Of a DNA stretch of 64,000 nucleotides, positions 1 to 64,000 are shown one piece after another. The stretch spans positions 868,001 to 932,000 of the forward strand of contig NZ_JAHLME010000003.1 in the NCBI RefSeq assembly GCF_018919395.1, read 5' to 3'. This DNA is from Geomonas azotofigens. GTDB taxonomy: Bacteria > Desulfobacterota > Desulfuromonadia > Geobacterales > Geobacteraceae. The notes under the pieces are model-generated. The model was given only the letters and a program-made list of their open reading frames with translations, had not been told where the DNA came from and did not search any database. The position numbers and the translations under genes were made by a program. How positions within the stretch are numbered: the first letter of the stretch is position 1; each line of letters starts with the position of its first letter.

Positions 1-1
1 C

Positions 2-406
2 ACGGTCGCCCTGTTACGACCGGACGCCGAGGCCCATCATGTAGCGGTGACCTGGAGCTGTCCCGATGGGCTACTGGTTCGCGGCAACCGGGACCGGATC
101 GAACAGGCGCTGCTGAACCTTTTGCACAACGCGGTTCAGGCCATGGAGCACGGGGGCGAGCTCCGCATCGACGCCGAAAGTTCCGGCGCGGAGGCCTCCC
201 TTTCGGTCCGGGACAACGGGCCCGGCATAGCGGAAGAGCACCAACCGCTCGTCTTCGAGCCGTTCTTCACCACGAAGCCCCGGGGAACCGGGCTGGGGTT
301 GGCGCTGTGCAAGAAGATCGTCGAGGCGAATGGTGGCCGGATATCGCTTAAGAGCGGGGTGGGGGAGGGGACCACGGTCACGCTGACCCTTCCCCGCACA
401 CGTTGA
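2..406 (+). CDS. Sensor histidine kinase, C-terminal fragment (5' end outside window)
   Basis: The reading frame is open from base 2, so the real start lies upstream. What remains is the HATPase_c domain of a histidine kinase. It has an N box (RIEQALLNLLHNAVQAM), a G1 box (DNGPGI), an F box (FEPFFTTK) and a G2 box (GTGLGLALCKKIVEANGG), and ends in the usual TVTLTLP strand. The sensor and dimerisation parts are not visible, so the signal cannot be inferred from this piece. It lies 19 bases before an NtrC-family response regulator and is almost certainly its partner, phosphorylating the receiver Asp. The HATPase call is certain; the pairing is inference from adjacency. Confidence 0.9.
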   Translation, partial: TVALLRPDAEAHHVAVTWSCPDGLLVRGNRDRIEQALLNLLHNAVQAMEHGGELRIDAESSGAEASLSVRDNGPGIAEEHQPLVFEPFFTTKPRGTGLGLALCKKIVEANGGRISLKSGVGEGTTVTLTLPRTR

Positions 407-425
407 GGACATTGAGGAGCCGCAG

Positions 426-1772
<1,347 letters not shown>

Positions 1773-1796
1773 GGTGTGCAAGGCCGCTCGGTTATG

Positions 1797-1812
1797 GTGC
1801 AAATCCTTGCAC
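1797..1812 (+). promoter_or_regulatory. Perfect dyad GTGCAA-N4-TTGCAC, candidate enhancer site
   Basis: The inverted repeat has two perfect 6-base arms and a 4-base spacer, in the gap after the sigma-54 activator gene. It lies about 75-90 bases upstream of the candidate -24 element, a usual place for an NtrC-family binding site. Its function is inference. Confidence 0.45.
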
Positions 1813-1887
1813 TCAATGCGTTAGTGCCGGCCCGGCTTGAATCTCAGGACAGACGCTTTTTCAGCAAGTTGCGCTGTCGCCCCTATC

Positions 1888-1903
1888 TGGCACGGACCGT
1901 GAA
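1888..1903 (+). promoter_or_regulatory. Candidate sigma-54 promoter
   Basis: The -24 half is TGGCAC followed by G, matching the sigma-54 consensus. The -12 half reads GTGAA instead of TTGCA, so the essential spacing is GG-N10-GA rather than GG-N10-GC. The predicted start near 1913 would leave a leader of about 30 bases before the ribosome site at 1931-1936. The strong -24 half and the neighbouring sigma-54 activator support it; the imperfect -12 half is against it. Confidence 0.4.
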
Positions 1904-1944
1904 ACTCCCTTCGCGTCGGAATAACGAAAAAGGAGGTTCAGGTC

Positions 1945-2079
1945 GTGGACACAGATGCGCAGTTCAGAGATGGCGGTAGCCGGAAAGCTGGGGGAGTGAT
2001 GAAGACGGTCGCGGTGGTGGGGATGGTGATGGCATTCGGGCTGATGACCGGGTGCTGCATGTTACATCCGATGTGGTGA
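1945..2079 (+). CDS. Small lipoprotein, 44 residues
   Basis: A GTG codon follows a perfect AGGAGG (1931-1936) at 8-base spacing and opens a 44-codon frame. It encodes a positively charged stretch (SRK), a hydrophobic segment (VAVVGMVMAFGL) and a lipobox LMTGC with Cys37. After the lipid-modified Cys only CMLHPMW remains, so the mature peptide would be about eight residues rich in Cys, Met and His. An ATG at 1999 would give a more classical signal peptide, but its ribosome site (GGGGAG) is only two bases away. It is the first gene behind the candidate sigma-54 promoter, with 24 bases to the next gene. The function is unknown; the Cys, Met and His residues could ligate a soft metal. Confidence 0.6.
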   Translation: MDTDAQFRDGGSRKAGGVMKTVAVVGMVMAFGLMTGCCMLHPMW

Positions 2080-2103
2080 TTAAAAGCAGGACGGAGATTC
2101 GGT

Positions 2104-2655
2104 ATGACTGTTGCGCGGCTCATCTTGCTGGTCATGGCTCTGCTTCTGAACGGGGTGTGGCACGGGGAAGCTTCCGCGGGCTTTCTTGGCTTTGGCTCCG
2201 ACGGCAAGGCCAAAAGCGGGCTTGATTTCAACCGCGGCTACGACCTCAACACGGTGGGGAATGTAGCCGGCCGCGTCACCTCCCTTCCGCGCCAGGTTGA
2301 AGACGAGCAGTACATCCTGGAGGTACAGACCTCCGCAGGCATCGTGAACCTCAGCGTCGGGCCCGGCGCGTACTGGCAGAAAAAGGGAATCACGGTGCGG
2401 GTCAATGACGCAATCAGCGCCAAGGGGGCGAGGGCACAGGGGCAGGACGGCAGGGACTACCTGCTGACCCAGAAATTGGTGAACAGGACCACGGGAGCCA
2501 CTATCGAACTGCGCAGCGAGAGCGGTGAACCGGCGTGGTCGGGCAGGGGAGCCGGGGTCGGTTCGCGGTCGCAAGACGGTCGGTTCGGCGCCGGAGGCGG
2601 CGGTGGGTTCATGCGCGGCGGAGGGATGATGGGCGGCGGTATGATGCGGCGCTAG
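2104..2655 (+). CDS. Exported protein with Gly/Met-rich tail, unknown function
   Basis: A 183-residue protein with a cleavable-type signal peptide (about 1-25, ending GEASA). Its central beta-rich domain (about 50-145) has an OB-fold-like look (VAGRVTSLPRQVEDEQYILEV). The tail (about 165-183) is built of Gly, Met and Arg (MRGGGMMGGGMMRR). GGAG seven bases before the ATG supports the start. I do not recognise the family. It lies between a small lipoprotein and an outer-membrane barrel protein, and the downstream lipoprotein ends in a similar GGMMGSGGMMGR tail. This suggests a shared partner or metal-binding role for the Met-rich tails, which is inference. Confidence 0.8.
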   Translation: MTVARLILLVMALLLNGVWHGEASAGFLGFGSDGKAKSGLDFNRGYDLNTVGNVAGRVTSLPRQVEDEQYILEVQTSAGIVNLSVGPGAYWQKKGITVRVNDAISAKGARAQGQDGRDYLLTQKLVNRTTGATIELRSESGEPAWSGRGAGVGSRSQDGRFGAGGGGGFMRGGGMMGGGMMRR

Positions 2656-2687
2656 CGCCATCAGCCGGGTATGGCCACGAGGTGACG

Positions 2688-3551
2688 ATGTTCAGAATGT
2701 GTACTTCTGGGGTTATTTGGGGCGTTTTGCTGGTAGCGGGTACCTTGCTTCCGGGGATGGCCCGGGCGGACGGCCCCGCGCTCTCCGCCACCCTCGGCTT
2801 CGAGTTCGCCTCGGGCGATTACGGCAGCGGCGTTCACACCAGTTCGGTCTACCTGCCGCTGACCGTGGGGGTCGCCGCCACGGATCGGCTCGGCTTTTCC
2901 GTCGAGATTCCGTACGTCTACCAGAGTAACTCCGCCGTTAATACCGGCGTCATCCTCGGTTCCGGCGGGCAAAGGGCAGGTATGCAGAAAGAGGTGGCAG
3001 CGATGAACGGCGGGCATGGCGGCAGCGGCTCCATGTCCACCGCACCCTCCGGCAGCTACGGCGGTTCGGCGAGCGGCCTCGGCGACATCACCGCCAAGGC
3101 CGGTTACGTCCTGGTGCCGGAGGGGGAGTTCATGCCGCGGATCCGTCCCTACCTCTTCGTGAAGTTTCCCACCGGCGACGAGAACAAGGCGCTGGGTACC
3201 GGGGCCTTCGACGAGGGGGGAGCTGTGGAAATCTTCAAGCAACTGGGCAACTGGTACACCTTCGCGGAGGCGGGGTACACACTGCAGGGGCGTTCATCGG
3301 TACTGCCTTTGAAGGATTACTGCAGCGTGAACGCGGGTGCCGGCTACGCGGTAACCGAGGCCTTGCTCCCCATGCTGGTGGTCAAGACCTCCAGCGCTCC
3401 CATCGAAGGGGCGAGCCAGTTGGTGGAAACCCGGATCAAGCTGAAGTACCTGGTTACCGGGAAGACCAGCCTTGAAGGGTATCTCGCCAAGGGCTGGACC
3501 CGCAGCAGTGCGGATTTCGGCAGCGGTATTGCGGTCAGTTACGACTTCTAA
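2688..3551 (+). CDS. Outer-membrane beta-barrel protein, phenol_MetA_deg / transporter-like
   Basis: 287 residues from the ATG at 2688, which has GAGG five bases upstream. The reading frame runs further 5', but that part overlaps the preceding gene and precedes the signal peptide. The signal peptide is about 27 residues (ending GMARA). The rest is alternating amphipathic strands with aromatic girdles (FEFASGDYGSGVHTSSVYLP, IPYVYQSN) ending in Phe (VSYDF), typical of an outer-membrane barrel. An insert at about 98-130 is rich in Met, Gly, His and Ser (QRAGMQKEVAAMNGGHGG) and probably forms a loop. The family resembles the MetA-pathway transporter group. It could export or import something for the flanking exported proteins; the substrate is unknown. 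Confidence 0.75.
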   Translation: MFRMCTSGVIWGVLLVAGTLLPGMARADGPALSATLGFEFASGDYGSGVHTSSVYLPLTVGVAATDRLGFSVEIPYVYQSNSAVNTGVILGSGGQRAGMQKEVAAMNGGHGGSGSMSTAPSGSYGGSASGLGDITAKAGYVLVPEGEFMPRIRPYLFVKFPTGDENKALGTGAFDEGGAVEIFKQLGNWYTFAEAGYTLQGRSSVLPLKDYCSVNAGAGYAVTEALLPMLVVKTSSAPIEGASQLVETRIKLKYLVTGKTSLEGYLAKGWTRSSADFGSGIAVSYDF

Positions 3552-3588
3552 GAAAACTAACGACTCCATCAAAGAGAGGGTGAATGCT

Positions 3589-4398
3589 ATGAAAAAAGAA
3601 ATGATTGCGGCCGCGGCGGCGGTTGTCGCTGTTGGTCTCCTGGCGGGTTGCGGCGGTTCCTCATCTACCACGCCTTCCACGAGCGTCGCGGGAAAAGTGG
3701 CCGACGGCTACCTGGAAAAGGCGACGGTGTTCCTGGACAAGAACAACAACTATCGGCTCGATGCCGGCGAGCCCAATACCGTGACCGACGCCAACGGCGC
3801 CTACACGCTCACCATCGATCCAGCGGATCTGGGACGGTACCCGATCGTCGCCCTCGCCGTCAAGAACGTCACCATCGACAAGGACAACGGGCTGCCGGTC
3901 GCCCACAGCTACCTGCTGAGCCTTCCCAAGGACAGCGTATCCGGTACGGTGAGTAGCAACTTCATCAGCCCGATCACCACCCAGGTGCGCGAGATGATGG
4001 AGACGGGCGACTACACCATGCCCCAGGCGATGGACCAGTTGCGCCTGAAACTGCACCTTTCCCAGGACACCGATTTGATGGGGGACTACCTGGCCGGGCA
4101 GAACCCGATGCTCCACGCGACCGCCCAGAACATGGCGACCCTGATGGGGGGGCAGATGGGGCAGGTTTACCAGTCTGGCAGCGACACCGTGGTGGACGTC
4201 AACCGTTACCGCGGCATGATGGGAACGATGTTCAGCAACATGTCGTCAGTCAGGGCCGCCACCACGGCGGCGGACATGACGCAGTTGATGACGCTGATGT
4301 CGTCGAATTTGAACAACATCACCATCGGGCAGCCGTTCCACAACATGTCATCCTATTTTGGCGGCATGATGGGGAGCGGGGGGATGATGGGTAGGTAA
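3589..4398 (+). CDS. Met-rich lipoprotein with carboxypeptidase-regulatory-like domain
   Basis: 269 residues starting at the ATG after GAGAGGGTGAATGCT. The signal peptide ends in lipobox LLAGC (Cys21). Residues about 33-90 look like a small beta-sandwich of the carboxypeptidase-regulatory or SdrD B type (VADGYLEKATVFLDKNNN...TVTDANGAYTL). The C-terminal half is helical and unusually rich in Met, ending in FGGMMGSGGMMGR. It is the last gene of the four-gene exported set and is followed by a terminator. A role in metal handling or surface assembly is possible but not shown. The start is chosen over an upstream frame extension because of the signal peptide. Confidence 0.75.
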   Translation: MKKEMIAAAAAVVAVGLLAGCGGSSSTTPSTSVAGKVADGYLEKATVFLDKNNNYRLDAGEPNTVTDANGAYTLTIDPADLGRYPIVALAVKNVTIDKDNGLPVAHSYLLSLPKDSVSGTVSSNFISPITTQVREMMETGDYTMPQAMDQLRLKLHLSQDTDLMGDYLAGQNPMLHATAQNMATLMGGQMGQVYQSGSDTVVDVNRYRGMMGTMFSNMSSVRAATTAADMTQLMTLMSSNLNNITIGQPFHNMSSYFGGMMGSGGMMGR

Positions 4399-4409
4399 GT
4401 GGTGCACCA

Positions 4410-4456
4410 GCGGCATCTTCCGGTTTATCAGTCCCCGGGGATGCCGCGCTCTCTTT
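4410..4456 (+). terminator. Rho-independent terminator of the exported-protein set
   Basis: Arms GCGGCATC (4410-4417) and GATGCCGC (4440-4447) enclose a further CCGG-rich pairing and are followed by GCTCTCTTTTA. It sits 11 bases after the lipoprotein stop codon. The opposing kinase gene begins its stop at 4456. Confidence 0.8.
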
Positions 4457-6720
4457 TACGCCGCCGCTAGTGCGTCTCTCACCTTGGCAGCCAGGGACTG
4501 CATGGTAAACGGTTTTTGCAGGAAGCACATTCCCTCTTCAACCTTGCCTCGTCCAGCGATGACATCGGCGGTGTAGCCGGACATGAACAGGCACTTCAAG
4601 TCGGGGCGGTTGACCAGCAGCCGCTCGGACAGATCCCGGCCGTTCATGCCCGGCATGATGATGTCGGTCAGGAGCAGGTCGATCGATTTGCTCCCGTCCG
4701 CCGCGATGGCGATGGCCTGTTCCGGCGAGGCCGCCGGGTAGACGGTATAACCGAGCTGGGTCAGGATGGTGGTACCGATCTCCATGATCGCCGGCTCGTC
4801 CTCCACCAGCAGGATGGTTTCCGTCCCCCCCACCGGTCTTTCCCTTTTCGGGTCAGCTTGCTGGGCGACTTCGTGCACCGCCGGCAGGTAGATGCGGAAG
4901 GTGGTCCCATGGCCGGGAGTGCTGGCGACCTCGATATGGCCGCTGTTTTGCTTGACGATACCGAAGACGGTGGCGAGGCCGAGACCGGTGCCGCGCCCAA
5001 GCTCCTTGGTGGTGTAAAACGGTTCGAAGATCCGCTCGATCACTTCCCGCGTCATCCCCTGCCCGCTGTCCGCCACCACCAGCATCACGTAGTCGCCCGG
5101 CATCAGGTCGGCCATCCGCGCCTGTTCATGCTGGCCGAGCTTCACGTTTTCGGTGAAAATCTCTATCTTGCCGACCCCGACTATTGCGTCGCGCGCGTTG
5201 ACGCAGAGATTGGCCATGACCTGGTCCAGTTGGGACGGGTCCAGTTTTACCTTCCACAGATCGAATCCGGGGGACCAGGAGAGGTCTATGTCTTCGCCGA
5301 TCAAGCGATGCAGCATCTTGAGCATCCTGGCGATGGTCTCGTTGAGATCGAGGACCTTGGGTTCGGCGTGCTGCTGCCTGGAAAAGGCCAGCAACTGCTT
5401 GGTGATGTCCGCCGAGCGCGTGGCCGCATCGTGGATCTCCTTCAGGCGTTCGTGCATCTGCCCGGAGGGATCCGCGCTGAGCATGGCCAGTTCCGCGTGC
5501 CCGATGATGACGCCGAGCATGTTGTTGAAGTCGTGAGCGACGCCGCCGGCCAACTGACCGACCGCCTCCATCTTCTGTGACTGTATCAACTGCTGGGCGA
5601 GGCCGAGCTTCTCCGCCTCGATTCTCGCCTGCTCGGTGATGTCATGGATTACCAGCACCATTCCGCCCAACTCGCCGGAACTGTTGATGATGGGCGCTCC
5701 GTTCACGGTGACGGTGCGCTTGGCGCCGTCTTTTGAGACCAGCGTATGCTGTCCCGGCAGTTCCAGGGTCCGCCGCGCGTCGATCACGTGTCGCAGCCCG
5801 GCCATGACTTCGGTCCGCCCCGTTTCTCCATCAAGTTGGAGCACCTCCTCCAGCAGTCGTTGTCTGGCCTCAACCTCGCTCCAGCCGGTGAGGGTCTCGG
5901 CGACCTGGTTCAGCAGCACGATCCTGTTGTCGGTATCGGTGGCGATGACGCCGTCACCGATGGATTGCAGGGTGATGGTGAGTCTTTCCTGTTCGGCGAT
6001 CAGGCGCTGTTCCGCGTCGCGCAGTTGGGTCGACGAATGGTTCAGGGCATCGGCCAGCATGTCGATCTCGTAGACCCCGCGCCGTACCGCGACCTGCGCT
6101 CCTTTGCTGTGCTGCAGGTCCTGGGCGAACAGGCTCAGCTCGCGGATCGCGCGCAACGGGCGCTTGACCACCATGAACATCAGGAGGGTGCCGACCAGGA
6201 TCCAGAGGGCGCCGATCTGCAAACTGCTGCGCCAGGTGGCCAACTGCAGCTGGTTGGCCGTTTCCAGGGTGAGGGCCATGCGCACCCAGCCGAGATGGGT
6301 GCCGGCGGAAATGGGGGCCCACGACACCAGTTGGTCGCCTTGGCGACTGAGCGCCGGCTTCGGCTCCCTGGGGACGGTGACTGCATGCACTTCGTAGTTG
6401 ATTCGGGCCGGCAAGCCGCGGGAAGGACGCTCGATGTTGCACAGGACATGACCGTCGGGCTCGGCCACCCGGATGGTTACGACATCCGGCATCTGGGCCG
6501 CGTTCATCATGTGAGCCTCGAGACCGGCGTACTCCTGGGTGACGATGAATCCCGCCGCGTTGTCGGCAAGGCTGTGGGCGAGTACCCGCAGGTTGTCCGA
6601 GAGGGCCTGGACGTAGATCGTCTGCTGACGGCTGCCGGTCCACCAGCCGTAGACGGCGATCATGACGGTGAGAATGAGCGCCAGGGATACGATGATTTTT
6701 ACTTCGAGGCGTTTGAGCAT
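4456..6720 (-). CDS. Membrane-bound hybrid sensor histidine kinase (PAS, HisKA, HATPase, REC)
   Basis: 754 residues. A first transmembrane helix at about 7-29, a periplasmic sensor region to about 163 and a second helix at about 165-187 are followed by a HAMP-like linker. One PAS domain (about 240-365, IGDGVIATDTDNRIVLLNQ) precedes HisKA with H396 in VAHDFNNML. The HATPase has N box LCVNARDAI and G boxes DSGQGM and GTGLGLATV. A C-terminal receiver has D686 (LLTDIIMPGM). It starts 12 bases after the PhnD-like gene, so the two are probably cotranscribed, and the binding protein may deliver the periplasmic signal. The intrinsic receiver suggests a phosphorelay to an unlinked partner. No output domain is present. 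Confidence 0.93.
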   Translation of the reverse strand: MLKRLEVKIIVSLALILTVMIAVYGWWTGSRQQTIYVQALSDNLRVLAHSLADNAAGFIVTQEYAGLEAHMMNAAQMPDVVTIRVAEPDGHVLCNIERPSRGLPARINYEVHAVTVPREPKPALSRQGDQLVSWAPISAGTHLGWVRMALTLETANQLQLATWRSSLQIGALWILVGTLLMFMVVKRPLRAIRELSLFAQDLQHSKGAQVAVRRGVYEIDMLADALNHSSTQLRDAEQRLIAEQERLTITLQSIGDGVIATDTDNRIVLLNQVAETLTGWSEVEARQRLLEEVLQLDGETGRTEVMAGLRHVIDARRTLELPGQHTLVSKDGAKRTVTVNGAPIINSSGELGGMVLVIHDITEQARIEAEKLGLAQQLIQSQKMEAVGQLAGGVAHDFNNMLGVIIGHAELAMLSADPSGQMHERLKEIHDAATRSADITKQLLAFSRQQHAEPKVLDLNETIARMLKMLHRLIGEDIDLSWSPGFDLWKVKLDPSQLDQVMANLCVNARDAIVGVGKIEIFTENVKLGQHEQARMADLMPGDYVMLVVADSGQGMTREVIERIFEPFYTTKELGRGTGLGLATVFGIVKQNSGHIEVASTPGHGTTFRIYLPAVHEVAQQADPKRERPVGGTETILLVEDEPAIMEIGTTILTQLGYTVYPAASPEQAIAIAADGSKSIDLLLTDIIMPGMNGRDLSERLLVNRPDLKCLFMSGYTADVIAGRGKVEEGMCFLQKPFTMQSLAAKVRDALAAA

Positions 6721-6732
6721 CGCGGGGCCGGT

Positions 6733-7578
6733 CTAGTTGCTCTGTTGCCTGTCGAGCAGGTCGAAGTTGACGTCGGCGAAGAAGGCGTAGTCGCGCTGGT
6801 AGTCAGCCTTCACTGGCCCGACCAGCTTCACGGCCTTCAGGATGTTGCGCCCCTGCTCGGTGTGGTCCAGGTTGAGCAAGGCCGTCGTGACCGCGTCACG
6901 AACCTTCTTGGGGACCCTCGGGTGGGCGGCGAAAGGGTGGGGAGCTATTTCCTGTGTTTTCATGATGACCCGGAACTCCTTCTGCATTTCAGGGAAGTCC
7001 TCGATCATGCTGCTGTCCAGGGTGGCTCCGGCTGCGGCCTTGCCGACCAGGACGCTCTTGGCCACGTTGATGGTGGAACCGCTGAAAAACACATTGAAAT
7101 CGATCTGTTGGCCGGTAAGCATGGCGTGGCGCGTGATCACGCTGCAGACGTTTTTCGGACCGACGATGGCGATGGTCTTGCCCTTGAGGTCCTTCACCTG
7201 GGTGTACGGCGAGTCCTTGCGTACGAAGACCTGGCCGCGCAGCATCTTTGATCCCCGTACCAGCGGTATGTATTTCTGCTTTTGGTAGGCGAGGTAGAAC
7301 ATGTTGGGGGCGGCGTACATGAAATCGACCTGGTCCCCTTTGGTTTCTTCCAGGAAGGTGGTGATCTTGTCGTAGAGTTTCAGTTCGATCTTCACGCCGA
7401 CCTGCTGGGACAGGTAATTCACCAGGGGCGTCCAGTTCTTATGGAGCGTCACCGCCGGGAGGTTGGGCACCACGGCGAGTGTATAAACCTTTTCCGTCGC
7501 GAAAACTCGATAGGGAAGGGCGGTAAGTATCAGAAGCGCGAAGATAAGACTGTAAAGCCTGCCATTGGTCCAAGACAT
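6733..7578 (-). CDS. PhnD-like periplasmic phosphate/phosphonate-type binding protein
   Basis: 281 residues with an N-terminal signal peptide (about 1-27, ending RVFATE). The fold follows the PhnD/SsuA group of type 2 periplasmic binding proteins: YTLAVVPNLPAVTLHKNWTPLVNYLSQQ at the start, VDFMYAAPNMFYLAYQ near 85-100, and KDLKGKTIAIVGPKN near 128-145. GGGAGA six bases before the ATG supports the start. Members of this family normally feed an ABC importer, but here the only neighbour in the operon is a hybrid histidine kinase. It most likely acts as a ligand-sensing accessory to that kinase. The ligand cannot be predicted. Confidence 0.88.
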   Translation of the reverse strand: MSWTNGRLYSLIFALLILTALPYRVFATEKVYTLAVVPNLPAVTLHKNWTPLVNYLSQQVGVKIELKLYDKITTFLEETKGDQVDFMYAAPNMFYLAYQKQKYIPLVRGSKMLRGQVFVRKDSPYTQVKDLKGKTIAIVGPKNVCSVITRHAMLTGQQIDFNVFFSGSTINVAKSVLVGKAAAGATLDSSMIEDFPEMQKEFRVIMKTQEIAPHPFAAHPRVPKKVRDAVTTALLNLDHTEQGRNILKAVKLVGPVKADYQRDYAFFADVNFDLLDRQQSN

Positions 7579-8342
7579 AAAAATCTCCCGGAAATAATCT
7601 CTGTGTCATTATTCGTTAGAAAGACTGGTTGTGGCGGGAAGCCTTATAGTAATACCACATGCTGAGAGCTTGTCAGCCTGGACGCATACTTCTTATTCGG
7701 TTGTGGGACTGTATCACTAAATTACTTTGCAAGTAATCTTTGTGAGAGTGAGAGAGACTGTGATCTGCTGATGGGGGTAAGGGACACAAATTCCGGCGTT
7801 TGCTGGTTTTGGTGGGGAGGGAGAAGAAGATGGGATAGATATATGTATGGTGAGTGGCCTTTGCTGACCTATCCGTATTTGTCCCATAAGATATATTATG
7901 TAAAGTTGGATGTCTCGTTTTGGCGGCTGGGGGGCTCGGGGCGCTCCCCCAGCTCCTGAGGGACCTGACGGATGAAGCGTGCCCTCGAAGCGGACACATC
8001 GATGTGTTTTTAAATGGCTCGAGGTGGCCCACTCGATCAACGTTGCGTCGACGGTGTCTTTCGGTCGAGCTTCGGCAGCCTGAGGGACCGGCACCCGCGC
8101 TGTCGGGCAACGTCGATCGCCTTCGAACTCACCTTGATGAAACCGGCCCCGCGAGGTTCCCGTTTTCCATAACACAGCCCCCGCGCGTGACCCATCGCGG
8201 CGAGTTTTACAGCCGCGGCACCCGCTGGGCGCCTAAAAACGCTCCTGGAGCGGCGGCAGCAAAAATCGGGTGCAGGTCTACCCCTGCACCCGATGGAAAA
8301 GTCCCTTTAAACGGCAAATTTGGAAGCCGTTTTTTTGGGCAA
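7579..8342. other. 764-base intergenic stretch with hairpins, no credible gene
   Basis: Open frames here translate into Pro/Ser/Arg-rich sequence with no recognisable domain and no ribosome site. Visible structure: ATTACTT-TGC-AAGTAAT (7721-7737); GCTGGGGG...CCCCCAGC (7926-7933 / 7946-7953); the perfect 14-base palindrome ACACATCGATGTGT (7994-8007) followed by a T run; and the terminator pair at its right end. The left part (7700-7920) is more AT-rich than the genes around it. It must hold the promoter of the PhnD-kinase operon (minus strand). The rest may be a structured RNA, a repeat element or a decayed gene. Confidence 0.5.
8261..8294 (-). terminator. Rho-independent terminator of the creatininase-family gene
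   Basis: A perfect 12-base stem (8265-8276 / 8283-8294, ATCGGGTGCAGG) with a 6-base loop is followed on the minus strand by TTTTT (8265-8261). A second hairpin AAACGGC...GCCGTTT (8309-8315 / 8326-8332), with a T run on the plus strand, lies between it and the stop codon. Confidence 0.85.
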
Positions 8343-9074
8343 TTACCAGCGGCGGCTCTCCAGCGCCTTGACCAGCTCTACCACCTTGTCCGCCACCAGT
8401 GATTCCAGGATCTTGCCTTTTTCCGCGCTCGCCTTGCCGGGGTCGCCCCAGACTCCGCCGGGCCAGAAGCTGCGCTTGTCGCGTACCAGGATCCCGGTCG
8501 GAAAATTGGGATACTCGGCCGGGGCACTCCCTTTCACCAGGTGCGGATGCGAATGCATGATGCGCGAGGTCTCGATTTCGCCGGCATGGGCGTCGCCGCG
8601 GGTCTCGATCAGGTGGGCGCCGCTTTCCTTGGCGAGGTCGTATTCGGTGACGACGGCCATGTTGATTTCCGGCAGTTCCTGGATCAACTCCTCGCCGGCA
8701 TCCTGGAGGGCCATGCGGTGCGAGCCGCCGGCGTGCCCGGTGAGCGCGATGAAGTTGACCAGCCCCTGTGCGTGCAGCGAGCGCACGATGTCCTTGAGAA
8801 GCGCCTTGAGCGTCCCCGTGCTGATGCTTACGGTGCCGGGATGGCGCGATGTCGAGCGGCAGCTCCCGTAATGCACCGGCGGCGCCACGAACAGCGGGAT
8901 CCGCTCCGCGGCGCGTTTTCCCACCTCGTAGGCCTCGATGGTGTCCGTGGACAGCGGCAGATGGCTGCCGTGCTCCTCGACGGACCCAAATGGGATGTAG
9001 ACGCTCTTGCAGGTCTGCAGCCCCTGGGCGAATTCGTCCATGGTGATGTTCTCAATCAGCACAACAACCCCCAT
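8343..9074 (-). CDS. Creatininase-family amidohydrolase
   Basis: 243 residues, the usual length for this metal-dependent amidohydrolase family. The signature GSVEEHGSHLPLSTD at about 30-44 supplies metal ligands (Glu, His, Asp). The conserved GHAGGSHR block follows near 117 and GDAHAGEIETS near 160. Relatives hydrolyse creatinine, formamides in riboflavin or F420 metabolism, or process mycofactocin; the substrate here cannot be assigned. The ATG at 9074 has no clear ribosome site. A GTG four codons in (9062) has GGGGG five bases upstream and may be the real start. It is monocistronic, with a strong terminator. Confidence 0.88.
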   Translation of the reverse strand: MGVVVLIENITMDEFAQGLQTCKSVYIPFGSVEEHGSHLPLSTDTIEAYEVGKRAAERIPLFVAPPVHYGSCRSTSRHPGTVSISTGTLKALLKDIVRSLHAQGLVNFIALTGHAGGSHRMALQDAGEELIQELPEINMAVVTEYDLAKESGAHLIETRGDAHAGEIETSRIMHSHPHLVKGSAPAEYPNFPTGILVRDKRSFWPGGVWGDPGKASAEKGKILESLVADKVVELVKALESRRW

Positions 9075-9156
9075 TAAGTGTCTGAATTAATTACAGTTTG
9101 TCGCCAGCCGCCTCCCCTCCCCTGTTCGGTAGTTCCGGGGCAGGGGGCGCTGGGGG

Positions 9157-12100
9157 TCAGCTGTCGAGCATCTCCCGGACCTTCTTGGCGAGCTCGATGG
9201 GTCGCGCCGGTTTCCTGATGATGTCGACCCCTTCCTCGAGGAAGATCCCCTTGTCCTGTATGACGTCGGCGGTGTACCCGCTCAGGAACAGCACCTTCAG
9301 GTGGGGCGAGTGCCGACGCAGCTCCTCGCAGAGCTGTTTGCCGTTCATCTTGGGCATGATCACGTCCAGGAGCGCCAGGCTGATCTCCTGTCGTCTCGCT
9401 GCGAAGAGCTGCAATGCTTCATCGCCGCTGCTGGCCCGAATGACCTGGTAGCCGTACCGTTTCAGCACGGATTCGACGAGTCGCGCCACGGCGGCGTCGT
9501 CCTCGACGACCAGGATGGTCTCGCTTCCACCCTCGGGAATGAAGGTGGATGGTTTTTCAGCCGACTGCACCTTCTCGGTGATCAGCGGCAGGTAGATGCT
9601 GAACGTGGTGCCGAAGCCCACTTGGCTGAAGACGGTTATGAAGCCGCCGTGCTGCTTGATGATGCCGTACACGATCGACATGCCCAGCCCGGTGCCGCGC
9701 CCGGGAAGCTTCGTGGTGAAGAAGGGCTCGAAGATCTTCTGCTGGGTTTCGGCATCCATCCCGGTCCCGGTGTCGGCAACGGTGATGAGGGCGTAGCGCC
9801 CTGGCATGCCGTACCCGTACTGGCGGTGGAACTCTTTGCCCACCACCGCCAACTCGGTCCGTATGGTGAGCTCGCCGCCAGTGGACATGGCGTCCCTGGC
9901 GTTGGTGGCGAGATTCATCAGTACCTGCTCCAACTGCCCGCTGTCAGCCATCACCAGCAGCTTTTCGTCGCTGAAGAAGGTCTTCAGGGTCACGTCTTCG
10001 CCGATGATGCGGACCAGGAACTTGGCGTGTCTGCGGGTGAGCTCGTTCAACTCCACCTGCTGCATCACCATCACCTGCTTGCGGCTGAAGGCCAACAGGC
10101 TCTTGGTGAGGTGCGTGGCCCGGTCGGCTGCATCGAGGATCTGCTCCATGTGGTCGAGCATCGGGTCGTTTTTGGGCAGGGAGTGCTGCAGCAGTTGGCC
10201 GAAGCCGAGGATGACGGTCAGTATGTTGTTGAAATCATGGGCGACACCTCCAGCGAGCTGGCCGACGGCTTCCATCTTCTGGGCCTGTCTCAGTTGCTCC
10301 TCGAGTTTCTTGCGCTCGTTGATGCTCTCCATGAAGGCCATGAAATGGCTGATCAACCCGGAACTGTTCAGGATCGGCGAGATGGTGGAGTGCTGCCAGA
10401 AGGTGGAGCCGGTTTTATGCCGGTTGTACAGTTCGCCGGTCCAGACGCGGCCCGAGGTGATGGTGTCCCACATCCCCTGGTAAAGCTCCGGCGAGGTCTT
10501 GCCGCTCTTCAGGATGCGCGGGTTCTGGCCGATGACTTCTTCCGAGGTGTAGCCGGTGACTTCGGTAAAGCGCGGGTTGACGAACTCGATGTCCCCTTTG
10601 ATGTCCGTGATCATGATGGCGACGGGACTCTGCATCACGGCTTGGGACAGCTTCAGCAACTGCTCGTCGGCCTGCCTCCGCTCGGTTACGTCCTTGTAGA
10701 TGACCACGGCGCCTACCAGCTCTCCTCCTTCACGTAATGGTCGGCAGTTATATTCAGCGTAGAAGCTGCTGCCGTCCTTACGCCAGAACAACTCGTCGCT
10801 CCCCTGGTAGGGGCGTCCCTCGTAGCAGGCGGCTGACAACGGGCAATCCTGTTCCGGGAACGGGGACCCGTCCTCGTGGCTGTGGTGCATCAGGGAATGT
10901 TGATGCTGTCCCAGCAGTTCTTCCTGGGTCCATCCCACCATGTGCGCCGCTGCCGGGTTCACGAAGGTGATGCGCCCCTGCAGGTCGACGCCGTTGATCC
11001 CCTCTCCGGCGGCGTCAAGGATCAGTTGCATCTGGCGGCGGGTTTTCTCGTGTGCGTCCTCGGCCTGCTTGCGCTCGGTGATATCCTCGAGGCTCTGGAT
11101 GGCTCCGACTACCCTTCCCTGGCGATCCCGGATCGGCGCTGCGTTGACGGTGATGTAGTGACCGTTTCCTTCAGGGTCCTTGTACCACCCTTCAGCCTGT
11201 ACCCCTTCTTCAATGAGGGTGGATCTCCGGTAATTGGTGTAAAGCTTTGCCCCCTCATCGTGATTTTCCAGGAGCACGATGTCCGCGAGAACTGGTCTGT
11301 CGCTGCCGTAGAAAATTTGCCCCAGATTGCGGGAGCCCAGCACCGTGTCCGCCTTTATCCCGGTCAGGGCTTCCAGGGCATAGTTCCACATGATGACGCG
11401 GTGCTCGCAGTCCAGCACGAAGGTTGGTTGGGTCATGTTCAGCACCAGGCTTTCGGCAAACTCCTTCTGAGACTGTAGGTCCGCCTCGGCCCGTTTGCGC
11501 TCGGTGATGTCGTGCAAGACGCCCAAGATCCCGCCACAGGTGCCGTTTACCGTCGTAAAGCTTGTCTTGCAGAATATGACGTCGCGCTCGGTATGATCGG
11601 CATGTAACGCTTTGCCTTCGTAAACCTGGATCCCGCCCCGGCTAATCAATTCCTGGTCGACGTGGTGGTGCGTTTCGGCGATCGGTCCGGGAGCGACATC
11701 GAACACGGTCTTGCCGATGATCCGGTCCCGGCTAAGGCCGGTGAAGTTGAGGAAGGCCTGGTTGCAGCCCAGGTACCTGCCGTCGGCTCCCTTGTAGAAC
11801 ACGGGGATAGGGGTCACCTCGATGAGCTTTTGCGAGAAGTCCAGTTGGCGCTTCAGTTCGTGTTTCTGCTGCTGCAACTCCTGCACCAGCTGGTTGAAGG
11901 CATCCCCCAGGACGCCGATCTCGTCGCCAGCCGGGATGTTGATCGGTGCGACATCGCCTTCCTTGTTATGGGTCAGCACCCTGATCTGTTCGGTGAAGGT
12001 GGTAAGAGGCGCGGTCAGAAATTTCATGCACAGCGAAACCACCAGCATGGATATGAGAAACACCACGAACAAGGCGGCCAGGATATAGCTGCGTGCCCGG

Positions 12101-12945
12101 TAGATCGGCGCGTAGGCCTCCTGTTGCGGGAAGTTGCTGGCGAGGATCCAGTTGGTGCTTTTGAGTCGCTTGAAGGAGCTGATGACCGCGAGGCCCCGGG
12201 AATTGGTGGTCTCCCCGGTCCCCTCGTACCCGCCGATGGCCTCGTCGTAGAGGCGGTTCTTGCCGACCGGGACGTCCTGTTTGAAGACCCGGCGGCCATC
12301 CGGATGGGCAATCATGACCCGGTCCGTGCTGTACAGGTAGAGGTAGCCCTTGTCACCGAGGGTGACCCTGCCGACCTTGGTGATGAAGTTGTCCCTGGTA
12401 AGGTCGATGCTCCCGGCCAGGACGCCGGCCACTTCTCCCCTGTCATCCAGGACCGGAGCGGTAAGCATGATGATGGGGTGCCGGTGCGTCTGCGACGAGA
12501 TAAAGGGGGCGGAAATCTGGGGTTGTCGGGTGGCCAGGGTCTTCTTCAGGTAGTCACGGTACAGGAAATTCTTGCCGACGATGCCGCTATCGAGCGGGTT
12601 GCCCGAGATGAGTGTCCCTTGGGCGGAAAAGAAAAACAGGCCGTTATCGAACATGGTCAGGTTTCCCGGACGCTGGTCGAAGAAGCTCTGCAGGGTGTGC
12701 GGGTCGCGTAGCGAGGCGGTCTTGAGGGTGCGGGCGGTGGCCACCAGTTCCGTCTGCGACAAACGGAGCTTGTCGTCGATCTGGTCGGCAAGAGCGGTGA
12801 CCATGTCGAACTGCTGCGTGAAAAGCAGCCCCTTGATCTGGTCGGTCACATAAAGATGGGTGGTAAGCGCAAGAATGGACAGCAGCCCGGCTATCAGCAG
12901 GGATATGGTGACCGTCATCTTGGTTTTCAAGCTAAAGGTGCGCAA
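9157..12945 (-). CDS. Large hybrid sensor histidine kinase (Cache, HAMP, 4x PAS, HisKA, HATPase, REC)
   Basis: 1262 residues beginning with TTG after GGAGG at 4-base spacing; an ATG ten codons in is an alternative. Transmembrane helices lie at about 10-32 and 287-311 and flank a periplasmic double-Cache-type sensor (GTLISGNPLDSGIVGKNFLY, GDKGYLYLYS). A HAMP domain is followed by four PAS domains (starting near 375, 500, 640 and 770). HisKA has H903 in VAHDFNNIL, the HATPase has DTGTGM and GRGTGLGMS, and a C-terminal receiver has D1194 (LLDVIMPKM). It probably binds a small organic ligand through the Cache domain and relays phosphate through its own receiver. It stands alone, with no regulator gene beside it. 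Confidence 0.93.
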   Translation of the reverse strand: MRTFSLKTKMTVTISLLIAGLLSILALTTHLYVTDQIKGLLFTQQFDMVTALADQIDDKLRLSQTELVATARTLKTASLRDPHTLQSFFDQRPGNLTMFDNGLFFFSAQGTLISGNPLDSGIVGKNFLYRDYLKKTLATRQPQISAPFISSQTHRHPIIMLTAPVLDDRGEVAGVLAGSIDLTRDNFITKVGRVTLGDKGYLYLYSTDRVMIAHPDGRRVFKQDVPVGKNRLYDEAIGGYEGTGETTNSRGLAVISSFKRLKSTNWILASNFPQQEAYAPIYRARSYILAALFVVFLISMLVVSLCMKFLTAPLTTFTEQIRVLTHNKEGDVAPINIPAGDEIGVLGDAFNQLVQELQQQKHELKRQLDFSQKLIEVTPIPVFYKGADGRYLGCNQAFLNFTGLSRDRIIGKTVFDVAPGPIAETHHHVDQELISRGGIQVYEGKALHADHTERDVIFCKTSFTTVNGTCGGILGVLHDITERKRAEADLQSQKEFAESLVLNMTQPTFVLDCEHRVIMWNYALEALTGIKADTVLGSRNLGQIFYGSDRPVLADIVLLENHDEGAKLYTNYRRSTLIEEGVQAEGWYKDPEGNGHYITVNAAPIRDRQGRVVGAIQSLEDITERKQAEDAHEKTRRQMQLILDAAGEGINGVDLQGRITFVNPAAAHMVGWTQEELLGQHQHSLMHHSHEDGSPFPEQDCPLSAACYEGRPYQGSDELFWRKDGSSFYAEYNCRPLREGGELVGAVVIYKDVTERRQADEQLLKLSQAVMQSPVAIMITDIKGDIEFVNPRFTEVTGYTSEEVIGQNPRILKSGKTSPELYQGMWDTITSGRVWTGELYNRHKTGSTFWQHSTISPILNSSGLISHFMAFMESINERKKLEEQLRQAQKMEAVGQLAGGVAHDFNNILTVILGFGQLLQHSLPKNDPMLDHMEQILDAADRATHLTKSLLAFSRKQVMVMQQVELNELTRRHAKFLVRIIGEDVTLKTFFSDEKLLVMADSGQLEQVLMNLATNARDAMSTGGELTIRTELAVVGKEFHRQYGYGMPGRYALITVADTGTGMDAETQQKIFEPFFTTKLPGRGTGLGMSIVYGIIKQHGGFITVFSQVGFGTTFSIYLPLITEKVQSAEKPSTFIPEGGSETILVVEDDAAVARLVESVLKRYGYQVIRASSGDEALQLFAARRQEISLALLDVIMPKMNGKQLCEELRRHSPHLKVLFLSGYTADVIQDKGIFLEEGVDIIRKPARPIELAKKVREMLDS

Positions 12946-13027
12946 TCAACCTCCACTGTCATGGCCACGCCACGGCGGGTTTCGTGGAACTGACACCATA
13001 GTATGAATACCTCTCTACTGTCCAGCT

Positions 13028-13054
13028 AAAAAGTTTTCCCGTTTCAGCGGGAAA
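13028..13054 (-). terminator. Small hairpin with T run in the leader of the large kinase
   Basis: TTTCCCG-CTGAAA-CGGGAAA on the minus strand is followed by AC and TTTTT (13032-13028). It lies about 80 bases upstream of the kinase start, so it could attenuate that gene or stop leftward read-through. The stem is only seven bases. Confidence 0.4.
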
Positions 13055-13203
13055 CGCTTGTTTGTTAAGGGGTTTTCGCGCGGCGCCCCGGTGCTGCCGA
13101 CAGGGGCGCGGAAAAGATTAATAGGCTCGCGCGGCGATTTGATATAGTATTCGGTGCGCGGCGGCAAAACATTAGAACCGCGTGCACGGGAGCAGAGACA
13201 TAG

Positions 13204-14028
13204 ATGCTAGCAATTGGCAAGTACAACCGTTTGGAAGTGAAGAAATTGAGCGCCATTGGTGCCTACCTCGCGTCGGAGTTGGGGGACATCCTTTTGCCGA
13301 CCAAGTACGTCCCGGAGGGACTGCACCATGGCGAGCACCTGAAGGTGTTCGTTTACCTGGATTCCGAGGATCGGCTTATCGCCACCACCCTGGAACCTAA
13401 GGCGCAGGTGGGCGACTTCGCGCTCATGGAGGTGAAGGACGTGAGTCCGGTGGGCGCCTTCCTCGAGTGGGGGCTGGAAAAGGATCTGCTGGTCCCCTTC
13501 AGCGAGCAGCCGCGCCCCATGCACAAGGGGGAGCGGCACCTGGTGCGGGTCTACCTGGACCGTTCGGAACGGATAGCTGCGTCGGCGAGGCTCGGCAAGT
13601 TCCTGGAGAAGTCGGCACCGGGCCTCAAGGAGGGGCAGGAGGTGAACCTCACCTTCTACGAGTTCGGCAACCTCGGCGCCAAGGTCATCATCGACGGCCG
13701 CTACGACGGGCTGCTGTTCAGGACCGAGCTCTTCGGCACGTACCGCATTGGCGACAGCGCCCAAGGGTACGTGAAGAAGGTCAGGGGGGACGGCAAGATA
13801 GACGTGACCCTCAGAAAGGGCGGCAGGCAGGATCTGACCGGCGGCCGGGAGACCCTGTTGCGGGTGCTTGGCGAGCGGGGAGGCTTTCTTCCGGTGGGAG
13901 ACAAGTCGCCTCCGGAGCTGATCGCCGAAATGTTCAGGATGAGCAAGAAGAACTTCAAGGCGGTGATCGGCAACCTGTATCGGGAAGGGATCATCGAGAT
14001 AACGAAGGAGGGGATCCGGCTGCGCTAG
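13204..14028 (+). CDS. cvfB: CvfB-like S1-domain RNA-binding protein
   Basis: 274 residues, the usual length of the CvfB/YitL family. Three S1-like OB folds in series (about 1-65, 67-135, 145-210; for example VGDFALMEVKDVSPVGAFLEWGL and EGQEVNLTFYEFGNLGAKVII) are followed by a winged helix (about 225-274, FRMSKKNFKAVIGNLYREGII). In Staphylococcus CvfB is an RNA-binding virulence regulator; the role in this organism is not known. The start ATG follows GGGAGCAGAGACATAG. It is a single-gene unit ending in a strong terminator. Confidence 0.9.
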   Translation: MLAIGKYNRLEVKKLSAIGAYLASELGDILLPTKYVPEGLHHGEHLKVFVYLDSEDRLIATTLEPKAQVGDFALMEVKDVSPVGAFLEWGLEKDLLVPFSEQPRPMHKGERHLVRVYLDRSERIAASARLGKFLEKSAPGLKEGQEVNLTFYEFGNLGAKVIIDGRYDGLLFRTELFGTYRIGDSAQGYVKKVRGDGKIDVTLRKGGRQDLTGGRETLLRVLGERGGFLPVGDKSPPELIAEMFRMSKKNFKAVIGNLYREGIIEITKEGIRLR

Positions 14029-14054
14029 ACTCCCCTCCCCTTTGTCGATGTGAG

Positions 14055-14091
14055 GAACCCCGGTGCGCTCGTGCACCGGGGTTCTTTTTTT
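14055..14091 (+). terminator. Rho-independent terminator after cvfB
   Basis: A 12-base perfect stem (14055-14066 / 14073-14084, GAACCCCGGTGC) with loop GCTCGT is followed by seven T. The T run overlaps the stop codon of the convergent BI-1 gene. Confidence 0.92.
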
Positions 14092-14764
14092 ACCTGCGGT
14101 CGCCGAGGAACCTGAGCAGCAGCAGGAACATGTTGATGAAGTCGAGGTAGAGGGTGAGCGCGCCCAGGATGGCTCCCTTGCCGCCGGTGTTCCCCATCTG
14201 CTTGATCTTTTGGGTGTCGTAGGCGGTGAGGCCGGTGAAGACGATGATGCCGCACAGGCTGAGCACCCAGTTGAGCATCGAGCTGTGCAGGAAGATGTTC
14301 ACCAGTGAGGCGATCACCACCCCCACCAACCCCATGAACAGGAAGCTGCCCCACGAGGAGAGGTCGCTTCTGGTGAGGTAGCCGTAGAGGCTCATGGTGC
14401 CGAACATCCCCGCGGTGACCAGGAAGGTCGAGGCGATGGAGGAGTGCGTGTAGGCAACGAAGATGGTGGACATGGTCAGCCCGTTCAGCCCGGCGTACAG
14501 CAGGAAGAGGATACTGGCCGTGGCGGTGCTGATCCTGTTGATGGCGCCGCTTATGGCCACCACGAGGCCCAGTTCCCCGAAGAGCAGCGCGTAGAACAGG
14601 ATGCGGTTACCGAGGATCGCCTGCAGCAGCGCCGGCGAGGACGCGGTTATGACCGACACGAGAGCCGTGAGCAGCAGCCCGCCGCTCATCCAGCCATAGA
14701 CTCCTCTCATGACGCCGCTGTTGACTACCGTTATGGTCCGGTATTGAGTCTGATATCTTTCCAT
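14090..14764 (-). CDS. Bax inhibitor-1 / YccA family membrane protein
   Basis: 224 residues, almost all hydrophobic, with seven predicted transmembrane helices and the family's C-terminal signature (TGLTAYDTQKIKQM, about 177-190). Bacterial relatives (YccA, YbhL, BsYetJ) act as pH-sensitive calcium leak channels or interact with FtsH; which applies here is unknown. GGGAG five bases or so before the ATG supports the start. It is monocistronic and convergent with cvfB. Confidence 0.92.
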   Translation of the reverse strand: MERYQTQYRTITVVNSGVMRGVYGWMSGGLLLTALVSVITASSPALLQAILGNRILFYALLFGELGLVVAISGAINRISTATASILFLLYAGLNGLTMSTIFVAYTHSSIASTFLVTAGMFGTMSLYGYLTRSDLSSWGSFLFMGLVGVVIASLVNIFLHSSMLNWVLSLCGIIVFTGLTAYDTQKIKQMGNTGGKGAILGALTLYLDFINMFLLLLRFLGDRR

Positions 14765-14995
14765 TCGATGCTCCCTTGTTTGCCGGCCGCGGTGGCAAAC
14801 ACATTGCCGTGGCGGTTGTCGGTGATTTATGCCCCTCGTTTATATCATGAAGTGGTGTGGTCAGGCAGAAAAATAACCATGACCGCGTGAATATGCAAGG
14901 GTTGGTGTTACAATCATTGCTCTGTTTTTTCTTGGTGCCGCAACGGCACCTTTGAGCGGCGCCTTGGCCGCATTGACTAAAAGGAGGAACCCGTC

Positions 14996-15334
14996 ATGTT
15001 GAAAAAAATTGCCATCCTCGCCTGTCTCGTCTCGTTCGCCCCGGCCGCGGCCGGAGCCCAGGACGTGGCGCTCATGGTGAACCAGCAGCCCGCGCCGCAG
15101 ACCGAGGCGCAGCGGAGCTTGAACCTGATGCCGCGCGAAGAGCGCTCCGCGACTCTGGTCGCGGCGAACGACGTCCAGGGGACGGCACCCGCTCAGGAGG
15201 AACGCCCGAAAAAAAGCCACACCGGCTTGACCTTCAAGGAGTTCTGCGACGTGCACTTCGGCGAGTATCGCTGGGTGTACTGGGTGGGCGCGGTCGCGGC
15301 AATCGTTGCCATCCACGTGGTAGCCGCCGACTAA
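14996..15334 (+). CDS. Small exported protein with C-terminal membrane helix, unknown
   Basis: 112 residues. A signal peptide (about 1-21, ending AGAQD) is followed by a Gln/Ala/Glu-rich linker (about 25-75). The C-terminal segment has one hydrophobic helix (WVYWVGAVAAIVAIHVVA, about 93-110). AAAGGAGG seven bases before the ATG gives strong support that it is translated. No family recognised. It may be anchored in the inner membrane by the C-terminal helix. It stands alone between oppositely oriented genes. Confidence 0.75.
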   Translation: MLKKIAILACLVSFAPAAAGAQDVALMVNQQPAPQTEAQRSLNLMPREERSATLVAANDVQGTAPAQEERPKKSHTGLTFKEFCDVHFGEYRWVYWVGAVAAIVAIHVVAAD

Positions 15335-15340
15335 AACAGC

Positions 15341-15373
15341 GCGGGCGGCGGGTGCCATCGCCCCGCCGCCCGC
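15341..15373 (+). terminator. GC-rich hairpin after the small exported protein
   Basis: The 12-base perfect stem GCGGGCGGCGGG / CCCGCCGCCCGC with a 9-base loop starts 6 bases after the stop codon. The tail is only CTTCTTCTTCC, so it is a strong hairpin with a weak T tract. Confidence 0.6.
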
Positions 15374-15451
15374 GCCCATGCTTCTTCTTCCCCTTCCCTT
15401 GCGCCCCCCGCATCCTTCCTTACCGCGCCGCAGGCGCCTCGCCTTGATTAC

Positions 15452-16516
15452 TTATTTCGCCCTCTCGTACTGGAGCGGCCACGGCAGGTCGACTCCCAGC
15501 GCCTTCGCCGCGTGGAGCGGCCAGTACGGGTCCCGCAGCATGGCCCGCGCCAGCAGGACGGCGTCGGCGAGGCCGGTGGCGACGATCTGTTCGGCCTGGG
15601 CCGGGTCGGTGATCACACCCACGGCGCCGGTCGGTATGCCCACTTCCCTCTTGATCGACGTGGCGAAAGAGGTCTGGAAGCCCGGCCCGAAGGGGGGCAT
15701 CGCCTCGGGGACCATCCCGCCCGAGGAGCAGTCGATGAGGTCGATGCCGATCTCCTTGAGCGAATGGGCCAGGTGCAGGGTCTGCTCGAGGTCCCAACCA
15801 CCGTCCATCCAGTCCGTGGCGGAAACCCTCACGAACACCGGCAGGTGCTCGGGCCAGATGTCGCGCACGGCCTTGGCAACCCTGAGCGGGAACCGGCAGC
15901 GGTTCTCCAGCGACCCGCCGAAATCGTCGCGGCGCTGGTTCGACAGCGGCGACAGGAACTCGTGCAGCAGGTAGCCGTGCGCCATGTGTATCTCGGCAAC
16001 CTCGAACCCGGCCTCGACGCTGCGTCGCGCGGCCGCCGCGAACTGCCCAAGGAGCGTTTCCAGGTCCTGCAAGGTCGCCTCGCGGGGGATCACCGGCTCC
16101 TCCCTGGAGAAGGGGACCGGGCTTGGGGCGATGGTCTGCCAGCCGCGCTGGTTGACGTCGACGGGACGCCCACCTTTCCAGGGAAGGTCGGTGGATGCCT
16201 TGCGCCCGGCGTGCGCGAGCTGGATACCGGGGACCGCGCCCTGTTCCTTGATGAAGCGCGTGATGGGGGCGAAGGCGGCGGCGTGCTCGGCGCTCCAGAT
16301 GCCGCTGTCGTCGGGGGAGATGCGTCCCTGGGGCGTCACCGCGGTCGCCTCGACCATGACCAGGCCGGCGCCGCCCACGGCACGGCTTCCCAGGTGCACC
16401 ATGTGCCAGTCGGTGGGGAGACCATCCCTGCTTGAGTACATGCACATCGGCGACACGAAGATGCGGTTCTTGATAACCAGCTCGCGCAGGGTGAGCGGCG
16501 TGAAAAGGATGCTCAT
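15452..16516 (-). CDS. Old Yellow Enzyme family NADH:flavin oxidoreductase (YqjM/NamA-like)
   Basis: 354 residues, a single FMN-binding TIM barrel. Hallmarks of the YqjM class: SPMCMYSS near 22-29 (Cys that tunes the flavin), LAHAGRKAS near 105 (active-site His), and HMAHGYLLHEFLSPLSNQRRDD near 178-200. These enzymes reduce activated C=C bonds or nitro groups with NAD(P)H. The physiological substrate is unknown. AGGAGG nine bases before the ATG supports the start. It lies downstream of mutM on the same strand with a 129-base gap, so cotranscription is possible but unproven. Confidence 0.93.
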   Translation of the reverse strand: MSILFTPLTLRELVIKNRIFVSPMCMYSSRDGLPTDWHMVHLGSRAVGGAGLVMVEATAVTPQGRISPDDSGIWSAEHAAAFAPITRFIKEQGAVPGIQLAHAGRKASTDLPWKGGRPVDVNQRGWQTIAPSPVPFSREEPVIPREATLQDLETLLGQFAAAARRSVEAGFEVAEIHMAHGYLLHEFLSPLSNQRRDDFGGSLENRCRFPLRVAKAVRDIWPEHLPVFVRVSATDWMDGGWDLEQTLHLAHSLKEIGIDLIDCSSGGMVPEAMPPFGPGFQTSFATSIKREVGIPTGAVGVITDPAQAEQIVATGLADAVLLARAMLRDPYWPLHAAKALGVDLPWPLQYERAK

Positions 16517-16645
16517 GCTGGAAAACCTCCTGAAGCTGACGTGATATGGCGCTGCGTGCTACCCGCGGCAGTTTAGCAGGCCTTGCGGTAACCGCAATGA
16601 ACGAGGCGGGATATCCTTCCCGGGGCCGCCGGCGCGGCGGCCGCC

Positions 16646-17458
16646 TCAGCGCTGGCAGGCGGCGCAGAAAAAGGTGGACCGGTTCCCGAGCCTTCCCCTG
16701 GTGACGGGAGCGCCGCACACGCGGCAGGGAAGTCCCCCCCGCCCGTAGACGTAGAGCTGCTGCGGGAAGTAGGCGAGCTTCTCCTCCGCCTTCTGGAAAT
16801 CCATGCTGGAACGCCCCGTGGCGATCGAGGTGGCGAGGGTCTCCTTGATGGCGGCGACCAGCTTGGAACAGTCGGCGGCGCTCAACTCTCCCGCCGGCGT
16901 GTCGGGATGCATGCGGCAGCGAAAGAGGCTCTCAGCCGCGTAGATGTTGCCGATGCCGGCCACCACCGCGCTGTCCATCAGGAAACGCTGCAGGGCCACC
17001 TTCCTGCCGCGGCTCAGCCGGAACAGGTAGTCGGCGTCGAAGGCGTCGGTGAGCGGCTCGGGGCCGATCTTGCGCAGGAGCTGGTGTTGCAGCGGGTCCG
17101 AGGCGGTGAAGTGAATCGAGCCGAAGCGGCGCGGGTCGTTCAGCCGGAGCGCCAGTCCCGAATCGAGGTGCAGGTCGAAATGGTCGTGGGGCCCCGGCGC
17201 GGTCGAGGCCGGCACCAGGCGCAGGTGCCCGGTCATGCCCAGGTGCAGCAGCAGCGAGCCGGTGCCGCAATCGAGAATGAGGTATTTGCCCCGCCGCTGC
17301 ACCGCCCGGATGGTCTGCCCCGCGAGGAGTTGGGAGAGCCGCTCTGGCACCATGTGGCGCAGCTTGACGATGCGCATCTCGACCGACGCGATGCTCGCGC
17401 CGGTCAGGTGATCCGTTATGCCCAGCCGGGTGACTTCGACTTCGGGTAACTCTGGCAT
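16646..17458 (-). CDS. mutM: Formamidopyrimidine-DNA glycosylase (Fpg/MutM)
   Basis: 270 residues beginning PELPEVEV, with Pro2 as the catalytic nucleophile and Glu3 after Met removal. The basic loop RRGKYLIL near 55-62, the H2TH region with GIGNIYAAE, and the C-terminal zinc finger (two CxxC pairs, CRVCG and CAACQR) complete the family pattern. It removes 8-oxoguanine and ring-opened purines and nicks the abasic site. GGAG five bases before the ATG supports the start. It follows a small Cys-rich protein by 15 bases, so both are probably one transcript. Confidence 0.97.
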   Translation of the reverse strand: MPELPEVEVTRLGITDHLTGASIASVEMRIVKLRHMVPERLSQLLAGQTIRAVQRRGKYLILDCGTGSLLLHLGMTGHLRLVPASTAPGPHDHFDLHLDSGLALRLNDPRRFGSIHFTASDPLQHQLLRKIGPEPLTDAFDADYLFRLSRGRKVALQRFLMDSAVVAGIGNIYAAESLFRCRMHPDTPAGELSAADCSKLVAAIKETLATSIATGRSSMDFQKAEEKLAYFPQQLYVYGRGGLPCRVCGAPVTRGRLGNRSTFFCAACQR

Positions 17459-17473
17459 GTTCGCTCCGGGCGC

Positions 17474-17659
17474 TTACTTGTCCAACGGCATGGGGCTGCA
17501 GACGTTGTCCGCGGAGTTGGCCTCGCTGCCGCAGGTGAAACAGACCACCGTCGGGTTGCTGGTGAGGTGGGCGACCTCTTCCAGGCGCCCGGCGCTTTTG
17601 AGCATGCAGAGGTGGCCGGTGTGTTTCGCTCCGCAGTGGCAGTTAGCGGTACTTTCCAT
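17474..17659 (-). CDS. Small Cys/His-rich protein upstream of mutM
   Basis: 61 residues with Cys/His motifs spaced like metal ligands (CHCGAKHTGHLC near 8-18, CFTCG near 40-44, later Cys54). A strong AAAGGAGG six bases before the ATG makes translation very likely. The spacing suggests a small zinc- or iron-binding protein. The family is not recognised. It is the first gene of a likely two-gene unit with mutM, which hints at a link to oxidative or metal stress; that is inference. Confidence 0.7.
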   Translation of the reverse strand: MESTANCHCGAKHTGHLCMLKSAGRLEEVAHLTSNPTVVCFTCGSEANSADNVCSPMPLDK

Positions 17660-17928
17660 GATGATCCTCCTTTGTCTGATGTATCACTCATTACTACTGC
17701 AAAAATGCTGTGGCAGTCAACCACTGGGTCACGGGTAGTCTGGGCGGTGTCGGCTGTGACTTGTGGTTGAAATTATTTTTTTATAATTTGTAGTTGCTAC
17801 TTTAGGATAATGTGGTTATATTAGAAAAAACTTTCCTTGTGCCAGTCCGGACAATGAACCGAGACAGAGGACGGTCTGCAGGAAGGGTCTTGATACGCTT
17901 GGACGAAACGTTGCCCAAGGGGGAGCGC

Positions 17929-20325
17929 ATGAACCGATTGTCGCAGGTAAACCACGTCAGCGATCTCAAAAACAGCGCTCCCCTTACCTGCGTGGGGGGC
18001 GACGCGGTGGCGCTTTCGCCGACCGTCATCCCGCCCCTTGGCTACGAGCAGGTTCTGCGCAACATGTTCCGGTCGGCACCGCTTGGGGTGTACCAGACCG
18101 ATCTCGCCGGCCAGCCGTTAACGGCGGATCTTCGCGGCTGCGCCGACTTCGGCGAGACCTGCGCGGCGCACAGCGTGGGGTATCTCAACCCACAGGAGCG
18201 CAAGGCCATGGCGGTAAGCTTCCAGGGCGCCATGGAGAGCGGGCGCCAGTGGAGCCATCAATTCCAGTATCGCTTCGCCGATGGCGCCGTTTCGCGGCTG
18301 CACGCCGTCGCGGCCCCCTTGCGTGACGGCAGCGGCACCCATATCGGCTACCAGGTCTGCACCATCGATATCACGGCCGAGCACCACGCCCACCAGGAAC
18401 TCGCGCTCAGCGACGACCGGCACCGGGTTGCCCTGGACGCCGCCGAGCTCGGCATCTGGGATTTCGACGTCGTCGCCAACGACTGCTACTTCAGCCCCTG
18501 CTGCTACCAGATGCTCGGCTACAGCGGCGGCCAGATGCAGGTGCGGCTGGAGGACTGGACCAACATCATCCACCCCCAGTACCTCGACAACGCGCGGCGT
18601 GTGCTGGAAAGCTGCATCAGCGGCGAGATCGAGAAGTTCGAGCTGGAGTTCCGCCTCAAGACCAACGAGGGGAAGTGGCACTGGTTCCGCTGCACCGGCA
18701 AGGCTGCCGACCGGGAAGCCGGCGGCAGGGCCACCCGCCTGGCCGGCACGCTGCTGGATATCAACCAGGCCAAGCTCATGGAGCACCTGCTGCAGATGGA
18801 GCACGGCCTGCTGAACCTGATCACTGCCACCAGCCCGGTCGGCATCATGTTCATCGAGTCCGACGGCAACACCACCTTCGTCAATCCCCGGGCGGAACGG
18901 ATCCTTGGGCTGACCAAGCAGCAGATGGCGCACCGGGAAACTCCGGTGATCGACGCCATCTTCTCGGTGGAGTGCGATTGCTCCACCGGCTTTGAGGTAT
19001 CGCTGGGGCAGATCCTGGGACAGGGGCGCTGCCTGCTGCAGTCATGCTTCGTCTTCACCCGGCACGACGGCGGCCGCGCGGTCCTCTCCATCAGTACCGC
19101 CCCCTTCCTCGATCCCGCCAGCACGGTGAGCGGGACCGTGGTGACGCTGGAAGACGTGACCGAGCAGAAGACGCGCGAGCAGGTGCTCGCCGACAACGAC
19201 CGCCTGCTGCGGGAGACCCAGAGGATCGCGCAGCTTGGCAGCTACGTCCTTGACATCGCCAAGGACCACTGGGTCTGCTCCAGCAAGCTCGAGGAGATCC
19301 TCGGTATCGACGCCGCCTACCCAAAGACCATGCAGGGGCACTTCGATATCGTGCACGAGGAGTTCCGGGACCAGTTCATCGACAGTTACCGCGCCGCCAT
19401 CAGCAACAACCGCCCCTTCGAGCACGAATACAAGATCAGGAGGCACAACGACGGCGAGGAGCGCTGGGTGACGGAGTGCTGCGAGATGACCTGGGACGCG
19501 GCATGCAAGCAGGCCCGCATGATCGGCACCATCAAGGACATCACCGAGCGCAAGGCCGCCGAGGAGGCGATCCGCAATCTCAACGACGAGCTGGACCGGC
19601 GGGTGATCGAAAGGACCTCGCAGCTCGTGGCGGCGAAAAAGGAGATTGAATCCTTCAGCTACTCGGTCTCCCACGACCTGCGCGCGCCGCTTCGGCACAT
19701 CAACAGCTACAGCTCCATCCTGGTCGAGGAGTACGGCGACTCCCTGCCGGACGAGGCCCGGTATTACCTGGAGCGGATCTGCACCGCCAGCAACAGGATG
19801 GGTAAGCAGATCGACGACCTGCTCGCCCTGACCCGTGTCGGGCGCGCCATCATGAAAAGGAGCACCTTCAACATCAGCCAGGTGGCCGCCGACGTGGTCG
19901 AGATGCTCAGCGAGGAGTCCGACAACGCGCCGGAGTTCGTGGTTCAGCCCGGGATCAGCGCCTACGGCGACAGCGCCCTGGTGCGGCTGGTGTTGCAGAA
20001 TCTGCTGGGCAACTCGGTCAAGTACTCCTCCCGCACGTCCCTTCCGCGCATCGAGTTCGGCCAGGCCAACGTCGCGGGACGGCACGCCTTCTTCGTCAGG
20101 GATAACGGGGTGGGCTTCGACATGGCCTACGTCGCGAAGCTGTTCCAACCCTTCCAACGCCTGCACGGTTCCGAGTTCGAGGGGACCGGCATCGGCCTGG
20201 CCACGGTGCGGCGCATCATAGAGCGCCACGGCGGCAGCATCTGGGCCGAAGGCAAGGAAAACGAAGGGGCGACCTTCTACTTCACCCTCTCCCATCCGCG
20301 CAAGTCCGACCTGGGCTCGCGTTGA
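17929..20325 (+). CDS. Cytoplasmic multi-PAS sensor histidine kinase (phytochrome-type kinase core)
   Basis: 798 residues from the ATG at 17929, which has AAGGGGGAG at 5-base spacing; the frame extends further 5' without a good ribosome site. Four PAS regions follow (about 45-160, 165-290, 300-425, 435-540). HisKA has H582 in SYSVSHDLRAPLRHINSYS. The HATPase has VRDNGVGFDM and the phytochrome-like LFQPFQRLH and GTGIGLATVRRIIERHGG. No transmembrane helix and no receiver are present. This kinase core usually pairs with single-domain response regulators. None is adjacent. The upstream 270 bases are AT-rich and probably hold its promoter. Confidence 0.92.
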   Translation: MNRLSQVNHVSDLKNSAPLTCVGGDAVALSPTVIPPLGYEQVLRNMFRSAPLGVYQTDLAGQPLTADLRGCADFGETCAAHSVGYLNPQERKAMAVSFQGAMESGRQWSHQFQYRFADGAVSRLHAVAAPLRDGSGTHIGYQVCTIDITAEHHAHQELALSDDRHRVALDAAELGIWDFDVVANDCYFSPCCYQMLGYSGGQMQVRLEDWTNIIHPQYLDNARRVLESCISGEIEKFELEFRLKTNEGKWHWFRCTGKAADREAGGRATRLAGTLLDINQAKLMEHLLQMEHGLLNLITATSPVGIMFIESDGNTTFVNPRAERILGLTKQQMAHRETPVIDAIFSVECDCSTGFEVSLGQILGQGRCLLQSCFVFTRHDGGRAVLSISTAPFLDPASTVSGTVVTLEDVTEQKTREQVLADNDRLLRETQRIAQLGSYVLDIAKDHWVCSSKLEEILGIDAAYPKTMQGHFDIVHEEFRDQFIDSYRAAISNNRPFEHEYKIRRHNDGEERWVTECCEMTWDAACKQARMIGTIKDITERKAAEEAIRNLNDELDRRVIERTSQLVAAKKEIESFSYSVSHDLRAPLRHINSYSSILVEEYGDSLPDEARYYLERICTASNRMGKQIDDLLALTRVGRAIMKRSTFNISQVAADVVEMLSEESDNAPEFVVQPGISAYGDSALVRLVLQNLLGNSVKYSSRTSLPRIEFGQANVAGRHAFFVRDNGVGFDMAYVAKLFQPFQRLHGSEFEGTGIGLATVRRIIERHGGSIWAEGKENEGATFYFTLSHPRKSDLGSR

Positions 20326-20680
20326 CAGCTGCGCGGGGCCGGCGCCGCCAAACCCGTGGGCGCCGTTCCCTCCCGTCACCGATCTCGCTCCGATAATTAC
20401 TAAAACAGTGTCTACCTGTGAAGTGGGCCGCTCGTCTCCACCTGCGGTCGGGGTGGAGACCACACCGCGCGCCGCCCTGGGGTGGATCCCCTAACGCCCC
20501 GCCCTTTCGACGCCGTTGGCCAGAGTAAATCCCTCGTTGCGGAAAAAATTCCGTTGTCATTTAAACAAAACTATGTTTTAAATATTTGTACGTTTGCGCG
20601 ACGCGCGGTTGGTTGTGTGGCGCGGACCATCAAAGGTATGCAAGCCTGAGCTGGCTGCCGTCTAAAAAGTGAGGGGGCCG
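20326..20680. other. Intergenic stretch upstream of the FadR-like gene
   Basis: No gene seen. It contains a perfect 9-base inverted repeat GTCTCCACC / GGTGGAGAC (20434-20442 / 20452-20460) without a T tract, and an AT-rich part near 20555-20600 that probably holds the regulator's promoter. Confidence 0.5.
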
Positions 20681-21385
20681 ATGAGGAAGACCTGCCAGAT
20701 GGTGGAGAAGGCTTTGGTGGACGGGATGTTGAAGGGAGAGTTCAAGCCGGGGAGCCCGCTGGCGAGCGAACGGGACCTCGCCGAACGTTTCGCGGTCAGC
20801 AGGACCACGGTGCGGGAGGCGCTGCAGAAGCTGCAAAACGCTGGGTGGATCTCGGTGCAGCAACGGCACGTCACCGTCGTGAAGGACTTCTGGTCCCAGG
20901 GGGACCTGGAGATCCTCTCCTCCATCACCAGGAACAGCGACCCCTTTCCCTACGAGCTGGCCACCCACCTGCTGGAGCTGAGGGTCCAGTTCGCGCCGGA
21001 CTACGCCCGCCGTGCCGTAGAGAACGACCCGGCCGGGCTGGCGGCCCTGCTGCGCAAGGCGGAGAAGCTGCGCAACTGCTCCTCGGCGCTGGTGACTTTC
21101 GACTGGGAGCTGCACCTGGCCATGGCGGTGATGTCGGGCAACCGTATCTACCCCCTGATGCTGAACAGCTTTTCCGGCGTCTATTCAAAGCTCAGGTCCG
21201 CCCTTTTTTCCAAGGACAAACACCGGCTGCAGCTGCGCGACTACTACCGCGAACTGCTCGCCGCGGCCAACGCCGGCAACGCCCTGTTGGCGGAAAACAT
21301 CACCCGGGCGGCCATGCTGTTGCGGCTCAACGACTTCAAGCTGTACTTCGGTTCGCTATCCCAGGACTGCCCGTCCCCGGCCTAG
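20681..21385 (+). CDS. fadR: FadR-like GntR-family transcriptional regulator
   Basis: About 234 residues; a GTG four codons upstream (20669) is an alternative start, but the ATG at 20681 has GAGGGG just before it. The N-terminal winged helix (LASERDLAERFAVSRTTVREALQKLQ) is GntR type. The next segment, GWISVQQRHVTVVKDFWSQG, follows the E. coli FadR pattern GWLTIQHGKPTKVNNFW closely. The all-helical C-terminal half matches the FadR acyl-CoA-binding domain rather than the FCD type (SGNRIYPLMLNSFSGVYSK). It probably senses long-chain acyl-CoA. The beta-oxidation operon begins its 3' end 1.1 kb away and is the natural target. Target assignment is inference. Confidence 0.82.
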   Translation: MRKTCQMVEKALVDGMLKGEFKPGSPLASERDLAERFAVSRTTVREALQKLQNAGWISVQQRHVTVVKDFWSQGDLEILSSITRNSDPFPYELATHLLELRVQFAPDYARRAVENDPAGLAALLRKAEKLRNCSSALVTFDWELHLAMAVMSGNRIYPLMLNSFSGVYSKLRSALFSKDKHRLQLRDYYRELLAAANAGNALLAENITRAAMLLRLNDFKLYFGSLSQDCPSPA

Positions 21386-21400
21386 CGCGGCTCGCGCCGA

Positions 21401-22282
21401 TCAGCTCCCCAGGGTGAAGTAGAAGGTCGCCCCGGCGTTCACCTCGGCCTCCGCCCAGATCCTGCCGCCGTGGCGGTTGATGATGCGCTGCACGATGGCG
21501 AGCCCTATGCCCAGCCCCGGGAACTCCTCGTCGCGGTGCATGCGCTGGAACGGCCCGAAAAGCCGGTCGGCAAAGCGCATGTCGAAGCCGGCGCCGTCGT
21601 CCCGCACGAAATAGACCACCTCGTCCCCTTCCTTTTCGCTGCCGATCTCGATGGTGGCGGACTCCTTCTTCGCCGTGAACTTCCAGGCGTTCTCCAAAAG
21701 ATGTTCCAGTGCGGTTCGCAACAACACCGCGTCTCCGCGCGCGGGGAGCCGTTGCGGGATCTTGAAGGTCACCTTTCTGCCCGGGTCCCCTTCCCTGACG
21801 CAGGCGGCGTAGCTGTTGGCCATCTGGCTCAGGTCGAGGTTCAGCGGGGTCATGTCCTGGCGCCCGATCCGCGACAACGCCAGCAGGGCGTCCACCAACC
21901 CCTCCATCTTGCGCCCCGCCCGGACGATGCAGTCCAGGTAGCTGTGTGCGGTCGGTTCCAGCACCTCGCCGTAGTCCTCGAGGAGGGCGTTGCTGAAGCC
22001 GATCAGGTGCCGAAGCGGAGCGCGCAGGTCGTGGGACACGGCGTAGCTGAAGGTCTCCAGCTCCCTGCCCAGGTTGTCCGCGGCGGCTTTTTGCCTGTTC
22101 AGCTCGTCGCCGAGACGGCGGAGCTCACTCTGTGCCTCGGCGAGCCTGCTTTCGCAGTCGCCGGCAGGGCCGCGCACGGGTGCCCCCCCTTCCGATCCGT
22201 CGCCTTGCGTTTCCGGACTCCCGCCGCCGGGCGCCTTCGGTGCGCCGGACATGCCCTCGCCACTGCCGTTAGGCACGTTCAT
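21401..22282 (-). CDS. Short cytoplasmic histidine kinase (HisKA-HATPase)
   Basis: 293 residues. An N-terminal Gly/Pro-rich linker and coiled coil (about 1-70) leads to HisKA with the acceptor His in SYAVSHDLRAPLRHLIGFS (about 85) and a HATPase with VRDDGAGFDM, FGPFQRMH and GLGIGLAIVQRIINRHGG. There is no sensor domain and no membrane segment, so input must come from a partner, perhaps through the coiled coil. GGGAGGG before the ATG supports the start. The core closely resembles that of the kinase at 17929-20325. It is convergent with the FadR-like gene, with only 15 bases between them. Confidence 0.9.
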   Translation of the reverse strand: MNVPNGSGEGMSGAPKAPGGGSPETQGDGSEGGAPVRGPAGDCESRLAEAQSELRRLGDELNRQKAAADNLGRELETFSYAVSHDLRAPLRHLIGFSNALLEDYGEVLEPTAHSYLDCIVRAGRKMEGLVDALLALSRIGRQDMTPLNLDLSQMANSYAACVREGDPGRKVTFKIPQRLPARGDAVLLRTALEHLLENAWKFTAKKESATIEIGSEKEGDEVVYFVRDDGAGFDMRFADRLFGPFQRMHRDEEFPGLGIGLAIVQRIINRHGGRIWAEAEVNAGATFYFTLGS

Positions 22283-22447
22283 GTGTCCCTCCCACTGCTA
22301 CTGACACAGCCACGCTTAAAACTCTCTTAAGTGTCAATTCTGCCACAAGATTCCGCGTTCCACCACTCATAAAATGAAGATTTTTACTCTCATCGACACC
22401 TTCTGACAGTGCTTTGAGAATTCCTGAGGTGGTCGAGGTAACCTGGA

Positions 22448-22492
22448 AAAGAACGGGCCGGTTCCGCTGACATCTCAGTCAGAACCGGCCCG
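22448..22492 (-). terminator. Rho-independent terminator of the fad operon
   Basis: An 11-base stem CGGGCCGGTTC / GAACCGGCCCG (22454-22464 / 22482-22492) has an inner CTGA/TCAG pairing and is followed on the minus strand by TTCTTTTCC. It lies 24 bases after the fadE stop. Confidence 0.88.
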
Positions 22493-22516
22493 AGCCAATG
22501 CCCATGGCTTTAGGTC

Positions 22517-24295
22517 TCAGAAAGGGTACTTCTCGGCTTCGATGACGGCCTGGGCCAGGATCCGTTTATCCTGGAGCAGACCGGTGGCATGGTAACGTGT
22601 GAAGCGCCGGACCGCGCCCAAGAGGACGGCCAGGGTGTCCCCCTCCTCGCTGTAGAAGGCGGCCTTGCGGGCGGCGCTGGCGGTCTTCTCGTTGGCGCCG
22701 AAGCAGAAGCTCCTGACTGCCGCCGTGACCGCCGGTCGCTTCGCCTCGCTCAGGCGCGGCAGGATCTTCTCCGCGCGCAGCACCGCGCTTTCCATGGCGA
22801 AGATGTTGATCACCACGTCGGCGAGCGCCATGAGCAGCTCCTGCTCGTCCTTGATGGCCGCCTGGTACTTCTGCGCCGCCGAACCCGCCACCACCAGGAA
22901 CAGCTGCTTGAGACCGGACAGGAGGGCCTTCTCGGCCGCGAAGGGAACGGAGTCGTCGGTTTCATCGAAGGAGGGGGTAGTGAGTGCGTCGAGCGCCTTC
23001 ATCGCCTCGCTCCGCAGCGGGATCTCCCCCTTCAGGGCGCGGGTGAGCAGGGTTCCCGGGATCAGCAACCGGTTGATCTCGTTGGTCCCCTCGAAGATGC
23101 GGTTGATGCGCTCGTCGCGGTAGTAGCGCTCGGCCGGGTACTCCTGGATGAAGCCGTAGCCGCCGTAGATCTGGACCACCTCGTCCGCCACGAAGGCGAG
23201 CATCTCGGAGCAGAACACCTTGGCTATGGCGCACTCCATGGCGTATTCCTCGATCCCCTTCTGGTAGGCGTCGTAGTAGTTCGGGGTCTCCTTGGGGATG
23301 GTGGCCAGCCGGTCGTCGATGAGTCCGGCCAGGCGGTACACCAGCGATTCCGAGGCGAAGATCTCGGCCGCCATGTCGGCCAGTTTCTCCTGGATGGCAC
23401 CGAAGGAGGCGATGGGGCGGCCGAACTGTTTTCTGAGCACCGCGTACTTCACCCCGTCCGCCAGGGCGAACTTGGCGGAACCGGTCACCGCGGCGCCCAG
23501 CTTGAAGCGCCCTATGTTCAGGACGTTGAAGGCGATCTTGTGCCCCTTGCCGATCTCGCCCAGCACGTTCGCGACCGGCACCTTGACGTTGTCCAGGATG
23601 ACCTGGGTGGTCGAGGAGCCCTTGATCCCCAGTTTCTTCTCTTCCGGCCCGACGCTCACCCCCTCCATGGTCCGCTCCACCAGGAACGCGGTGAAATGCT
23701 CCCGGTCCACCTTGGCGAAGACGGTATAGAGATTGGCGATGGAGCCGTTGGTGGTGAACTGCTTGGTGCCGTTCAGGATGTAGTGGCTGCCGTCCGCCGA
23801 GAGGGTCGCGCTCGCCTTGGCGCCCAGCGCGTCGCTCCCGGAGTTGGGCTCGGTGAGGCAGTAGGCCGCGACCCACTCGCCGCTGGTCAGTTTCTCCAGG
23901 TAGCGTTCCTTCTGCTCCTCGGTGCCGTAGTAGACCAGCGGCAGGGTGCCGATGCCGCTGTGGGCCGCGTAGGCCACCGAGAAGGAGCCCGATCCGGAAA
24001 TCTTCTCCGCCGCCAGCATGCTGGTCGCCTTGTCGAGCTCGAGGCCTCCGTACTCCTCGGGGACGTCGATCATCAATAGCCCCAGGTCGCCGCAGCGCCG
24101 CAACAGCTGCACCACCTTGTCGAAGTCCTGGTGCTCGATATCTTCGCGCGCCGGGATCACCTCGTTCGCGACGAACTGTTCGGTCGTGGCGCCGATCTGG
24201 CGCTGCTCGTCGCTGAAATCCTCCGGGACGAAGACGTCGTCCTTGCCGGTCTCGGTGATGAGGAATTCCGCTCCCTTGAATATCTTTGCTGCCAT
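22517..24295 (-). CDS. fadE: Acyl-CoA dehydrogenase, FadE type of the fadNAE set
   Basis: 592 residues, the length of the Bacillus-type FadE (about 594) rather than the 814-residue E. coli enzyme. The core acyl-CoA dehydrogenase fold shows ALTEPNSGSD-like CLTEPNSGSDALGAKA, the substrate/FAD region FGRPIASFGAIQEKLADMA, and VQIYGGYGFIQEYPAERYYRD with the FAD-binding GGYGF. A C-terminal extension of about 170 residues is typical of this subgroup. It catalyses the first oxidation of beta-oxidation, passing electrons to ETF. AGAGG seven bases before the ATG supports the start. It is the last gene of fadD-fadN-fadA-fadE. Confidence 0.95.
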   Translation of the reverse strand: MAAKIFKGAEFLITETGKDDVFVPEDFSDEQRQIGATTEQFVANEVIPAREDIEHQDFDKVVQLLRRCGDLGLLMIDVPEEYGGLELDKATSMLAAEKISGSGSFSVAYAAHSGIGTLPLVYYGTEEQKERYLEKLTSGEWVAAYCLTEPNSGSDALGAKASATLSADGSHYILNGTKQFTTNGSIANLYTVFAKVDREHFTAFLVERTMEGVSVGPEEKKLGIKGSSTTQVILDNVKVPVANVLGEIGKGHKIAFNVLNIGRFKLGAAVTGSAKFALADGVKYAVLRKQFGRPIASFGAIQEKLADMAAEIFASESLVYRLAGLIDDRLATIPKETPNYYDAYQKGIEEYAMECAIAKVFCSEMLAFVADEVVQIYGGYGFIQEYPAERYYRDERINRIFEGTNEINRLLIPGTLLTRALKGEIPLRSEAMKALDALTTPSFDETDDSVPFAAEKALLSGLKQLFLVVAGSAAQKYQAAIKDEQELLMALADVVINIFAMESAVLRAEKILPRLSEAKRPAVTAAVRSFCFGANEKTASAARKAAFYSEEGDTLAVLLGAVRRFTRYHATGLLQDKRILAQAVIEAEKYPF

Positions 24296-24335
24296 GACAC
24301 ACCTCTCGTTTGGTAGTGGAACGCGTTCGTCCGGC

Positions 24336-25508
24336 TCAGCTCAGCTCGAAGATCCCGGCGGCCCCCATGCCGCCGCCGATGCACATGGTGACCATGCCGT
24401 AGCGCGACCCGCGCCGCCGCATCTCGTGTAGCAGCGTCGCGGTCAGCTTGGTCCCGGTGCAACCAAGCGGGTGCCCGAGCGCGATGGCGCCGCCGTGGAC
24501 GTTGACCCGCGCCGGATCGAGTCCCAGTTCACCCATGCAGGCAAGCGCCTGCACCGCGAAGGCCTCGTTGAGCTCGACCAGGTCGAGCCGGTCCTGGGCG
24601 AGCCCCGCCATCCTCAGTGCCGCGGGGATGGCTTCCACCGGGCCGATGCCCATGATCTCGGGGGGAACCCCCTTCACCGCGAAGCAGACAAAGCGCGCCA
24701 GCGGTTTCATCCCGGTCCTTTTCAGGAAATCCTCGGACACGACCAGCGCCGCCGCCGCGCCGTCGGTCATCTGCGACGAGTTGCCGGCGGTCACGGTGCC
24801 GTCCGCCTTGAAGGCGGGCTTGAGCTTCGCCAAGGCCTCCATGGTGGTATCCCCCCGCACGCCGTCGTCGGCGTCGACCAGCTCTTCGCGGCACCTAAGC
24901 TTGCCGTTTTCCAGTGAGCAGTACTGCGCCGGTACCGCGATGGTCTCCTCGGCGAAGGTTCCTTCTGCCAACGCCCGCGCCGCCTTCTGGTGGCTGGCAA
25001 GGGCGAAGGCGTCCTGGTCCTCACGGGAGATGCCGTATTTCTGCACCAGCCGTTCCGCGGTGATCCCCATGGAGGCGTAGGTCTCCGGCCAGGCCGACAC
25101 CAGCCCCGGGTTGGCGCTGTACTTGTTCCCCCCCATGGGGATCATGGACATGCTCTCGGTCCCCCCGGCGATGATGCAGTCGGCGAACCCCGCCATGATG
25201 CGGTCCGCGGCCGAGGCGATGGTCTGCAGCCCGGACGAGCAGAACCGGTTCACGGTCTGGCACGGGACCTGGTACGGGATGCCCGCCTTGAACGCGGCGA
25301 TGCGCGCGACGTTCATCCCCTGCTCCCCTTCCGGGAAGGCGCAGCCGATGATGATGTCCTCGACCAGCGCCGTATCCAGGCCGGTCCGCTCGACCAGCCC
25401 CTTGATCGCCGCGGCGCCGAGGTCGTCGGGGCGGACGTCCTTGAGCTTACCCTTGTAGGCCTTGGTGGCCGGCGTGCGTACGGCTTCGACGATATATGCT
25501 GCTCGCAT
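24336..25508 (-). CDS. fadA: Acetyl-CoA acyltransferase (thiolase)
   Basis: 390 residues. The acylated Cys lies in QTVNRFCSSGLQTI (about 92), the His in HGGAIALGHPLGCTG (about 347), and the second Cys in MCIGGGMGAAGIFE at the C-terminus. It cleaves 3-ketoacyl-CoA with CoA in the last step of beta-oxidation. GGAG seven bases before the ATG supports the start. It sits 113 bases after fadN and 40 before fadE. The degradative role is favoured over the biosynthetic acetoacetyl-CoA thiolase role because of its operon partners. Confidence 0.95.
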   Translation of the reverse strand: MRAAYIVEAVRTPATKAYKGKLKDVRPDDLGAAAIKGLVERTGLDTALVEDIIIGCAFPEGEQGMNVARIAAFKAGIPYQVPCQTVNRFCSSGLQTIASAADRIMAGFADCIIAGGTESMSMIPMGGNKYSANPGLVSAWPETYASMGITAERLVQKYGISREDQDAFALASHQKAARALAEGTFAEETIAVPAQYCSLENGKLRCREELVDADDGVRGDTTMEALAKLKPAFKADGTVTAGNSSQMTDGAAAALVVSEDFLKRTGMKPLARFVCFAVKGVPPEIMGIGPVEAIPAALRMAGLAQDRLDLVELNEAFAVQALACMGELGLDPARVNVHGGAIALGHPLGCTGTKLTATLLHEMRRRGSRYGMVTMCIGGGMGAAGIFELS

Positions 25509-25621
25509 GGCGTTGCTCCTTTGCTGGCTTTGTTCGCTCGGTAACCGCTGCGGGAGGCTTTGGCGGTTCCCCCCTCCCCGCCTCCCGCGCCCCTCCTGGG
25601 GAGGGAGATAGTGAACCGGAA

Positions 25622-27988
25622 TCAGTTCCTGAGTGGTCGCCCTTTTTTCAGCATGTGCTGGACGCGCTCCTGGGTCTTCTTTTGGCCGCAGAACTTGAGG
25701 AAGGTTTCGCGTTCCAGGTCCAGCAGGTACTCCTCGCTGATGATGGTCCCGGCCGGCACGTCGCCGCCGGTGATGACGTCGGCGATCCCCGCGGCGAGGT
25801 AGTGGTCATAGGCCGAGATGAAGCCTCCCTGCTCGAGATTCCACAGCTGGGTCTTGATGCTGGCGGCGATGCCGCGTCCCGGGGCCTTAACCGCCACCTC
25901 GGCCCTGCCGGGGCGGTAGTTCGCGGCGAGGGAGAGCGCCTTTTGCTTGGCGTCGTGGATGCGGCGGTCAAGGGCCAGGGTGATGCCGTCGCCGGGGCGC
26001 ATGAGCCCCATGGCCATCAACTCGGTGGCGGAGCCGCTCACCTTGGCCATGGCGATGTTCTGGTAGTTCTTGACGAGGAACGGGGTGACATCGGCGCCGT
26101 TGGCCTCGGCGAGGCGGATGGCCCTGAGCGCCATCTCCTTGGTGCCGCCGCCGGCCGGGATGAGCCCCACCCCGATCTCCACGAGCCCCATGTAGGTCTC
26201 GGCGTGGGCGTTGATGGCATCGGCGTGCAGGCAGGTCTCGCACCCTCCCCCCATCACCAGGCTGTGCGGCGCCGCGACCACGGGGATCCGGGAGTACTTG
26301 ATGGCCATCATGGCGCGCTGGAACGATTTCACGGTGAGGTTCAGGTCGTCCCACGCCCCCTCGGCGCAGGCCATGGCGATCAGCATCAGGTTGGCCCCGG
26401 CCGAGAAAAGGCTCCCCTCGTTGGCGATAACCATGCCGAGACCGTCGGATTCGCTTCTTCTTAGCCCCTTCTGGATCATGCTCAGGGTGTCGCCGCCGAT
26501 GGTGTTCATCTTGGAGTGGAACTCCAGGCAGAAGATGCCGTCGCCGATGTCGATGAGCGAGGCCGCCGCGTTTTGCTCCACCACCCCCCCCGCGCTTTTC
26601 AAAAGGGTGAGCGAGACCTGGCCGCGGGTGAGCGGCACCTCGCGGTACTTGCGGTCCGCGATGCTGTAGTAGTACCGCTTCCCCTGCTCCACCCGGTAGA
26701 AGGTGTCCACTTCGCGCAACAGTTGCGGCACGGCCACGCCGTCGCGGTCGGCGCGGGCCACGAACGAGGCGACGCCCAGGGCGTCCAGGATTTCGAAGGG
26801 GCCGAGGTCCCAGTTGTACCCCCACTTCATGGCATTATCGACGTTGACCACGTCCTCCGCGATCTCGGGAAGGCGCTTGGCGGTGTAGATCAGGGTGTCG
26901 CGCAGCGTCCGCCAGGCGAACTCGGCGGCCTGGTCGTTGCCGGAAACGAGGGCCTTCACCCGGGCGCCCGGGTCGTCGATCTGCTTCGCCGCCACGACCG
27001 AGCCGAACTTGGGGGAGACGCACTCGCGGTAGGCGCCGCTCTCCGGGTCGTAGCAGAGCTTGACGCTGGCGCCCCCCACCATCTCCCGTTTGAAGAAGCC
27101 TCCCTTCCCTTTCTTGCCGGTAAGCCCCTCGGCGACCATGCGGCGCGTGCTCTCCGGGACCCGGAACAGGTCACGCTCGTCGTCGCCGGTGAGCAGCTGG
27201 TAGCTGTTGTCCATGACCCGCACCACCGTGTCGATCCCGACCAGGTCCCAAAGGGCGAAGGTGGCGGTCTTGGGGCGGGCCATGGCCTGCCCGGTGACGG
27301 CATCGGCCTCTTCCACGGTGAGCCCCATCTCCGTCATGTGCTTCCAGGTGGCGGCGCCGGCGTAGGTGCCGATGCGGTTGGCGATGAAGTTGGGGGTGTC
27401 CTTGGCGAACACCACCCCCTTGCCCAGCCGTTTGTCCATGAAGGATGCCATGCCGCGCAGCAGGTCCGGATCGGTCTCGCCGCAGGGGACCATCTCCATG
27501 AGGCGCATGTAGCGAGGCGGGTTGAAGAAGTGGGTCACCATGAAGCGGCGCCGTAGCTCAGCCGGCAGCGCCTGCGCCAGTTCGTTCACCGACAGGCCGC
27601 TGGTGTTGCTGGAGAGGATGGCGCCCTCCTTGAGGTTGGGTATCACCTTCTCCTGGAAGAGGCGTTTCTTTACCTCGAGATTTTCCAGCACCACCTCGAT
27701 GACCCAGTCGCACTCCTTGAGCCGGTGGCTGTCATCCTCGAAGTTGCCGGTCTGGATCCAGGCGGCGTACTCGGGAGCGTAGAGCGCGGCGGGCTTGCTC
27801 TTCGCGAGCGCCGCCACCGCCCGGTCGGCGACCAGGTTGCGCTGCGCCTTTTCCGGGGGCGATCCCGGCGGTTGCTCCGGCACCAGGTCGAGCAGCAGCA
27901 CCTCTATACCCGCGTTGGCAAGATGGGCGGCGATGGCCGCTCCCATGACGCCGGCACCCAAAACGGCAACCTTGTTCATCTGTCTCAT
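25622..27988 (-). CDS. fadN: 3-Hydroxyacyl-CoA dehydrogenase / enoyl-CoA hydratase, FadN type
   Basis: About 788 residues from the ATG at 27988, with GGAGG five bases upstream; a GTG just before it and an ATG three codons later are alternatives. The order is NAD-binding Rossmann fold first (VAVLGAGVMGAAIAAHLA), then 3HCDH domains (about 190-400), then a crotonase domain (about 440-700, oxyanion GGGCETCLHADA). This order is the reverse of E. coli FadB and matches Bacillus FadN in length as well. It hydrates 2-enoyl-CoA and oxidises the 3-hydroxy product. It lies between fadD and fadA. Confidence 0.93.
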   Translation of the reverse strand: MRQMNKVAVLGAGVMGAAIAAHLANAGIEVLLLDLVPEQPPGSPPEKAQRNLVADRAVAALAKSKPAALYAPEYAAWIQTGNFEDDSHRLKECDWVIEVVLENLEVKKRLFQEKVIPNLKEGAILSSNTSGLSVNELAQALPAELRRRFMVTHFFNPPRYMRLMEMVPCGETDPDLLRGMASFMDKRLGKGVVFAKDTPNFIANRIGTYAGAATWKHMTEMGLTVEEADAVTGQAMARPKTATFALWDLVGIDTVVRVMDNSYQLLTGDDERDLFRVPESTRRMVAEGLTGKKGKGGFFKREMVGGASVKLCYDPESGAYRECVSPKFGSVVAAKQIDDPGARVKALVSGNDQAAEFAWRTLRDTLIYTAKRLPEIAEDVVNVDNAMKWGYNWDLGPFEILDALGVASFVARADRDGVAVPQLLREVDTFYRVEQGKRYYYSIADRKYREVPLTRGQVSLTLLKSAGGVVEQNAAASLIDIGDGIFCLEFHSKMNTIGGDTLSMIQKGLRRSESDGLGMVIANEGSLFSAGANLMLIAMACAEGAWDDLNLTVKSFQRAMMAIKYSRIPVVAAPHSLVMGGGCETCLHADAINAHAETYMGLVEIGVGLIPAGGGTKEMALRAIRLAEANGADVTPFLVKNYQNIAMAKVSGSATELMAMGLMRPGDGITLALDRRIHDAKQKALSLAANYRPGRAEVAVKAPGRGIAASIKTQLWNLEQGGFISAYDHYLAAGIADVITGGDVPAGTIISEEYLLDLERETFLKFCGQKKTQERVQHMLKKGRPLRN

Positions 27989-28014
27989 CACATCCTCCGG
28001 CTCATCGCGCGGCC

Positions 28015-29826
28015 TCAGTTCTCCGCGACGGTATACATCCGCTCTATTCTATCCTTATAACGTTCAGAAATCACCCGCCTTTTCACCTTGAGGGTCGGGG
28101 TCAGCTCGCCCGCCTCCAGCGTGAAATCGCGCGGCAGCAGCACGAAATCCTTAATGGTCTCGTAATGGGCCAGTTCCGCGTTGACGGCCTCGATCCGCTG
28201 CCGGTACAGCTCACGGACGGGCTCATGCACCACCAGGTCCTCCAGGTCGGTGTAGGCGATCCGTTTCTCCTGGGCGAACTCCAGGAGCTTCTCCAGGGTC
28301 GGCACCAGCAGCGCGGTCAGGTAGGGTCGTCTGTCTCCGTAGACGTAGGCCTGGGAGATGTACTTGTCCCGCTTCAGCAGGTTCTCGATGGGCTGGGGGG
28401 CGATGTTCTTGCCGCCGGCAGTGATGATCAGGTCCTTCTTCCGGTCGGTGATCACCACGAAGGGCCCCTCGAAATGTCCGATGTCGCCGGTGCGCAGCCA
28501 CCCGTCGCTGAGGACTTCCCGGGTTGCGGCCTCGTCCTTGTAGTAGCCGAGCATCACCTGCGGGCCGCGTACCAGCAGTTCGCCGTCATCGTCCACGCGG
28601 AACTCGGTCTGTTCCAGCGGCGTCCCCACGCTGCCGAAGCGGAGTTGGTCGAAGGTGTTGTTGCAAAGGACGGGGCTGGTCTCGGTGAGCCCGTACCCCT
28701 CCAGGATGGGGACACCGATGCTCCAGAAGAATTCGTTGATCTCCCGGTCCAGTGGAGCGCCGCCGCTGGAGCAGAACTTGAGGTTGTTGCCGAAACGCTG
28801 CCGCAGCTTGCTGAAGACCAGGCGGTCGACCACGGCGTACCGAAGTGCCAGCCACAACGGCACCTTCTTGTCGATGTACCTCGCGTAGACGTAGCTCCGC
28901 CCGATGGCGAGGACCGACCTGAACAGCTTCCTCTTGTACAGGGAAAGCTGGTGCACGTGCTCGTAGATGCGCGAGTGGATCTTCTCGAAGAGCCTGGGGA
29001 CGCTCACCATGATGGTCGGCTGGATCTCCAGCATGTTCTCCGCGATTTTCTCGATGCTGTCCGCGAAGGCGATCATCGCCCCCTGGGCGACGGGCAGGTA
29101 GTAGCCGGTGCACCGCTCCAGCACGTGGCTTAGCGGCAGGAAGCTCAGGAAAACCTCGCCCTCGTCCAGCACCGCCGCCTTCTTCATGGTCGCGAAGACG
29201 TCGAAGAGCATGTTGCGGTGCGAGAGCATCACCCCCTTGGGGGTCCCCGTCGTTCCCGAGGTGTAGATGATGGTCATCAGCGACTCGGGCTCGATGGCGT
29301 CGATGCCGGCGGAAAGCTCCTCGCGCTCCTGATCGCTGATCGGGTCGTCGATCTCGGAGAGCTGGTAGAACGTGGTGAGCGGCAGCGATGGCTCCCCGAG
29401 GAAGCGCTCGAAGGAGACCACCAGCTGCACCATGGGTATGGCGTCCTTGACCTTGACGAGCTTGCGGTACTGCGACTTTCCGGAGATGAAGACGATGCGC
29501 GCGTCGCTGTGGTTCAAGGTGTATTCGATCTGTTCGGGGGTGTTGGTGGGATAGACCGGGACGGTTACCGCACCGGCGCAGAGGATCCCCATGTCGGCGA
29601 TGATCCAGCCGGCGCGGTTTTCGGAAAGGATGGCCACCTTGTCGCCCGGCCTGATGCCGAGCTTGCGCAGGCCGCGCGCCACCATGAGGGCGCGATTGTA
29701 GAACTGGGAGTAGCTCAGCGTGACCCAGTTCCCCTGCTTTCTGAACTTCACCGCCAACTTCGCATCGAGCCGGGTCGCTTGGTGTCGCAGCAGGTCTGGT
29801 ATTGAACGAAATGGCACCTTTTCCAC
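28015..29826 (-). CDS. fadD: Long-chain fatty acid-CoA ligase (AMP-forming)
   Basis: About 603 residues. Adenylation motif YTSGTTGTPKGVMLSH (about 186-201) and the ATP motif GYGLTETSPV (about 370) are intact, as is the lysine-containing C-terminal RKDLIITAGGKN. The frame can be read from a TTG at 29838, but a stop precedes it and there is no ribosome site. The GTG at 29826 has GGAG at 6-base spacing and is preferred. It activates free fatty acids to acyl-CoA, the entry step for the fadN-fadA-fadE genes that follow (26-base gap to fadN). The length and VPRLFEKIHSRIYE region fit the FadD15/FAA type. Confidence 0.93.
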   Translation of the reverse strand: MEKVPFRSIPDLLRHQATRLDAKLAVKFRKQGNWVTLSYSQFYNRALMVARGLRKLGIRPGDKVAILSENRAGWIIADMGILCAGAVTVPVYPTNTPEQIEYTLNHSDARIVFISGKSQYRKLVKVKDAIPMVQLVVSFERFLGEPSLPLTTFYQLSEIDDPISDQEREELSAGIDAIEPESLMTIIYTSGTTGTPKGVMLSHRNMLFDVFATMKKAAVLDEGEVFLSFLPLSHVLERCTGYYLPVAQGAMIAFADSIEKIAENMLEIQPTIMVSVPRLFEKIHSRIYEHVHQLSLYKRKLFRSVLAIGRSYVYARYIDKKVPLWLALRYAVVDRLVFSKLRQRFGNNLKFCSSGGAPLDREINEFFWSIGVPILEGYGLTETSPVLCNNTFDQLRFGSVGTPLEQTEFRVDDDGELLVRGPQVMLGYYKDEAATREVLSDGWLRTGDIGHFEGPFVVITDRKKDLIITAGGKNIAPQPIENLLKRDKYISQAYVYGDRRPYLTALLVPTLEKLLEFAQEKRIAYTDLEDLVVHEPVRELYRQRIEAVNAELAHYETIKDFVLLPRDFTLEAGELTPTLKVKRRVISERYKDRIERMYTVAEN

Positions 29827-29838
29827 AACAAGCTCCAA

Positions 29839-30144
29839 TCACAACAGGAAACTGAGTGTCTCTGTAATTAAAAGATAGAGGATGCCAAGGATATTACAAG
29901 AGTAATGAAACTCAATAACGAAAAAAAGAATAGCACTGGCCATGCAAACCCCTTCATAGAGAGATGCGGCACTTGATCAAGTAAAAGTTTGACACGGGTG
30001 GAGCTGGCCAATATTATCCGGTTGCCTGAGTTGCTCAACCACCTGCCATATAACGTCAAGATTCAGAGCCGCAACATTCATCCCTGTTGAAGTTCTTTAG
30101 GATGAGCAGTCAGTTAAAAACAACTGTCATGCAAGGAGTTAGCT
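29839..30144. promoter_or_regulatory. Divergent control region between fadD and the SCP2-like gene
   Basis: No gene seen. It contains the perfect 12-base palindrome ACTTGATCAAGT (29971-29982). On the minus strand a possible promoter (TTGAGC, 17 bases, AATATT) lies 30-70 bases upstream of the palindrome. The palindrome therefore falls early in the transcribed leader of fadD, a reasonable operator place. The regulator is not known; FadR is the obvious candidate. Confidence 0.4.
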
Positions 30145-30450
30145 GTGATTGAAGCCATGATATCGGAAATGGAAGCCGCTTTTCGCGAGGGGATCTTCGA
30201 CAAGGAGACGGTCTTTCGGTTTCACCTTGACCAGGACACCGTCACCATCGTCGTCGGTTCCGCTGGCTACCGCGTGGTGAAGGGGGCGACTCCGGAACCG
30301 GTCGACTGTGAGTGCGGCACCAGCGCCGAGATGTTCAGAAAGATCTGGTACGACGGTTACCGTCCCGGGATCATGGATTTCCTTGGGGGCGCGATCCGGT
30401 GCAACAACCCGTTGCTGCTGCCCGGGTTCCTGAAGGCCTTCGGTCGCTAG
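30145..30450 (+). CDS. SCP2-like lipid-carrier domain protein
   Basis: 101 residues starting with GTG after AAGGAG at 6-base spacing. The sequence follows the sterol-carrier-protein-2 pattern: a beta-sheet (TVFRFHLDQDTVTIVVGSAGYRV), then a helix with TSAEMFRKIWYDGY, then the closing segment GGAIRCNNPLLLPGFLKAF. Bacterial SCP2 domains bind acyl-CoA or other lipids. It is divergent from the beta-oxidation operon and may share its control region, consistent with handling fatty acyl ligands. The lipid-binding role is family knowledge; the link to the operon is inference. Confidence 0.7.
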   Translation: MIEAMISEMEAAFREGIFDKETVFRFHLDQDTVTIVVGSAGYRVVKGATPEPVDCECGTSAEMFRKIWYDGYRPGIMDFLGGAIRCNNPLLLPGFLKAFGR

Positions 30451-30454
30451 GCAC

Positions 30455-32569
30455 CTAAAACTGCGGCGTGTCCAGCGCCATCGACCGGGCCAGCATCTCC
30501 TCGAAATCCGGTGCGGGTAACGGCCGGCCGATCAGGTCGCCCTGCACCTCGTCGCAGCCGTAGTCCTGCATGAGCGACAGTTGCTCAGGCCGTTCCACGC
30601 CGACCGCGTTCACCGTAAGCTTCAGGCTGTGGGACATGCAGATCATGGCGGAGACCACGTCCAGGTTGTCGGGGTTCTCAAGGTGGGTGATGAAACTGCG
30701 ATCGATCTTCAGTTTGGCGATGGGAAGCTGCCGGATCCGCTGCAGTGACGAGGAGCCGACGCCGAAATCGTCGACACAGAAGGCGACCCCCGCTTCGGTA
30801 AGGCGCAGCATGTTCTGCCGCGACGACGGGCCGTTCTCCATGATGGCCCGCTCGGGTATGTCGATCTGCAGGGTTCCGGCGCCGAGGCCGGTCTGCGAGA
30901 GGGCGGTCAGGGTCTGTTCGAGAACATGGGGCTGGTGGAACTCGCGGTTGGAGAGGTTGACCGCCAGCGACAGGTCGAACCCCATCTCCTGCCACCGTTT
31001 CATCTGGGCGCAGGCATGGTGGATCACCCACTCCCCGATCGGCACTATCACGCCGCTCTCCTCGGCGATGGTGATGAACTGCTCCGGAAGGAGCAGGCCC
31101 CGGTCCGGGTGGTGCCAGCGCAAAAGTGCCTCGGCGGCGATGATGCGCCGGTTGCCGAGGCTCAACAGCGGCTGGTAGAGGAGCTGCAACTCTCCCCTGG
31201 AGACGGCCTGGCGCAACTGCCGCTCGAGGTTCTGGCGGTTCAGCGTGCGCGCGTTGATCTCGGCGTTGTAGAACTGGTAGCTGTTGCCGAGGTTCTGCTT
31301 GGCCGTGTACATGGCACTGTCCGCCTTTTGCAGCAGCTCGTCGCAGCTGTCGCCGTCGGCGGGAAACATGCTGATGCCGACGCTCGTCCCCACCTTCACC
31401 TCTATCCCTTCCAGCCGGAACGGCGCCTGGAAGACCCCCATGATCTTGTTGACCACGGTCCCCACGTCGTCCGCCTGCGCAAGGTCCGGCATGAGCACGT
31501 TGAACTCGTCGCCGCCGATGCGCGCCACCGTGTCGGATTCGCGCACGCAGCCCTTCAGCCTCTGGGCCACCGACTGTAGCAGCAGGTCTCCGGCAGGGTG
31601 CCCCAAGGTGTCGTTGATCTGCTTGAAATGGTCAAGGTCCAGGAAGAGCACGGCCAGGTTCTTCCGATTGCGGCGCGCCTGCGCCAGTTCCAGGGCCAGG
31701 AAGTCCAAAAAGAGCTTCCGGTTGGGAAGATCGGTCAAGGGGTCGTGCTGCGCCTGGTGCTTTATCACCTGTTCCAGCCGCTTGCGCTCGCTGATGTCCT
31801 TGAACAGGGTGAGCAGGAAGACGCTCCCGTCCATCTCGATGCTGTCGGCCGACACCAACCCCTCCAGTTCCTGCCCCGATTTCCCCTTGATGCGCACCTC
31901 GAGGTCGCGCACCGCCCCCTTCTCGGACAACTCCAGCAGCATCGCCCCGAACTGCCCCTCGTCGAGCCAGAGGCCGAGCTCCTGGCTGCTGCGGCCGATC
32001 ACCTCTTCGCGGTCGAATCCGAGCACCCTCAGGAAAGCCTCGTTCACCTCGACCAGTTTGCCGTCGGTGAGGCTCGCGATGCTCAAGAGGTCGGGGGTGG
32101 CCTGGAAGATGGTGGAGAAGCGCCGCTCCGAGGCGCGCAGGGCTGCCACCTGCTGGGCCACCAGCCGCCTCAGGGTCAGTTTCTCCCCGACCCGGTCCAG
32201 CACCCGGAACAGTTCTGGGTAGTTGACCGGCTTGAGGACGTAGTGGTCCATGCCGATCTCGATGGCGTTCATGAGGTAGCTGGTCTCGCTGTGCGCGGTG
32301 ACCGCCACAATGGTGGCGTCGGGATTGAGCTCCTTGATCTCGCGGGCCATGGCGATGCCGTTCATCTGCGGCATGTTGATGTCCGTCACCACCACGTCCG
32401 GCTGGTAGTGGCGGTACAGATCGAGCCCGGCCCTGCCGTCGTCAGCCGCATAAATCTTGATCCCCGGGTAGTTGAGGGCGATCATCCTGGCGAGCATCTC
32501 GCGCGCCTCGATCTCGTCCTCGACAAGGAGCAGGGAGACCTCCTTGAAGCGTTGACTGGGCTGTTCCAT
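30455..32569 (-). CDS. REC-PAS-GGDEF-EAL response regulator
   Basis: 704 residues. Receiver (D63, VTDINMP), PAS (about 150-265), GGDEF and EAL. The GGDEF motif (352-356) is intact, with a product-inhibition I-site RESD five residues before it, so diguanylate cyclase activity is expected. The EAL domain keeps E480 (EALLRW), the NLS Asn, DDFG and KIDRSF. However, the usual AEGVE motif reads AVGVE (V656), and the metal Glu of the L-E-I-T-E block appears as Asp (LQIDIPER). The phosphodiesterase is therefore probably weak or inactive. It starts three bases after the multi-PAS kinase, whose end carries its ribosome site (AGAGG), implying translational coupling. Phosphorylation likely controls cyclic-di-GMP output. 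Confidence 0.93.
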   Translation of the reverse strand: MEQPSQRFKEVSLLLVEDEIEAREMLARMIALNYPGIKIYAADDGRAGLDLYRHYQPDVVVTDINMPQMNGIAMAREIKELNPDATIVAVTAHSETSYLMNAIEIGMDHYVLKPVNYPELFRVLDRVGEKLTLRRLVAQQVAALRASERRFSTIFQATPDLLSIASLTDGKLVEVNEAFLRVLGFDREEVIGRSSQELGLWLDEGQFGAMLLELSEKGAVRDLEVRIKGKSGQELEGLVSADSIEMDGSVFLLTLFKDISERKRLEQVIKHQAQHDPLTDLPNRKLFLDFLALELAQARRNRKNLAVLFLDLDHFKQINDTLGHPAGDLLLQSVAQRLKGCVRESDTVARIGGDEFNVLMPDLAQADDVGTVVNKIMGVFQAPFRLEGIEVKVGTSVGISMFPADGDSCDELLQKADSAMYTAKQNLGNSYQFYNAEINARTLNRQNLERQLRQAVSRGELQLLYQPLLSLGNRRIIAAEALLRWHHPDRGLLLPEQFITIAEESGVIVPIGEWVIHHACAQMKRWQEMGFDLSLAVNLSNREFHQPHVLEQTLTALSQTGLGAGTLQIDIPERAIMENGPSSRQNMLRLTEAGVAFCVDDFGVGSSSLQRIRQLPIAKLKIDRSFITHLENPDNLDVVSAMICMSHSLKLTVNAVGVERPEQLSLMQDYGCDEVQGDLIGRPLPAPDFEEMLARSMALDTPQF

Positions 32570-32572
32570 CGG

Positions 32573-35500
32573 TCACACCTCTATGCAGAAACGGGCGCCC
32601 CTTTCGGTGTTGCAGACCGTGAGCGCCCCCTGCATGTTCTTTTCAATGATGGTCTTGGACATGAACAGGCCGATGCCGGTGCCCTTGTCAGGCCCCTTGG
32701 TGGTGAAGTATGGGTCGAAGACCTTCTCGACGATGTCGGCGGGAATCCCCCCGGCGTTGTCCTCGATGGTGAGGAACGTTTTGCCGCCTCGCCATCCCAG
32801 CCGGATCACGATCCTTGGATCGGCAACCTTGCGTTCCAGCAGGGCGTCCTTGGCGTTCATCAGGATGTTGACCAGTACCTGTGAGTATTCGTTGGGGGAG
32901 CCGAAGATCTCCGCCTCCGGGTCGGCTTCCACGTCGAAGGCGATCTTGGCGGCGGCGAAGGCCGCCTGAAGGATGGCCAGGGTCTGCTCCAGGATGGTCG
33001 CGGCCTTGAATCTCTGCTTCTCCTTCTCGGGGCCGAAGAAGTTGCGGAAACCGTCGATGGTCCTTGACATGTAGTTGATCACCTGCATGGCCCGGCACAC
33101 GCTGTTGTCCAGGTACTGCTTGGTGAACATCCCCTGTTCGTAGAAACTGGGGAGTTCCTGGACGATGAGTCCCAGCGTGTTCAACGGCTGGCGCCACTGG
33201 TGCGCAATGTTGCCGATCATCTCGCCCATCGCCGCCAGGCGCCCCTGGCGGATCAGCAGCTGTTCCTGGCGGCGCAGCTCCTCCACGGCCCGCAGCCGCT
33301 CGGTCATCTCCTCCCGCAACGCCTCTTGCGCCAAAACGATGTCGGTCACGTTGAGGCAGGCGCCCACCAGCCTCATCGGTGTCCCATAGTCGTCATAGGA
33401 AACCCGGGCCCGCATGCTGAGCCAGCGCAGCTTGCCGTCGGGGGCGGTGGAACGGTACTCGGCGCTGTAGAGCCCGGCGCCGTTGGTGCTGCGGGCGTCC
33501 TTGACGATCAGCTCCAGCCGCTCGCGGTCCTCGGGATGCACCATGCGCAGCACGGTATCGAGGTCCACCTCGGCTTCGGGGGCGATGCCGTAGTGCAGTT
33601 TCGCGATGGAGGACCAGTCCCCCTTGCCGGTCTGCAGGCTGACGTCGAAGATGCCCAGGCCGGTGGTCTCCACCGCGAGCTTGAGTCTCGCTTCGCTCTC
33701 CTTGAGCGCCTGCTCGGCCCGCTTCAAATCGGTGAGGTCGACGGCGAATCCGATCCCCTCCGCGGCCGACTCCGCCATGCGGGCGATGGCGGTGAGCGCC
33801 GCGACCCGCTCGTTGGTCTTGCGCCTGACGAAGACCTTTTCGTAGGTCCGGCTGATACCGCGCGTGATGGTTTCCTCCATCGCCGCCCGGTCCTTCGCGT
33901 ACTCCTCGGGGGGGGTGACGTCGGCGAGGCTCAGGGTCCCGCCGCGGCACTCCGTTTCGCTGTAGCCGACCAGCTCGCAGTAGGCGTTGTTGGCGTCGGT
34001 GATGAAGCCGTCGCGGGTCCAGAAGAAGATCGCCACCAGGCTCGACTCGTACAGCCAGCGGAACCTGGTCTCGCTGGCGCGCAGTTTTTCCTGGGTTTCC
34101 CGCAGGTCGTTGATGTCGGTCGCCGTCCCGTACCATTTCACCACCCTCCCCTCATCGTCCAGCTGTGGCGTGGCGCGGGTCAAGTGCCAGCGGTAACCCT
34201 CGTCGCGATACCTGATGCGCTGCTCGATCTGGTAGGTCTCCCCCGTCTCCACCGCGTGGCGCCACACCTGCGCGGTACGTTCCCGGTCCTCGGGGTGGAT
34301 GAGGTTGCCTATCAGCAGATCGGGATCGCCGGAGGTCTGTGCCAGGATGCAGCGCCGCACCCCGGTGTAGTTCTCGAAATGGGCGTTGAGATAGTCCACC
34401 GTGCCGTTGGGGTTCGCGGTCCAGACGATTTGCGGCATCGAGTCGGCCAGGTTGCGGAAGCGCTGGGCCGACAGGCGCAGTTCCTCTTCGATGCCCTTGC
34501 GCAGGGTCACGTCGAAGATGACACCGATGAAGCGGCATGCCCCGTCCTCACACCAAAAGCGCCCCATCACGTTGACCCAGACCACCGCCTGGTCGTCCAC
34601 CCGCACGATGCGGTGCTCCGATCGGAACAAGTCGTGCTCCTTGCAGGCGCGGTCGAACGCGGCCAGCACCTGGTCCTTGTCGGCGGGATGGATCAGGTCC
34701 TGCCACATGGAGATGGTCGCCTCTCCGTTTTGTTCCGGCGGTGTCGGGTACCCCACCAGCAGGTAGTGGCGTCGCGACCAGATCCCCTTCCCGCTGGCGA
34801 CGTCGATGTCGCAAGAGCCCATTTCGGCCGCGTCCAGCGCGAGCTTCAACCGCTCCTCGCTTTCAAGGAGGGCTTTGGCGGCGCTTCTGCTTTCGGTGAT
34901 ATCGGAGAAGGCGGCCAGCCCCGAGATGACTTCCCCGGAGATGTCGCGCAGCGGGGTGGCGTTGACGTTTATGAAGCCGCGGGTCCCATCGCCGCGCAGG
35001 ATCTGGTACTCCTCGGCGAAGACGGTTTCGCCGCGCTCGATGGCGCGGATCAGGGGGTATCTCTCGGTGGGAAGCGGCCTGCCGTCCAGGGTGTACATCT
35101 TCCATCGGCCAAAATCCGCTGCGTTGACCACCTCCCCCTCGTCCTCCCGGAAGATGACCCGCGTCAGCTCATTCTGGTAGACCACCCTCCCCGATTGCGC
35201 CTCGGCGATCACCACGCCCACCGGGAGCTGCTCGACCACCGCCTCGAAGCGCGACTGCTGGAAGGCGAGCTCCTTCAGGATGGTTTCGCGCTCGGCCTGG
35301 GCCGCCTTGCGCTGCGACACGTCGCGGGCGATGGTCTGGATGGCGGGACTGCCCTGGTAGTCGATCCTGGTCGAGGAGCTCTCCATGAAGAGCTCGCCGC
35401 CGTCCAGGCGCAGCAATCTGAACTCGAGGGTGCTGGGGGCCGTTTCCTCCATGACCGCAGCGACGCTCCGCCGCATCGCCTGGCGGTCATCGGGGTGTAC

Positions 35501-36076
35501 CAGGTCAAGGAAGGTGCGTTCCTGCAGCTGCGCGAGGGTGCAGGCGCCGTAGGTCCCGAGGGCCGCGCAGTTCGCGTAGAGAAAGGCTCCGTCCCGATGC
35601 ACCAGCACGGCGTCTGGCGCCATCTCGATCAGCGCGCGGTAGTAGCGCTCGCTCTCGCGCAAAAGCCGCTCCTTATGGAGCTGTTCCGCGTTTTCCCTGG
35701 CGATGATGGATATGCCGGTGAGGCCCCCTTGGTGGTCGAAGATGGGGGACAGGGTGAGGGAAACCTGGACCTCGCGCCCCCCCTTGGCCAGGCGCACCGT
35801 TTCCAGGTTGCGTATCTTCTCCCCGCGCAGCACCTTCGCGGTGATCTGGTCCAGTTCCTCGAGGCGGTCCTCGGGCACCAGCATCCTGATGTTGCGCCCG
35901 ACGGTCTCCTCGGCGTCGTACCCGTAGAGGGCCTCCGCCGCCTGGTTCCAGCTGGTGATGATGCCGTCGGGAGTCTTGCTGAGGATGGCGTCGTTGGAGG
36001 AGTCGACGATGGCCGCCAGATGCGCCATGGCGTCTTCCTTGTTCGCTGCCTGTATCGCCCCGGGTTTTCGTGTCAT
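32573..36076 (-). CDS. Seven-PAS cytoplasmic sensor histidine kinase
   Basis: 1167 residues from the ATG at 36076 (GAGG about five bases upstream; the frame reads further 5' but into the preceding gene's terminal region). Seven consecutive PAS/PAC units fill about 20-930, several ending in the DITE/DVTL connector. HisKA has H959 in NIAHQWRQPLNTLG. The HATPase has VLVNILMNAKDAL, DNAGGI and GTGIGLFMSKTIIEK. No membrane helix is predicted, so it senses cytoplasmic signals such as redox or small ligands. Its closest partner is the REC-GGDEF-EAL protein read from the same transcript three bases downstream. Confidence 0.92.
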   Translation of the reverse strand: MTRKPGAIQAANKEDAMAHLAAIVDSSNDAILSKTPDGIITSWNQAAEALYGYDAEETVGRNIRMLVPEDRLEELDQITAKVLRGEKIRNLETVRLAKGGREVQVSLTLSPIFDHQGGLTGISIIARENAEQLHKERLLRESERYYRALIEMAPDAVLVHRDGAFLYANCAALGTYGACTLAQLQERTFLDLVHPDDRQAMRRSVAAVMEETAPSTLEFRLLRLDGGELFMESSSTRIDYQGSPAIQTIARDVSQRKAAQAERETILKELAFQQSRFEAVVEQLPVGVVIAEAQSGRVVYQNELTRVIFREDEGEVVNAADFGRWKMYTLDGRPLPTERYPLIRAIERGETVFAEEYQILRGDGTRGFINVNATPLRDISGEVISGLAAFSDITESRSAAKALLESEERLKLALDAAEMGSCDIDVASGKGIWSRRHYLLVGYPTPPEQNGEATISMWQDLIHPADKDQVLAAFDRACKEHDLFRSEHRIVRVDDQAVVWVNVMGRFWCEDGACRFIGVIFDVTLRKGIEEELRLSAQRFRNLADSMPQIVWTANPNGTVDYLNAHFENYTGVRRCILAQTSGDPDLLIGNLIHPEDRERTAQVWRHAVETGETYQIEQRIRYRDEGYRWHLTRATPQLDDEGRVVKWYGTATDINDLRETQEKLRASETRFRWLYESSLVAIFFWTRDGFITDANNAYCELVGYSETECRGGTLSLADVTPPEEYAKDRAAMEETITRGISRTYEKVFVRRKTNERVAALTAIARMAESAAEGIGFAVDLTDLKRAEQALKESEARLKLAVETTGLGIFDVSLQTGKGDWSSIAKLHYGIAPEAEVDLDTVLRMVHPEDRERLELIVKDARSTNGAGLYSAEYRSTAPDGKLRWLSMRARVSYDDYGTPMRLVGACLNVTDIVLAQEALREEMTERLRAVEELRRQEQLLIRQGRLAAMGEMIGNIAHQWRQPLNTLGLIVQELPSFYEQGMFTKQYLDNSVCRAMQVINYMSRTIDGFRNFFGPEKEKQRFKAATILEQTLAILQAAFAAAKIAFDVEADPEAEIFGSPNEYSQVLVNILMNAKDALLERKVADPRIVIRLGWRGGKTFLTIEDNAGGIPADIVEKVFDPYFTTKGPDKGTGIGLFMSKTIIEKNMQGALTVCNTERGARFCIEV

Positions 36077-36092
36077 GACGCCTCGCAACGGC

Positions 36093-37676
36093 TCACGCCT
36101 CCTTGAGGTAGCTCCCCGACTCGGGGTTGGGCTCCAGCGTGAAGTAGAAGGCCGCCCCCCGACCCACCTCCCCTTCCGCCCACATGCGCCCGCCATGCCT
36201 GAGCACGATGCTGTGCGCGGTGGCGAGCCCGATCCCGGTTCCGGTCCCGAATTCGCCCGGGGCGTGGATGGTCTGAAACGGTTTGAAGAGCTTTGGGGCG
36301 TACTTCATGTTGAACCCCGCCCCGTTGTCGCGCACGAAATAGGTCCTCACCCCCTCCTGGTCGTTCCAGCCGAATTCGATGCGCGCCCGATCCGTCTTCG
36401 AGGTGAATTTCCACGCATTATCGAGGAGGTGCCCGAGCGCCTTGCCCAGGAGCTCCGGGTCCCCCTTGACCCGCGCCCCCTCCGCGATCACGAATTCGAC
36501 CCTGCGCTTGGGCTCTGAGTGGGCGAGACGTTGCGAAATGCCGCGGGCGAGCGCGCTCAGGTCGGTGTCGCTGATGGTCAGGGCGCAGCGCGCCAGGTGG
36601 GTGAGGCTGTTGAAGGCATCCATGATCTGCTTGATCTGCTGCACCACGTTGGCGGAGCGCTCGGCGTACTGGCGGCAATTGGCATGGCCGCAGCCGCCGC
36701 AGTCCTCCAAGAGGGCGGTGCAGAATCCCTCCAGGCGCGCCACGGGCGCCCTGAGGTCGTGGGAGACGAAGTAACTGAAATTCTCAAGCTCGCTCACCGT
36801 GGCCTGCAACAGGGAGGTGCGCTGCGATACCCGCCGCTCCAGCCCCTCGGTGAGCGAACGGACCTGCAGTTCCGCCTGCTTAAGCTCGGTGACGTCGTGA
36901 CAGGTCCCGATCACCCCGGTGGTTCCCGCCTGCTCCCGGACCGCCTCGACCTCAAGGCGCACGATGCGCAGGGCACCGTCCGGGCGGAGCACCCGGACAA
37001 ACGTGTGGTCGGGTTGACGGTCCGGGTCCAGCGCCCTTGCCAGCGAGCTTGCCACCCCGGCGCGGTCCTCCGGGTGGAACCGCTCCAGGAACGCCTGGTA
37101 CGAAGCGGGGATGGAGCCGGGTTCCAGGCCGCAGATGCGGTACATCTCGTCGGACCAGTCCATTATCTCCGCGTCCAGGTCCCGCTGCCAGCTCCCCAGG
37201 CGCGCGATGCGCTGGGCGGCGGCGAGCTGGCGCTCGCTCTGGGCCAGGCGCCGGTGCTGCGCGCTCACCAGGCGCTTCAGCTCGATCTGCTCCAGGACCT
37301 TGTCCAGCACCGCGAAGAGTTCCTGGTAGTTGAGCGGCTTGAGGACGTAGTGATGCACGCCGATTTCGATGGCGCTCAAGAGGTAGGAGGTGTCGCTGTG
37401 GGCGGTGACGGCGATGATGAGGACTTCGGGGTTGATCGTTTTGATCTCGCGGGACATCCTGATGCCGTCCATGACCGGCATGTTGATGTCGGTCATCACG
37501 ATCTCCGGGGTGCGTTGCCGGTACAGTTCCAGCGCCTGCAGCCCGTTGTCCGCGCTGTAGAGCGTGAGGTTCGGGTAGTTCATGGCCAGCATCCGCGAGA
37601 CCATCTGGCGGGCGTCCGCCTCGTCCTCGACGTAGAGCATGCTGATGCCTGCGCCCTCCCGGGCCTCGTCTCTCAT
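36093..37676 (-). CDS. Receiver-PAS-histidine kinase
   Basis: 527 residues. Receiver domain first (D63, MTDINMP), then one PAS (GSWQRDLDAEIMDWSDEMYRI, about 160-280), then HisKA with H306 in SYFVSHDLRAPVARLEG and a HATPase (VRDNGAGFNM, LFKPFQTIH, GTGIGLATAHSIVLRHGG). The N-terminal receiver closely resembles that of the REC-GGDEF-EAL protein (AMNYP...YSADNGLQALELYR). The start ATG overlaps the stop of the upstream receiver gene (ATGA), so the two are translationally coupled. A chain from the small receiver into this kinase is plausible. Confidence 0.92.
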   Translation of the reverse strand: MRDEAREGAGISMLYVEDEADARQMVSRMLAMNYPNLTLYSADNGLQALELYRQRTPEIVMTDINMPVMDGIRMSREIKTINPEVLIIAVTAHSDTSYLLSAIEIGVHHYVLKPLNYQELFAVLDKVLEQIELKRLVSAQHRRLAQSERQLAAAQRIARLGSWQRDLDAEIMDWSDEMYRICGLEPGSIPASYQAFLERFHPEDRAGVASSLARALDPDRQPDHTFVRVLRPDGALRIVRLEVEAVREQAGTTGVIGTCHDVTELKQAELQVRSLTEGLERRVSQRTSLLQATVSELENFSYFVSHDLRAPVARLEGFCTALLEDCGGCGHANCRQYAERSANVVQQIKQIMDAFNSLTHLARCALTISDTDLSALARGISQRLAHSEPKRRVEFVIAEGARVKGDPELLGKALGHLLDNAWKFTSKTDRARIEFGWNDQEGVRTYFVRDNGAGFNMKYAPKLFKPFQTIHAPGEFGTGTGIGLATAHSIVLRHGGRMWAEGEVGRGAAFYFTLEPNPESGSYLKEA

Positions 37677-38071
37677 TGAGCCCCCTCGTAGCGCGACAGG
37701 ATCCCCTTGAGCCGGTCCACCGTCATCGGCTTGTAGATGTAATCCACCACGCCGAGTTGCCAGCACTGCTCCTGGTCGGTCTCGTTGTCCGACGAGGTGA
37801 GGATGGCGACGGCCAACTCGTGGAGCTTGTCGCTGGTTCTGATCCCCCGCAACAGGTCGAGGCCGCTGATCTTGGGGAGTTTCAGGTCCAGGAGCACCAA
37901 CCTGATGTGGCGGTAGGTGTCGTCACGTTCCATGCGCCTGAGCAATTCGTCGGCCTCCTCCCCGTCCCGCGCGGTCAGGATCTCGTGGCCGCACGCCTTG
38001 CCGATGATGCGGCTGGCCAGGAAAAGGTCGTCCGGATTGTCTTCCACGAGCAGGATGTACGAGGGCGCCAT
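37673..38071 (-). CDS. Single-domain response regulator, Rcp1-like
   Basis: 132 residues, one receiver domain. The acidic pocket is VEDNPDD at 9-15, the acceptor D62 (LLDLKLPKISG), Thr in ILTSS and Lys in YIYKPM. The long beta4-alpha4 loop and LKLPKISGLDLL are typical of Rcp1-type regulators that pair with phytochrome-like kinases. GGAG seven bases before the ATG supports the start. It has no output domain. It overlaps the following receiver-kinase gene by four bases. Confidence 0.92.
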   Translation of the reverse strand: MAPSYILLVEDNPDDLFLASRIIGKACGHEILTARDGEEADELLRRMERDDTYRHIRLVLLDLKLPKISGLDLLRGIRTSDKLHELAVAILTSSDNETDQEQCWQLGVVDYIYKPMTVDRLKGILSRYEGAQ

Positions 38072-38226
38072 GGCATACTCCGCGCCGCCGGCCGTGTGCC
38101 GTCGGCAAAAAAAAGCCGAGCGTTTCAACAGTTGCTGCGTCTGCTCGGCCGCCTGCCTGTGCCAGTGTTAAAACGTGTGACGTGGCACATTAACAATCGC
38201 TTATTCTAGCCTGCTCCACCACCTTG

Positions 38227-40500
38227 TCAATCGGCGCGGCGCCCGTGTGCCGCCTCGGCGGGCGCTGCGATCCTGAACTCCGCCCCGTCGGCGACGTTGC
38301 GCGCGGTGAGCGAGCCGGGAATGTTCTTCTCGATGATCACCTTGGACATGTACAGGCCGATGCCGGTGCCGCGCTCCGGCCCCCTGGTGGTGAAATAGGG
38401 ATCGAAGATCTTCTCCATGATCGCCTCGGGGATTCCCCCGGCGTTATCCCGCACGGTGACCACCGAGCTTCCCCGCTCCTCGAACACCGCGACCCATATC
38501 TGCCGCTTCTCGATGTTGCGCTCGAGGAAGGCGTCCCTCGCGTTGAACAGGATGTTGAGTACCGCCTGGGAGAACTCGTTGGGATGGCCGGTGACCCACG
38601 GGTCGCCGCTGACCTTGAGGTCGACCGCTATCTGCAGGTGCCGGAAGCTCTCCTGGACCAGGGAGAGCGTCTTCTCGACCACCGCCGCGACCCGAAACGG
38701 TACCGCTTCCTTGTCCGGCTTGAAGAAGTTCCTGAAGTCGTCGATGGTCCTCGATGTGTGGCTCAAAAGTCTCATGAAACGGGCGACGCTCGCGCCCAGG
38801 TACTCGCGGGTGAGTTCTCCGCGGTCGAACATGATGGGCAGCTCCTGCACGATGAGTCCGAGTTCGTTGAGCGGCTGGCGCCACTGGTGCGCGATGTTGC
38901 TGATCATCTCACCCAGCGCCGCCAGGCGGCTTTGCTGCAGCAGCATCCGCTCCTTCTCGCCCAGTTCCTCCAGGGCCTGCAGCCTCTGAGCGGTCTCCTC
39001 CTCCAGTTCGAAGAGCGTCCGCGTCAGTTCCTCGTGCTGCAGCTCCACCTTGCGCCGGCTCTGCTCCAGGTCGGTGGTCCGTTGCGCCACCCGCTTTTCG
39101 AGCTCCTGCTTGGCCTGCTCCAGGGCGCCGATCAGTTGGCAGTTCCGGTAGCTGATACCGATGATGGAGGCTGTCCCCATGAGCAGGCTGACATCCCTTT
39201 CCACCAGGGGACGTTTGGTCTTCACGTTCTCCGCGGCGAGGACGCCCAGGGAGACCCCGTCGGACACGATGGGACAGCAGATGAAGGCCCTGGTGCCGTT
39301 TTTGAGGGCGCAGGCGAGGGTCCGCTGCCCGAGCGTCTCCTGTTCCCGTTCCAGGTCGTTGACCAGGAAGGGGCGTTGCTCCTTGAGGCAGGCGACGTAG
39401 ACGTCGTCGTGCGCGCCGTCCTGGTTCAGCGGTAGTTCCAGACCGTTCAGGCAGCCGAGCTCCCCGGCGCCGTAGCCGTAGCTGGCGCGCAGCTGCAGCC
39501 GCACCTCGTCCCCGTTCACCAGGAAGATGGCGCCGCGGTCGTACTCGAGCCTGCGCTGCATGATGTCCGCCACGTCCATGAGCATCTCCTCGAGGCGGGT
39601 GAAGTTGCCCAGGCGCTGCCCGACCTCGTGGGTCAGCATGGCGTTGTTGTAGTTGAGATCGATCTGCTCAAGGAGATTTTCTATGGAGTGGTTGGTGCTG
39701 CTTAGCCCCTCCTTGATGGCCCTTTTCTCGCTCATCTCCGCCGCCAGCCAGACCACGAGAAACAGGCACAGCGAGCCGAGCAGGAACTCGACCGCGCCCT
39801 GCCCACGCAGGGCCATGATAAACGCGAGGTTCGCGGCGACCAGGACCGGCAGCATCAAGTTGCGGGCCTTCTTCAAGTAGGTGTAGGCGCTCTTCTCCCA
39901 GGTGACGATGTAACGGCAGACCGGGTCGCCCCGGAATACGCACTCCGGCTGCTGGATGGTGGGGAGGTGGCGAATTTCCGGGAAGTACTGCAGGTCGGTC
40001 AGCTTGTGGTTGAACATGAGCACGATCGCCTCGAAGAAGCCGATGCGGTTCTCGCACTGGTACTGCTTCTCAAGCCCCGCCTCGACGGGGGTGACGGTGA
40101 TCTCGACCATGTTGGAGGCGAGCCGGCGTGAACGGTAGGTCGTGCTCCTGGTGAAGTTTGCGGTGGCCTTGCTGATGATGTCGAAGGTGCTGGAGGCGTC
40201 GACGAGCCCCAGGATGTACTGGCGCATGGCCCCGAGCACGTCGGGAGAGGCGGCGTAGCGTCCGGCCTCCCTGGCGATCCTGGGGTTGCCCGTCATCTGC
40301 AGCAGCCGCTCGTAGAAGCGGTCCACCTGGTCCTGCCGGAACCAGTGCGCCTGGTCGGCGACCTCGTACTCTTTCATCCCCGCGTACTCGAGCAATTCGT
40401 TGATGTCGACGTGGCTGTATTTGTGCTTCACCAGCAGGATGAAGGAGTTGATGATCCTGCTGTTGTACAGCGGCTTGTCGCGTAGGCGGGATTGGTCCAT
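38227..40500 (-). CDS. Sensor kinase with AraC-like/V4R-like N-terminus, membrane hairpin and GAF
   Basis: 757 residues. The N-terminal part (about 1-205) resembles the ligand-binding region of some AraC regulators (NPRIAREAGRYAASPDVLG) and ends in a V4R-like Cys motif (PECVFRGDPVCRYIVTWE). Two adjacent hydrophobic helices (about 215-262) form a membrane hairpin, so both ends would be cytoplasmic. A coiled coil and GAF domain (about 300-450) precede HisKA with H538 in NIAHQWRQPLNELG and a HATPase (DNAGGI, GTGIGLYMSKVIIEK). GGAG before the ATG supports the start. The C-terminal kinase core is very close to that of the seven-PAS kinase, indicating duplication. The ligand is unknown. Confidence 0.9.
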   Translation of the reverse strand: MDQSRLRDKPLYNSRIINSFILLVKHKYSHVDINELLEYAGMKEYEVADQAHWFRQDQVDRFYERLLQMTGNPRIAREAGRYAASPDVLGAMRQYILGLVDASSTFDIISKATANFTRSTTYRSRRLASNMVEITVTPVEAGLEKQYQCENRIGFFEAIVLMFNHKLTDLQYFPEIRHLPTIQQPECVFRGDPVCRYIVTWEKSAYTYLKKARNLMLPVLVAANLAFIMALRGQGAVEFLLGSLCLFLVVWLAAEMSEKRAIKEGLSSTNHSIENLLEQIDLNYNNAMLTHEVGQRLGNFTRLEEMLMDVADIMQRRLEYDRGAIFLVNGDEVRLQLRASYGYGAGELGCLNGLELPLNQDGAHDDVYVACLKEQRPFLVNDLEREQETLGQRTLACALKNGTRAFICCPIVSDGVSLGVLAAENVKTKRPLVERDVSLLMGTASIIGISYRNCQLIGALEQAKQELEKRVAQRTTDLEQSRRKVELQHEELTRTLFELEEETAQRLQALEELGEKERMLLQQSRLAALGEMISNIAHQWRQPLNELGLIVQELPIMFDRGELTREYLGASVARFMRLLSHTSRTIDDFRNFFKPDKEAVPFRVAAVVEKTLSLVQESFRHLQIAVDLKVSGDPWVTGHPNEFSQAVLNILFNARDAFLERNIEKRQIWVAVFEERGSSVVTVRDNAGGIPEAIMEKIFDPYFTTRGPERGTGIGLYMSKVIIEKNIPGSLTARNVADGAEFRIAAPAEAAHGRRAD

Positions 40501-40518
40501 TCCGGCTCCGGGTCGGTG

Positions 40519-42561
40519 TCAGGGCGTTTTGCCGTGCCCCTTGAAAAGGGTGTCGCAGTACCGCAGGAAATGGTCGCTGTAGTGCATGTCGAGGGTCCAC
40601 AAGAGGTAGTTCTTCTCGCGCGGCAGCCCCTTGCTTTCGGCGTAGGCGTGCGGGAAGGTAAGTACCGGCATCCCCTCCCCTTGGTAATGACTGCTCACCT
40701 GCCTTAGCGAGCGCTCGATCAGGGGCGCCGGCGTTTCATCATCGATCACGATGACCGTGACGCAGTTGGTGAGTTCGGCCATGTTGAAGCCTGCGTCGGT
40801 GCGGTTAACAAGGAAGAAGGCCTTCAGGCCGCCCCCCTTGCGCAGTGAGTAGAGGTAGAGCTCCTTGCGAAAGCCCAGGCGGCGGTATTCCTCGTTCAGT
40901 TCACAGTTTCCGGCTGTGCCGGGGTGAAGATCAAAGGCGTCCACCATGAGCCCGCCGGAGACATGCCGGTAAAAGCCGGCCAGTTCGGCGAGATCGAAGT
41001 CACCGCTATGCTCCAGCGTCCAAGGTTCCGGCCACGGCTGCTCCTCGCCCTCGGGGTGATAGTGGAAGTAGGCGAAGAGGTCGAGGGAACAGCTTTTCTG
41101 GTCGCCGTGGCGCTGGGCGAAACCGCCGAACACCCGGGCCGGGAACTTGTTGTCCGGCCGGTAGTAGCAAAAGACGTAGCGCAGGTGCGCGAATGGAAAC
41201 GTCTCCAGCTCGTTCAGGTAGTGCCCCACCTGTTGCAGCACGGCCACCCCCGCCTTCACCGATGCCGACTTCCGCGCGGCGTGATGGTGGATGAGCCAGG
41301 AGTCCTGGTAGAGGCGGACCATGGCCAGGTGACCAAGGATGGCGCCCCGGTCCAGGTAGATGAAGTGCCGGGCGATGTGGGGGCTTTCGCTGTACAACCT
41401 GGCGTAGGTCTCCTTGATGCGCTCCTTGTTGGCCTGGAAGTGGGCGTACTTCCCGGGATAGATGAAGCCGGTCTGGAAGAAGAAATCCCACAGGTCGTCG
41501 AGGTCCACCTCGGTGCTGACGTAGGCGTTGCGGTCCGACGCCTGGTGCAGGATGGAGAGGAGCCTCACGTGGTCGTGGATCTCCATCTCGAGGATGGCGC
41601 AGCCGCAGCGCACGTTTCGCTCCCCGGTGCCGGTCCCGGTCACGTTGCGCGACAGCACCTGCGCCGTGCAGTCAAGGGTGAACCCTTGGGCGAAGCTGAT
41701 CTTGAGCCCCGGGATGATCATGCCGGGCAGCAGCACGGATTCGCCTTCGTTCTCCTCGACCGAAAAGCCGGTACCGGAGATGTCCCCCATCTTCAGGTTC
41801 AACCTCTTGCCGATCAGCGGGTGGTTGAAAACCACGTTGGGGGACGGTACCAGCTCCTGGCGCGCGTTGCGGTAGGTCTTGGGCCTGAAGCGGCGGATGT
41901 TGTCCTGGTGTTGCTTCAAGACGAAGGAGCAGCGTCGCCTGGCCGGGTGCAGGGAGAGGATGTCGAAGCTTCCGGAGAAGATCAGCTCCTCCCCGCGCGA
42001 CAGCCTCAGGTGCACCGGCTCCTCGGTGTTGATCCAGTTGAGGGCCTCGGGCCGCTCCCAGGTGCCGGCAACCCGGAGACTGACCGGTGTGAAATCAACC
42101 AGGTCGCAGTTGAAGAGCACGCCGTGCTGCAGCAGTTGCGCCGAGATGCCGCTGGCGGGGTGGCGCCGGATTTTCCGGGCCTGGAATTCGCGGCAGGCTG
42201 CGGGGAGCAACAGGGTGAGCCCCTTCTCGTCGATGGCGAGCAGTTCCGAATTCACCACCAGGTACTTCCTGCCGTCCGCGATGAGGAGGTAGTCGAAACG
42301 GTAGGTCTTCAGGATCTGACGGATGCTCTCCGGCTCGTCCCACCGGCATTCCAGCCGCTCTCCGGCGCATGGCTCGGGGCGGGCGCGGAGCATGATGGAG
42401 TCGTCGTAGACCAGGTGTCTCAGGCAGACCAGCACGGTCTGGTCCTGGAAGTTGACGTAGTTCAGGCGGTTCACCAGGTGACCGCGGCTGACGCTCTTGC
42501 CGGTCGCCGGGCTTTCGGCGTCGGATGGGACTGCGCGAAGTGTCGTTGCCGGGTCTCCCAT
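40519..42561 (-). CDS. Double PilZ protein fused to a GNAT-like acyltransferase domain
   Basis: 680 residues. A first PilZ-like region (about 30-225) has an RKIRRH box near 130 but a poor second motif. A second PilZ (about 230-345) has an Arg box (RPKTYRNAR) and an exact DISGTG, so it should bind cyclic-di-GMP. The C-terminal half (about 365-640) has the alternating strands and helices of an N-acyltransferase-like fold (FIYLDRGAILGHLAMVRLYQDSWLIHH). The catalytic group and substrate cannot be read off. GAGGGAGAC just before the ATG supports the start. It lies inside a kinase/receiver run near a diguanylate cyclase gene, so acyl transfer controlled by cyclic-di-GMP is the natural hypothesis. 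Confidence 0.78.
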   Translation of the reverse strand: MGDPATTLRAVPSDAESPATGKSVSRGHLVNRLNYVNFQDQTVLVCLRHLVYDDSIMLRARPEPCAGERLECRWDEPESIRQILKTYRFDYLLIADGRKYLVVNSELLAIDEKGLTLLLPAACREFQARKIRRHPASGISAQLLQHGVLFNCDLVDFTPVSLRVAGTWERPEALNWINTEEPVHLRLSRGEELIFSGSFDILSLHPARRRCSFVLKQHQDNIRRFRPKTYRNARQELVPSPNVVFNHPLIGKRLNLKMGDISGTGFSVEENEGESVLLPGMIIPGLKISFAQGFTLDCTAQVLSRNVTGTGTGERNVRCGCAILEMEIHDHVRLLSILHQASDRNAYVSTEVDLDDLWDFFFQTGFIYPGKYAHFQANKERIKETYARLYSESPHIARHFIYLDRGAILGHLAMVRLYQDSWLIHHHAARKSASVKAGVAVLQQVGHYLNELETFPFAHLRYVFCYYRPDNKFPARVFGGFAQRHGDQKSCSLDLFAYFHYHPEGEEQPWPEPWTLEHSGDFDLAELAGFYRHVSGGLMVDAFDLHPGTAGNCELNEEYRRLGFRKELYLYSLRKGGGLKAFFLVNRTDAGFNMAELTNCVTVIVIDDETPAPLIERSLRQVSSHYQGEGMPVLTFPHAYAESKGLPREKNYLLWTLDMHYSDHFLRYCDTLFKGHGKTP

Positions 42562-42623
42562 GTCTCCCTCTCGGGGCGATTCTGGACGGTTCGTTGTCGG
42601 TGCGAGGCAACCTTGCCAATGGA

Positions 42624-43109
42624 TCAGATGGTGCTGCCGGATTGCTCCTGGGCCGATGGCTGGGTCGCGAGCTCCGGGGCGACGTTCAGACCAAGCCAGT
42701 ACTGCACCAGGTTCTGCATCATCACCAGCAGCGCGTTGAAGGAGTTGGGCTTGACCAGGAAGGAGTTGCAGCCGAGCTCGTAGGCCCGGTTCAGGTCCGC
42801 CGGCGGGACCGGCGAGGTGAGCACCACCACCGGCAGACGCTTCAGCGCCGGCTGGTCCCTAAGCCACGAGAGCAGTCCCACCCCCGAGATGTGCGGCAGT
42901 TTCAGGTCGAGCAGCATCAGGACCGGCATCGGATAGCACTCCCGGTCCTGGAACGCTCCCCTGCCGCTCAGGTAGCCGATGGCTTCCTCGCCGTCCCTGG
43001 CGCTTTGCACCGGGGTTATCACCCCCACGCGCTGCAGGGCGAGCTTGGTGAAATGGGCCTGGTCCTGGTCGCTGTCGACCACGAGTATGGTATGGTGCAC
43101 GTAGCTCAT
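42624..43109 (-). CDS. Single-domain response regulator, Rcp1-like
   Basis: 161 residues. Receiver with D12/D14 acidic pocket, acceptor D68 (LLDLKLPHISG) and K120, followed by a Gln/Ser-rich tail of about 20 residues. It has no output domain. It lies 14 bases after the kinase at 43124-44266 and is its likely first phosphate acceptor; the next gene downstream is the PilZ-acyltransferase protein. It resembles the receiver at 37673-38071 in sequence and in its place next to a kinase. Confidence 0.93.
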   Translation of the reverse strand: MSYVHHTILVVDSDQDQAHFTKLALQRVGVITPVQSARDGEEAIGYLSGRGAFQDRECYPMPVLMLLDLKLPHISGVGLLSWLRDQPALKRLPVVVLTSPVPPADLNRAYELGCNSFLVKPNSFNALLVMMQNLVQYWLGLNVAPELATQPSAQEQSGSTI

Positions 43110-43123
43110 GGTTTCCCCCGGCG

Positions 43124-44266
43124 CTACTCCGCTCTCCTGAGTTCGATCCAGAACCGGCTCCCCTCCCCTTCCTTCGATTCCAATCCGATCCGCCCGCCAA
43201 GGCGCTGCACGGCCTTGCGCACGATGGCGAGGCCTACCCCTGTCCCTGGATAGCTTTCCATGCTGTGCAGGCGTTCGAAGATCTTGAAGATCCGTTCCTG
43301 GTGCTGCGGCGCGATGCCGATGCCGTTGTCCTGCACGTAGAGACGGCAGTATTCGTGCGACTCGTCGGCCCAGATGCGCACCAGGGGGACCACCCCCTGG
43401 GGGACGAACTTGATGCCGTTGGTCATCAGGTTGAGGACCACCTGGACCAGCACCGTGGGGTGCCCGATCACCATGGGGAGGTCGCTGGAGATCTCGAGAC
43501 GATACGGATTGCCCCCGCCGACGAGTTCAAGTTGCTGCGCAGCGTCGCGCACCACCTGGTCCAGGCTTACCGGCTCGAGGGGGATCTCCTGCCTGCTGAC
43601 CCGGCTGTAGGCGAGCAGGTCCTGGATGAGCCGGTCCATCCCCTGGGCCGCTGTCTTGATGCGCACCAGGTACGCGTTTCGCTCCGCCGGGGTCTGCAGT
43701 TCGTCGTCCAGCAGGATCTCGGCGAAGGCCTGCATGGCGCGGATCGGTGCCCGCAGGTCGTGGGAGACGGAGAAGGCAAAGGAATCGAGTTCCTTGTTGA
43801 TCTCCTCCAGCTGCGCGGTGCGCTCGGCAACGCGGCGGTCCATGGTGGCGGCTTCCTTTTCCAATTTCTCCATAAGTTCCGCGATTTCAGCTTCTTCCTC
43901 GCGGTACCGGGTGCAGTCGCTGATGACCATGCCGATGTGGTTGTCGGTAAGGGCGAAGATGCGGACCCGGTAATACGACCCCTCTCTTGATACCTCGCCC
44001 AACTCCAGGGAGCCTCCGAAGGCCGCCAGCCGGTGGCAATACTCCCTGAAACGGTCCGCCTCGAACCAGCCGGGGAAACAGTCGGTCACCAGGCAGTTCT
44101 TGAAGTTGAAGGACTTGCAACGGCACAGCTTGACGGCAGCCGGGTTCATTTCGATTACCTGCGGGGAGGCGTCAGGGGTGTGCACGTCCAGGCGCAGGAT
44201 GGCAAGCGCTTCCCGCATGTTGGTGAACATCAATCGGTAGAGCTGCTCGGCCTGTTCCATTTCCAT
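43124..44266 (-). CDS. PAS-histidine kinase
   Basis: 380 residues from the ATG at 44266 with AGGAGAG at 7-base spacing; the upstream continuation of the frame has no such site. One PAS-like domain (about 5-125, with Cys residues CRCKSFNFKNC that might bind a cofactor) precedes a coiled coil. HisKA has H169 in SFSVSHDLRAPIRAMQAF, and the HATPase has VQDNGIGI, FKIFERLH and GTGVGLAIVRKAVQRLGG. It is the first gene of the minus-strand signalling run and directly precedes a single-domain receiver. It is cytoplasmic. Confidence 0.92.
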   Translation of the reverse strand: MEMEQAEQLYRLMFTNMREALAILRLDVHTPDASPQVIEMNPAAVKLCRCKSFNFKNCLVTDCFPGWFEADRFREYCHRLAAFGGSLELGEVSREGSYYRVRIFALTDNHIGMVISDCTRYREEEAEIAELMEKLEKEAATMDRRVAERTAQLEEINKELDSFAFSVSHDLRAPIRAMQAFAEILLDDELQTPAERNAYLVRIKTAAQGMDRLIQDLLAYSRVSRQEIPLEPVSLDQVVRDAAQQLELVGGGNPYRLEISSDLPMVIGHPTVLVQVVLNLMTNGIKFVPQGVVPLVRIWADESHEYCRLYVQDNGIGIAPQHQERIFKIFERLHSMESYPGTGVGLAIVRKAVQRLGGRIGLESKEGEGSRFWIELRRAE

Positions 44267-44393
44267 GGCGGGCTCTCCTTGGCAAATGCAGAAGAGTATA
44301 GCGAAGTGAGATTGGATTGCACTAATGTTTTGCGGTGTTGGGCGACGTGCGGAAGGGATGTGCATCTTGCGGGGGGAGAGAACGCAGCACTGA

Positions 44394-44954
44394 CTACTTC
44401 TTTGAAACGTACGGGTTACCCTCCAGGTAGAAGCGGAGCGGCTTCGCGGCCCAGATACCCGAGTAGGCGACGCCGATGCGTGGCCTCGCCACAACCTGGC
44501 GCGGCTGTTCCTCGTCAAGCGCGGCGATGAAGAGATCGGCGCTCTCCAGGTCGTGCCCGTTGTGGCGCAGGTCGATACCCATGGCGCGGCAGAGCAGTCC
44601 CGGTCCCGAGGTTCGATCGCTCAGGTTCCGCACCGGTTCCAGCGCGCGCACAAGAACTGCACAGGCGTTTCCTTCCCGCTCGGTCACGACGTTGAGGCAG
44701 AAATGGATTCCGTAGATGAGATAGACGTAGGCGAAACCGGGCGGGCCGAAGAGGATGCGGGTGCGCGGCGTCAGTCCCCTGGAGGAGTGCGCCGCAAGGT
44801 CCGTCTCGCCGAGATACGCCTCCACCTCGACGATCTTCCCCACCCTCTCCTCTCCGGCCACGTCATGAACCAGGTAGGTGCCCAGGAGATCATGTGCCAC
44901 GTCGACGGTGTCGCGGTCGTAGAATGCGCGTGGCAGCGGGCTCAGGCCAGTCAC
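44394..44954 (-). CDS. Alkyladenine (3-methyladenine) DNA glycosylase, AAG/MPG family
   Basis: 186 residues starting with GTG after AGGAG at 6-base spacing. The AAG signature is present: the catalytic Glu region VEVEAYLGETDLAAHSSRG, the nearby TPRTRILFGPPGFAYVYLIYG, and LNVVTEREG. It excises alkylated and deaminated purines. The length matches bacterial members. It lies nine bases after the DUF4136-type lipoprotein on the same strand, so the two may be cotranscribed although their functions are unrelated. Confidence 0.94.
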   Translation of the reverse strand: MTGLSPLPRAFYDRDTVDVAHDLLGTYLVHDVAGEERVGKIVEVEAYLGETDLAAHSSRGLTPRTRILFGPPGFAYVYLIYGIHFCLNVVTEREGNACAVLVRALEPVRNLSDRTSGPGLLCRAMGIDLRHNGHDLESADLFIAALDEEQPRQVVARPRIGVAYSGIWAAKPLRFYLEGNPYVSKK

Positions 44955-44963
44955 GAGGAACTC

Positions 44964-45593
44964 CTAGATCAATCGTTCCTTCTGGAGGGATTTCACTACC
45001 TTGTCGGCCAGGTCCTTACCCACCTTGGTCACGTTTTCCGGCTCCAGCGTCTGCAGAGTTCCGGCCCAGAGCAGCTTGTCGGAGCCGACATCGAACAGGT
45101 TGACCTGGATGGTGGCGATGTCGTAGGTGGTCACGTAGCTCGGGCCATAGAGGGCCATGGAGCGGTAGTAACCGGGAAAGTCCCAATCAGGGAAAGCGGG
45201 CGGGTACCAGTAACCGGGGTACGGCGAGGCGACACCTCCCGGCTGCACCGTCGTCTGCCTTTCCACCTTGATGGTCTGCACGGTAATGATTCCTTCCGCC
45301 CCCGTGGAGCGGACCGCGCGGTCCAGCGCGTGCCAGTCAGGGATCGTTGCCTGGGACAGGATCGAGTAGCTCGCGACGGCGTCGACACCGTGTTTGCGCA
45401 GTTCACCGGCCAGCGTGTCCTCGGACACGGCGCGGCTCGTTTCCTTCCTGGCGAAGCTCACCACGAGCACCTTGTGCAGCCGGTTGCCGCGCAGCGAAGG
45501 GTTGCGCCAGGTGTCCACCACAGAGACCGAAGCGCAGGAGCAAAGAAGTGCGGTCAAGCACACGATTACGGCGATCCTGATCAGGTTGCGCAT
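44964..45593 (-). CDS. DUF4136-type lipoprotein
   Basis: 209 residues. The signal peptide ends with lipobox-like LLCSC (Cys20). The body fits the DUF4136 pattern: DTWRNPS near 27-33, LVVSFARKETSRAVSED near 43-60 and a C-terminal NLFDVGSDKLLWAGTLQT. A Pro/Tyr-rich insert (SPYPGYWYPPAFPDWDFPGYY) lies near 123-143. GGAGGTGACAC before the ATG supports the start. The function of the family is unknown; members are outer-membrane lipoproteins. Confidence 0.85.
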   Translation of the reverse strand: MRNLIRIAVIVCLTALLCSCASVSVVDTWRNPSLRGNRLHKVLVVSFARKETSRAVSEDTLAGELRKHGVDAVASYSILSQATIPDWHALDRAVRSTGAEGIITVQTIKVERQTTVQPGGVASPYPGYWYPPAFPDWDFPGYYRSMALYGPSYVTTYDIATIQVNLFDVGSDKLLWAGTLQTLEPENVTKVGKDLADKVVKSLQKERLI

Positions 45594-45679
45594 GTGTCAC
45601 CTCCGTTAACGGTCTGGAATCAAGTACAGGCAGGGCTTGGAAGGGATCTTTGGAAAAGATTGGAAATATTTATACCAAG

Positions 45680-45707
45680 TTGCCGCGGGTTGGCAATCGT
45701 ATATACT
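45680..45707 (+). promoter_or_regulatory. Sigma-70-type promoter of the universal stress protein unit
   Basis: TTGCCG (45680-45685) and TATACT (45702-45707) are 16 bases apart, upstream of the universal stress protein gene, leaving a leader of about 100 bases. Confidence 0.55.
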
Positions 45708-45814
45708 GGGGTGGTCAATCATTAGCACCTCCCCCACGCCGGATTCGTTAACGGCGCTCTCTATCAGGGAAAACCGGGAAGAACAAAAGCAAGGTTCACT
45801 CAGGAGGCAAAGCC

Positions 45815-46297
45815 ATGGAAAATTACAAACGCGTTCTCGTAGTCAACAGGATGAGCGAATACTGCCGGGATGCGGTCCAGGCGGGCGTCTCGATCGCCAG
45901 GAGATACGGCTCGGAACTGATGGTGCTCCATATCGCCACCAATCCGGAAGGGACCATGAGCATGGCGGGAGGCGCCCTCAACGCCCCCAGCGCCATCCCG
46001 GACGATGTAAAGAACTACGCCAGCGTCAAGGAGCGAGCCAAGGATGAACTGGACCAGATGATCGGGCAGGAGATACGGGCCGGGCTCCCCATCAAGGTCA
46101 TCATCAAGGAAGGAAAGCCGGTGGATGAGATCATGCAGGTGGTCAAGGACGAGAAGATCGACCTCATGGTGCTGCTCGCCCACGAAGAGGGGCGCATCGA
46201 GCACATGCTCTTTGGCCGGGACAACGACGCCATCTTGCGCCGCATGCCGTGCAGCGTCCTGCTCATAAAGAGGGAGCCCGATTCCGTCAATTGGTAG
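45815..46297 (+). CDS. Universal stress protein (UspA family)
   Basis: 160 residues, one Usp domain. The start strand YKRVLVVNRMSEYCRDAV, the IKVIIKEGKPVDEIMQ helix and the final PCSVLLIKR strand are typical. The usual ATP-binding loop GxxGxxxxxxxxGS is altered: the second part reads FGRDND instead of GS, so nucleotide binding may be lost. AGGAGG seven bases before the ATG gives a strong start. A rubredoxin gene follows after 27 bases, suggesting a stress or redox unit. Confidence 0.92.
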   Translation: MENYKRVLVVNRMSEYCRDAVQAGVSIARRYGSELMVLHIATNPEGTMSMAGGALNAPSAIPDDVKNYASVKERAKDELDQMIGQEIRAGLPIKVIIKEGKPVDEIMQVVKDEKIDLMVLLAHEEGRIEHMLFGRDNDAILRRMPCSVLLIKREPDSVNW

Positions 46298-46324
46298 TTC
46301 GCGTGCAAGCGAAGGGAGATTGCC

Positions 46325-46501
46325 ATGCAGCGATGGATCTGCACCATTTGTCAGCACGTCTACGACCCCGACGAAGGCGATCCCGTCAACGACGTCCCGC
46401 CCGACATCTCCTTCGAGGAACTCCTGCCCGACTGGCATTGCCCGGTGTGCAAGGCCGCCAAGAGCTTCTTCGAACCGTATCCCGAGGAACCTGAACGCTG
46501 A
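46325..46501 (+). CDS. Rubredoxin, 58 residues
   Basis: A short frame with the exact rubredoxin ligand spacing: CTIC at 6-9 and CPVC at 39-42, with the family's YDPDEGDP and PDWHCPVCKA blocks around them. It binds one iron in a Cys4 site and carries single electrons, often to oxygen- or peroxide-reducing enzymes in anaerobes. GGGAGA six bases before the ATG supports the start. It lies 27 bases after the universal stress protein, and a terminator follows, so the two form one unit. The tail EPYPEEPER is a little longer than usual. Confidence 0.93.
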   Translation: MQRWICTICQHVYDPDEGDPVNDVPPDISFEELLPDWHCPVCKAAKSFFEPYPEEPER

Positions 46502-46531
46502 AGGAGAATCGTTGACAAGATAACAACCTGC

Positions 46532-46564
46532 GAGGGCAGGTCTCGGGACCTGCCCTCTTTCTTT
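46532..46564 (+). terminator. Rho-independent terminator after the rubredoxin gene
   Basis: The 11-base perfect stem GAGGGCAGGTC / GACCTGCCCTC (46532-46542 / 46547-46557) with loop TCGG is followed by TTTCTTT. Confidence 0.92.
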
Positions 46565-46582
46565 GGCTGTTCCGCTCAGGAT

Positions 46583-46810
46583 TTACAGGTAGGGATGATC
46601 CGCTGGGGTGTCGGCAGCGAAGGACTCACAATCGGGATGCTTGCAGACTATGTCATAGCCAACCGGCAGGGCGTACCTGCATTCGGCTTCATCGAGGGAG
46701 CAGTAGAACATGAGCTTGCCGTTGCCGGGCATGGCGGCACCTATGCTGGTGGTCCTGCAGTCTGAGAAGCAGTTCCTCCTCTTTTTCAGTCGACATCCGG
46801 ACTTTCGCAT
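46583..46810 (-). CDS. Cys-rich small protein
   Basis: 75 residues with seven Cys (GCRLKKRRNCFSDC, FYCSLDEAEC, CKHPDC). GGGAGAGG five bases before the ATG makes expression credible. The Cys pairs suggest a metal- or cluster-binding module. No family recognised. It is convergent with the rubredoxin gene. A perfect inverted repeat GGCGGAA-AGACA-TTCCGCC (46841-46859) lies just upstream of its start and could be an operator. Confidence 0.6.
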   Translation of the reverse strand: MRKSGCRLKKRRNCFSDCRTTSIGAAMPGNGKLMFYCSLDEAECRYALPVGYDIVCKHPDCESFAADTPADHPYL

Positions 46811-46910
46811 GGCAACCTCTCCCGGTTTCAGCCTTGTGAAGGCGGAAAGACATTCCGCCAGAATGACTCAGGTGATGACCTTGTGCAACGGATGCACCTG
46901 TAGGGGCGTA

Positions 46911-46939
46911 TGATCATTCGCCCGGTCCGTCAGTATAAT
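46911..46939 (+). promoter_or_regulatory. Promoter candidate for the ABC transporter unit
   Basis: A perfect -10 hexamer TATAAT (46934-46939) lies about 70 bases before the ATP-binding protein gene. The -35 region (TGATCA at 17 bases) is weak. Confidence 0.4.
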
Positions 46940-47006
46940 AAAATTTTTCTAACTGTAAACCTCTCATAGCGGAATTCAGCCTGATAAAGAACGGAACCCT
47001 ACCCTG

Positions 47007-47687
47007 ATGACCATCCTGCAAGCGCTCGACGTTACCAAGAACTACCGCATCGGCAGCCGCGACATCACCGTGCTCGACCGGGTCTCCCTGGAAGTGAAAG
47101 AGGGCGAATTCCTGGTGGTGAAGGGAGAAAGCGGCAGCGGAAAATCGACCCTGCTCACCATTCTCTCCGGCCTGGACCGCCCTGACCAGGGGCGCGTCTT
47201 CATCGAGGGACGCGACATCACCGATCTTTCCGAGGACGCCCTGGCGCCGCTGCGCAACGCTACCTTCGGGTTCGTGTTCCAGTCCTTCCACCTGGTTCCT
47301 TCCCTGACGGCCCTGGAGAACGTCACCTTCCCCGCTGAACTGCGGCAGGACCCTGCTGCCCGGGGCAAAGCGGAGGCGCTTTTGGAGCGGGTCGGGCTGG
47401 CGCACCGGATGGCGAGCTTCCCGCACCAGCTTTCCGGCGGCGAGAAGCAGCGCTGCGCCATCTGCCGCGCCCTCATCAACGAGCCGCGCATCATTTTCGC
47501 CGACGAACCAACCGGCAACCTCGATTCCGTCAACGGCTCCGCCATACTGCAGCTACTTCTTGAACTGCAGCGCGAACGCGGCACGACGCTGCTCCTGGTC
47601 ACTCACAGCCCGGAGATAGCGCAGAGCGCGGACCGGGTGGTGACGCTCAAAGATGGACGGGTGGTAACGGACGCGGCGCATGGTTAA
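47007..47687 (+). CDS. ABC transporter ATP-binding protein, YbbA/LolD/MacB type
   Basis: 226 residues. Walker A GESGSGKST (40-48), Q loop FQSFHLVP (91-98), signature LSGGEKQR (142-149), Walker B IIFADEP (162-168) and the switch His (LVTHSPE) are all intact. This subfamily powers mechanotransmission-type transporters that move lipoproteins, lipids or peptides out of the inner membrane. It overlaps the permease gene by eight bases. The arrangement ATPase-permease-TesA corresponds to ybbA-ybbP beside tesA in E. coli. Confidence 0.95.
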   Translation: MTILQALDVTKNYRIGSRDITVLDRVSLEVKEGEFLVVKGESGSGKSTLLTILSGLDRPDQGRVFIEGRDITDLSEDALAPLRNATFGFVFQSFHLVPSLTALENVTFPAELRQDPAARGKAEALLERVGLAHRMASFPHQLSGGEKQRCAICRALINEPRIIFADEPTGNLDSVNGSAILQLLLELQRERGTTLLLVTHSPEIAQSADRVVTLKDGRVVTDAAHG

Positions 47688-50178
47688 CCTCCGTTTCATC
47701 GCCCGACAGATGACCGGGGCGAAGCGGCAGTGCGCCGTCTTCATCCTCTGCGTCGCCCTCTCCATGATCACGTTGGTGTCGCTGGGGAGCTTCCGGGAGA
47801 GTGTGGAGAGCTCGCTGTTGCGTGACGCCCAGTCGCTGCATGCCGCGGACATCATCGTCAGGTCACACGCACCCCTTCCCTCCTCCATCGAGCAGGAAAT
47901 CGCCGCGCTGGTGCGGGACAGGCAGGCAAAAAGTGCCAGGTTTTGGGATTTTTATTCGGTAGTTCAGAAAGTAACGGGTGAAGGTTCCCTGCTCTGCGAC
48001 CTGAAGGTGGTCGAGCCGGGTTACCCCTTCTACGGCCGGGTGCTGCTGCGCTCGGGCAAGGCGCTTGCCGAGGTGCTCAAGCCGGGGAGTCTAGTCGTGG
48101 AACAGCAGCTTCTCGACCGACTGCGCCTGCGGGTCGGGGACTCGCTCAAGGTGGGGAACGCGACGCTGGTGGTGCGTGACGTGGTGTTGCAGGAGCCGGA
48201 CCGGCCGGTGAATTTCTTCTCGCTTGGCCCCAGGGTTTTCATCGCCGCCGCGGACAAAGACGCCTTGGGGCTGATCGGCCTTGGGAGCCGCGTGGAGCAC
48301 GTGACCCTGTTGAAGATCGCACGCCAGGGGGATCTGGACGCCATCGCCGCGCGCCTGACCGCTTTGAGCGATGAAACCCGTGTGCGGATCGCCACCTACA
48401 AAAACGCCGGTTCCCGGGTGAAGCGCTTCTTCGACAACCTCCTGTTTTTCTTGAACCTGAGCGGCATCTTCACGCTGCTTCTTTCCGGCTTCGGCATCCA
48501 GAGCACGCTCTTTGCCCTGTTGAAGGAACAGGAGCGGACCATCGCGGTGCTTAAGGCGCTCGGTGCCAGAAGCCGCTTCATCATCGGCCACTTCCTGGCC
48601 GTCACCCTGGTCCTTGGCGCCATCGGCACCCTGGCAGGCCTTAGTGGCAGCTTCCTGTTGCAGCGCTTCCTCCCCGCCCTGTTCAGCGGGTTGATCCCGG
48701 CCCAGGTGACGCTGCAGATCTCCTCCGGCGCGATCTGGCAGGGGATGCTGATCGGCCTGCTGGTGGTGCTTCTGTTCACCGCCCTCCCCCTGTACCGGCT
48801 CAAGGAGGTCAAGCCCCGTGCCATCTTCGGCAAGGAGGACGCGGCACGGATCTGGAACCGCTCCACCTGGATCATCGCTGGACTGGGCGCGCTCTTCTTC
48901 CTCTCCATGGTGTTGGTCCGGTTACGCGACCTAAAGACCGGCCTGTACTTCGTGCTCGCGTTGGTGGGGCTGATCCTGGTTTCCTACCTCCTCGCCACCT
49001 TGGTGCTGTGGCTATTGAGAAAGAGCAGCCCCAGGAACCTCGAGCTCCGGCAGGCCCTCAAGGGTCTGTTCCGGCCGCACAACGCCTCCCTCTCCATCAT
49101 CGTCACCCTTTCGGCCGCACTGGGTGTCATCTTCTCCTTCACCCTGGTGGAAAAGAACCTTGACGCCAGCTTCATCGAATCGTTTCCTCCCGGCGCCCCC
49201 AACGTCTTTCTGATCGATATCCAGCCGGACCAGAAGGAAGGCGTGGCGCGGCTCCTGGGGCCTGGCGCCAGCTACTACCCGATCGTCAAGGGGACGGTGA
49301 GCGCGGTGAACGAGAAGCCGGTCGATCCCGAGCAGGAGCGGAAATCGCGCGGCGACAACCTCGGCCGGGAGATGAACCTTACCTACCGCAATGACCTTCT
49401 TTCCGACGAGCGCATCGTTTCCGGTGGTACGTTGTTCAAAAAAGACTGGGGCGACGCCTTGCAGGTATCCGTGCTTGACACGGTGCTGAAGATGCACGAC
49501 ATGAAGGTGGGTGACAGCATCACCTTCAAGATCCAGGGGGTCCCGATGACCGCCCGGATTGCCAGCATCCGCTCCCGTAACAGCAGCGGTTTTACCCCGT
49601 TTTTCTATTTCGTTTTCCCGCCCGAAGCCCTCGCCGGTGCGCCGCACACCATCTTTGCTGCGGTCCGGGTGGACAAAAACCGCATCAGTTCCCTGCAGAA
49701 CCAGGTGGTAGCCCAGTTTCCCAACGTGAGCGTCATCGACCTCACCGAGACCGTCGTGATCTTCGGCCGCATCATGGGCAAGCTCTCCACCATCGTCCGT
49801 TTCTTCACCTCGTTCAGTATCGCGGCCGGGGTGCTGATTGTGGTAAGCTCAGTCTTCGCGACCCGCTACGCCCGGATCCAGGAAGCCGTCTATTTCACCA
49901 TCCTCGGCGCCAGGCGAAGCTTCGTGCTGGCCGTGTTTGCCGCCGAAAACCTGCTGCTGGGGGTGGTCAGCGGCGCCATCGCCCTGCTCATGTCCCAGGT
50001 GGCGAGCCTCCTCATCTGCCGCAAGGGGCTCGACATGGAGTACCTCCCCTACCCTATCGACAGCCTGTTGTTGCTTGGGGGGACCACGCTCCTGGTTGTC
50101 CTGGTCGGGATGGCGGTGACCCTGCCCCTGCTGCGACAAAAGCCGGTGACTTTCCTGCGCGAGCAGTCGGACGAATAG
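47680..50178 (+). CDS. ABC transporter permease, YbbP/FtsX-like with duplicated MacB core
   Basis: 832 residues. An N-terminal helix (about 18-40) and a large periplasmic MacB_PCD-like domain (about 45-255) are followed by a helix bundle with the FtsX hallmark (LLSGFGIQSTLFALLKEQERTIAVLKALGA, about 265-300). A second half repeats this plan, with another periplasmic domain (about 490-690) and C-terminal helices (VVSSVFATRYARIQEAVYFTILGARRSF). The size and duplication match YbbP. Together with the ATPase it should extract or move a substrate from the membrane. The substrate is unknown; the flanking thioesterase and lipid synthase genes suggest a lipid. Confidence 0.9.
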   Translation: MVNLRFIARQMTGAKRQCAVFILCVALSMITLVSLGSFRESVESSLLRDAQSLHAADIIVRSHAPLPSSIEQEIAALVRDRQAKSARFWDFYSVVQKVTGEGSLLCDLKVVEPGYPFYGRVLLRSGKALAEVLKPGSLVVEQQLLDRLRLRVGDSLKVGNATLVVRDVVLQEPDRPVNFFSLGPRVFIAAADKDALGLIGLGSRVEHVTLLKIARQGDLDAIAARLTALSDETRVRIATYKNAGSRVKRFFDNLLFFLNLSGIFTLLLSGFGIQSTLFALLKEQERTIAVLKALGARSRFIIGHFLAVTLVLGAIGTLAGLSGSFLLQRFLPALFSGLIPAQVTLQISSGAIWQGMLIGLLVVLLFTALPLYRLKEVKPRAIFGKEDAARIWNRSTWIIAGLGALFFLSMVLVRLRDLKTGLYFVLALVGLILVSYLLATLVLWLLRKSSPRNLELRQALKGLFRPHNASLSIIVTLSAALGVIFSFTLVEKNLDASFIESFPPGAPNVFLIDIQPDQKEGVARLLGPGASYYPIVKGTVSAVNEKPVDPEQERKSRGDNLGREMNLTYRNDLLSDERIVSGGTLFKKDWGDALQVSVLDTVLKMHDMKVGDSITFKIQGVPMTARIASIRSRNSSGFTPFFYFVFPPEALAGAPHTIFAAVRVDKNRISSLQNQVVAQFPNVSVIDLTETVVIFGRIMGKLSTIVRFFTSFSIAAGVLIVVSSVFATRYARIQEAVYFTILGARRSFVLAVFAAENLLLGVVSGAIALLMSQVASLLICRKGLDMEYLPYPIDSLLLLGGTTLLVVLVGMAVTLPLLRQKPVTFLREQSDE

Positions 50179-50180
50179 GC

Positions 50181-50209
50181 GGGGACTGGCTCCGCAGGTG
50201 CCAGTCCCC
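50181..50209 (+). terminator. Hairpin between the permease and tesA
   Basis: The 10-base perfect stem GGGGACTGGC / GCCAGTCCCC with a 9-base loop starts three bases after the permease stop. It has no real T run (TTAGCTTCC), so it may attenuate or protect mRNA rather than terminate. Confidence 0.4.
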
Positions 50210-50232
50210 TTAGCTTCCAAAAGGAGAAACCC

Positions 50233-50886
50233 GTGCGCAACCTTTTCACCATATTCACCCTGGCGCTTTGCACCATGGCAGGGGGCGGGCCGGTGCTCGC
50301 AGCGGGTGCCGCCAAGCCAGCCGACCATGGCACCATCGTTGCCTTCGGCGACAGCCTCACCGCCGGTCTCGGCGTGCCGGAAGCGGACGCCTACCCGGCC
50401 CAGTTGCAGCGCAAACTGCGGCAGGCCGGCTACCAGTGGACCGTGATCAACGCCGGCATCAGCGGCGAGACCAGCACCGGTGCCCTCGCCCGCGTCGAGT
50501 GGGTCATGAAGCTCAAGCCCGACATCGTCATCCTGGAAACCGGCGCCAATGACGGCCTGCGCGGCCAGGAGCCGGAACTGACCTACCGCAACATCGACAA
50601 AATCGTAACCATGCTGCAGGCAAAAGGGGTGGTCGTCGTTCTCGCCGGCATGAAAATGCTGAAGAACCTCGGCCCCGCCTACACCGGCAAGTTCGCCGCC
50701 ATCTATCCCCGCGTCGCCAAGGAACGCAAAGTGCTCCTGATCCCCTTCTTCCTGGACAAGGTCGCCGGCAAGGAAGGCCTCAATTTGTCTGACGGTGTAC
50801 ACCCGACCGGCAAGGGGTACGCCATCGTCACCGAAAACGTTTACACCTACCTTCTTAAGGCGATCCAACAAAAAGGGGGACACTGA
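50233..50886 (+). CDS. tesA: TesA-like SGNH esterase / thioesterase / lysophospholipase
   Basis: 217 residues beginning with GTG after AAAAGGAG. The signal peptide runs to about residue 24-26, so the enzyme is periplasmic. SGNH blocks are complete: GDSL with Ser41, GISGET with Gly, GANDG with Asn106, and SDGVHP with Asp187 and His190. E. coli TesA hydrolyses acyl-CoA, lysophospholipids and aryl esters. It follows the ABC genes on the same strand and precedes the PUFA-type synthase. Release or editing of acyl chains is a reasonable but untested role. Confidence 0.93.
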   Translation: MRNLFTIFTLALCTMAGGGPVLAAGAAKPADHGTIVAFGDSLTAGLGVPEADAYPAQLQRKLRQAGYQWTVINAGISGETSTGALARVEWVMKLKPDIVILETGANDGLRGQEPELTYRNIDKIVTMLQAKGVVVVLAGMKMLKNLGPAYTGKFAAIYPRVAKERKVLLIPFFLDKVAGKEGLNLSDGVHPTGKGYAIVTENVYTYLLKAIQQKGGH

Positions 50887-51031
50887 CTCTCAGCTCATGC
50901 TCCGGTACTGTTAAAAGTTGCCTGAACCCGCGTCTTCTCTTGCTTTTTTGCTCGATTTAATGTAGACGTACTCTGTTAAACTGGGCGCCAATACTTACAG
51001 CCGAATCCGGCTTTTCGCAGCAGCAATCGAC

Positions 51032-52753
51032 ATGATGCGTGGACCTGCCTTCTCCATGCCCGAGCTTTGTCCTTCTGCCGAACCAGTACCATACGCCATC
51101 ACAACTCCGCTGCAATTCGTGGCAACAGGAGAATCCCGTTTGGATCTTTTTTCGCTTCAGGGTGAGCCTGGCGCTCGCTCTGCCCAATCCGAGAGTCCCG
51201 AGCCTGCCGTTATGAGTCTGAGAGACGCGCTCCGCGTCGTGCGCCACCCCCTGTACCTGGTGCGGCGGGACGGCGAACTGGTGCCGCAGCTTGGCGGCGC
51301 CGGCAGCGTCAATTCCTGCGTGGGCTACGCCCCGGCCTGCCTCCCCGAGAACCTGGGCGATCCCTCTTTCTGCCGCGAAATCGGCATCCGCTACCCGTAC
51401 GTGGGCGGCTCCATGGCCAAGGGGATCAGTTCCGCCGCCATGGCAGAGGAACTGGGGCGCGCCGGAATGCTCGGCTTTTTCGGCGCAGCCGGCCTTCCGA
51501 TCACCACGGTGTCCGATACCGCGGACCGCCTCAAGCAGTCCCTGGGCGACATCCCCTACGGCTTCAACCTGATCCACTCGCCGCACGAGCCGGAACTGGA
51601 AAAGGAACTGGCCGAACTCTATATCCGCAAGGGCGTGCGCATCATCGAGGCCTCCGCGTTCCTGGCCCTCACCCTCCCCCTGGTGCGCTACCGCCTGCAC
51701 GGCATCAAGCGCGCCGCCGACGGCAGCATCGTCACGCCCAACCGCATCATCGCCAAGGTCTCCCGAGAGGAACTGGCGGCGAAGTTCTTCGCCCCGGCCC
51801 CGGAGAAGCTCTTGCGCGCCCTAGTGGAGAACGGCTCCATCACCGCCGAACAGGCTGAACTTGCCGCGCACGTGCCGCTGGCGCAGGACGTCACCGCCGA
51901 GGCGGATTCCGGCGGTCACACCGACAACCGCCCGGCCATGGCCCTGTTCCCGACCATCAACTCGCTCGCGGCACGACTGGAGCGCCAGTACGGCTACGAC
52001 TGCAAGCTTCGCGTCGGCCTGGGGGGCGGCGTTTCCACCCCTGCCTCCGCAGCCGCCGCCTTCGCCATGGGCGCCGCCTACATCATGACCGGCTCGGTAA
52101 ACCAGGCCTGCGTCGAGTCGGGCACCTCGGACACCGTGCGCGCCATGCTGGCCGGTACCCGCCAGGCCGACGTCACCATGGCCCCCGCCGCCGACATGTT
52201 CGAGATGGGTGTCACCGTGCAGGTCTTGAAGCGCGGCACCATGTTCCCGATGCGCGCGGCCAAGCTGTACGAGCTCTACCGCGCCTACGGCAGCATGGAC
52301 GAGATCCCGGCCGCGGAGCGCGAAAAGCTGGAAAAGACCATGTTCCTCGCGCCCCTGGAAGAGATCTGGCGCGGGACCCGGGAGTACTTCCTCAAGCGCG
52401 ACCCCTCCCAAGTGGAGCGCAGCGAGCGCGACCCGAAACACAAGATGGCGCTGGTCTTCCGGTGGTACCTCGGCATGGGGGCGCACTGGGCCAAGGACGG
52501 CGTCGAAAGCCGCAAGATGGATTACCAGGTTTGGTGCGGTCCCGCCATGGGCGCCTTCAACGAATGGGCCGCCGGCTCCTTCCTGGAGGCTGCCGCCGAG
52601 CGCAAGATCGTCACGGTCGCGCTCAACATCCTGCACGGCGCGGCACATCTGACCCGCGCCAACTTCCTGCGTAGCCAGGGCATCGAGCTGCGCCTGGAAG
52701 ACATCGCACCGCAACCCCTCGAAATCGCACACATCAAGGAGTACCTTTGTTGA
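51032..52753 (+). CDS. pfaD: PfaD: enoyl reductase subunit of the PUFA-type synthase
   Basis: 573 residues, close to the PfaD/Pfa1 length. A family-specific N-terminal part (RVVRHPLYLVRRDG) leads into an FMN-dependent TIM barrel of the nitropropane-dioxygenase type (MAKGISSAAMAEELGRAGMLGFFGAAG, then GLGGGVSTPASAAAAFAMGA with ITGSVNQ-like MTGSVNQA). The C-terminal part has the conserved KMALVFRWYLGMGAHWAKDG block and the family end LNILHGAAHLTRANFLRSQG. It saturates selected enoyl intermediates. The start is weakly defined: no good ribosome site precedes the ATG, and the first 60 residues are poorly conserved in appearance. It overlaps pfaA by seven bases, and being first in the operon matches the myxobacterial order. 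Confidence 0.95.
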   Translation: MMRGPAFSMPELCPSAEPVPYAITTPLQFVATGESRLDLFSLQGEPGARSAQSESPEPAVMSLRDALRVVRHPLYLVRRDGELVPQLGGAGSVNSCVGYAPACLPENLGDPSFCREIGIRYPYVGGSMAKGISSAAMAEELGRAGMLGFFGAAGLPITTVSDTADRLKQSLGDIPYGFNLIHSPHEPELEKELAELYIRKGVRIIEASAFLALTLPLVRYRLHGIKRAADGSIVTPNRIIAKVSREELAAKFFAPAPEKLLRALVENGSITAEQAELAAHVPLAQDVTAEADSGGHTDNRPAMALFPTINSLAARLERQYGYDCKLRVGLGGGVSTPASAAAAFAMGAAYIMTGSVNQACVESGTSDTVRAMLAGTRQADVTMAPAADMFEMGVTVQVLKRGTMFPMRAAKLYELYRAYGSMDEIPAAEREKLEKTMFLAPLEEIWRGTREYFLKRDPSQVERSERDPKHKMALVFRWYLGMGAHWAKDGVESRKMDYQVWCGPAMGAFNEWAAGSFLEAAAERKIVTVALNILHGAAHLTRANFLRSQGIELRLEDIAPQPLEIAHIKEYLC

Positions 52754-55700
52754 AAACTGATGATCTGAAACCTGCCGTCTCCAGCAACGGAACTCAGCTT
52801 GCCATCATCGGCATCGGTTGCCTCTTCCCGCAGGCCGCGGATAAAAACGCCTACTGGGCCAACATCAAAGACGGGGTCGACGCCATCACGGAAGTCCCCT
52901 CAACCCACTGGCCGTTGGACGCGTATTACGACGAGGATCAGAAGAGCCCGGACCGCACCTACGGCCGCCGCGGCGGCTTCCTGTCGCCGGTCGACTTCAA
53001 CCCGATGGAATTCAACATCCCGCCCAACGTGCTGGAGGCGATCGACACCTCGCAGTTGCTGGGACTGGTGGCCGCCGGGCAGGCCCTCAAGGACGCCGGC
53101 TACGGCCCGGACCGCGCCTTCGACAAGAGCAACGTCTCCGTCATCCTGGGGGTCACCGGTACCCTGGAGCTGGTGATACCGCTGGGGGCGCGCCTCGGGC
53201 ATCCGGTCTGGCGTTCCGCGCTCAAGGACGCCGGTGTCGACGAAGCCACCGCCAAGGACGTGGTCGAGCGTATCTCCGACTCCTACGTCCCATGGCAGGA
53301 AAACTCCTTCCCCGGCCTTTTAGGCAACGTGGTGGCGGGCAGGATCAGCAAGCAGTACGACCTGGGCGGCACCAACTGCGTGGTCGACGCCGCCTGCGCG
53401 AGCTCCTTCAGCGCGCTGCACCTGGCCTCTATGGAGCTCATGTCGGGCAAATCGGACATCGTCGTGAGCGGTGGCATCGACACCTTCAACGATATCTTCA
53501 TGTACATGTGCTTTAGCAAGACCCCCGCCCTTTCCCCCACCGGTAACGCCAAGCCGTTCGACGTCTCGGCCGACGGCACCATCCTGGGCGAAGGGCTCGG
53601 CATCGTGGTCTTGAAGCGCCTGGCGGACGCTGAGCGCGACGGCGACCAGATCTACGCGGTAATCCGCGGCATCGGTTCTTCCAGCGACGGCAAAGGGGAC
53701 GCCATCTACGCGCCGAGCTCTGCCGGTCAGAAGAAGGCACTCCTCAACGCCTACAGGAACGCGGACGTCACGCCGGAAACCATCGGCATGCTGGAAGCGC
53801 ACGGCACCGGCACCAAGGTCGGCGACGCCGTCGAAGTGAGCGCGCTGCGCGAGGTGTACGGCAAGGCCGATAACCCGTGGTGCGCCCTCGGCTCGGTGAA
53901 GTCACAGATCGGCCACACCAAGGCCGCGGCGGGTTCCGCCGGCCTCATCAAGGCCGCGCTCGCCCTGCACCACAAGGTGATCCCGCCTACCATCAAGGTG
54001 CAGACCCCGCAGCAGACGGTTGTGGGCGACAGTTCCCCCTTCTATCTCCCGACAGCCAAGCGTCCCTGGTTTCCCCGTCCCGATGCGCCGCGCCGCGCCG
54101 CGGTCAGCGCCTTCGGTTTCGGCGGCTCCAACTTCCACGTGGTCCTCGAGGAATATCAGCCCAAAAAGCAGGGCGTGGACTGGGACGGCAACACGCAGAT
54201 CCTGGCCTTCTCCGGTGCCGACGGCGCCACCCTGGCCGCCAAGCTCGACTCGGTTCCCGGCGACAGCGCCTGGGGCGCCCTGCGCGACCTGGCGCTTAAC
54301 TCCCGCGCCTCCTTCGACGCGAAGGCGCCCTGCCGTCTCGCGCTGGTCGTGGAGCACGGCAAGACCAACCTCGCCTCCCTGGTGAAGAACGCCCGCGCCA
54401 TGCTGGACAAGAACGCGAAATCCGCCTGGCAGACACCCGACGGCGCCTACTTTGCCTGCGGCGGCGCGCCCGGCAAGCTCGGCATGCTGTTCCCCGGCCA
54501 GGGCTCGCAATACACCGGGATGCTCAACGACCTCGCCTGCACGTTCCCGCAGGTGCTCGATGCCGTTGTCGCTGCCAACGAGGGGTTCACCACCGCTGAC
54601 GGCAAGATGCTTTCCGATTTGATTTACCCCCCCTCCTCCTTCGATGAGGCAGGCCGCGCCAAGCAGGAAGAGGAACTGCGCGCCACCCAGGTCGCCCAGC
54701 CCGCCATCGGCGCCACCAGCCTCGGTGCACTGCGCGTGCTGCGCGATTTCGGCGTCGAACCCGACGCGGTCGCCGGTCACAGCTACGGTGAACTCACCGC
54801 CCTGTGCGCCGCCGGAAGGCTCGACGAAAGCGCCCTGCACGAACTGTCCCGCCTGCGCGGCAAGCTGATGGGCGCCGGCTCCGGTGACAAGGGGAGCATG
54901 TTGGCCGTCTCCGCGCCGCTGGAAAAGATCGCCGAGGTCGTCGCCGCCGAGAAGCTCGACCTGGTCATCGCCAACAAGAACGCCCCCACCCAGGCCGTTC
55001 TTTCCGGCGCCAGCGCCGAGATCAAGCGCGCCGTGACCGTCTTCAAAGGACTCGGCCTTACCTGCAAGGAGTTGCCGGTTGCCGCCGCCTTCCATAGCGC
55101 GCTGGTCGCCGACGCCGCCAGGCCGTTCCTGGCCGCGCTGGAAAAGATCGACATGCCGCAGGCGAAGATCCCGGTCTACGCCAACACCACCGCCGCCGTC
55201 TACCCGGCCGACGCGACCGCTGCCAAGGCACAGCTTGCCGCCCAACTCGCCAAGCCGGTCGAGTTCGTCGCCGAGATCGAGGCTATGTACGCCGCCGGGA
55301 TCACCAACTTCGTCGAAGTGGGCCCGGGCAACCGGCTGACGGGCCTCGCGCAGGCCATCCTCGGCAATCGTCCCCACGCAGCCTTCGCCCTCGATGCCTC
55401 CTCCGGCAAGCGTGGCGGGGTCGCCGACCTGGCCCGCACCCTGGCGCAGCTTGCCGTGCTCGGCTACGGCGTGAACATGGCGCTCTGGGACGAGGGGCAT
55501 ACCCCCGCCCCGGCACCGACCGGCAAGAAGCCCGCGCTGACCATCCCGCTCTGCGGCGCCAACTACGTGAAAGCCAAGCCGAAGAAGCCGCCGGTCCAGC
55601 CGAAACCCGTCATGGTGGCGGCACCGCAGGCTCCGGTCGCTACGGCAGCAGCATCCGCTGCTCCGGCTCAAGCCGCAGCCGCCGTACCGCAGCAAGCCGG

Positions 55701-58700
55701 CTACCAGAACGCCGCACCCGTAGCGCCTGCCTATCAGCCGCAGCCTGTCGCTCAGCCGGCCTCTCATGGCGCGTTGAACGAGTCCCTGCGCCTGGCCCGT
55801 GAAGGAATGGCTGTTCTGCAGAAAATGCAGGAGGATACCGCGCTGCTGCACCGCCGCTTCCTCGAAGGGCAGGAAGCCGCAGCGAAGACCTTCCAGACAC
55901 TCCTCGAACAGCAGCAACGGCTCATCATGGGCGCACCGATTGCTCCGGCCACCTACGCGACGCCGGCTGCAGTTGCACCGGCCGCGCCCGTCGCCGTCCC
56001 GCAGGCGCCTGCCTACGTGGCCCCGGTTGCCGCTCCGGTTGCCGCCCCGGTTGCCGCTGCTGTTGCCGTTGCCGCTCCGGCTGTTGCCATTGCAGCTGCG
56101 TCGCCTGTCGTGGCCGCGCCCGCTGTTTCGGCACCTGCCGCTCCGAAAGGCGCCGACGCCAGTCAGATTACCCAGACCCTCTTGACCGTGATCTCCGAGA
56201 AGACCGGCTATCCCATTGAGATGCTTGAACTGGACATGGGCATGGATTCCGATCTCGGCATCGATTCCATTAAGCGCGTCGAGATCCTCTCCACCCTGCA
56301 GGAGCGCCTTCCGGGCTCTCCGGTGATTGGACCTGAGCACCTCGGCACCCTGCGCACCTTGGGGGACATCGCCGGGCACCTCGCCGCCGGTACCGTATCG
56401 ACCGTCGCTGCCAGCGCTGCCGCGCCCGTTGCCGCGCCGCAAGCGGGTGCCGCCGCCAGCCAGGTAACCGAAACCCTCCTCGCCGTGGTCAGCGAGAAGA
56501 CCGGCTACCCGGCTGAGATGCTGGAACTCGAGATGGGCATGGATTCCGACCTCGGCATCGATTCCATCAAGCGGGTAGAGATCCTCTCCACGCTGCAGGA
56601 GCGCCTGCCCGGCTCCCCGGCCATCGGCCCCGAGCACCTGGGCACCCTGCGCACGCTGGGCGACATCGCGGGCCATCTCGCCGCTGGTGCGGTTGCCGTT
56701 GCCGCAGTAGCACCCGTTGCTGTCGCCGTTGTCGCCCCCAACGCTGGCGTCGATGCCGCACAGGTGACAGAAACTCTCCTCGCCGTCGTGAGCGAGAAGA
56801 CTGGCTACCCTGTGGAAATGCTCGAACTGGAAATGGGGATGGACTCGGACCTCGGCATCGACTCCATCAAGCGGGTCGAAATCCTGTCCACACTGCAGGA
56901 GCGCCTTCCCGGTTCCCCGGCTATCGGCCCCGAACACCTGGGCACTTTACGTACCCTGGGCGATATCGCCGGGCACCTCGCCGCTGGCACGGCTTCCGTA
57001 GCAGCAGCAGCGCCGGTAGCAGCACCTCAAGCTGCGGCAGCGGCACCTGCCGGTGCAGACGTCGCCGCCGTCCTGCTTGAGGTAGTGAGCGAGAAGACGG
57101 GCTATCCGACCGAGATGCTTGAACTGACCATGGGCATGGACTCCGACCTCGGCATCGACTCCATCAAGCGCGTCGAGATCCTGTCCACGCTGCAGGAGCG
57201 CCTCCCCGGCTCGCCGACCATCGGGCCGGAACACCTGGGCACCCTGCGCACCCTGGGCGACATCGCCGGCTTCCTCGGTGCCGGACCTGCCGCTGCTACG
57301 GTTGCTGCTGTTGCCGCCCCGACTGCGCCTGCTGCACCCGTTGCGGCCCCAACCGCCGCTGTCGATCACGCCGCCGTCTGCGAAGCCCTGCTCGAAGTCG
57401 TCAGCGACAAGACCGGCTACCCGGCCGAGATGCTGGAACTGACCATGGGCATGGACTCAGACCTGGGCATCGACTCGATCAAGCGGGTCGAGATCCTTTC
57501 CGCCCTGCAGGAGCGCCTCCCGGCCTGCCCGGCCATCGGCCCGGAACACCTGGGGACGCTACGGACCTTGGGCGACATCGCGAACTTCCTCGCTGGTCCT
57601 GCACAACCGGCACAACCGGCTGCTTCCGCACCGGTCGCCCCTGCCGCTGTCGAGGTTGCTGCTCCTGTCTCTACCGATGCAGCGCCTGCCGTTGCCGCTG
57701 CCGCTCCGGTAGAGACAACCGCTCACCCGATCCAGCGCAGCTCCATGATCCCGGTGCTGCTCGGAGACAGCGACGACGACGCCGTCACCCTCGCCAACGA
57801 CGGCGAGATCTGGGTCACCGACGACGGCTCCGCCTTTGCCGCGGAACTGTGCGGCATTCTGCTCGAGCACGGCTGCTCGGTGCGCAAGGTGAACGCGGCA
57901 CAGGCACAACAGATCGCACCGGCCGGGAAGCTCTCCGGCCTGGTCATCTGCGCGCCCGTGGCCGGCACCGACGACCTGTTCCTGGAAAACGCCTTCCTGC
58001 TCCTCAAGAACGCCGCAACGGCCTTGATCGAGTCCGGACGCGCCGACGGCGCCGTGTGCGTCACGGTTTCCCGCCTGGACGGCGCCTTCGGTTTCGGCTC
58101 TACCAAGACGCTGAAGGATCCCCTTTCCGGCGCCCTGGCCGGTCTCACCAAGACCGCCGCCTTCGAATGGCCGGAAGTCACCTGCAAGGCGATCGACCTG
58201 GGCGAATTCGCCCATCCCGCAGCCGCCGCAGGCGCCGTGGCCGTCGAAATGCTGCGGAGCGGACCGGTCGAAGTCGGCCTCACCCCGGAAGGTCGTTTCG
58301 GCCTGCAGACTGCCGTGCTTCCGGCCGCATCGGCCCCGACCGATCCGGTCCTGGAGCAGGGTGACGTCGTGGTCATCACCGGCGGCGGCCGAGGTGTGAC
58401 CGCCGTTTCGGCGCTGGCGCTGGCGAAGGAATATCATCCGTTCCTGGTGCTTCTCGGCCGCAGCCCGGAGCCGCAGGAGGAACCCGCCTGGCTCGCCGGC
58501 ATCGCAGACGAAGGTGAGATCAAGCGCGCCATCATGCAGCACGCCACCGGCAAGCTCCATCCCCGCGAAATCGAGGAGCGTTACCGCTCCGTGGTTGCCG
58601 GGCGCGAACTGCGCGAGACGCTGACCGCCATCGCCGCCACCGGCGCCGAGGCCATCTACCGTTCGGTCGACATCCGTGACCAGAGCGCGATGGAGCTCCT

Positions 58701-60102
58701 GCTCGGCGAGGTGCGTCGCGCCCATGGCCCGATCCGCGGCGTGGTGCACGGCGCCGGCGTCCTGGCCGACCGCCTCATCGTGGACAAGACCCCGGAGCAG
58801 TTCGAACAGGTCTACAGCACCAAGGTGCACGGCCTGCGCGCCCTGCTGCACGCCACCCGCAACGACGACTTGAAGTTCGTCGCCCTCTTCTCCTCCTCCA
58901 CGGGGCGTTTCGGCCGCGTGGGCCAGGTGGATTACGCCGTTGCCAACGAGGTACTCAACAAGACGGCCCAGGCCGAGGCGCGCCGCCGCACCGGCTGCCG
59001 CTGCGTCAGCATCAACTGGGGTCCGTGGGACGGCGGCATGGTCACGCCCGCGCTGAAGAAGGTCTTCGCTGCCGAGGGAATCGGCGTCATAGGCCTCGCC
59101 GAGGGTGGCGAATTCCTGGCGCGCGAAATCTCCGCCGCCGATGCGCCGGTAGAGATCGTCGCCATCGCGCAGCTTCCTGAACAGGCAAGCGCCGCCGCGC
59201 CCGCTGCCGGCAAGCCGCAGAGCCTGTCCGAGGCGTTCTCGCTTACGCTCACCGTTCCGGAATACCCCTTCCTGCGCTCTCACGTGCTGGACGGCAAGGC
59301 GGTGCTCCCCATGGCGGTCATCGTCGAGTGGCTCGCCCACGGCGCGCTGCACGGCAACCCCGGTTTCCGCTTCCACGGTTTCAACGACCTGCGCATCTGC
59401 AAGGGGGTGGTCTTCGAGGACAACACCCCGTTCAAGTTGAACGTGATGGCGGGACGTGCGGAAAAACGCGAGTCGTTCTGGCTTGTTCCGGTTGAAATGT
59501 GCAGCCCGGGCGTCAACGGCAAGACCATCCTGCACGCCCGTGCCGAGATCGTGCTGGCAACCAAGCATCCCGAGGGGATCCGCTCCATCAAGGAAATCCC
59601 GAGCACCCCGTACGCCCCGTACGACGGCATGATCTACAACAACGAGCGCCTGTTCCACGGGCCGGACCTGCACGGCATCGAGCAGGTGGACGGCTGCTCC
59701 GCCAAGGGAATCGCCGCCTCGGTCAAGGGTGCCCCGGCGCCCGCCAAATGGATCAGGCGCCCCCTGAGGAGTTCCTGGCTCACCGACCCGCTGGTCATAG
59801 ACAGCGCTTTCCAGATGATGATCCTCTGGAGCTTCGAGCGTTTCGGCGCGGGTTCGCTCCCCTGCTTCGCCGGGCGCTACCGCCAGTTCCAGGAGTCCTT
59901 CCCGCGCGAGGGGGTCCAGGTGGTCATCCGCGTCACCTCGGAGAGCAAGCACGGCGCCAGCGCCGACATGGAGTTCCTCGACCGCAGCAGCGGCAAACTG
60001 GTGGCGCGCCTCGAAGGGTACGAGTGCGTCATCGATCCTTCCCTGAAACAGGCCTTCCAGCGCAACAAGCTTAGGACCGTAACTGTTGTGGGGGCGGCAT
60101 AG
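52747..60102 (+). CDS. pfaA: PfaA: KS-MAT-5xACP-KR-DH subunit of the PUFA-type synthase
   Basis: 2451 residues. It starts at TTG (52747 or 52750), overlapping the pfaD stop, with AAGGAG inside pfaD. Domains: ketosynthase (about 15-460, Cys217 in DAACASS); malonyl acyltransferase (about 575-880, Ser679 in GHSYGE); a coiled-coil linker (about 1015-1060); five acyl carrier domains with phosphopantetheine Ser at 1174, 1273, 1373, 1472 and 1577 in LGIDSIK, joined by Ala/Pro linkers; ketoreductase (about 1850-2130, TGGGRG at 1878, Tyr2063 in YAVAN); and a C-terminal polyketide-type dehydratase with HxxxGxxxxP at 2179 and DxxxQ at 2352. It builds the acyl chain iteratively from malonyl units. The dehydratase looks complete. 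Confidence 0.97.
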   Translation: MLKTDDLKPAVSSNGTQLAIIGIGCLFPQAADKNAYWANIKDGVDAITEVPSTHWPLDAYYDEDQKSPDRTYGRRGGFLSPVDFNPMEFNIPPNVLEAIDTSQLLGLVAAGQALKDAGYGPDRAFDKSNVSVILGVTGTLELVIPLGARLGHPVWRSALKDAGVDEATAKDVVERISDSYVPWQENSFPGLLGNVVAGRISKQYDLGGTNCVVDAACASSFSALHLASMELMSGKSDIVVSGGIDTFNDIFMYMCFSKTPALSPTGNAKPFDVSADGTILGEGLGIVVLKRLADAERDGDQIYAVIRGIGSSSDGKGDAIYAPSSAGQKKALLNAYRNADVTPETIGMLEAHGTGTKVGDAVEVSALREVYGKADNPWCALGSVKSQIGHTKAAAGSAGLIKAALALHHKVIPPTIKVQTPQQTVVGDSSPFYLPTAKRPWFPRPDAPRRAAVSAFGFGGSNFHVVLEEYQPKKQGVDWDGNTQILAFSGADGATLAAKLDSVPGDSAWGALRDLALNSRASFDAKAPCRLALVVEHGKTNLASLVKNARAMLDKNAKSAWQTPDGAYFACGGAPGKLGMLFPGQGSQYTGMLNDLACTFPQVLDAVVAANEGFTTADGKMLSDLIYPPSSFDEAGRAKQEEELRATQVAQPAIGATSLGALRVLRDFGVEPDAVAGHSYGELTALCAAGRLDESALHELSRLRGKLMGAGSGDKGSMLAVSAPLEKIAEVVAAEKLDLVIANKNAPTQAVLSGASAEIKRAVTVFKGLGLTCKELPVAAAFHSALVADAARPFLAALEKIDMPQAKIPVYANTTAAVYPADATAAKAQLAAQLAKPVEFVAEIEAMYAAGITNFVEVGPGNRLTGLAQAILGNRPHAAFALDASSGKRGGVADLARTLAQLAVLGYGVNMALWDEGHTPAPAPTGKKPALTIPLCGANYVKAKPKKPPVQPKPVMVAAPQAPVATAAASAAPAQAAAAVPQQAGYQNAAPVAPAYQPQPVAQPASHGALNESLRLAREGMAVLQKMQEDTALLHRRFLEGQEAAAKTFQTLLEQQQRLIMGAPIAPATYATPAAVAPAAPVAVPQAPAYVAPVAAPVAAPVAAAVAVAAPAVAIAAASPVVAAPAVSAPAAPKGADASQITQTLLTVISEKTGYPIEMLELDMGMDSDLGIDSIKRVEILSTLQERLPGSPVIGPEHLGTLRTLGDIAGHLAAGTVSTVAASAAAPVAAPQAGAAASQVTETLLAVVSEKTGYPAEMLELEMGMDSDLGIDSIKRVEILSTLQERLPGSPAIGPEHLGTLRTLGDIAGHLAAGAVAVAAVAPVAVAVVAPNAGVDAAQVTETLLAVVSEKTGYPVEMLELEMGMDSDLGIDSIKRVEILSTLQERLPGSPAIGPEHLGTLRTLGDIAGHLAAGTASVAAAAPVAAPQAAAAAPAGADVAAVLLEVVSEKTGYPTEMLELTMGMDSDLGIDSIKRVEILSTLQERLPGSPTIGPEHLGTLRTLGDIAGFLGAGPAAATVAAVAAPTAPAAPVAAPTAAVDHAAVCEALLEVVSDKTGYPAEMLELTMGMDSDLGIDSIKRVEILSALQERLPACPAIGPEHLGTLRTLGDIANFLAGPAQPAQPAASAPVAPAAVEVAAPVSTDAAPAVAAAAPVETTAHPIQRSSMIPVLLGDSDDDAVTLANDGEIWVTDDGSAFAAELCGILLEHGCSVRKVNAAQAQQIAPAGKLSGLVICAPVAGTDDLFLENAFLLLKNAATALIESGRADGAVCVTVSRLDGAFGFGSTKTLKDPLSGALAGLTKTAAFEWPEVTCKAIDLGEFAHPAAAAGAVAVEMLRSGPVEVGLTPEGRFGLQTAVLPAASAPTDPVLEQGDVVVITGGGRGVTAVSALALAKEYHPFLVLLGRSPEPQEEPAWLAGIADEGEIKRAIMQHATGKLHPREIEERYRSVVAGRELRETLTAIAATGAEAIYRSVDIRDQSAMELLLGEVRRAHGPIRGVVHGAGVLADRLIVDKTPEQFEQVYSTKVHGLRALLHATRNDDLKFVALFSSSTGRFGRVGQVDYAVANEVLNKTAQAEARRRTGCRCVSINWGPWDGGMVTPALKKVFAAEGIGVIGLAEGGEFLAREISAADAPVEIVAIAQLPEQASAAAPAAGKPQSLSEAFSLTLTVPEYPFLRSHVLDGKAVLPMAVIVEWLAHGALHGNPGFRFHGFNDLRICKGVVFEDNTPFKLNVMAGRAEKRESFWLVPVEMCSPGVNGKTILHARAEIVLATKHPEGIRSIKEIPSTPYAPYDGMIYNNERLFHGPDLHGIEQVDGCSAKGIAASVKGAPAPAKWIRRPLRSSWLTDPLVIDSAFQMMILWSFERFGAGSLPCFAGRYRQFQESFPREGVQVVIRVTSESKHGASADMEFLDRSSGKLVARLEGYECVIDPSLKQAFQRNKLRTVTVVGAA
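56155..57595 (+). repeat. Five tandem acyl carrier protein repeats within pfaA
   Basis: Five units of about 300 bases (99, 100, 99 and 105 codons between active serines) encode nearly identical MGMDSDLGIDSIKRVEIL cores. Variation is mostly in the Ala/Pro linkers and at third codon positions. Such repeats can gain or lose units by recombination; carrier number is known to affect product yield in PUFA synthases. Confidence 0.95.
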
Positions 60103-60104
60103 GC

Positions 60105-63100
60105 ATGAAGCAGCAGTCGCCTTCCGTGGCAATCGTCGGCCTGGGCGGGATCTTTCCCGACGCGCCGGAACTGACAACTTTTTGGGAAAATATCCGTAAC
60201 GCCAAGAGCGCCGCGCGCGAGGTACCGGCCGGACGCTGGGCCCTCGCGGCTGACGCTGCCTTCCATCCCGAGGCGGGCAAGCCGGACCACGTCTACTCCA
60301 AGCGTGGCTGTTTCATCGACAGTCTCCCTCCCCTGTCCTCGCTTTCCGGGCTGCACATCGACCCGAAGCTTGCCGACGGGCTCGATCCCGCTTGCCACCT
60401 GCTGCTGCACGCCGGCAAGCGCGCCTTCGACAGCGCGGTCACCGCGAAACTGGACCGCTCCCGCGTCGGCGTCATCATCGGCAACCTGGCCCTCCCCAGC
60501 GAAAAATCCGCCGAGTTCTCCCGCGCCCTCTTGGGGCGCACCTTCGAGGAAAAGCTTTTAGGGCACGCGGGCAACGACCCGATCCCCAACCCGCTCAACC
60601 GTTACGTGGCGGGGCTCCCGGCCGGGCTTCTGTCCGCCGCGCTTGGCCTGGGCGGAGGGTGCAGCACCCTGGACGCCGCCTGCGCCTCCTCGCTCTACGC
60701 CATCAAGCTCGCCTGCGACGAACTTCTTTCCGGCCGCGCCGACGCCATGCTGACGGGTGGCCTGTCCCGTCCTGATCCGCTCTACACCCAGATGGGCTTC
60801 GCCCAGCTGCGCGCCCTGTCCCGGCGCGGCATCTGCTCCCCCTTCGACGCCTCCGGCGACGGCCTGGTGGTGGGCGAAGGCGCCGGCATCTTCGTGCTCA
60901 AGCGCCTGGACGACGCCATCGCCCAGGGCGATCGCATCTATGGCGTGATCAAGGGGATTGGCCTCTCCAACGACGTGGGCGGCAGCCTCCTGGCGCCCAT
61001 GGCCGACGGGCAACTGCGCGCCATGCGCGCCGCCTACGAGAAGGCCGGCTGGCAGCCGCAGGACGTGGACCTGATCGAGTGTCATGCCACGGGTACCCCG
61101 GTCGGCGACGCCACCGAGGTCGGCAGCCTCAGGGAACTCTGGGGCGACGCGTCAGGCAAGGGATGCGTCATCGGCTCGGTAAAGTCCAACATCGGGCATC
61201 TCCTCACCGCCGCCGGTTCCGCCGCCTTGACCAAGGTTCTCCTGGCCATGGCCGAGGAAACCCTGCCGCCGACCGCGAACTTCAAACAGGCGCCGGAGAA
61301 CTTCCGACTTGATGAGAGCCCGTTCCGCGTTCTGCAGGGGGCGACCCCGTGGCAGCGCCGTGCCGACGGCGTCCCCCGCCGTGCCGCCGTCTCCGCCTTC
61401 GGTTTCGGCGGCATCAACGCGCACCTGCTGGTCGAGGAATGGCTCCCCACTGGTACGAACGCCGTTGCCGCAGAGCCGCCGAAAAAGGGTGGTCCGGTGG
61501 CGGTGGTCGGCCTCGACGCCCGCTTCGGCAAGTGGCAGGATCTGAAATCCTTCCAGGCTAGGGCCCTCGGCGGTGACGCCGACGCCAAGACCTCGAACCC
61601 CAAAGACTGGTGGGGTGCCGAGCAAAGCGCCTGGTTCGCCACCGAAAAGCTGAAGGACACCCCCTTCTCCGGCTACTACCTGGACGAGTTCGCCCAACCG
61701 ACCGACCAGTTCCGCATCCCGCCCAAAGAGCTGGAGGAGATGCTGCCGCAGCAACTCCTCATGCTTCAGTCCGCCGCGGCCGCCATCAAGGACGCGGGGA
61801 TGGACCGCGGCGACAACCTGCGCGCCGGCGTCTTTGTCGGTATCGCACTTGACTTGAACAGTACCAACTTCGCCTTCCGCTGGACCATCGCGGCGAAGGC
61901 TGAGGCATGGGCGCGCCAGCTCGGCCTGCAGCTCTCCCCGGAGGAACTGGAGCGGTGGATTGAACAACTGCGCGACCAGGCCGGCCCTGCACTCACCGCG
62001 AATCGGACCATGGGCGCCCTCGGCAGCGTGGTCGCCAGCCGGGTGGCGCGTGAATTCCGCTGCGGCGGCCCCAGCTTCACCATGTCCAGCGAGGAAAGCT
62101 CGGGCCTGCGCGCGCTGGAAACCGCCGTGCGCCAGCTGCAGTCCAACGAAATCGACCGCGCCATCGTGGGCGCCGTGGACTTGGCCGGCGATTTCAGGGC
62201 GGTCATCGGCCAGCACTTGAACCGTCCCTACTCCGGCTTTGGCAGTGCCACCCCCTTCGACCAGTCCGCCGACGGCACCGTGGTCGGCGAAGGTGCCGCT
62301 ACCGTGATCCTGAAGCGCCTGGAAGATGCCGAGCGTGACGGCGACCGGATCTATGCCGTCATCGGCGGCATCGGCAGCGCAAGCGGCGAAGTCATGCTCC
62401 CCGGCGTCCCCGCCTACCGTCACGCGCTAGAACGTGCCTACGGCGAGGCGGATGTCGCACCCGCAAGCGTCGGTCTCATCGAGGCCCACGGCAGCGGCAA
62501 CGCGGCCGAAGACCGGATGGAAGCCGCCGCCCTTACTGAGTTCTTCGACGAACCGGGCCCCACGGCACAACCGAGACGTATCCCGGTCGCCAGCGTGAAG
62601 GCCGATGTCGGTCACACCGGCGCAGCTTCCGGTCTCGCCTCGCTGGTGCGCGGCTGCCTGGCGCTGTACCAGGAGATCATCCCTGGAACCCGTGCCGGCG
62701 AGCGACCCGTCAGCCAACTCTCCGGCAACGGCGCACTCTTTCTCCCCAACGGGTCGCGCTACTGGCTGAGAAACCGCAGCGAAGGCGCACGCCATGCCGG
62801 TGTCAGCGTCTTCGGCGTGGACGGCAGCGTAAGCCACGTCGTGCTGCAGGGCTACGACAACGTGCCCGAGCGGGCCGCTATCGAGCGCGTGGCACCGCTT
62901 GCCGGCTGGGACGAGTTCCTGTTCAGCGTCACCGGCGCAGATCGCCAGGAGCTCGCTGAAGGCATCAGGCAGTTGCGGGAGACAGCCGAGAAAAGGCCGG
63001 CACCCGATATGGCCACCCTTTCCCGGCGCGTCTGCAAGGAAAGCAGCGCTTCCGGCGCACCTTTGGCGGTATCCCTGGTGGCCCGCAGCGCCGACGAGCT

Positions 63101-64000
63101 CGTTTCCCTCTGCCAGCAGGGAGAGCGGATCCTCCGTTCCGACGCGGCCTACGCGGAGTCGGTGCTGCACCCGTCCCAGCGCGACCGCCTCTTCTTCAAC
63201 GCCAAACCGATCGGCAAAAACGGCAAGATCGGCTTCGTCTACCCCGGCTCCGGCAATCATTTCGCGGGCATGGGGATGGAACTTTCCGCCCGGTGGCCGG
63301 AGGTGTATCGCCGCCAGGACGCGGAGAACCTCTACCTGCGCGAGCAGTTCCAGCCGGAGCAGTTCTGGAACGGCGCGCCCATCGACAGCGTGCACGAGAA
63401 CCATCTCGCCGTGATCTTCGGGCAGGTGGCCACCGGATGCGCCGTCACCGACGTGGTGCAGCGCTTCGGGATCAAGCCGAGCGCAGTGATCAGCTACAGT
63501 CTGGGCGAATCCGCCGGGCTCTTCGCCACCCGCACCTGGACCGAGCGCGACCTGATGCTGACCCGCATGAAGGCCTCCACCCTCTTCACCCGCGACCTGG
63601 CCGGCGAATGCCGCGCCGCCCGCGAGGCCTGGGGCGAGCCGGACGGCAAAGAGGTCAACTGGAGCATCGGCGTCGTGGATGCGCCCGCGCGCGAGGTGCG
63701 GCGTGCCCTCAAGAAGACCAGCCGCGTCTACCTGCTCATCGTCAACACGCCGGACGAATGCGTCATCGGCGGCGACGTGAAGTGGGTGAAGCACCTGGTA
63801 GCCATGCTCGACTGCCGCTTCTTCCCGCTGCAGGGGGTGACCACCGTGCATTGCGAGGTGGCGCGCCAGGTGGCCAACGCCTACCGCGACCTGCATGTCT
63901 TCAATACCAACCCGCCGGCCGGCGTGACCTTCTACAGCGGCGCCGCCGGGAGCGCCTACCAGGTGAACCGCCGCAGCGCGGCCGAGTCGATCCTGGCCCA
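60105..64000 (+). CDS. KS-CLF-AT subunit of the PUFA-type synthase (3' end outside window)
   Basis: The frame opens two bases after pfaA and is still open at the window end, with at least 1298 codons. Domains seen: an active ketosynthase (about 1-450, Cys193 in DAACASS, His in ECHATGTPVGD, and SNIGH); a second ketosynthase-like domain (about 465-900) where the Cys position is Glu663 (MSSEESS), i.e. a chain-length factor; and an acyltransferase (from about 1040, VYPGSGN, Ser1132 in YSLGES). This combines the KS-CLF of marine PfaC with the acyltransferase of PfaB in one chain, as in the myxobacterial Pfa3 and thraustochytrid subunit B types. Dehydratase domains are expected downstream but cannot be seen. 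GGGGGCGGC before the ATG is a weak ribosome site; coupling to pfaA is likely. Confidence 0.93.
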   Translation, partial: MKQQSPSVAIVGLGGIFPDAPELTTFWENIRNAKSAAREVPAGRWALAADAAFHPEAGKPDHVYSKRGCFIDSLPPLSSLSGLHIDPKLADGLDPACHLLLHAGKRAFDSAVTAKLDRSRVGVIIGNLALPSEKSAEFSRALLGRTFEEKLLGHAGNDPIPNPLNRYVAGLPAGLLSAALGLGGGCSTLDAACASSLYAIKLACDELLSGRADAMLTGGLSRPDPLYTQMGFAQLRALSRRGICSPFDASGDGLVVGEGAGIFVLKRLDDAIAQGDRIYGVIKGIGLSNDVGGSLLAPMADGQLRAMRAAYEKAGWQPQDVDLIECHATGTPVGDATEVGSLRELWGDASGKGCVIGSVKSNIGHLLTAAGSAALTKVLLAMAEETLPPTANFKQAPENFRLDESPFRVLQGATPWQRRADGVPRRAAVSAFGFGGINAHLLVEEWLPTGTNAVAAEPPKKGGPVAVVGLDARFGKWQDLKSFQARALGGDADAKTSNPKDWWGAEQSAWFATEKLKDTPFSGYYLDEFAQPTDQFRIPPKELEEMLPQQLLMLQSAAAAIKDAGMDRGDNLRAGVFVGIALDLNSTNFAFRWTIAAKAEAWARQLGLQLSPEELERWIEQLRDQAGPALTANRTMGALGSVVASRVAREFRCGGPSFTMSSEESSGLRALETAVRQLQSNEIDRAIVGAVDLAGDFRAVIGQHLNRPYSGFGSATPFDQSADGTVVGEGAATVILKRLEDAERDGDRIYAVIGGIGSASGEVMLPGVPAYRHALERAYGEADVAPASVGLIEAHGSGNAAEDRMEAAALTEFFDEPGPTAQPRRIPVASVKADVGHTGAASGLASLVRGCLALYQEIIPGTRAGERPVSQLSGNGALFLPNGSRYWLRNRSEGARHAGVSVFGVDGSVSHVVLQGYDNVPERAAIERVAPLAGWDEFLFSVTGADRQELAEGIRQLRETAEKRPAPDMATLSRRVCKESSASGAPLAVSLVARSADELVSLCQQGERILRSDAAYAESVLHPSQRDRLFFNAKPIGKNGKIGFVYPGSGNHFAGMGMELSARWPEVYRRQDAENLYLREQFQPEQFWNGAPIDSVHENHLAVIFGQVATGCAVTDVVQRFGIKPSAVISYSLGESAGLFATRTWTERDLMLTRMKASTLFTRDLAGECRAAREAWGEPDGKEVNWSIGVVDAPAREVRRALKKTSRVYLLIVNTPDECVIGGDVKWVKHLVAMLDCRFFPLQGVTTVHCEVARQVANAYRDLHVFNTNPPAGVTFYSGAAGSAYQVNRRSAAESILA

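Follow-up and report, generated by a model that had tools for sequence, protein, structure and literature searches.

Gene content and domain organization

The window, the whole 64,000-nucleotide stretch of DNA that was analysed, ends inside a gene cluster that continues on the same strand to about window coordinate 72863 (Table 1). The initial annotation described a PUFA-type synthase with the order ER (pfaD), KS-MAT-5xACP-KR-DH and KS-CLF-AT. TIGRFAM scores and Pfam domains confirmed this order; the match scores for pfaD, the pfaA-like gene and KS-CLF-AT are far beyond chance, and TIGR02814 and TIGR02813 both exceed their cut-offs. The genes had also been read as a single packed unit, in agreement with a 7-base overlap between pfaD and pfaA and a spacing of 2 bases between pfaA and pfaBC.

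Table 1. Features of the cluster and its upstream neighbour, in window coordinates
Feature	Position	Strand	Evidence
TesA-like GDSL thioesterase/lysophospholipase	50233-50886	+	Pfam Lipase_GDSL_2; NF007819 124 bits, below cut-off 270
pfaD, enoyl reductase (ER), 573 aa	51032-52753	+	TIGR02814 627 bits, cut-off 449
pfaA-like, KS-MAT-5xACP-KR-DH, 2451 aa	52747-60102	+	TIGR02813 1880 bits, cut-off 1010; Pfam domains; ACP, KS and MAT motifs
pfaBC fusion, KS-CLF-AT then FabA-type DH domains, 2436 aa in total	60105-64000 in the window, ending outside it at 67415	+	Pfam, NCBIfam
oleA	67599-68642 (outside window)	+	PDB matches, active-site alignment
oleB	68639 or 68651 to 69541 (outside window)	+	HDWGG motif
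oleC	69545-71194 (outside window)	+	NF006754 793 bits, cut-off 478
oleD	71182-72174 (outside window)	+	two best models are olefin-specific NCBIfam models
pfaE, phosphopantetheinyl transferase (PPTase)	about 72171-72863 (outside window)	+	PF01648, FNVSH

In the pfaA-like protein, Pfam recognizes a KS, an acyl transferase (MAT), five ACP stretches and a KR; the DH is a weak PKS_DH_N match (20.5 bits, below the cut-off of 27). Five LGIDSIK serine motifs are present for its ACPs, and its MAT carries a GHSYG motif. The cysteine in DAACAS is kept in both KS1 and KS2, and at the matching place the CLF of pfaBC, read by eye, has a serine and glutamates. The AT of pfaBC scores slightly below its Pfam cut-off (29.5 bits), and TIGR02816 (pfaB) reaches 103 bits against a cut-off of 144; a pfaB-family model matches at 3.3e-22. 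The C-terminal part of pfaBC contains three FabA-type dehydratase stretches in a single frame with KS-CLF-AT. The initial annotation had suggested extending the sequence past position 64000 to look for such DH domains and for an AGPAT-type acyltransferase. The DH domains are there; Pfam detected no AGPAT in the C-terminal 1801 residues, no NHX4D motif was seen, and the protein ends just past its last FabA-type DH. A PlsC-like domain was likewise not found in the Pfam-scanned proteins of the cluster.

The genes oleA, oleB, oleC, oleD and pfaE directly adjoin pfaBC in this order, tightly packed on one strand. In the PDB, OleA is best matched by a group of 3-oxoacyl synthase III entries (3fk5/3row/3s1z), which we take to be X. 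campestris OleA. In the alignment with 3fk5 the active-site Glu, Cys, His and Asn, presumably the catalytic-site residues of OleA, are all kept. For OleC, two olefin beta-lactone synthetase models rank second and third after NF006754 and stay under their curated cut-offs (689 of 850 and 686 of 900 bits), as do the two olefin-specific models for OleD (464 and 428 bits, each against 580). The assignment of OleC and OleD therefore rests on model rank, gene order and OleA. Judged by their names, three of these four models are tied to Shewanella or Xanthomonas. The FNVSH of pfaE fits the P1b motif (F/S)NxSH.

The TesA-like gene ends 145 bases upstream of pfaD. Neither a sigma-70-like promoter nor a terminator-like site was seen in the gap (positions 1100-2100 of L005 were scanned), although such a scan is a poor guide to real signals. 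A tesA gene precedes pfaD in 3 of 80 named loci (L082, L083 and L084) and gave no match (E up to 1e-6) in 40 stretches from the phylum (L040-L079). On these counts we did not adopt TesA as a member of the pathway, and it is probably a mere neighbour of the cluster.

Relationship to known pfa and ole systems

The same gene order, pfaD-A-B-C-oleABCD-pfaE, is already in print for Geobacter bemidjiensis Bem, whose product is hentriacontanonaene, C31:9 (available parts of PMC4882568 and PMC3098273); the present copy is thus an ordinary one. As far as seen, only species and sequence differ, the G. bemidjiensis sequence not being among our named loci. According to the available part of their paper, Shulse and Allen (2011) gave the family the name Type I and suggested that it supplies olefin synthesis. 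The features of this type that we looked for are found here: a pfaBC fusion (KS-CLF-AT-FabA in one frame), a PPTase with a P1b motif nearby (3' of oleD), and a KS phylogeny in keeping with their Geobacter, Pelobacter and Desulfuromonas members, seen in our case as a KS2 among rows labelled Geobacteraceae or Desulfuromonadaceae or from the source genome's own order, whereas their tree, in the part available, is based on the proximal (PfaA) KS.

Shewanella and Photobacterium combine the same two pathways, coupled through OleA, in a Type A pfaABCDE plus oleABCD arrangement (PMC6463001). Shewanella makes C31:9 in this way, and experiments in E. coli with genes of Shewanella pealeana have demonstrated that OleA couples to the Pfa synthase; in Photobacterium profundum SS9 both operons are present and the hydrocarbon is undetectable (PMC6463001). 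In the Type A plan pfaB is separate and pfaD follows pfaC (available part of PMC3098273), whereas here pfaD comes first and the AT lies within pfaBC, a difference from the marine plan that had been noted at the outset. A marine PUFA synthase was rejected because of the gene order, the lack of a separate pfaB and the position of KS2 apart from the one marine PfaC in the KS tree. Xanthomonas shares all four OleABCD enzymes with the present cluster. There the ordinary type II fatty acid synthase supplies the chains (PMC6463001), unlike the Pfa source proposed here.

Distribution and phylogeny

In the class sample, all eight pfaD-bearing genomes, including the source genome, have oleA and oleC, and none of the four genomes lacking pfaD has either. 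In a 297-genome sample of the phylum, 24 genomes carry pfaD and 17 of these also have oleC, against 15 of the other 273 (Fisher test not corrected for relatedness, p 7e-14). Exceptions run both ways: oleC stands without a pfaD above the cut-off in 15 of its 32 genomes, and oleC is missing from 7 of the 24 genomes with pfaD. In the same sample, where pfaD is first and pfaA adjacent, oleA and oleC are present (16/16 genomes); where pfaD follows pfaBC, oleC is absent (0/5, from two families only). Among the named loci, oleA adjoins the pfaBC end in 49 of the 62 that could be judged. Within the sequence covered downstream of pfaBC, oleA is missing from six named loci in which pfaD and pfaA precede pfaBC (L105, L115, L116, L142, L144 and L161), and no pfa cluster was seen on the Photobacterium GJ3 plasmid (L164).

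The nearest named relative is Geomonas paludis, whose KS2 is 96% identical to that of the window and pairs with it in the KS tree (support 100/98). The KS2 of Citrifermentans bremense is 88% identical; we take G. bemidjiensis to be now placed in this genus. A 16S rRNA search for taxonomy gave no match in this assembly, and it gave a match in only 9 of its 14 control genomes. Window KS2 lies inside a 12-row clade (100/100) whose rows are Geobacteraceae, Desulfuromonadaceae or from the source genome's own order, and the rows around it are mostly ole-linked. Placement with marine pfa, which would have spoken against the initial annotation, was not seen: the window is separate from Moritella PfaC (6riw), the one marine PfaC in a tree with no myxobacterial PUFA synthase, hgl or thraustochytrid rows. 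The tree has only four KS1 rows of clusters of this kind and no row from Shulse and Allen's own strains. It also includes a Streptomyces plasmid cluster with pfaD last, a poor stand-in for Aetherobacter, Minicystis and Sorangium.

Proposed pathway and alternative products

The ole genes and pfaE past position 64000, the G. bemidjiensis order and the Type I proposal make a polyunsaturated-hydrocarbon operon the most likely reading. We are confident that the pfa and ole genes here form one complete operon of the Type I described in print, very probably making a long polyunsaturated olefin. By analogy with relatives, the genes would be co-transcribed, and the PPTase encoded by pfaE would activate the Pfa proteins; with their five ACPs as carriers, these would assemble a polyunsaturated acyl chain. 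The KS-CLF would elongate the chain and the FabA-type DH domains place double bonds without oxygen. OleA, probably supplied directly from the ACPs as in relatives, would join two such chains head to head; OleD would then reduce the beta-keto acid, OleC close the beta-lactone and OleB remove CO2. Judging from relatives, two 16:4 chains would most likely be joined in this way to give hentriacontanonaene (C31:9). The initial annotation could not name a product and offered a precursor of a head-to-head hydrocarbon as one option; oleABCD directly downstream now favours that option. The role of such hydrocarbons in strict anaerobes is called speculative in the available part of PMC4882568.

The synthase could instead make mostly hydrocarbon together with a minor PUFA released by the AT or TesA, which we consider rather unlikely. 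There are precedents, since one Pfa synthase of S. pealeana gives both EPA and hydrocarbon, and S. oneidensis makes hydrocarbon with less than 1% EPA (PMC6463001). The AT of pfaBC also keeps a PfaB-like serine motif, SYSLGE, so chain transfer to an acceptor other than OleA may be possible. The rarity of tesA next to pfaD and the missing PlsC-like domain argue against such a release.

It is very improbable that the main product is a free or phospholipid-bound PUFA, for example EPA, DHA or arachidonate, of the kind made by terrestrial myxobacteria, with the ole enzymes using other fatty acids. The likeness to the myxobacterial plan stood in part. As in pfa1-pfa2-pfa3 of Aetherobacter (Type L), the ER gene is first and the AT lies inside the KS-CLF protein (available part of PMC4882568); the kept AT serine, the upstream TesA-like gene and the PUFA output of S. 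pealeana would also suit a PUFA. The link to myxobacterial PUFA synthases was not supported. A C-terminal AGPAT is described as the trait that best marks out myxobacterial pfa3, with the PPTase elsewhere (available parts of PMC4882568 and, for AGPAT, PMC6731297), whereas in the present cluster pfaBC is succeeded by the ole genes and pfaE, in the arrangement published for G. bemidjiensis. Because no AGPAT was found and the ole genes follow, we set this product aside; the ole genes in the same packed run, the joint occurrence of pfaD and ole in the class and the mostly ole-linked neighbours of KS2 also weigh against it. The product can hardly be predicted from resemblance to the gene order of myxobacteria.

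A synthase of heterocyst-glycolipid type or for another non-PUFA lipid can practically be dismissed: hglC (Type F) shares the KS-CLF-AT arrangement, but as described in the available part of PMC3098273 it is without the DH/I domains of PfaC, and the FabA-type stretches and ole genes set the present cluster apart from that published description.

A tentative and somewhat doubtful extension of the operon reading is that the pfaD-first synthase of the phylum is a dedicated hydrocarbon machine, with OleA as its sole normal off-loader and no PUFA in phospholipids, and that the pfaD-last synthases of the same phylum make PUFAs. If so, gene architecture alone would predict the product class. The tie between pfaD-first order and ole across the phylum sample could help annotation. 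Of the 68 named loci in which this place is aligned, 59 have the PfaB-like tyrosine before the AT serine (YS), as do 16 of 19 loci from the phylum and both plasmid references. At least three of the loci with HS instead (L046, L049 and L062) have no pfaBC in view and are therefore MAT matches.

Organization of the cluster

The synthase cluster in Geomonas azotofigens is real and complete, and its kind has already been described. In the 4.97 Mb assembly, the window comprises bases 868001-932000 of contig 12. Profile scores and Pfam domains bear out all three genes named in the initial annotation. The genes are tightly packed: pfaD and the pfaA-like gene overlap by 7 bases, and a 2-base gap separates the latter from the third gene, pfaBC. 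The five ACPs of the pfaA-like protein carry LGIDSIK motifs, and its PKS-type DH is a weak match in Pfam. The active cysteine is retained in KS1 and KS2, the KS domains of the pfaA-like protein and of PfaBC, and an alignment read by eye places a serine and glutamates at this site in the CLF. The AT domain of PfaBC retains a PfaB-like YS motif.

Genes of the cluster, numbered from the window's start and continued past 64000
Gene	Coordinates	Strand	Profile match and domains
pfaD	51032-52753	+	TIGR02814, 627 bits
pfaA-like gene	52747-60102	+	TIGR02813, 1880 bits; KS, MAT, five ACPs, KR, PKS-type DH
pfaBC	60105-67415	+	N-terminal KS-CLF-AT
oleA	67599-68642	+	
oleB	up to 69541	+	
oleC	69545-71194	+	
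oleD	71182-72174	+	
pfaE (phosphopantetheinyl transferase)	about 72171-72863	+	

The initial annotation had asked whether a DH-DH pair and an acylglycerolphosphate acyltransferase (AGPAT) domain follow past 64000. The dehydratases are there, as FabA-type domains in three Pfam stretches of the PfaBC C-terminal part. The acyltransferase was not seen: a Pfam scan of this part found no AGPAT-type domain, the NHX4D motif was not found in it, and the protein stops just past the last dehydratase.

Among solved structures, OleA is closest to the 3fk5/3row/3s1z group, which represents the OleA of X. campestris; the active-site residues Glu, Cys, His and Asn all line up with these relatives. OleB contains the motif HDWGG, OleC the AMP-ligase loop, and OleD a Gly-rich motif and YxxxK. 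OleC scores above the NF006754 cut-off. The two olefin-specific models come next after it for OleC and take the top two places for OleD, but all four of these scores fall below the cut-offs. With E-value limits of 1e-40 for OleA and 1e-80 for OleC, a single match to each turns up in the genome.

The G+C content is 66.3% over 51032-72900 versus 62.8% over window positions 1-51000, a slight elevation that is no decisive evidence of transfer. On the minus strand, a row of genes of the sensor kinase, PAS, response regulator and GGDEF/EAL kinds occupies 30455-44518 and ends a few kb short of the lipid cluster; a 680-residue frame among them (40519-42561) has no Pfam match.

Published relatives

In Geobacter bemidjiensis, a tandem array of pfaD, A, B, C, oleA, B, C, D and pfaE is reported, together with production of C31:9 (Yoshida et al., 2016; PMC4882568). 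An earlier survey lists six Geobacter strains, Pelobacter propionicus, Desulfuromonas acetoxidans and Gemmata obscuriglobus as Type I members, describes frequent co-occurrence and linkage of ole genes with such clusters, and suggests that Type I may supply olefin precursors (Shulse and Allen, 2011; PMC3098273). Our cluster is a further member of this type. Literature searches on Geomonas with polyunsaturated, and on pfa and ole genes with Planctomycetes and hydrocarbon, found no paper within a reach that excluded most subscription papers. Geomonas are known as strict anaerobes.

Order of the pfa genes and presence of ole genes in the phylum sample

Among 297 evenly sampled genomes of the phylum, 24 carried pfaD above the curated cut-off (both counts include our own). 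Surroundings of the other 23 were limited by contig ends and 20 kb, and gene order was derived from tblastn searches in which domains of the window served as queries. pfaD came first, adjoining pfaA, in 16 genomes of 10 families (own included), and after pfaBC in five genomes of only two families (G001, G036, G041, G077 and G275; G041 is 85% complete). No clear pfa cluster was visible in the fetched surroundings of pfaD in G134, G186 and G295. oleC, searched in all 297 genomes at E up to 1e-80, was found in 32, including 17 of the 24 with pfaD. It was present in 16/16 pfaD-first versus 0/5 pfaD-last genomes (Fisher p 4.9e-5; relatedness is uncorrected, so the real weight is below this value). 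This tie of gene order with ole genes is the only part that we did not meet in the published text consulted.

The seven genomes with pfaD and without oleC are the five pfaD-last ones, G134 and G186; 15 of the 297 have oleC without pfaD above the cut-off. oleA was searched in 22 chosen genomes, namely 18 of the 24 with pfaD (all 16 pfaD-first, none of the five pfaD-last) and four class members without it. It was found in 17 of the 18, the exception being G134, versus none of the four; the matches in G262 and G241 show only 34-35% identity. In these two (L058, L059), an oleD-like gene follows pfaD-A-BC, oleA and oleC lie elsewhere, and a DUF459/esterase gene intervenes before the oleD-like gene in L059.

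Within the window's class, pfaD-pfaA-pfaBC-oleA are consecutive in all seven other pfaD-bearing genomes, and oleB, oleC and oleD come next in six. The exception is G098 (L047), where oleA (15050-16090) lies with the pfa genes and oleC at G098:C1:1803090, about 270 kb off, so oleA remains with the synthase while oleC has moved. Outside the class, pfaD and ole genes are both present yet separated in G161, G105, G072, G254 and G295. In L051, pfaA and pfaBC are separated (8047-10456) by genes for a membrane protein of the phage-holin-4 type and an exporter of the TauE type.

Named loci and KS phylogeny

Named genomes were scanned by KS2 alignment; the loci considered are the best 80 out of 579 relatives and therefore lean to close kin. 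Among them, Geomonas paludis Red736 (96%) and Citrifermentans bremense R1 (88%) were the top two. A search of the assembly for a 16S rRNA gene gave no match.

The gene after pfaBC could be judged in 62 of these 80 loci; 16 had no pfaBC-end match and two had no room. oleA came next in 49 of the 62, after a gap of 0 to 618 bases in 48 and with an 80-base overlap in L151. It was not next in L105, L115, L116, L124, L128, L134, L142, L144, L145, L150, L159, L160 and L161. Among these 13, L115 has just 1350 bases of room past pfaBC, L128 has oleBCD and no oleA match, and L150 has oleB alone after pfaBC. pfaD and pfaA precede pfaBC in six of them (L105, L115, L116, L142, L144 and L161); being read at the locus only, these speak neither for nor against the rule that pfaD-first clusters go with ole genes. 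In L127 (9794-15580), a PfaC-like protein lacks an AT and precedes oleABCD. No pfaA or pfaD match lies in the 10 kb upstream in L127, nor in L128, L133 and L136, which retain the AT.

The KS tree has 58 rows: eight KS1, and KS2 of the window, 37 of the 80 best named loci, nine phylum loci, two plasmid clusters and Moritella PfaC (6riw). In this tree, the KS2 sequences of the window and of Geomonas paludis form a pair (support 100/98). With midpoint rooting, a 97/97 split places 45 KS2 rows (window, 37 named loci, seven phylum loci) on one side and, on the other, KS2 of Moritella, Persicobacter, Streptomyces globosus and the pfaD-last phylum loci L063 and L064, with all eight KS1. The proposed distinctness from the marine plan thus holds against the one marine PfaC included; the tree covers KS without CLF and has no myxobacterial PUFA synthase, hgl or thraustochytrid sequences. 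The pfa-ole clusters of L146, L147 and L149 belong to MAGs with the labels Bacillota, Planctomycetia and unclassified. Their KS2 sequences group in a single clade (100/100), which points to transfer or to wrong binning; pfaD was not seen in the shorter stretch of L147.

Proposed pathway

The published Pfa-Ole model is the best-supported one for this cluster, and it is the genes, motifs and gene order observed in this genome that we read with it. The Pfa proteins would build a polyunsaturated chain on their own ACPs with no need for oxygen. OleA would take the chain straight from the ACPs and join two chains, and OleD, OleC and OleB would convert its product to an olefin. For this genome we infer the substrate length, the direct ACP-to-OleA transfer and the product. 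The OleA step has been demonstrated in E. coli carrying genes of Shewanella pealeana: a strain that lacked the acyl-CoA synthetase FadD formed a 31:8 ketone (PMC6463001). PfaB has been termed a terminal acyltransferase (PMC12895367), and because the AT here has the PfaB-like motif, a second, minor product besides the olefin is possible.
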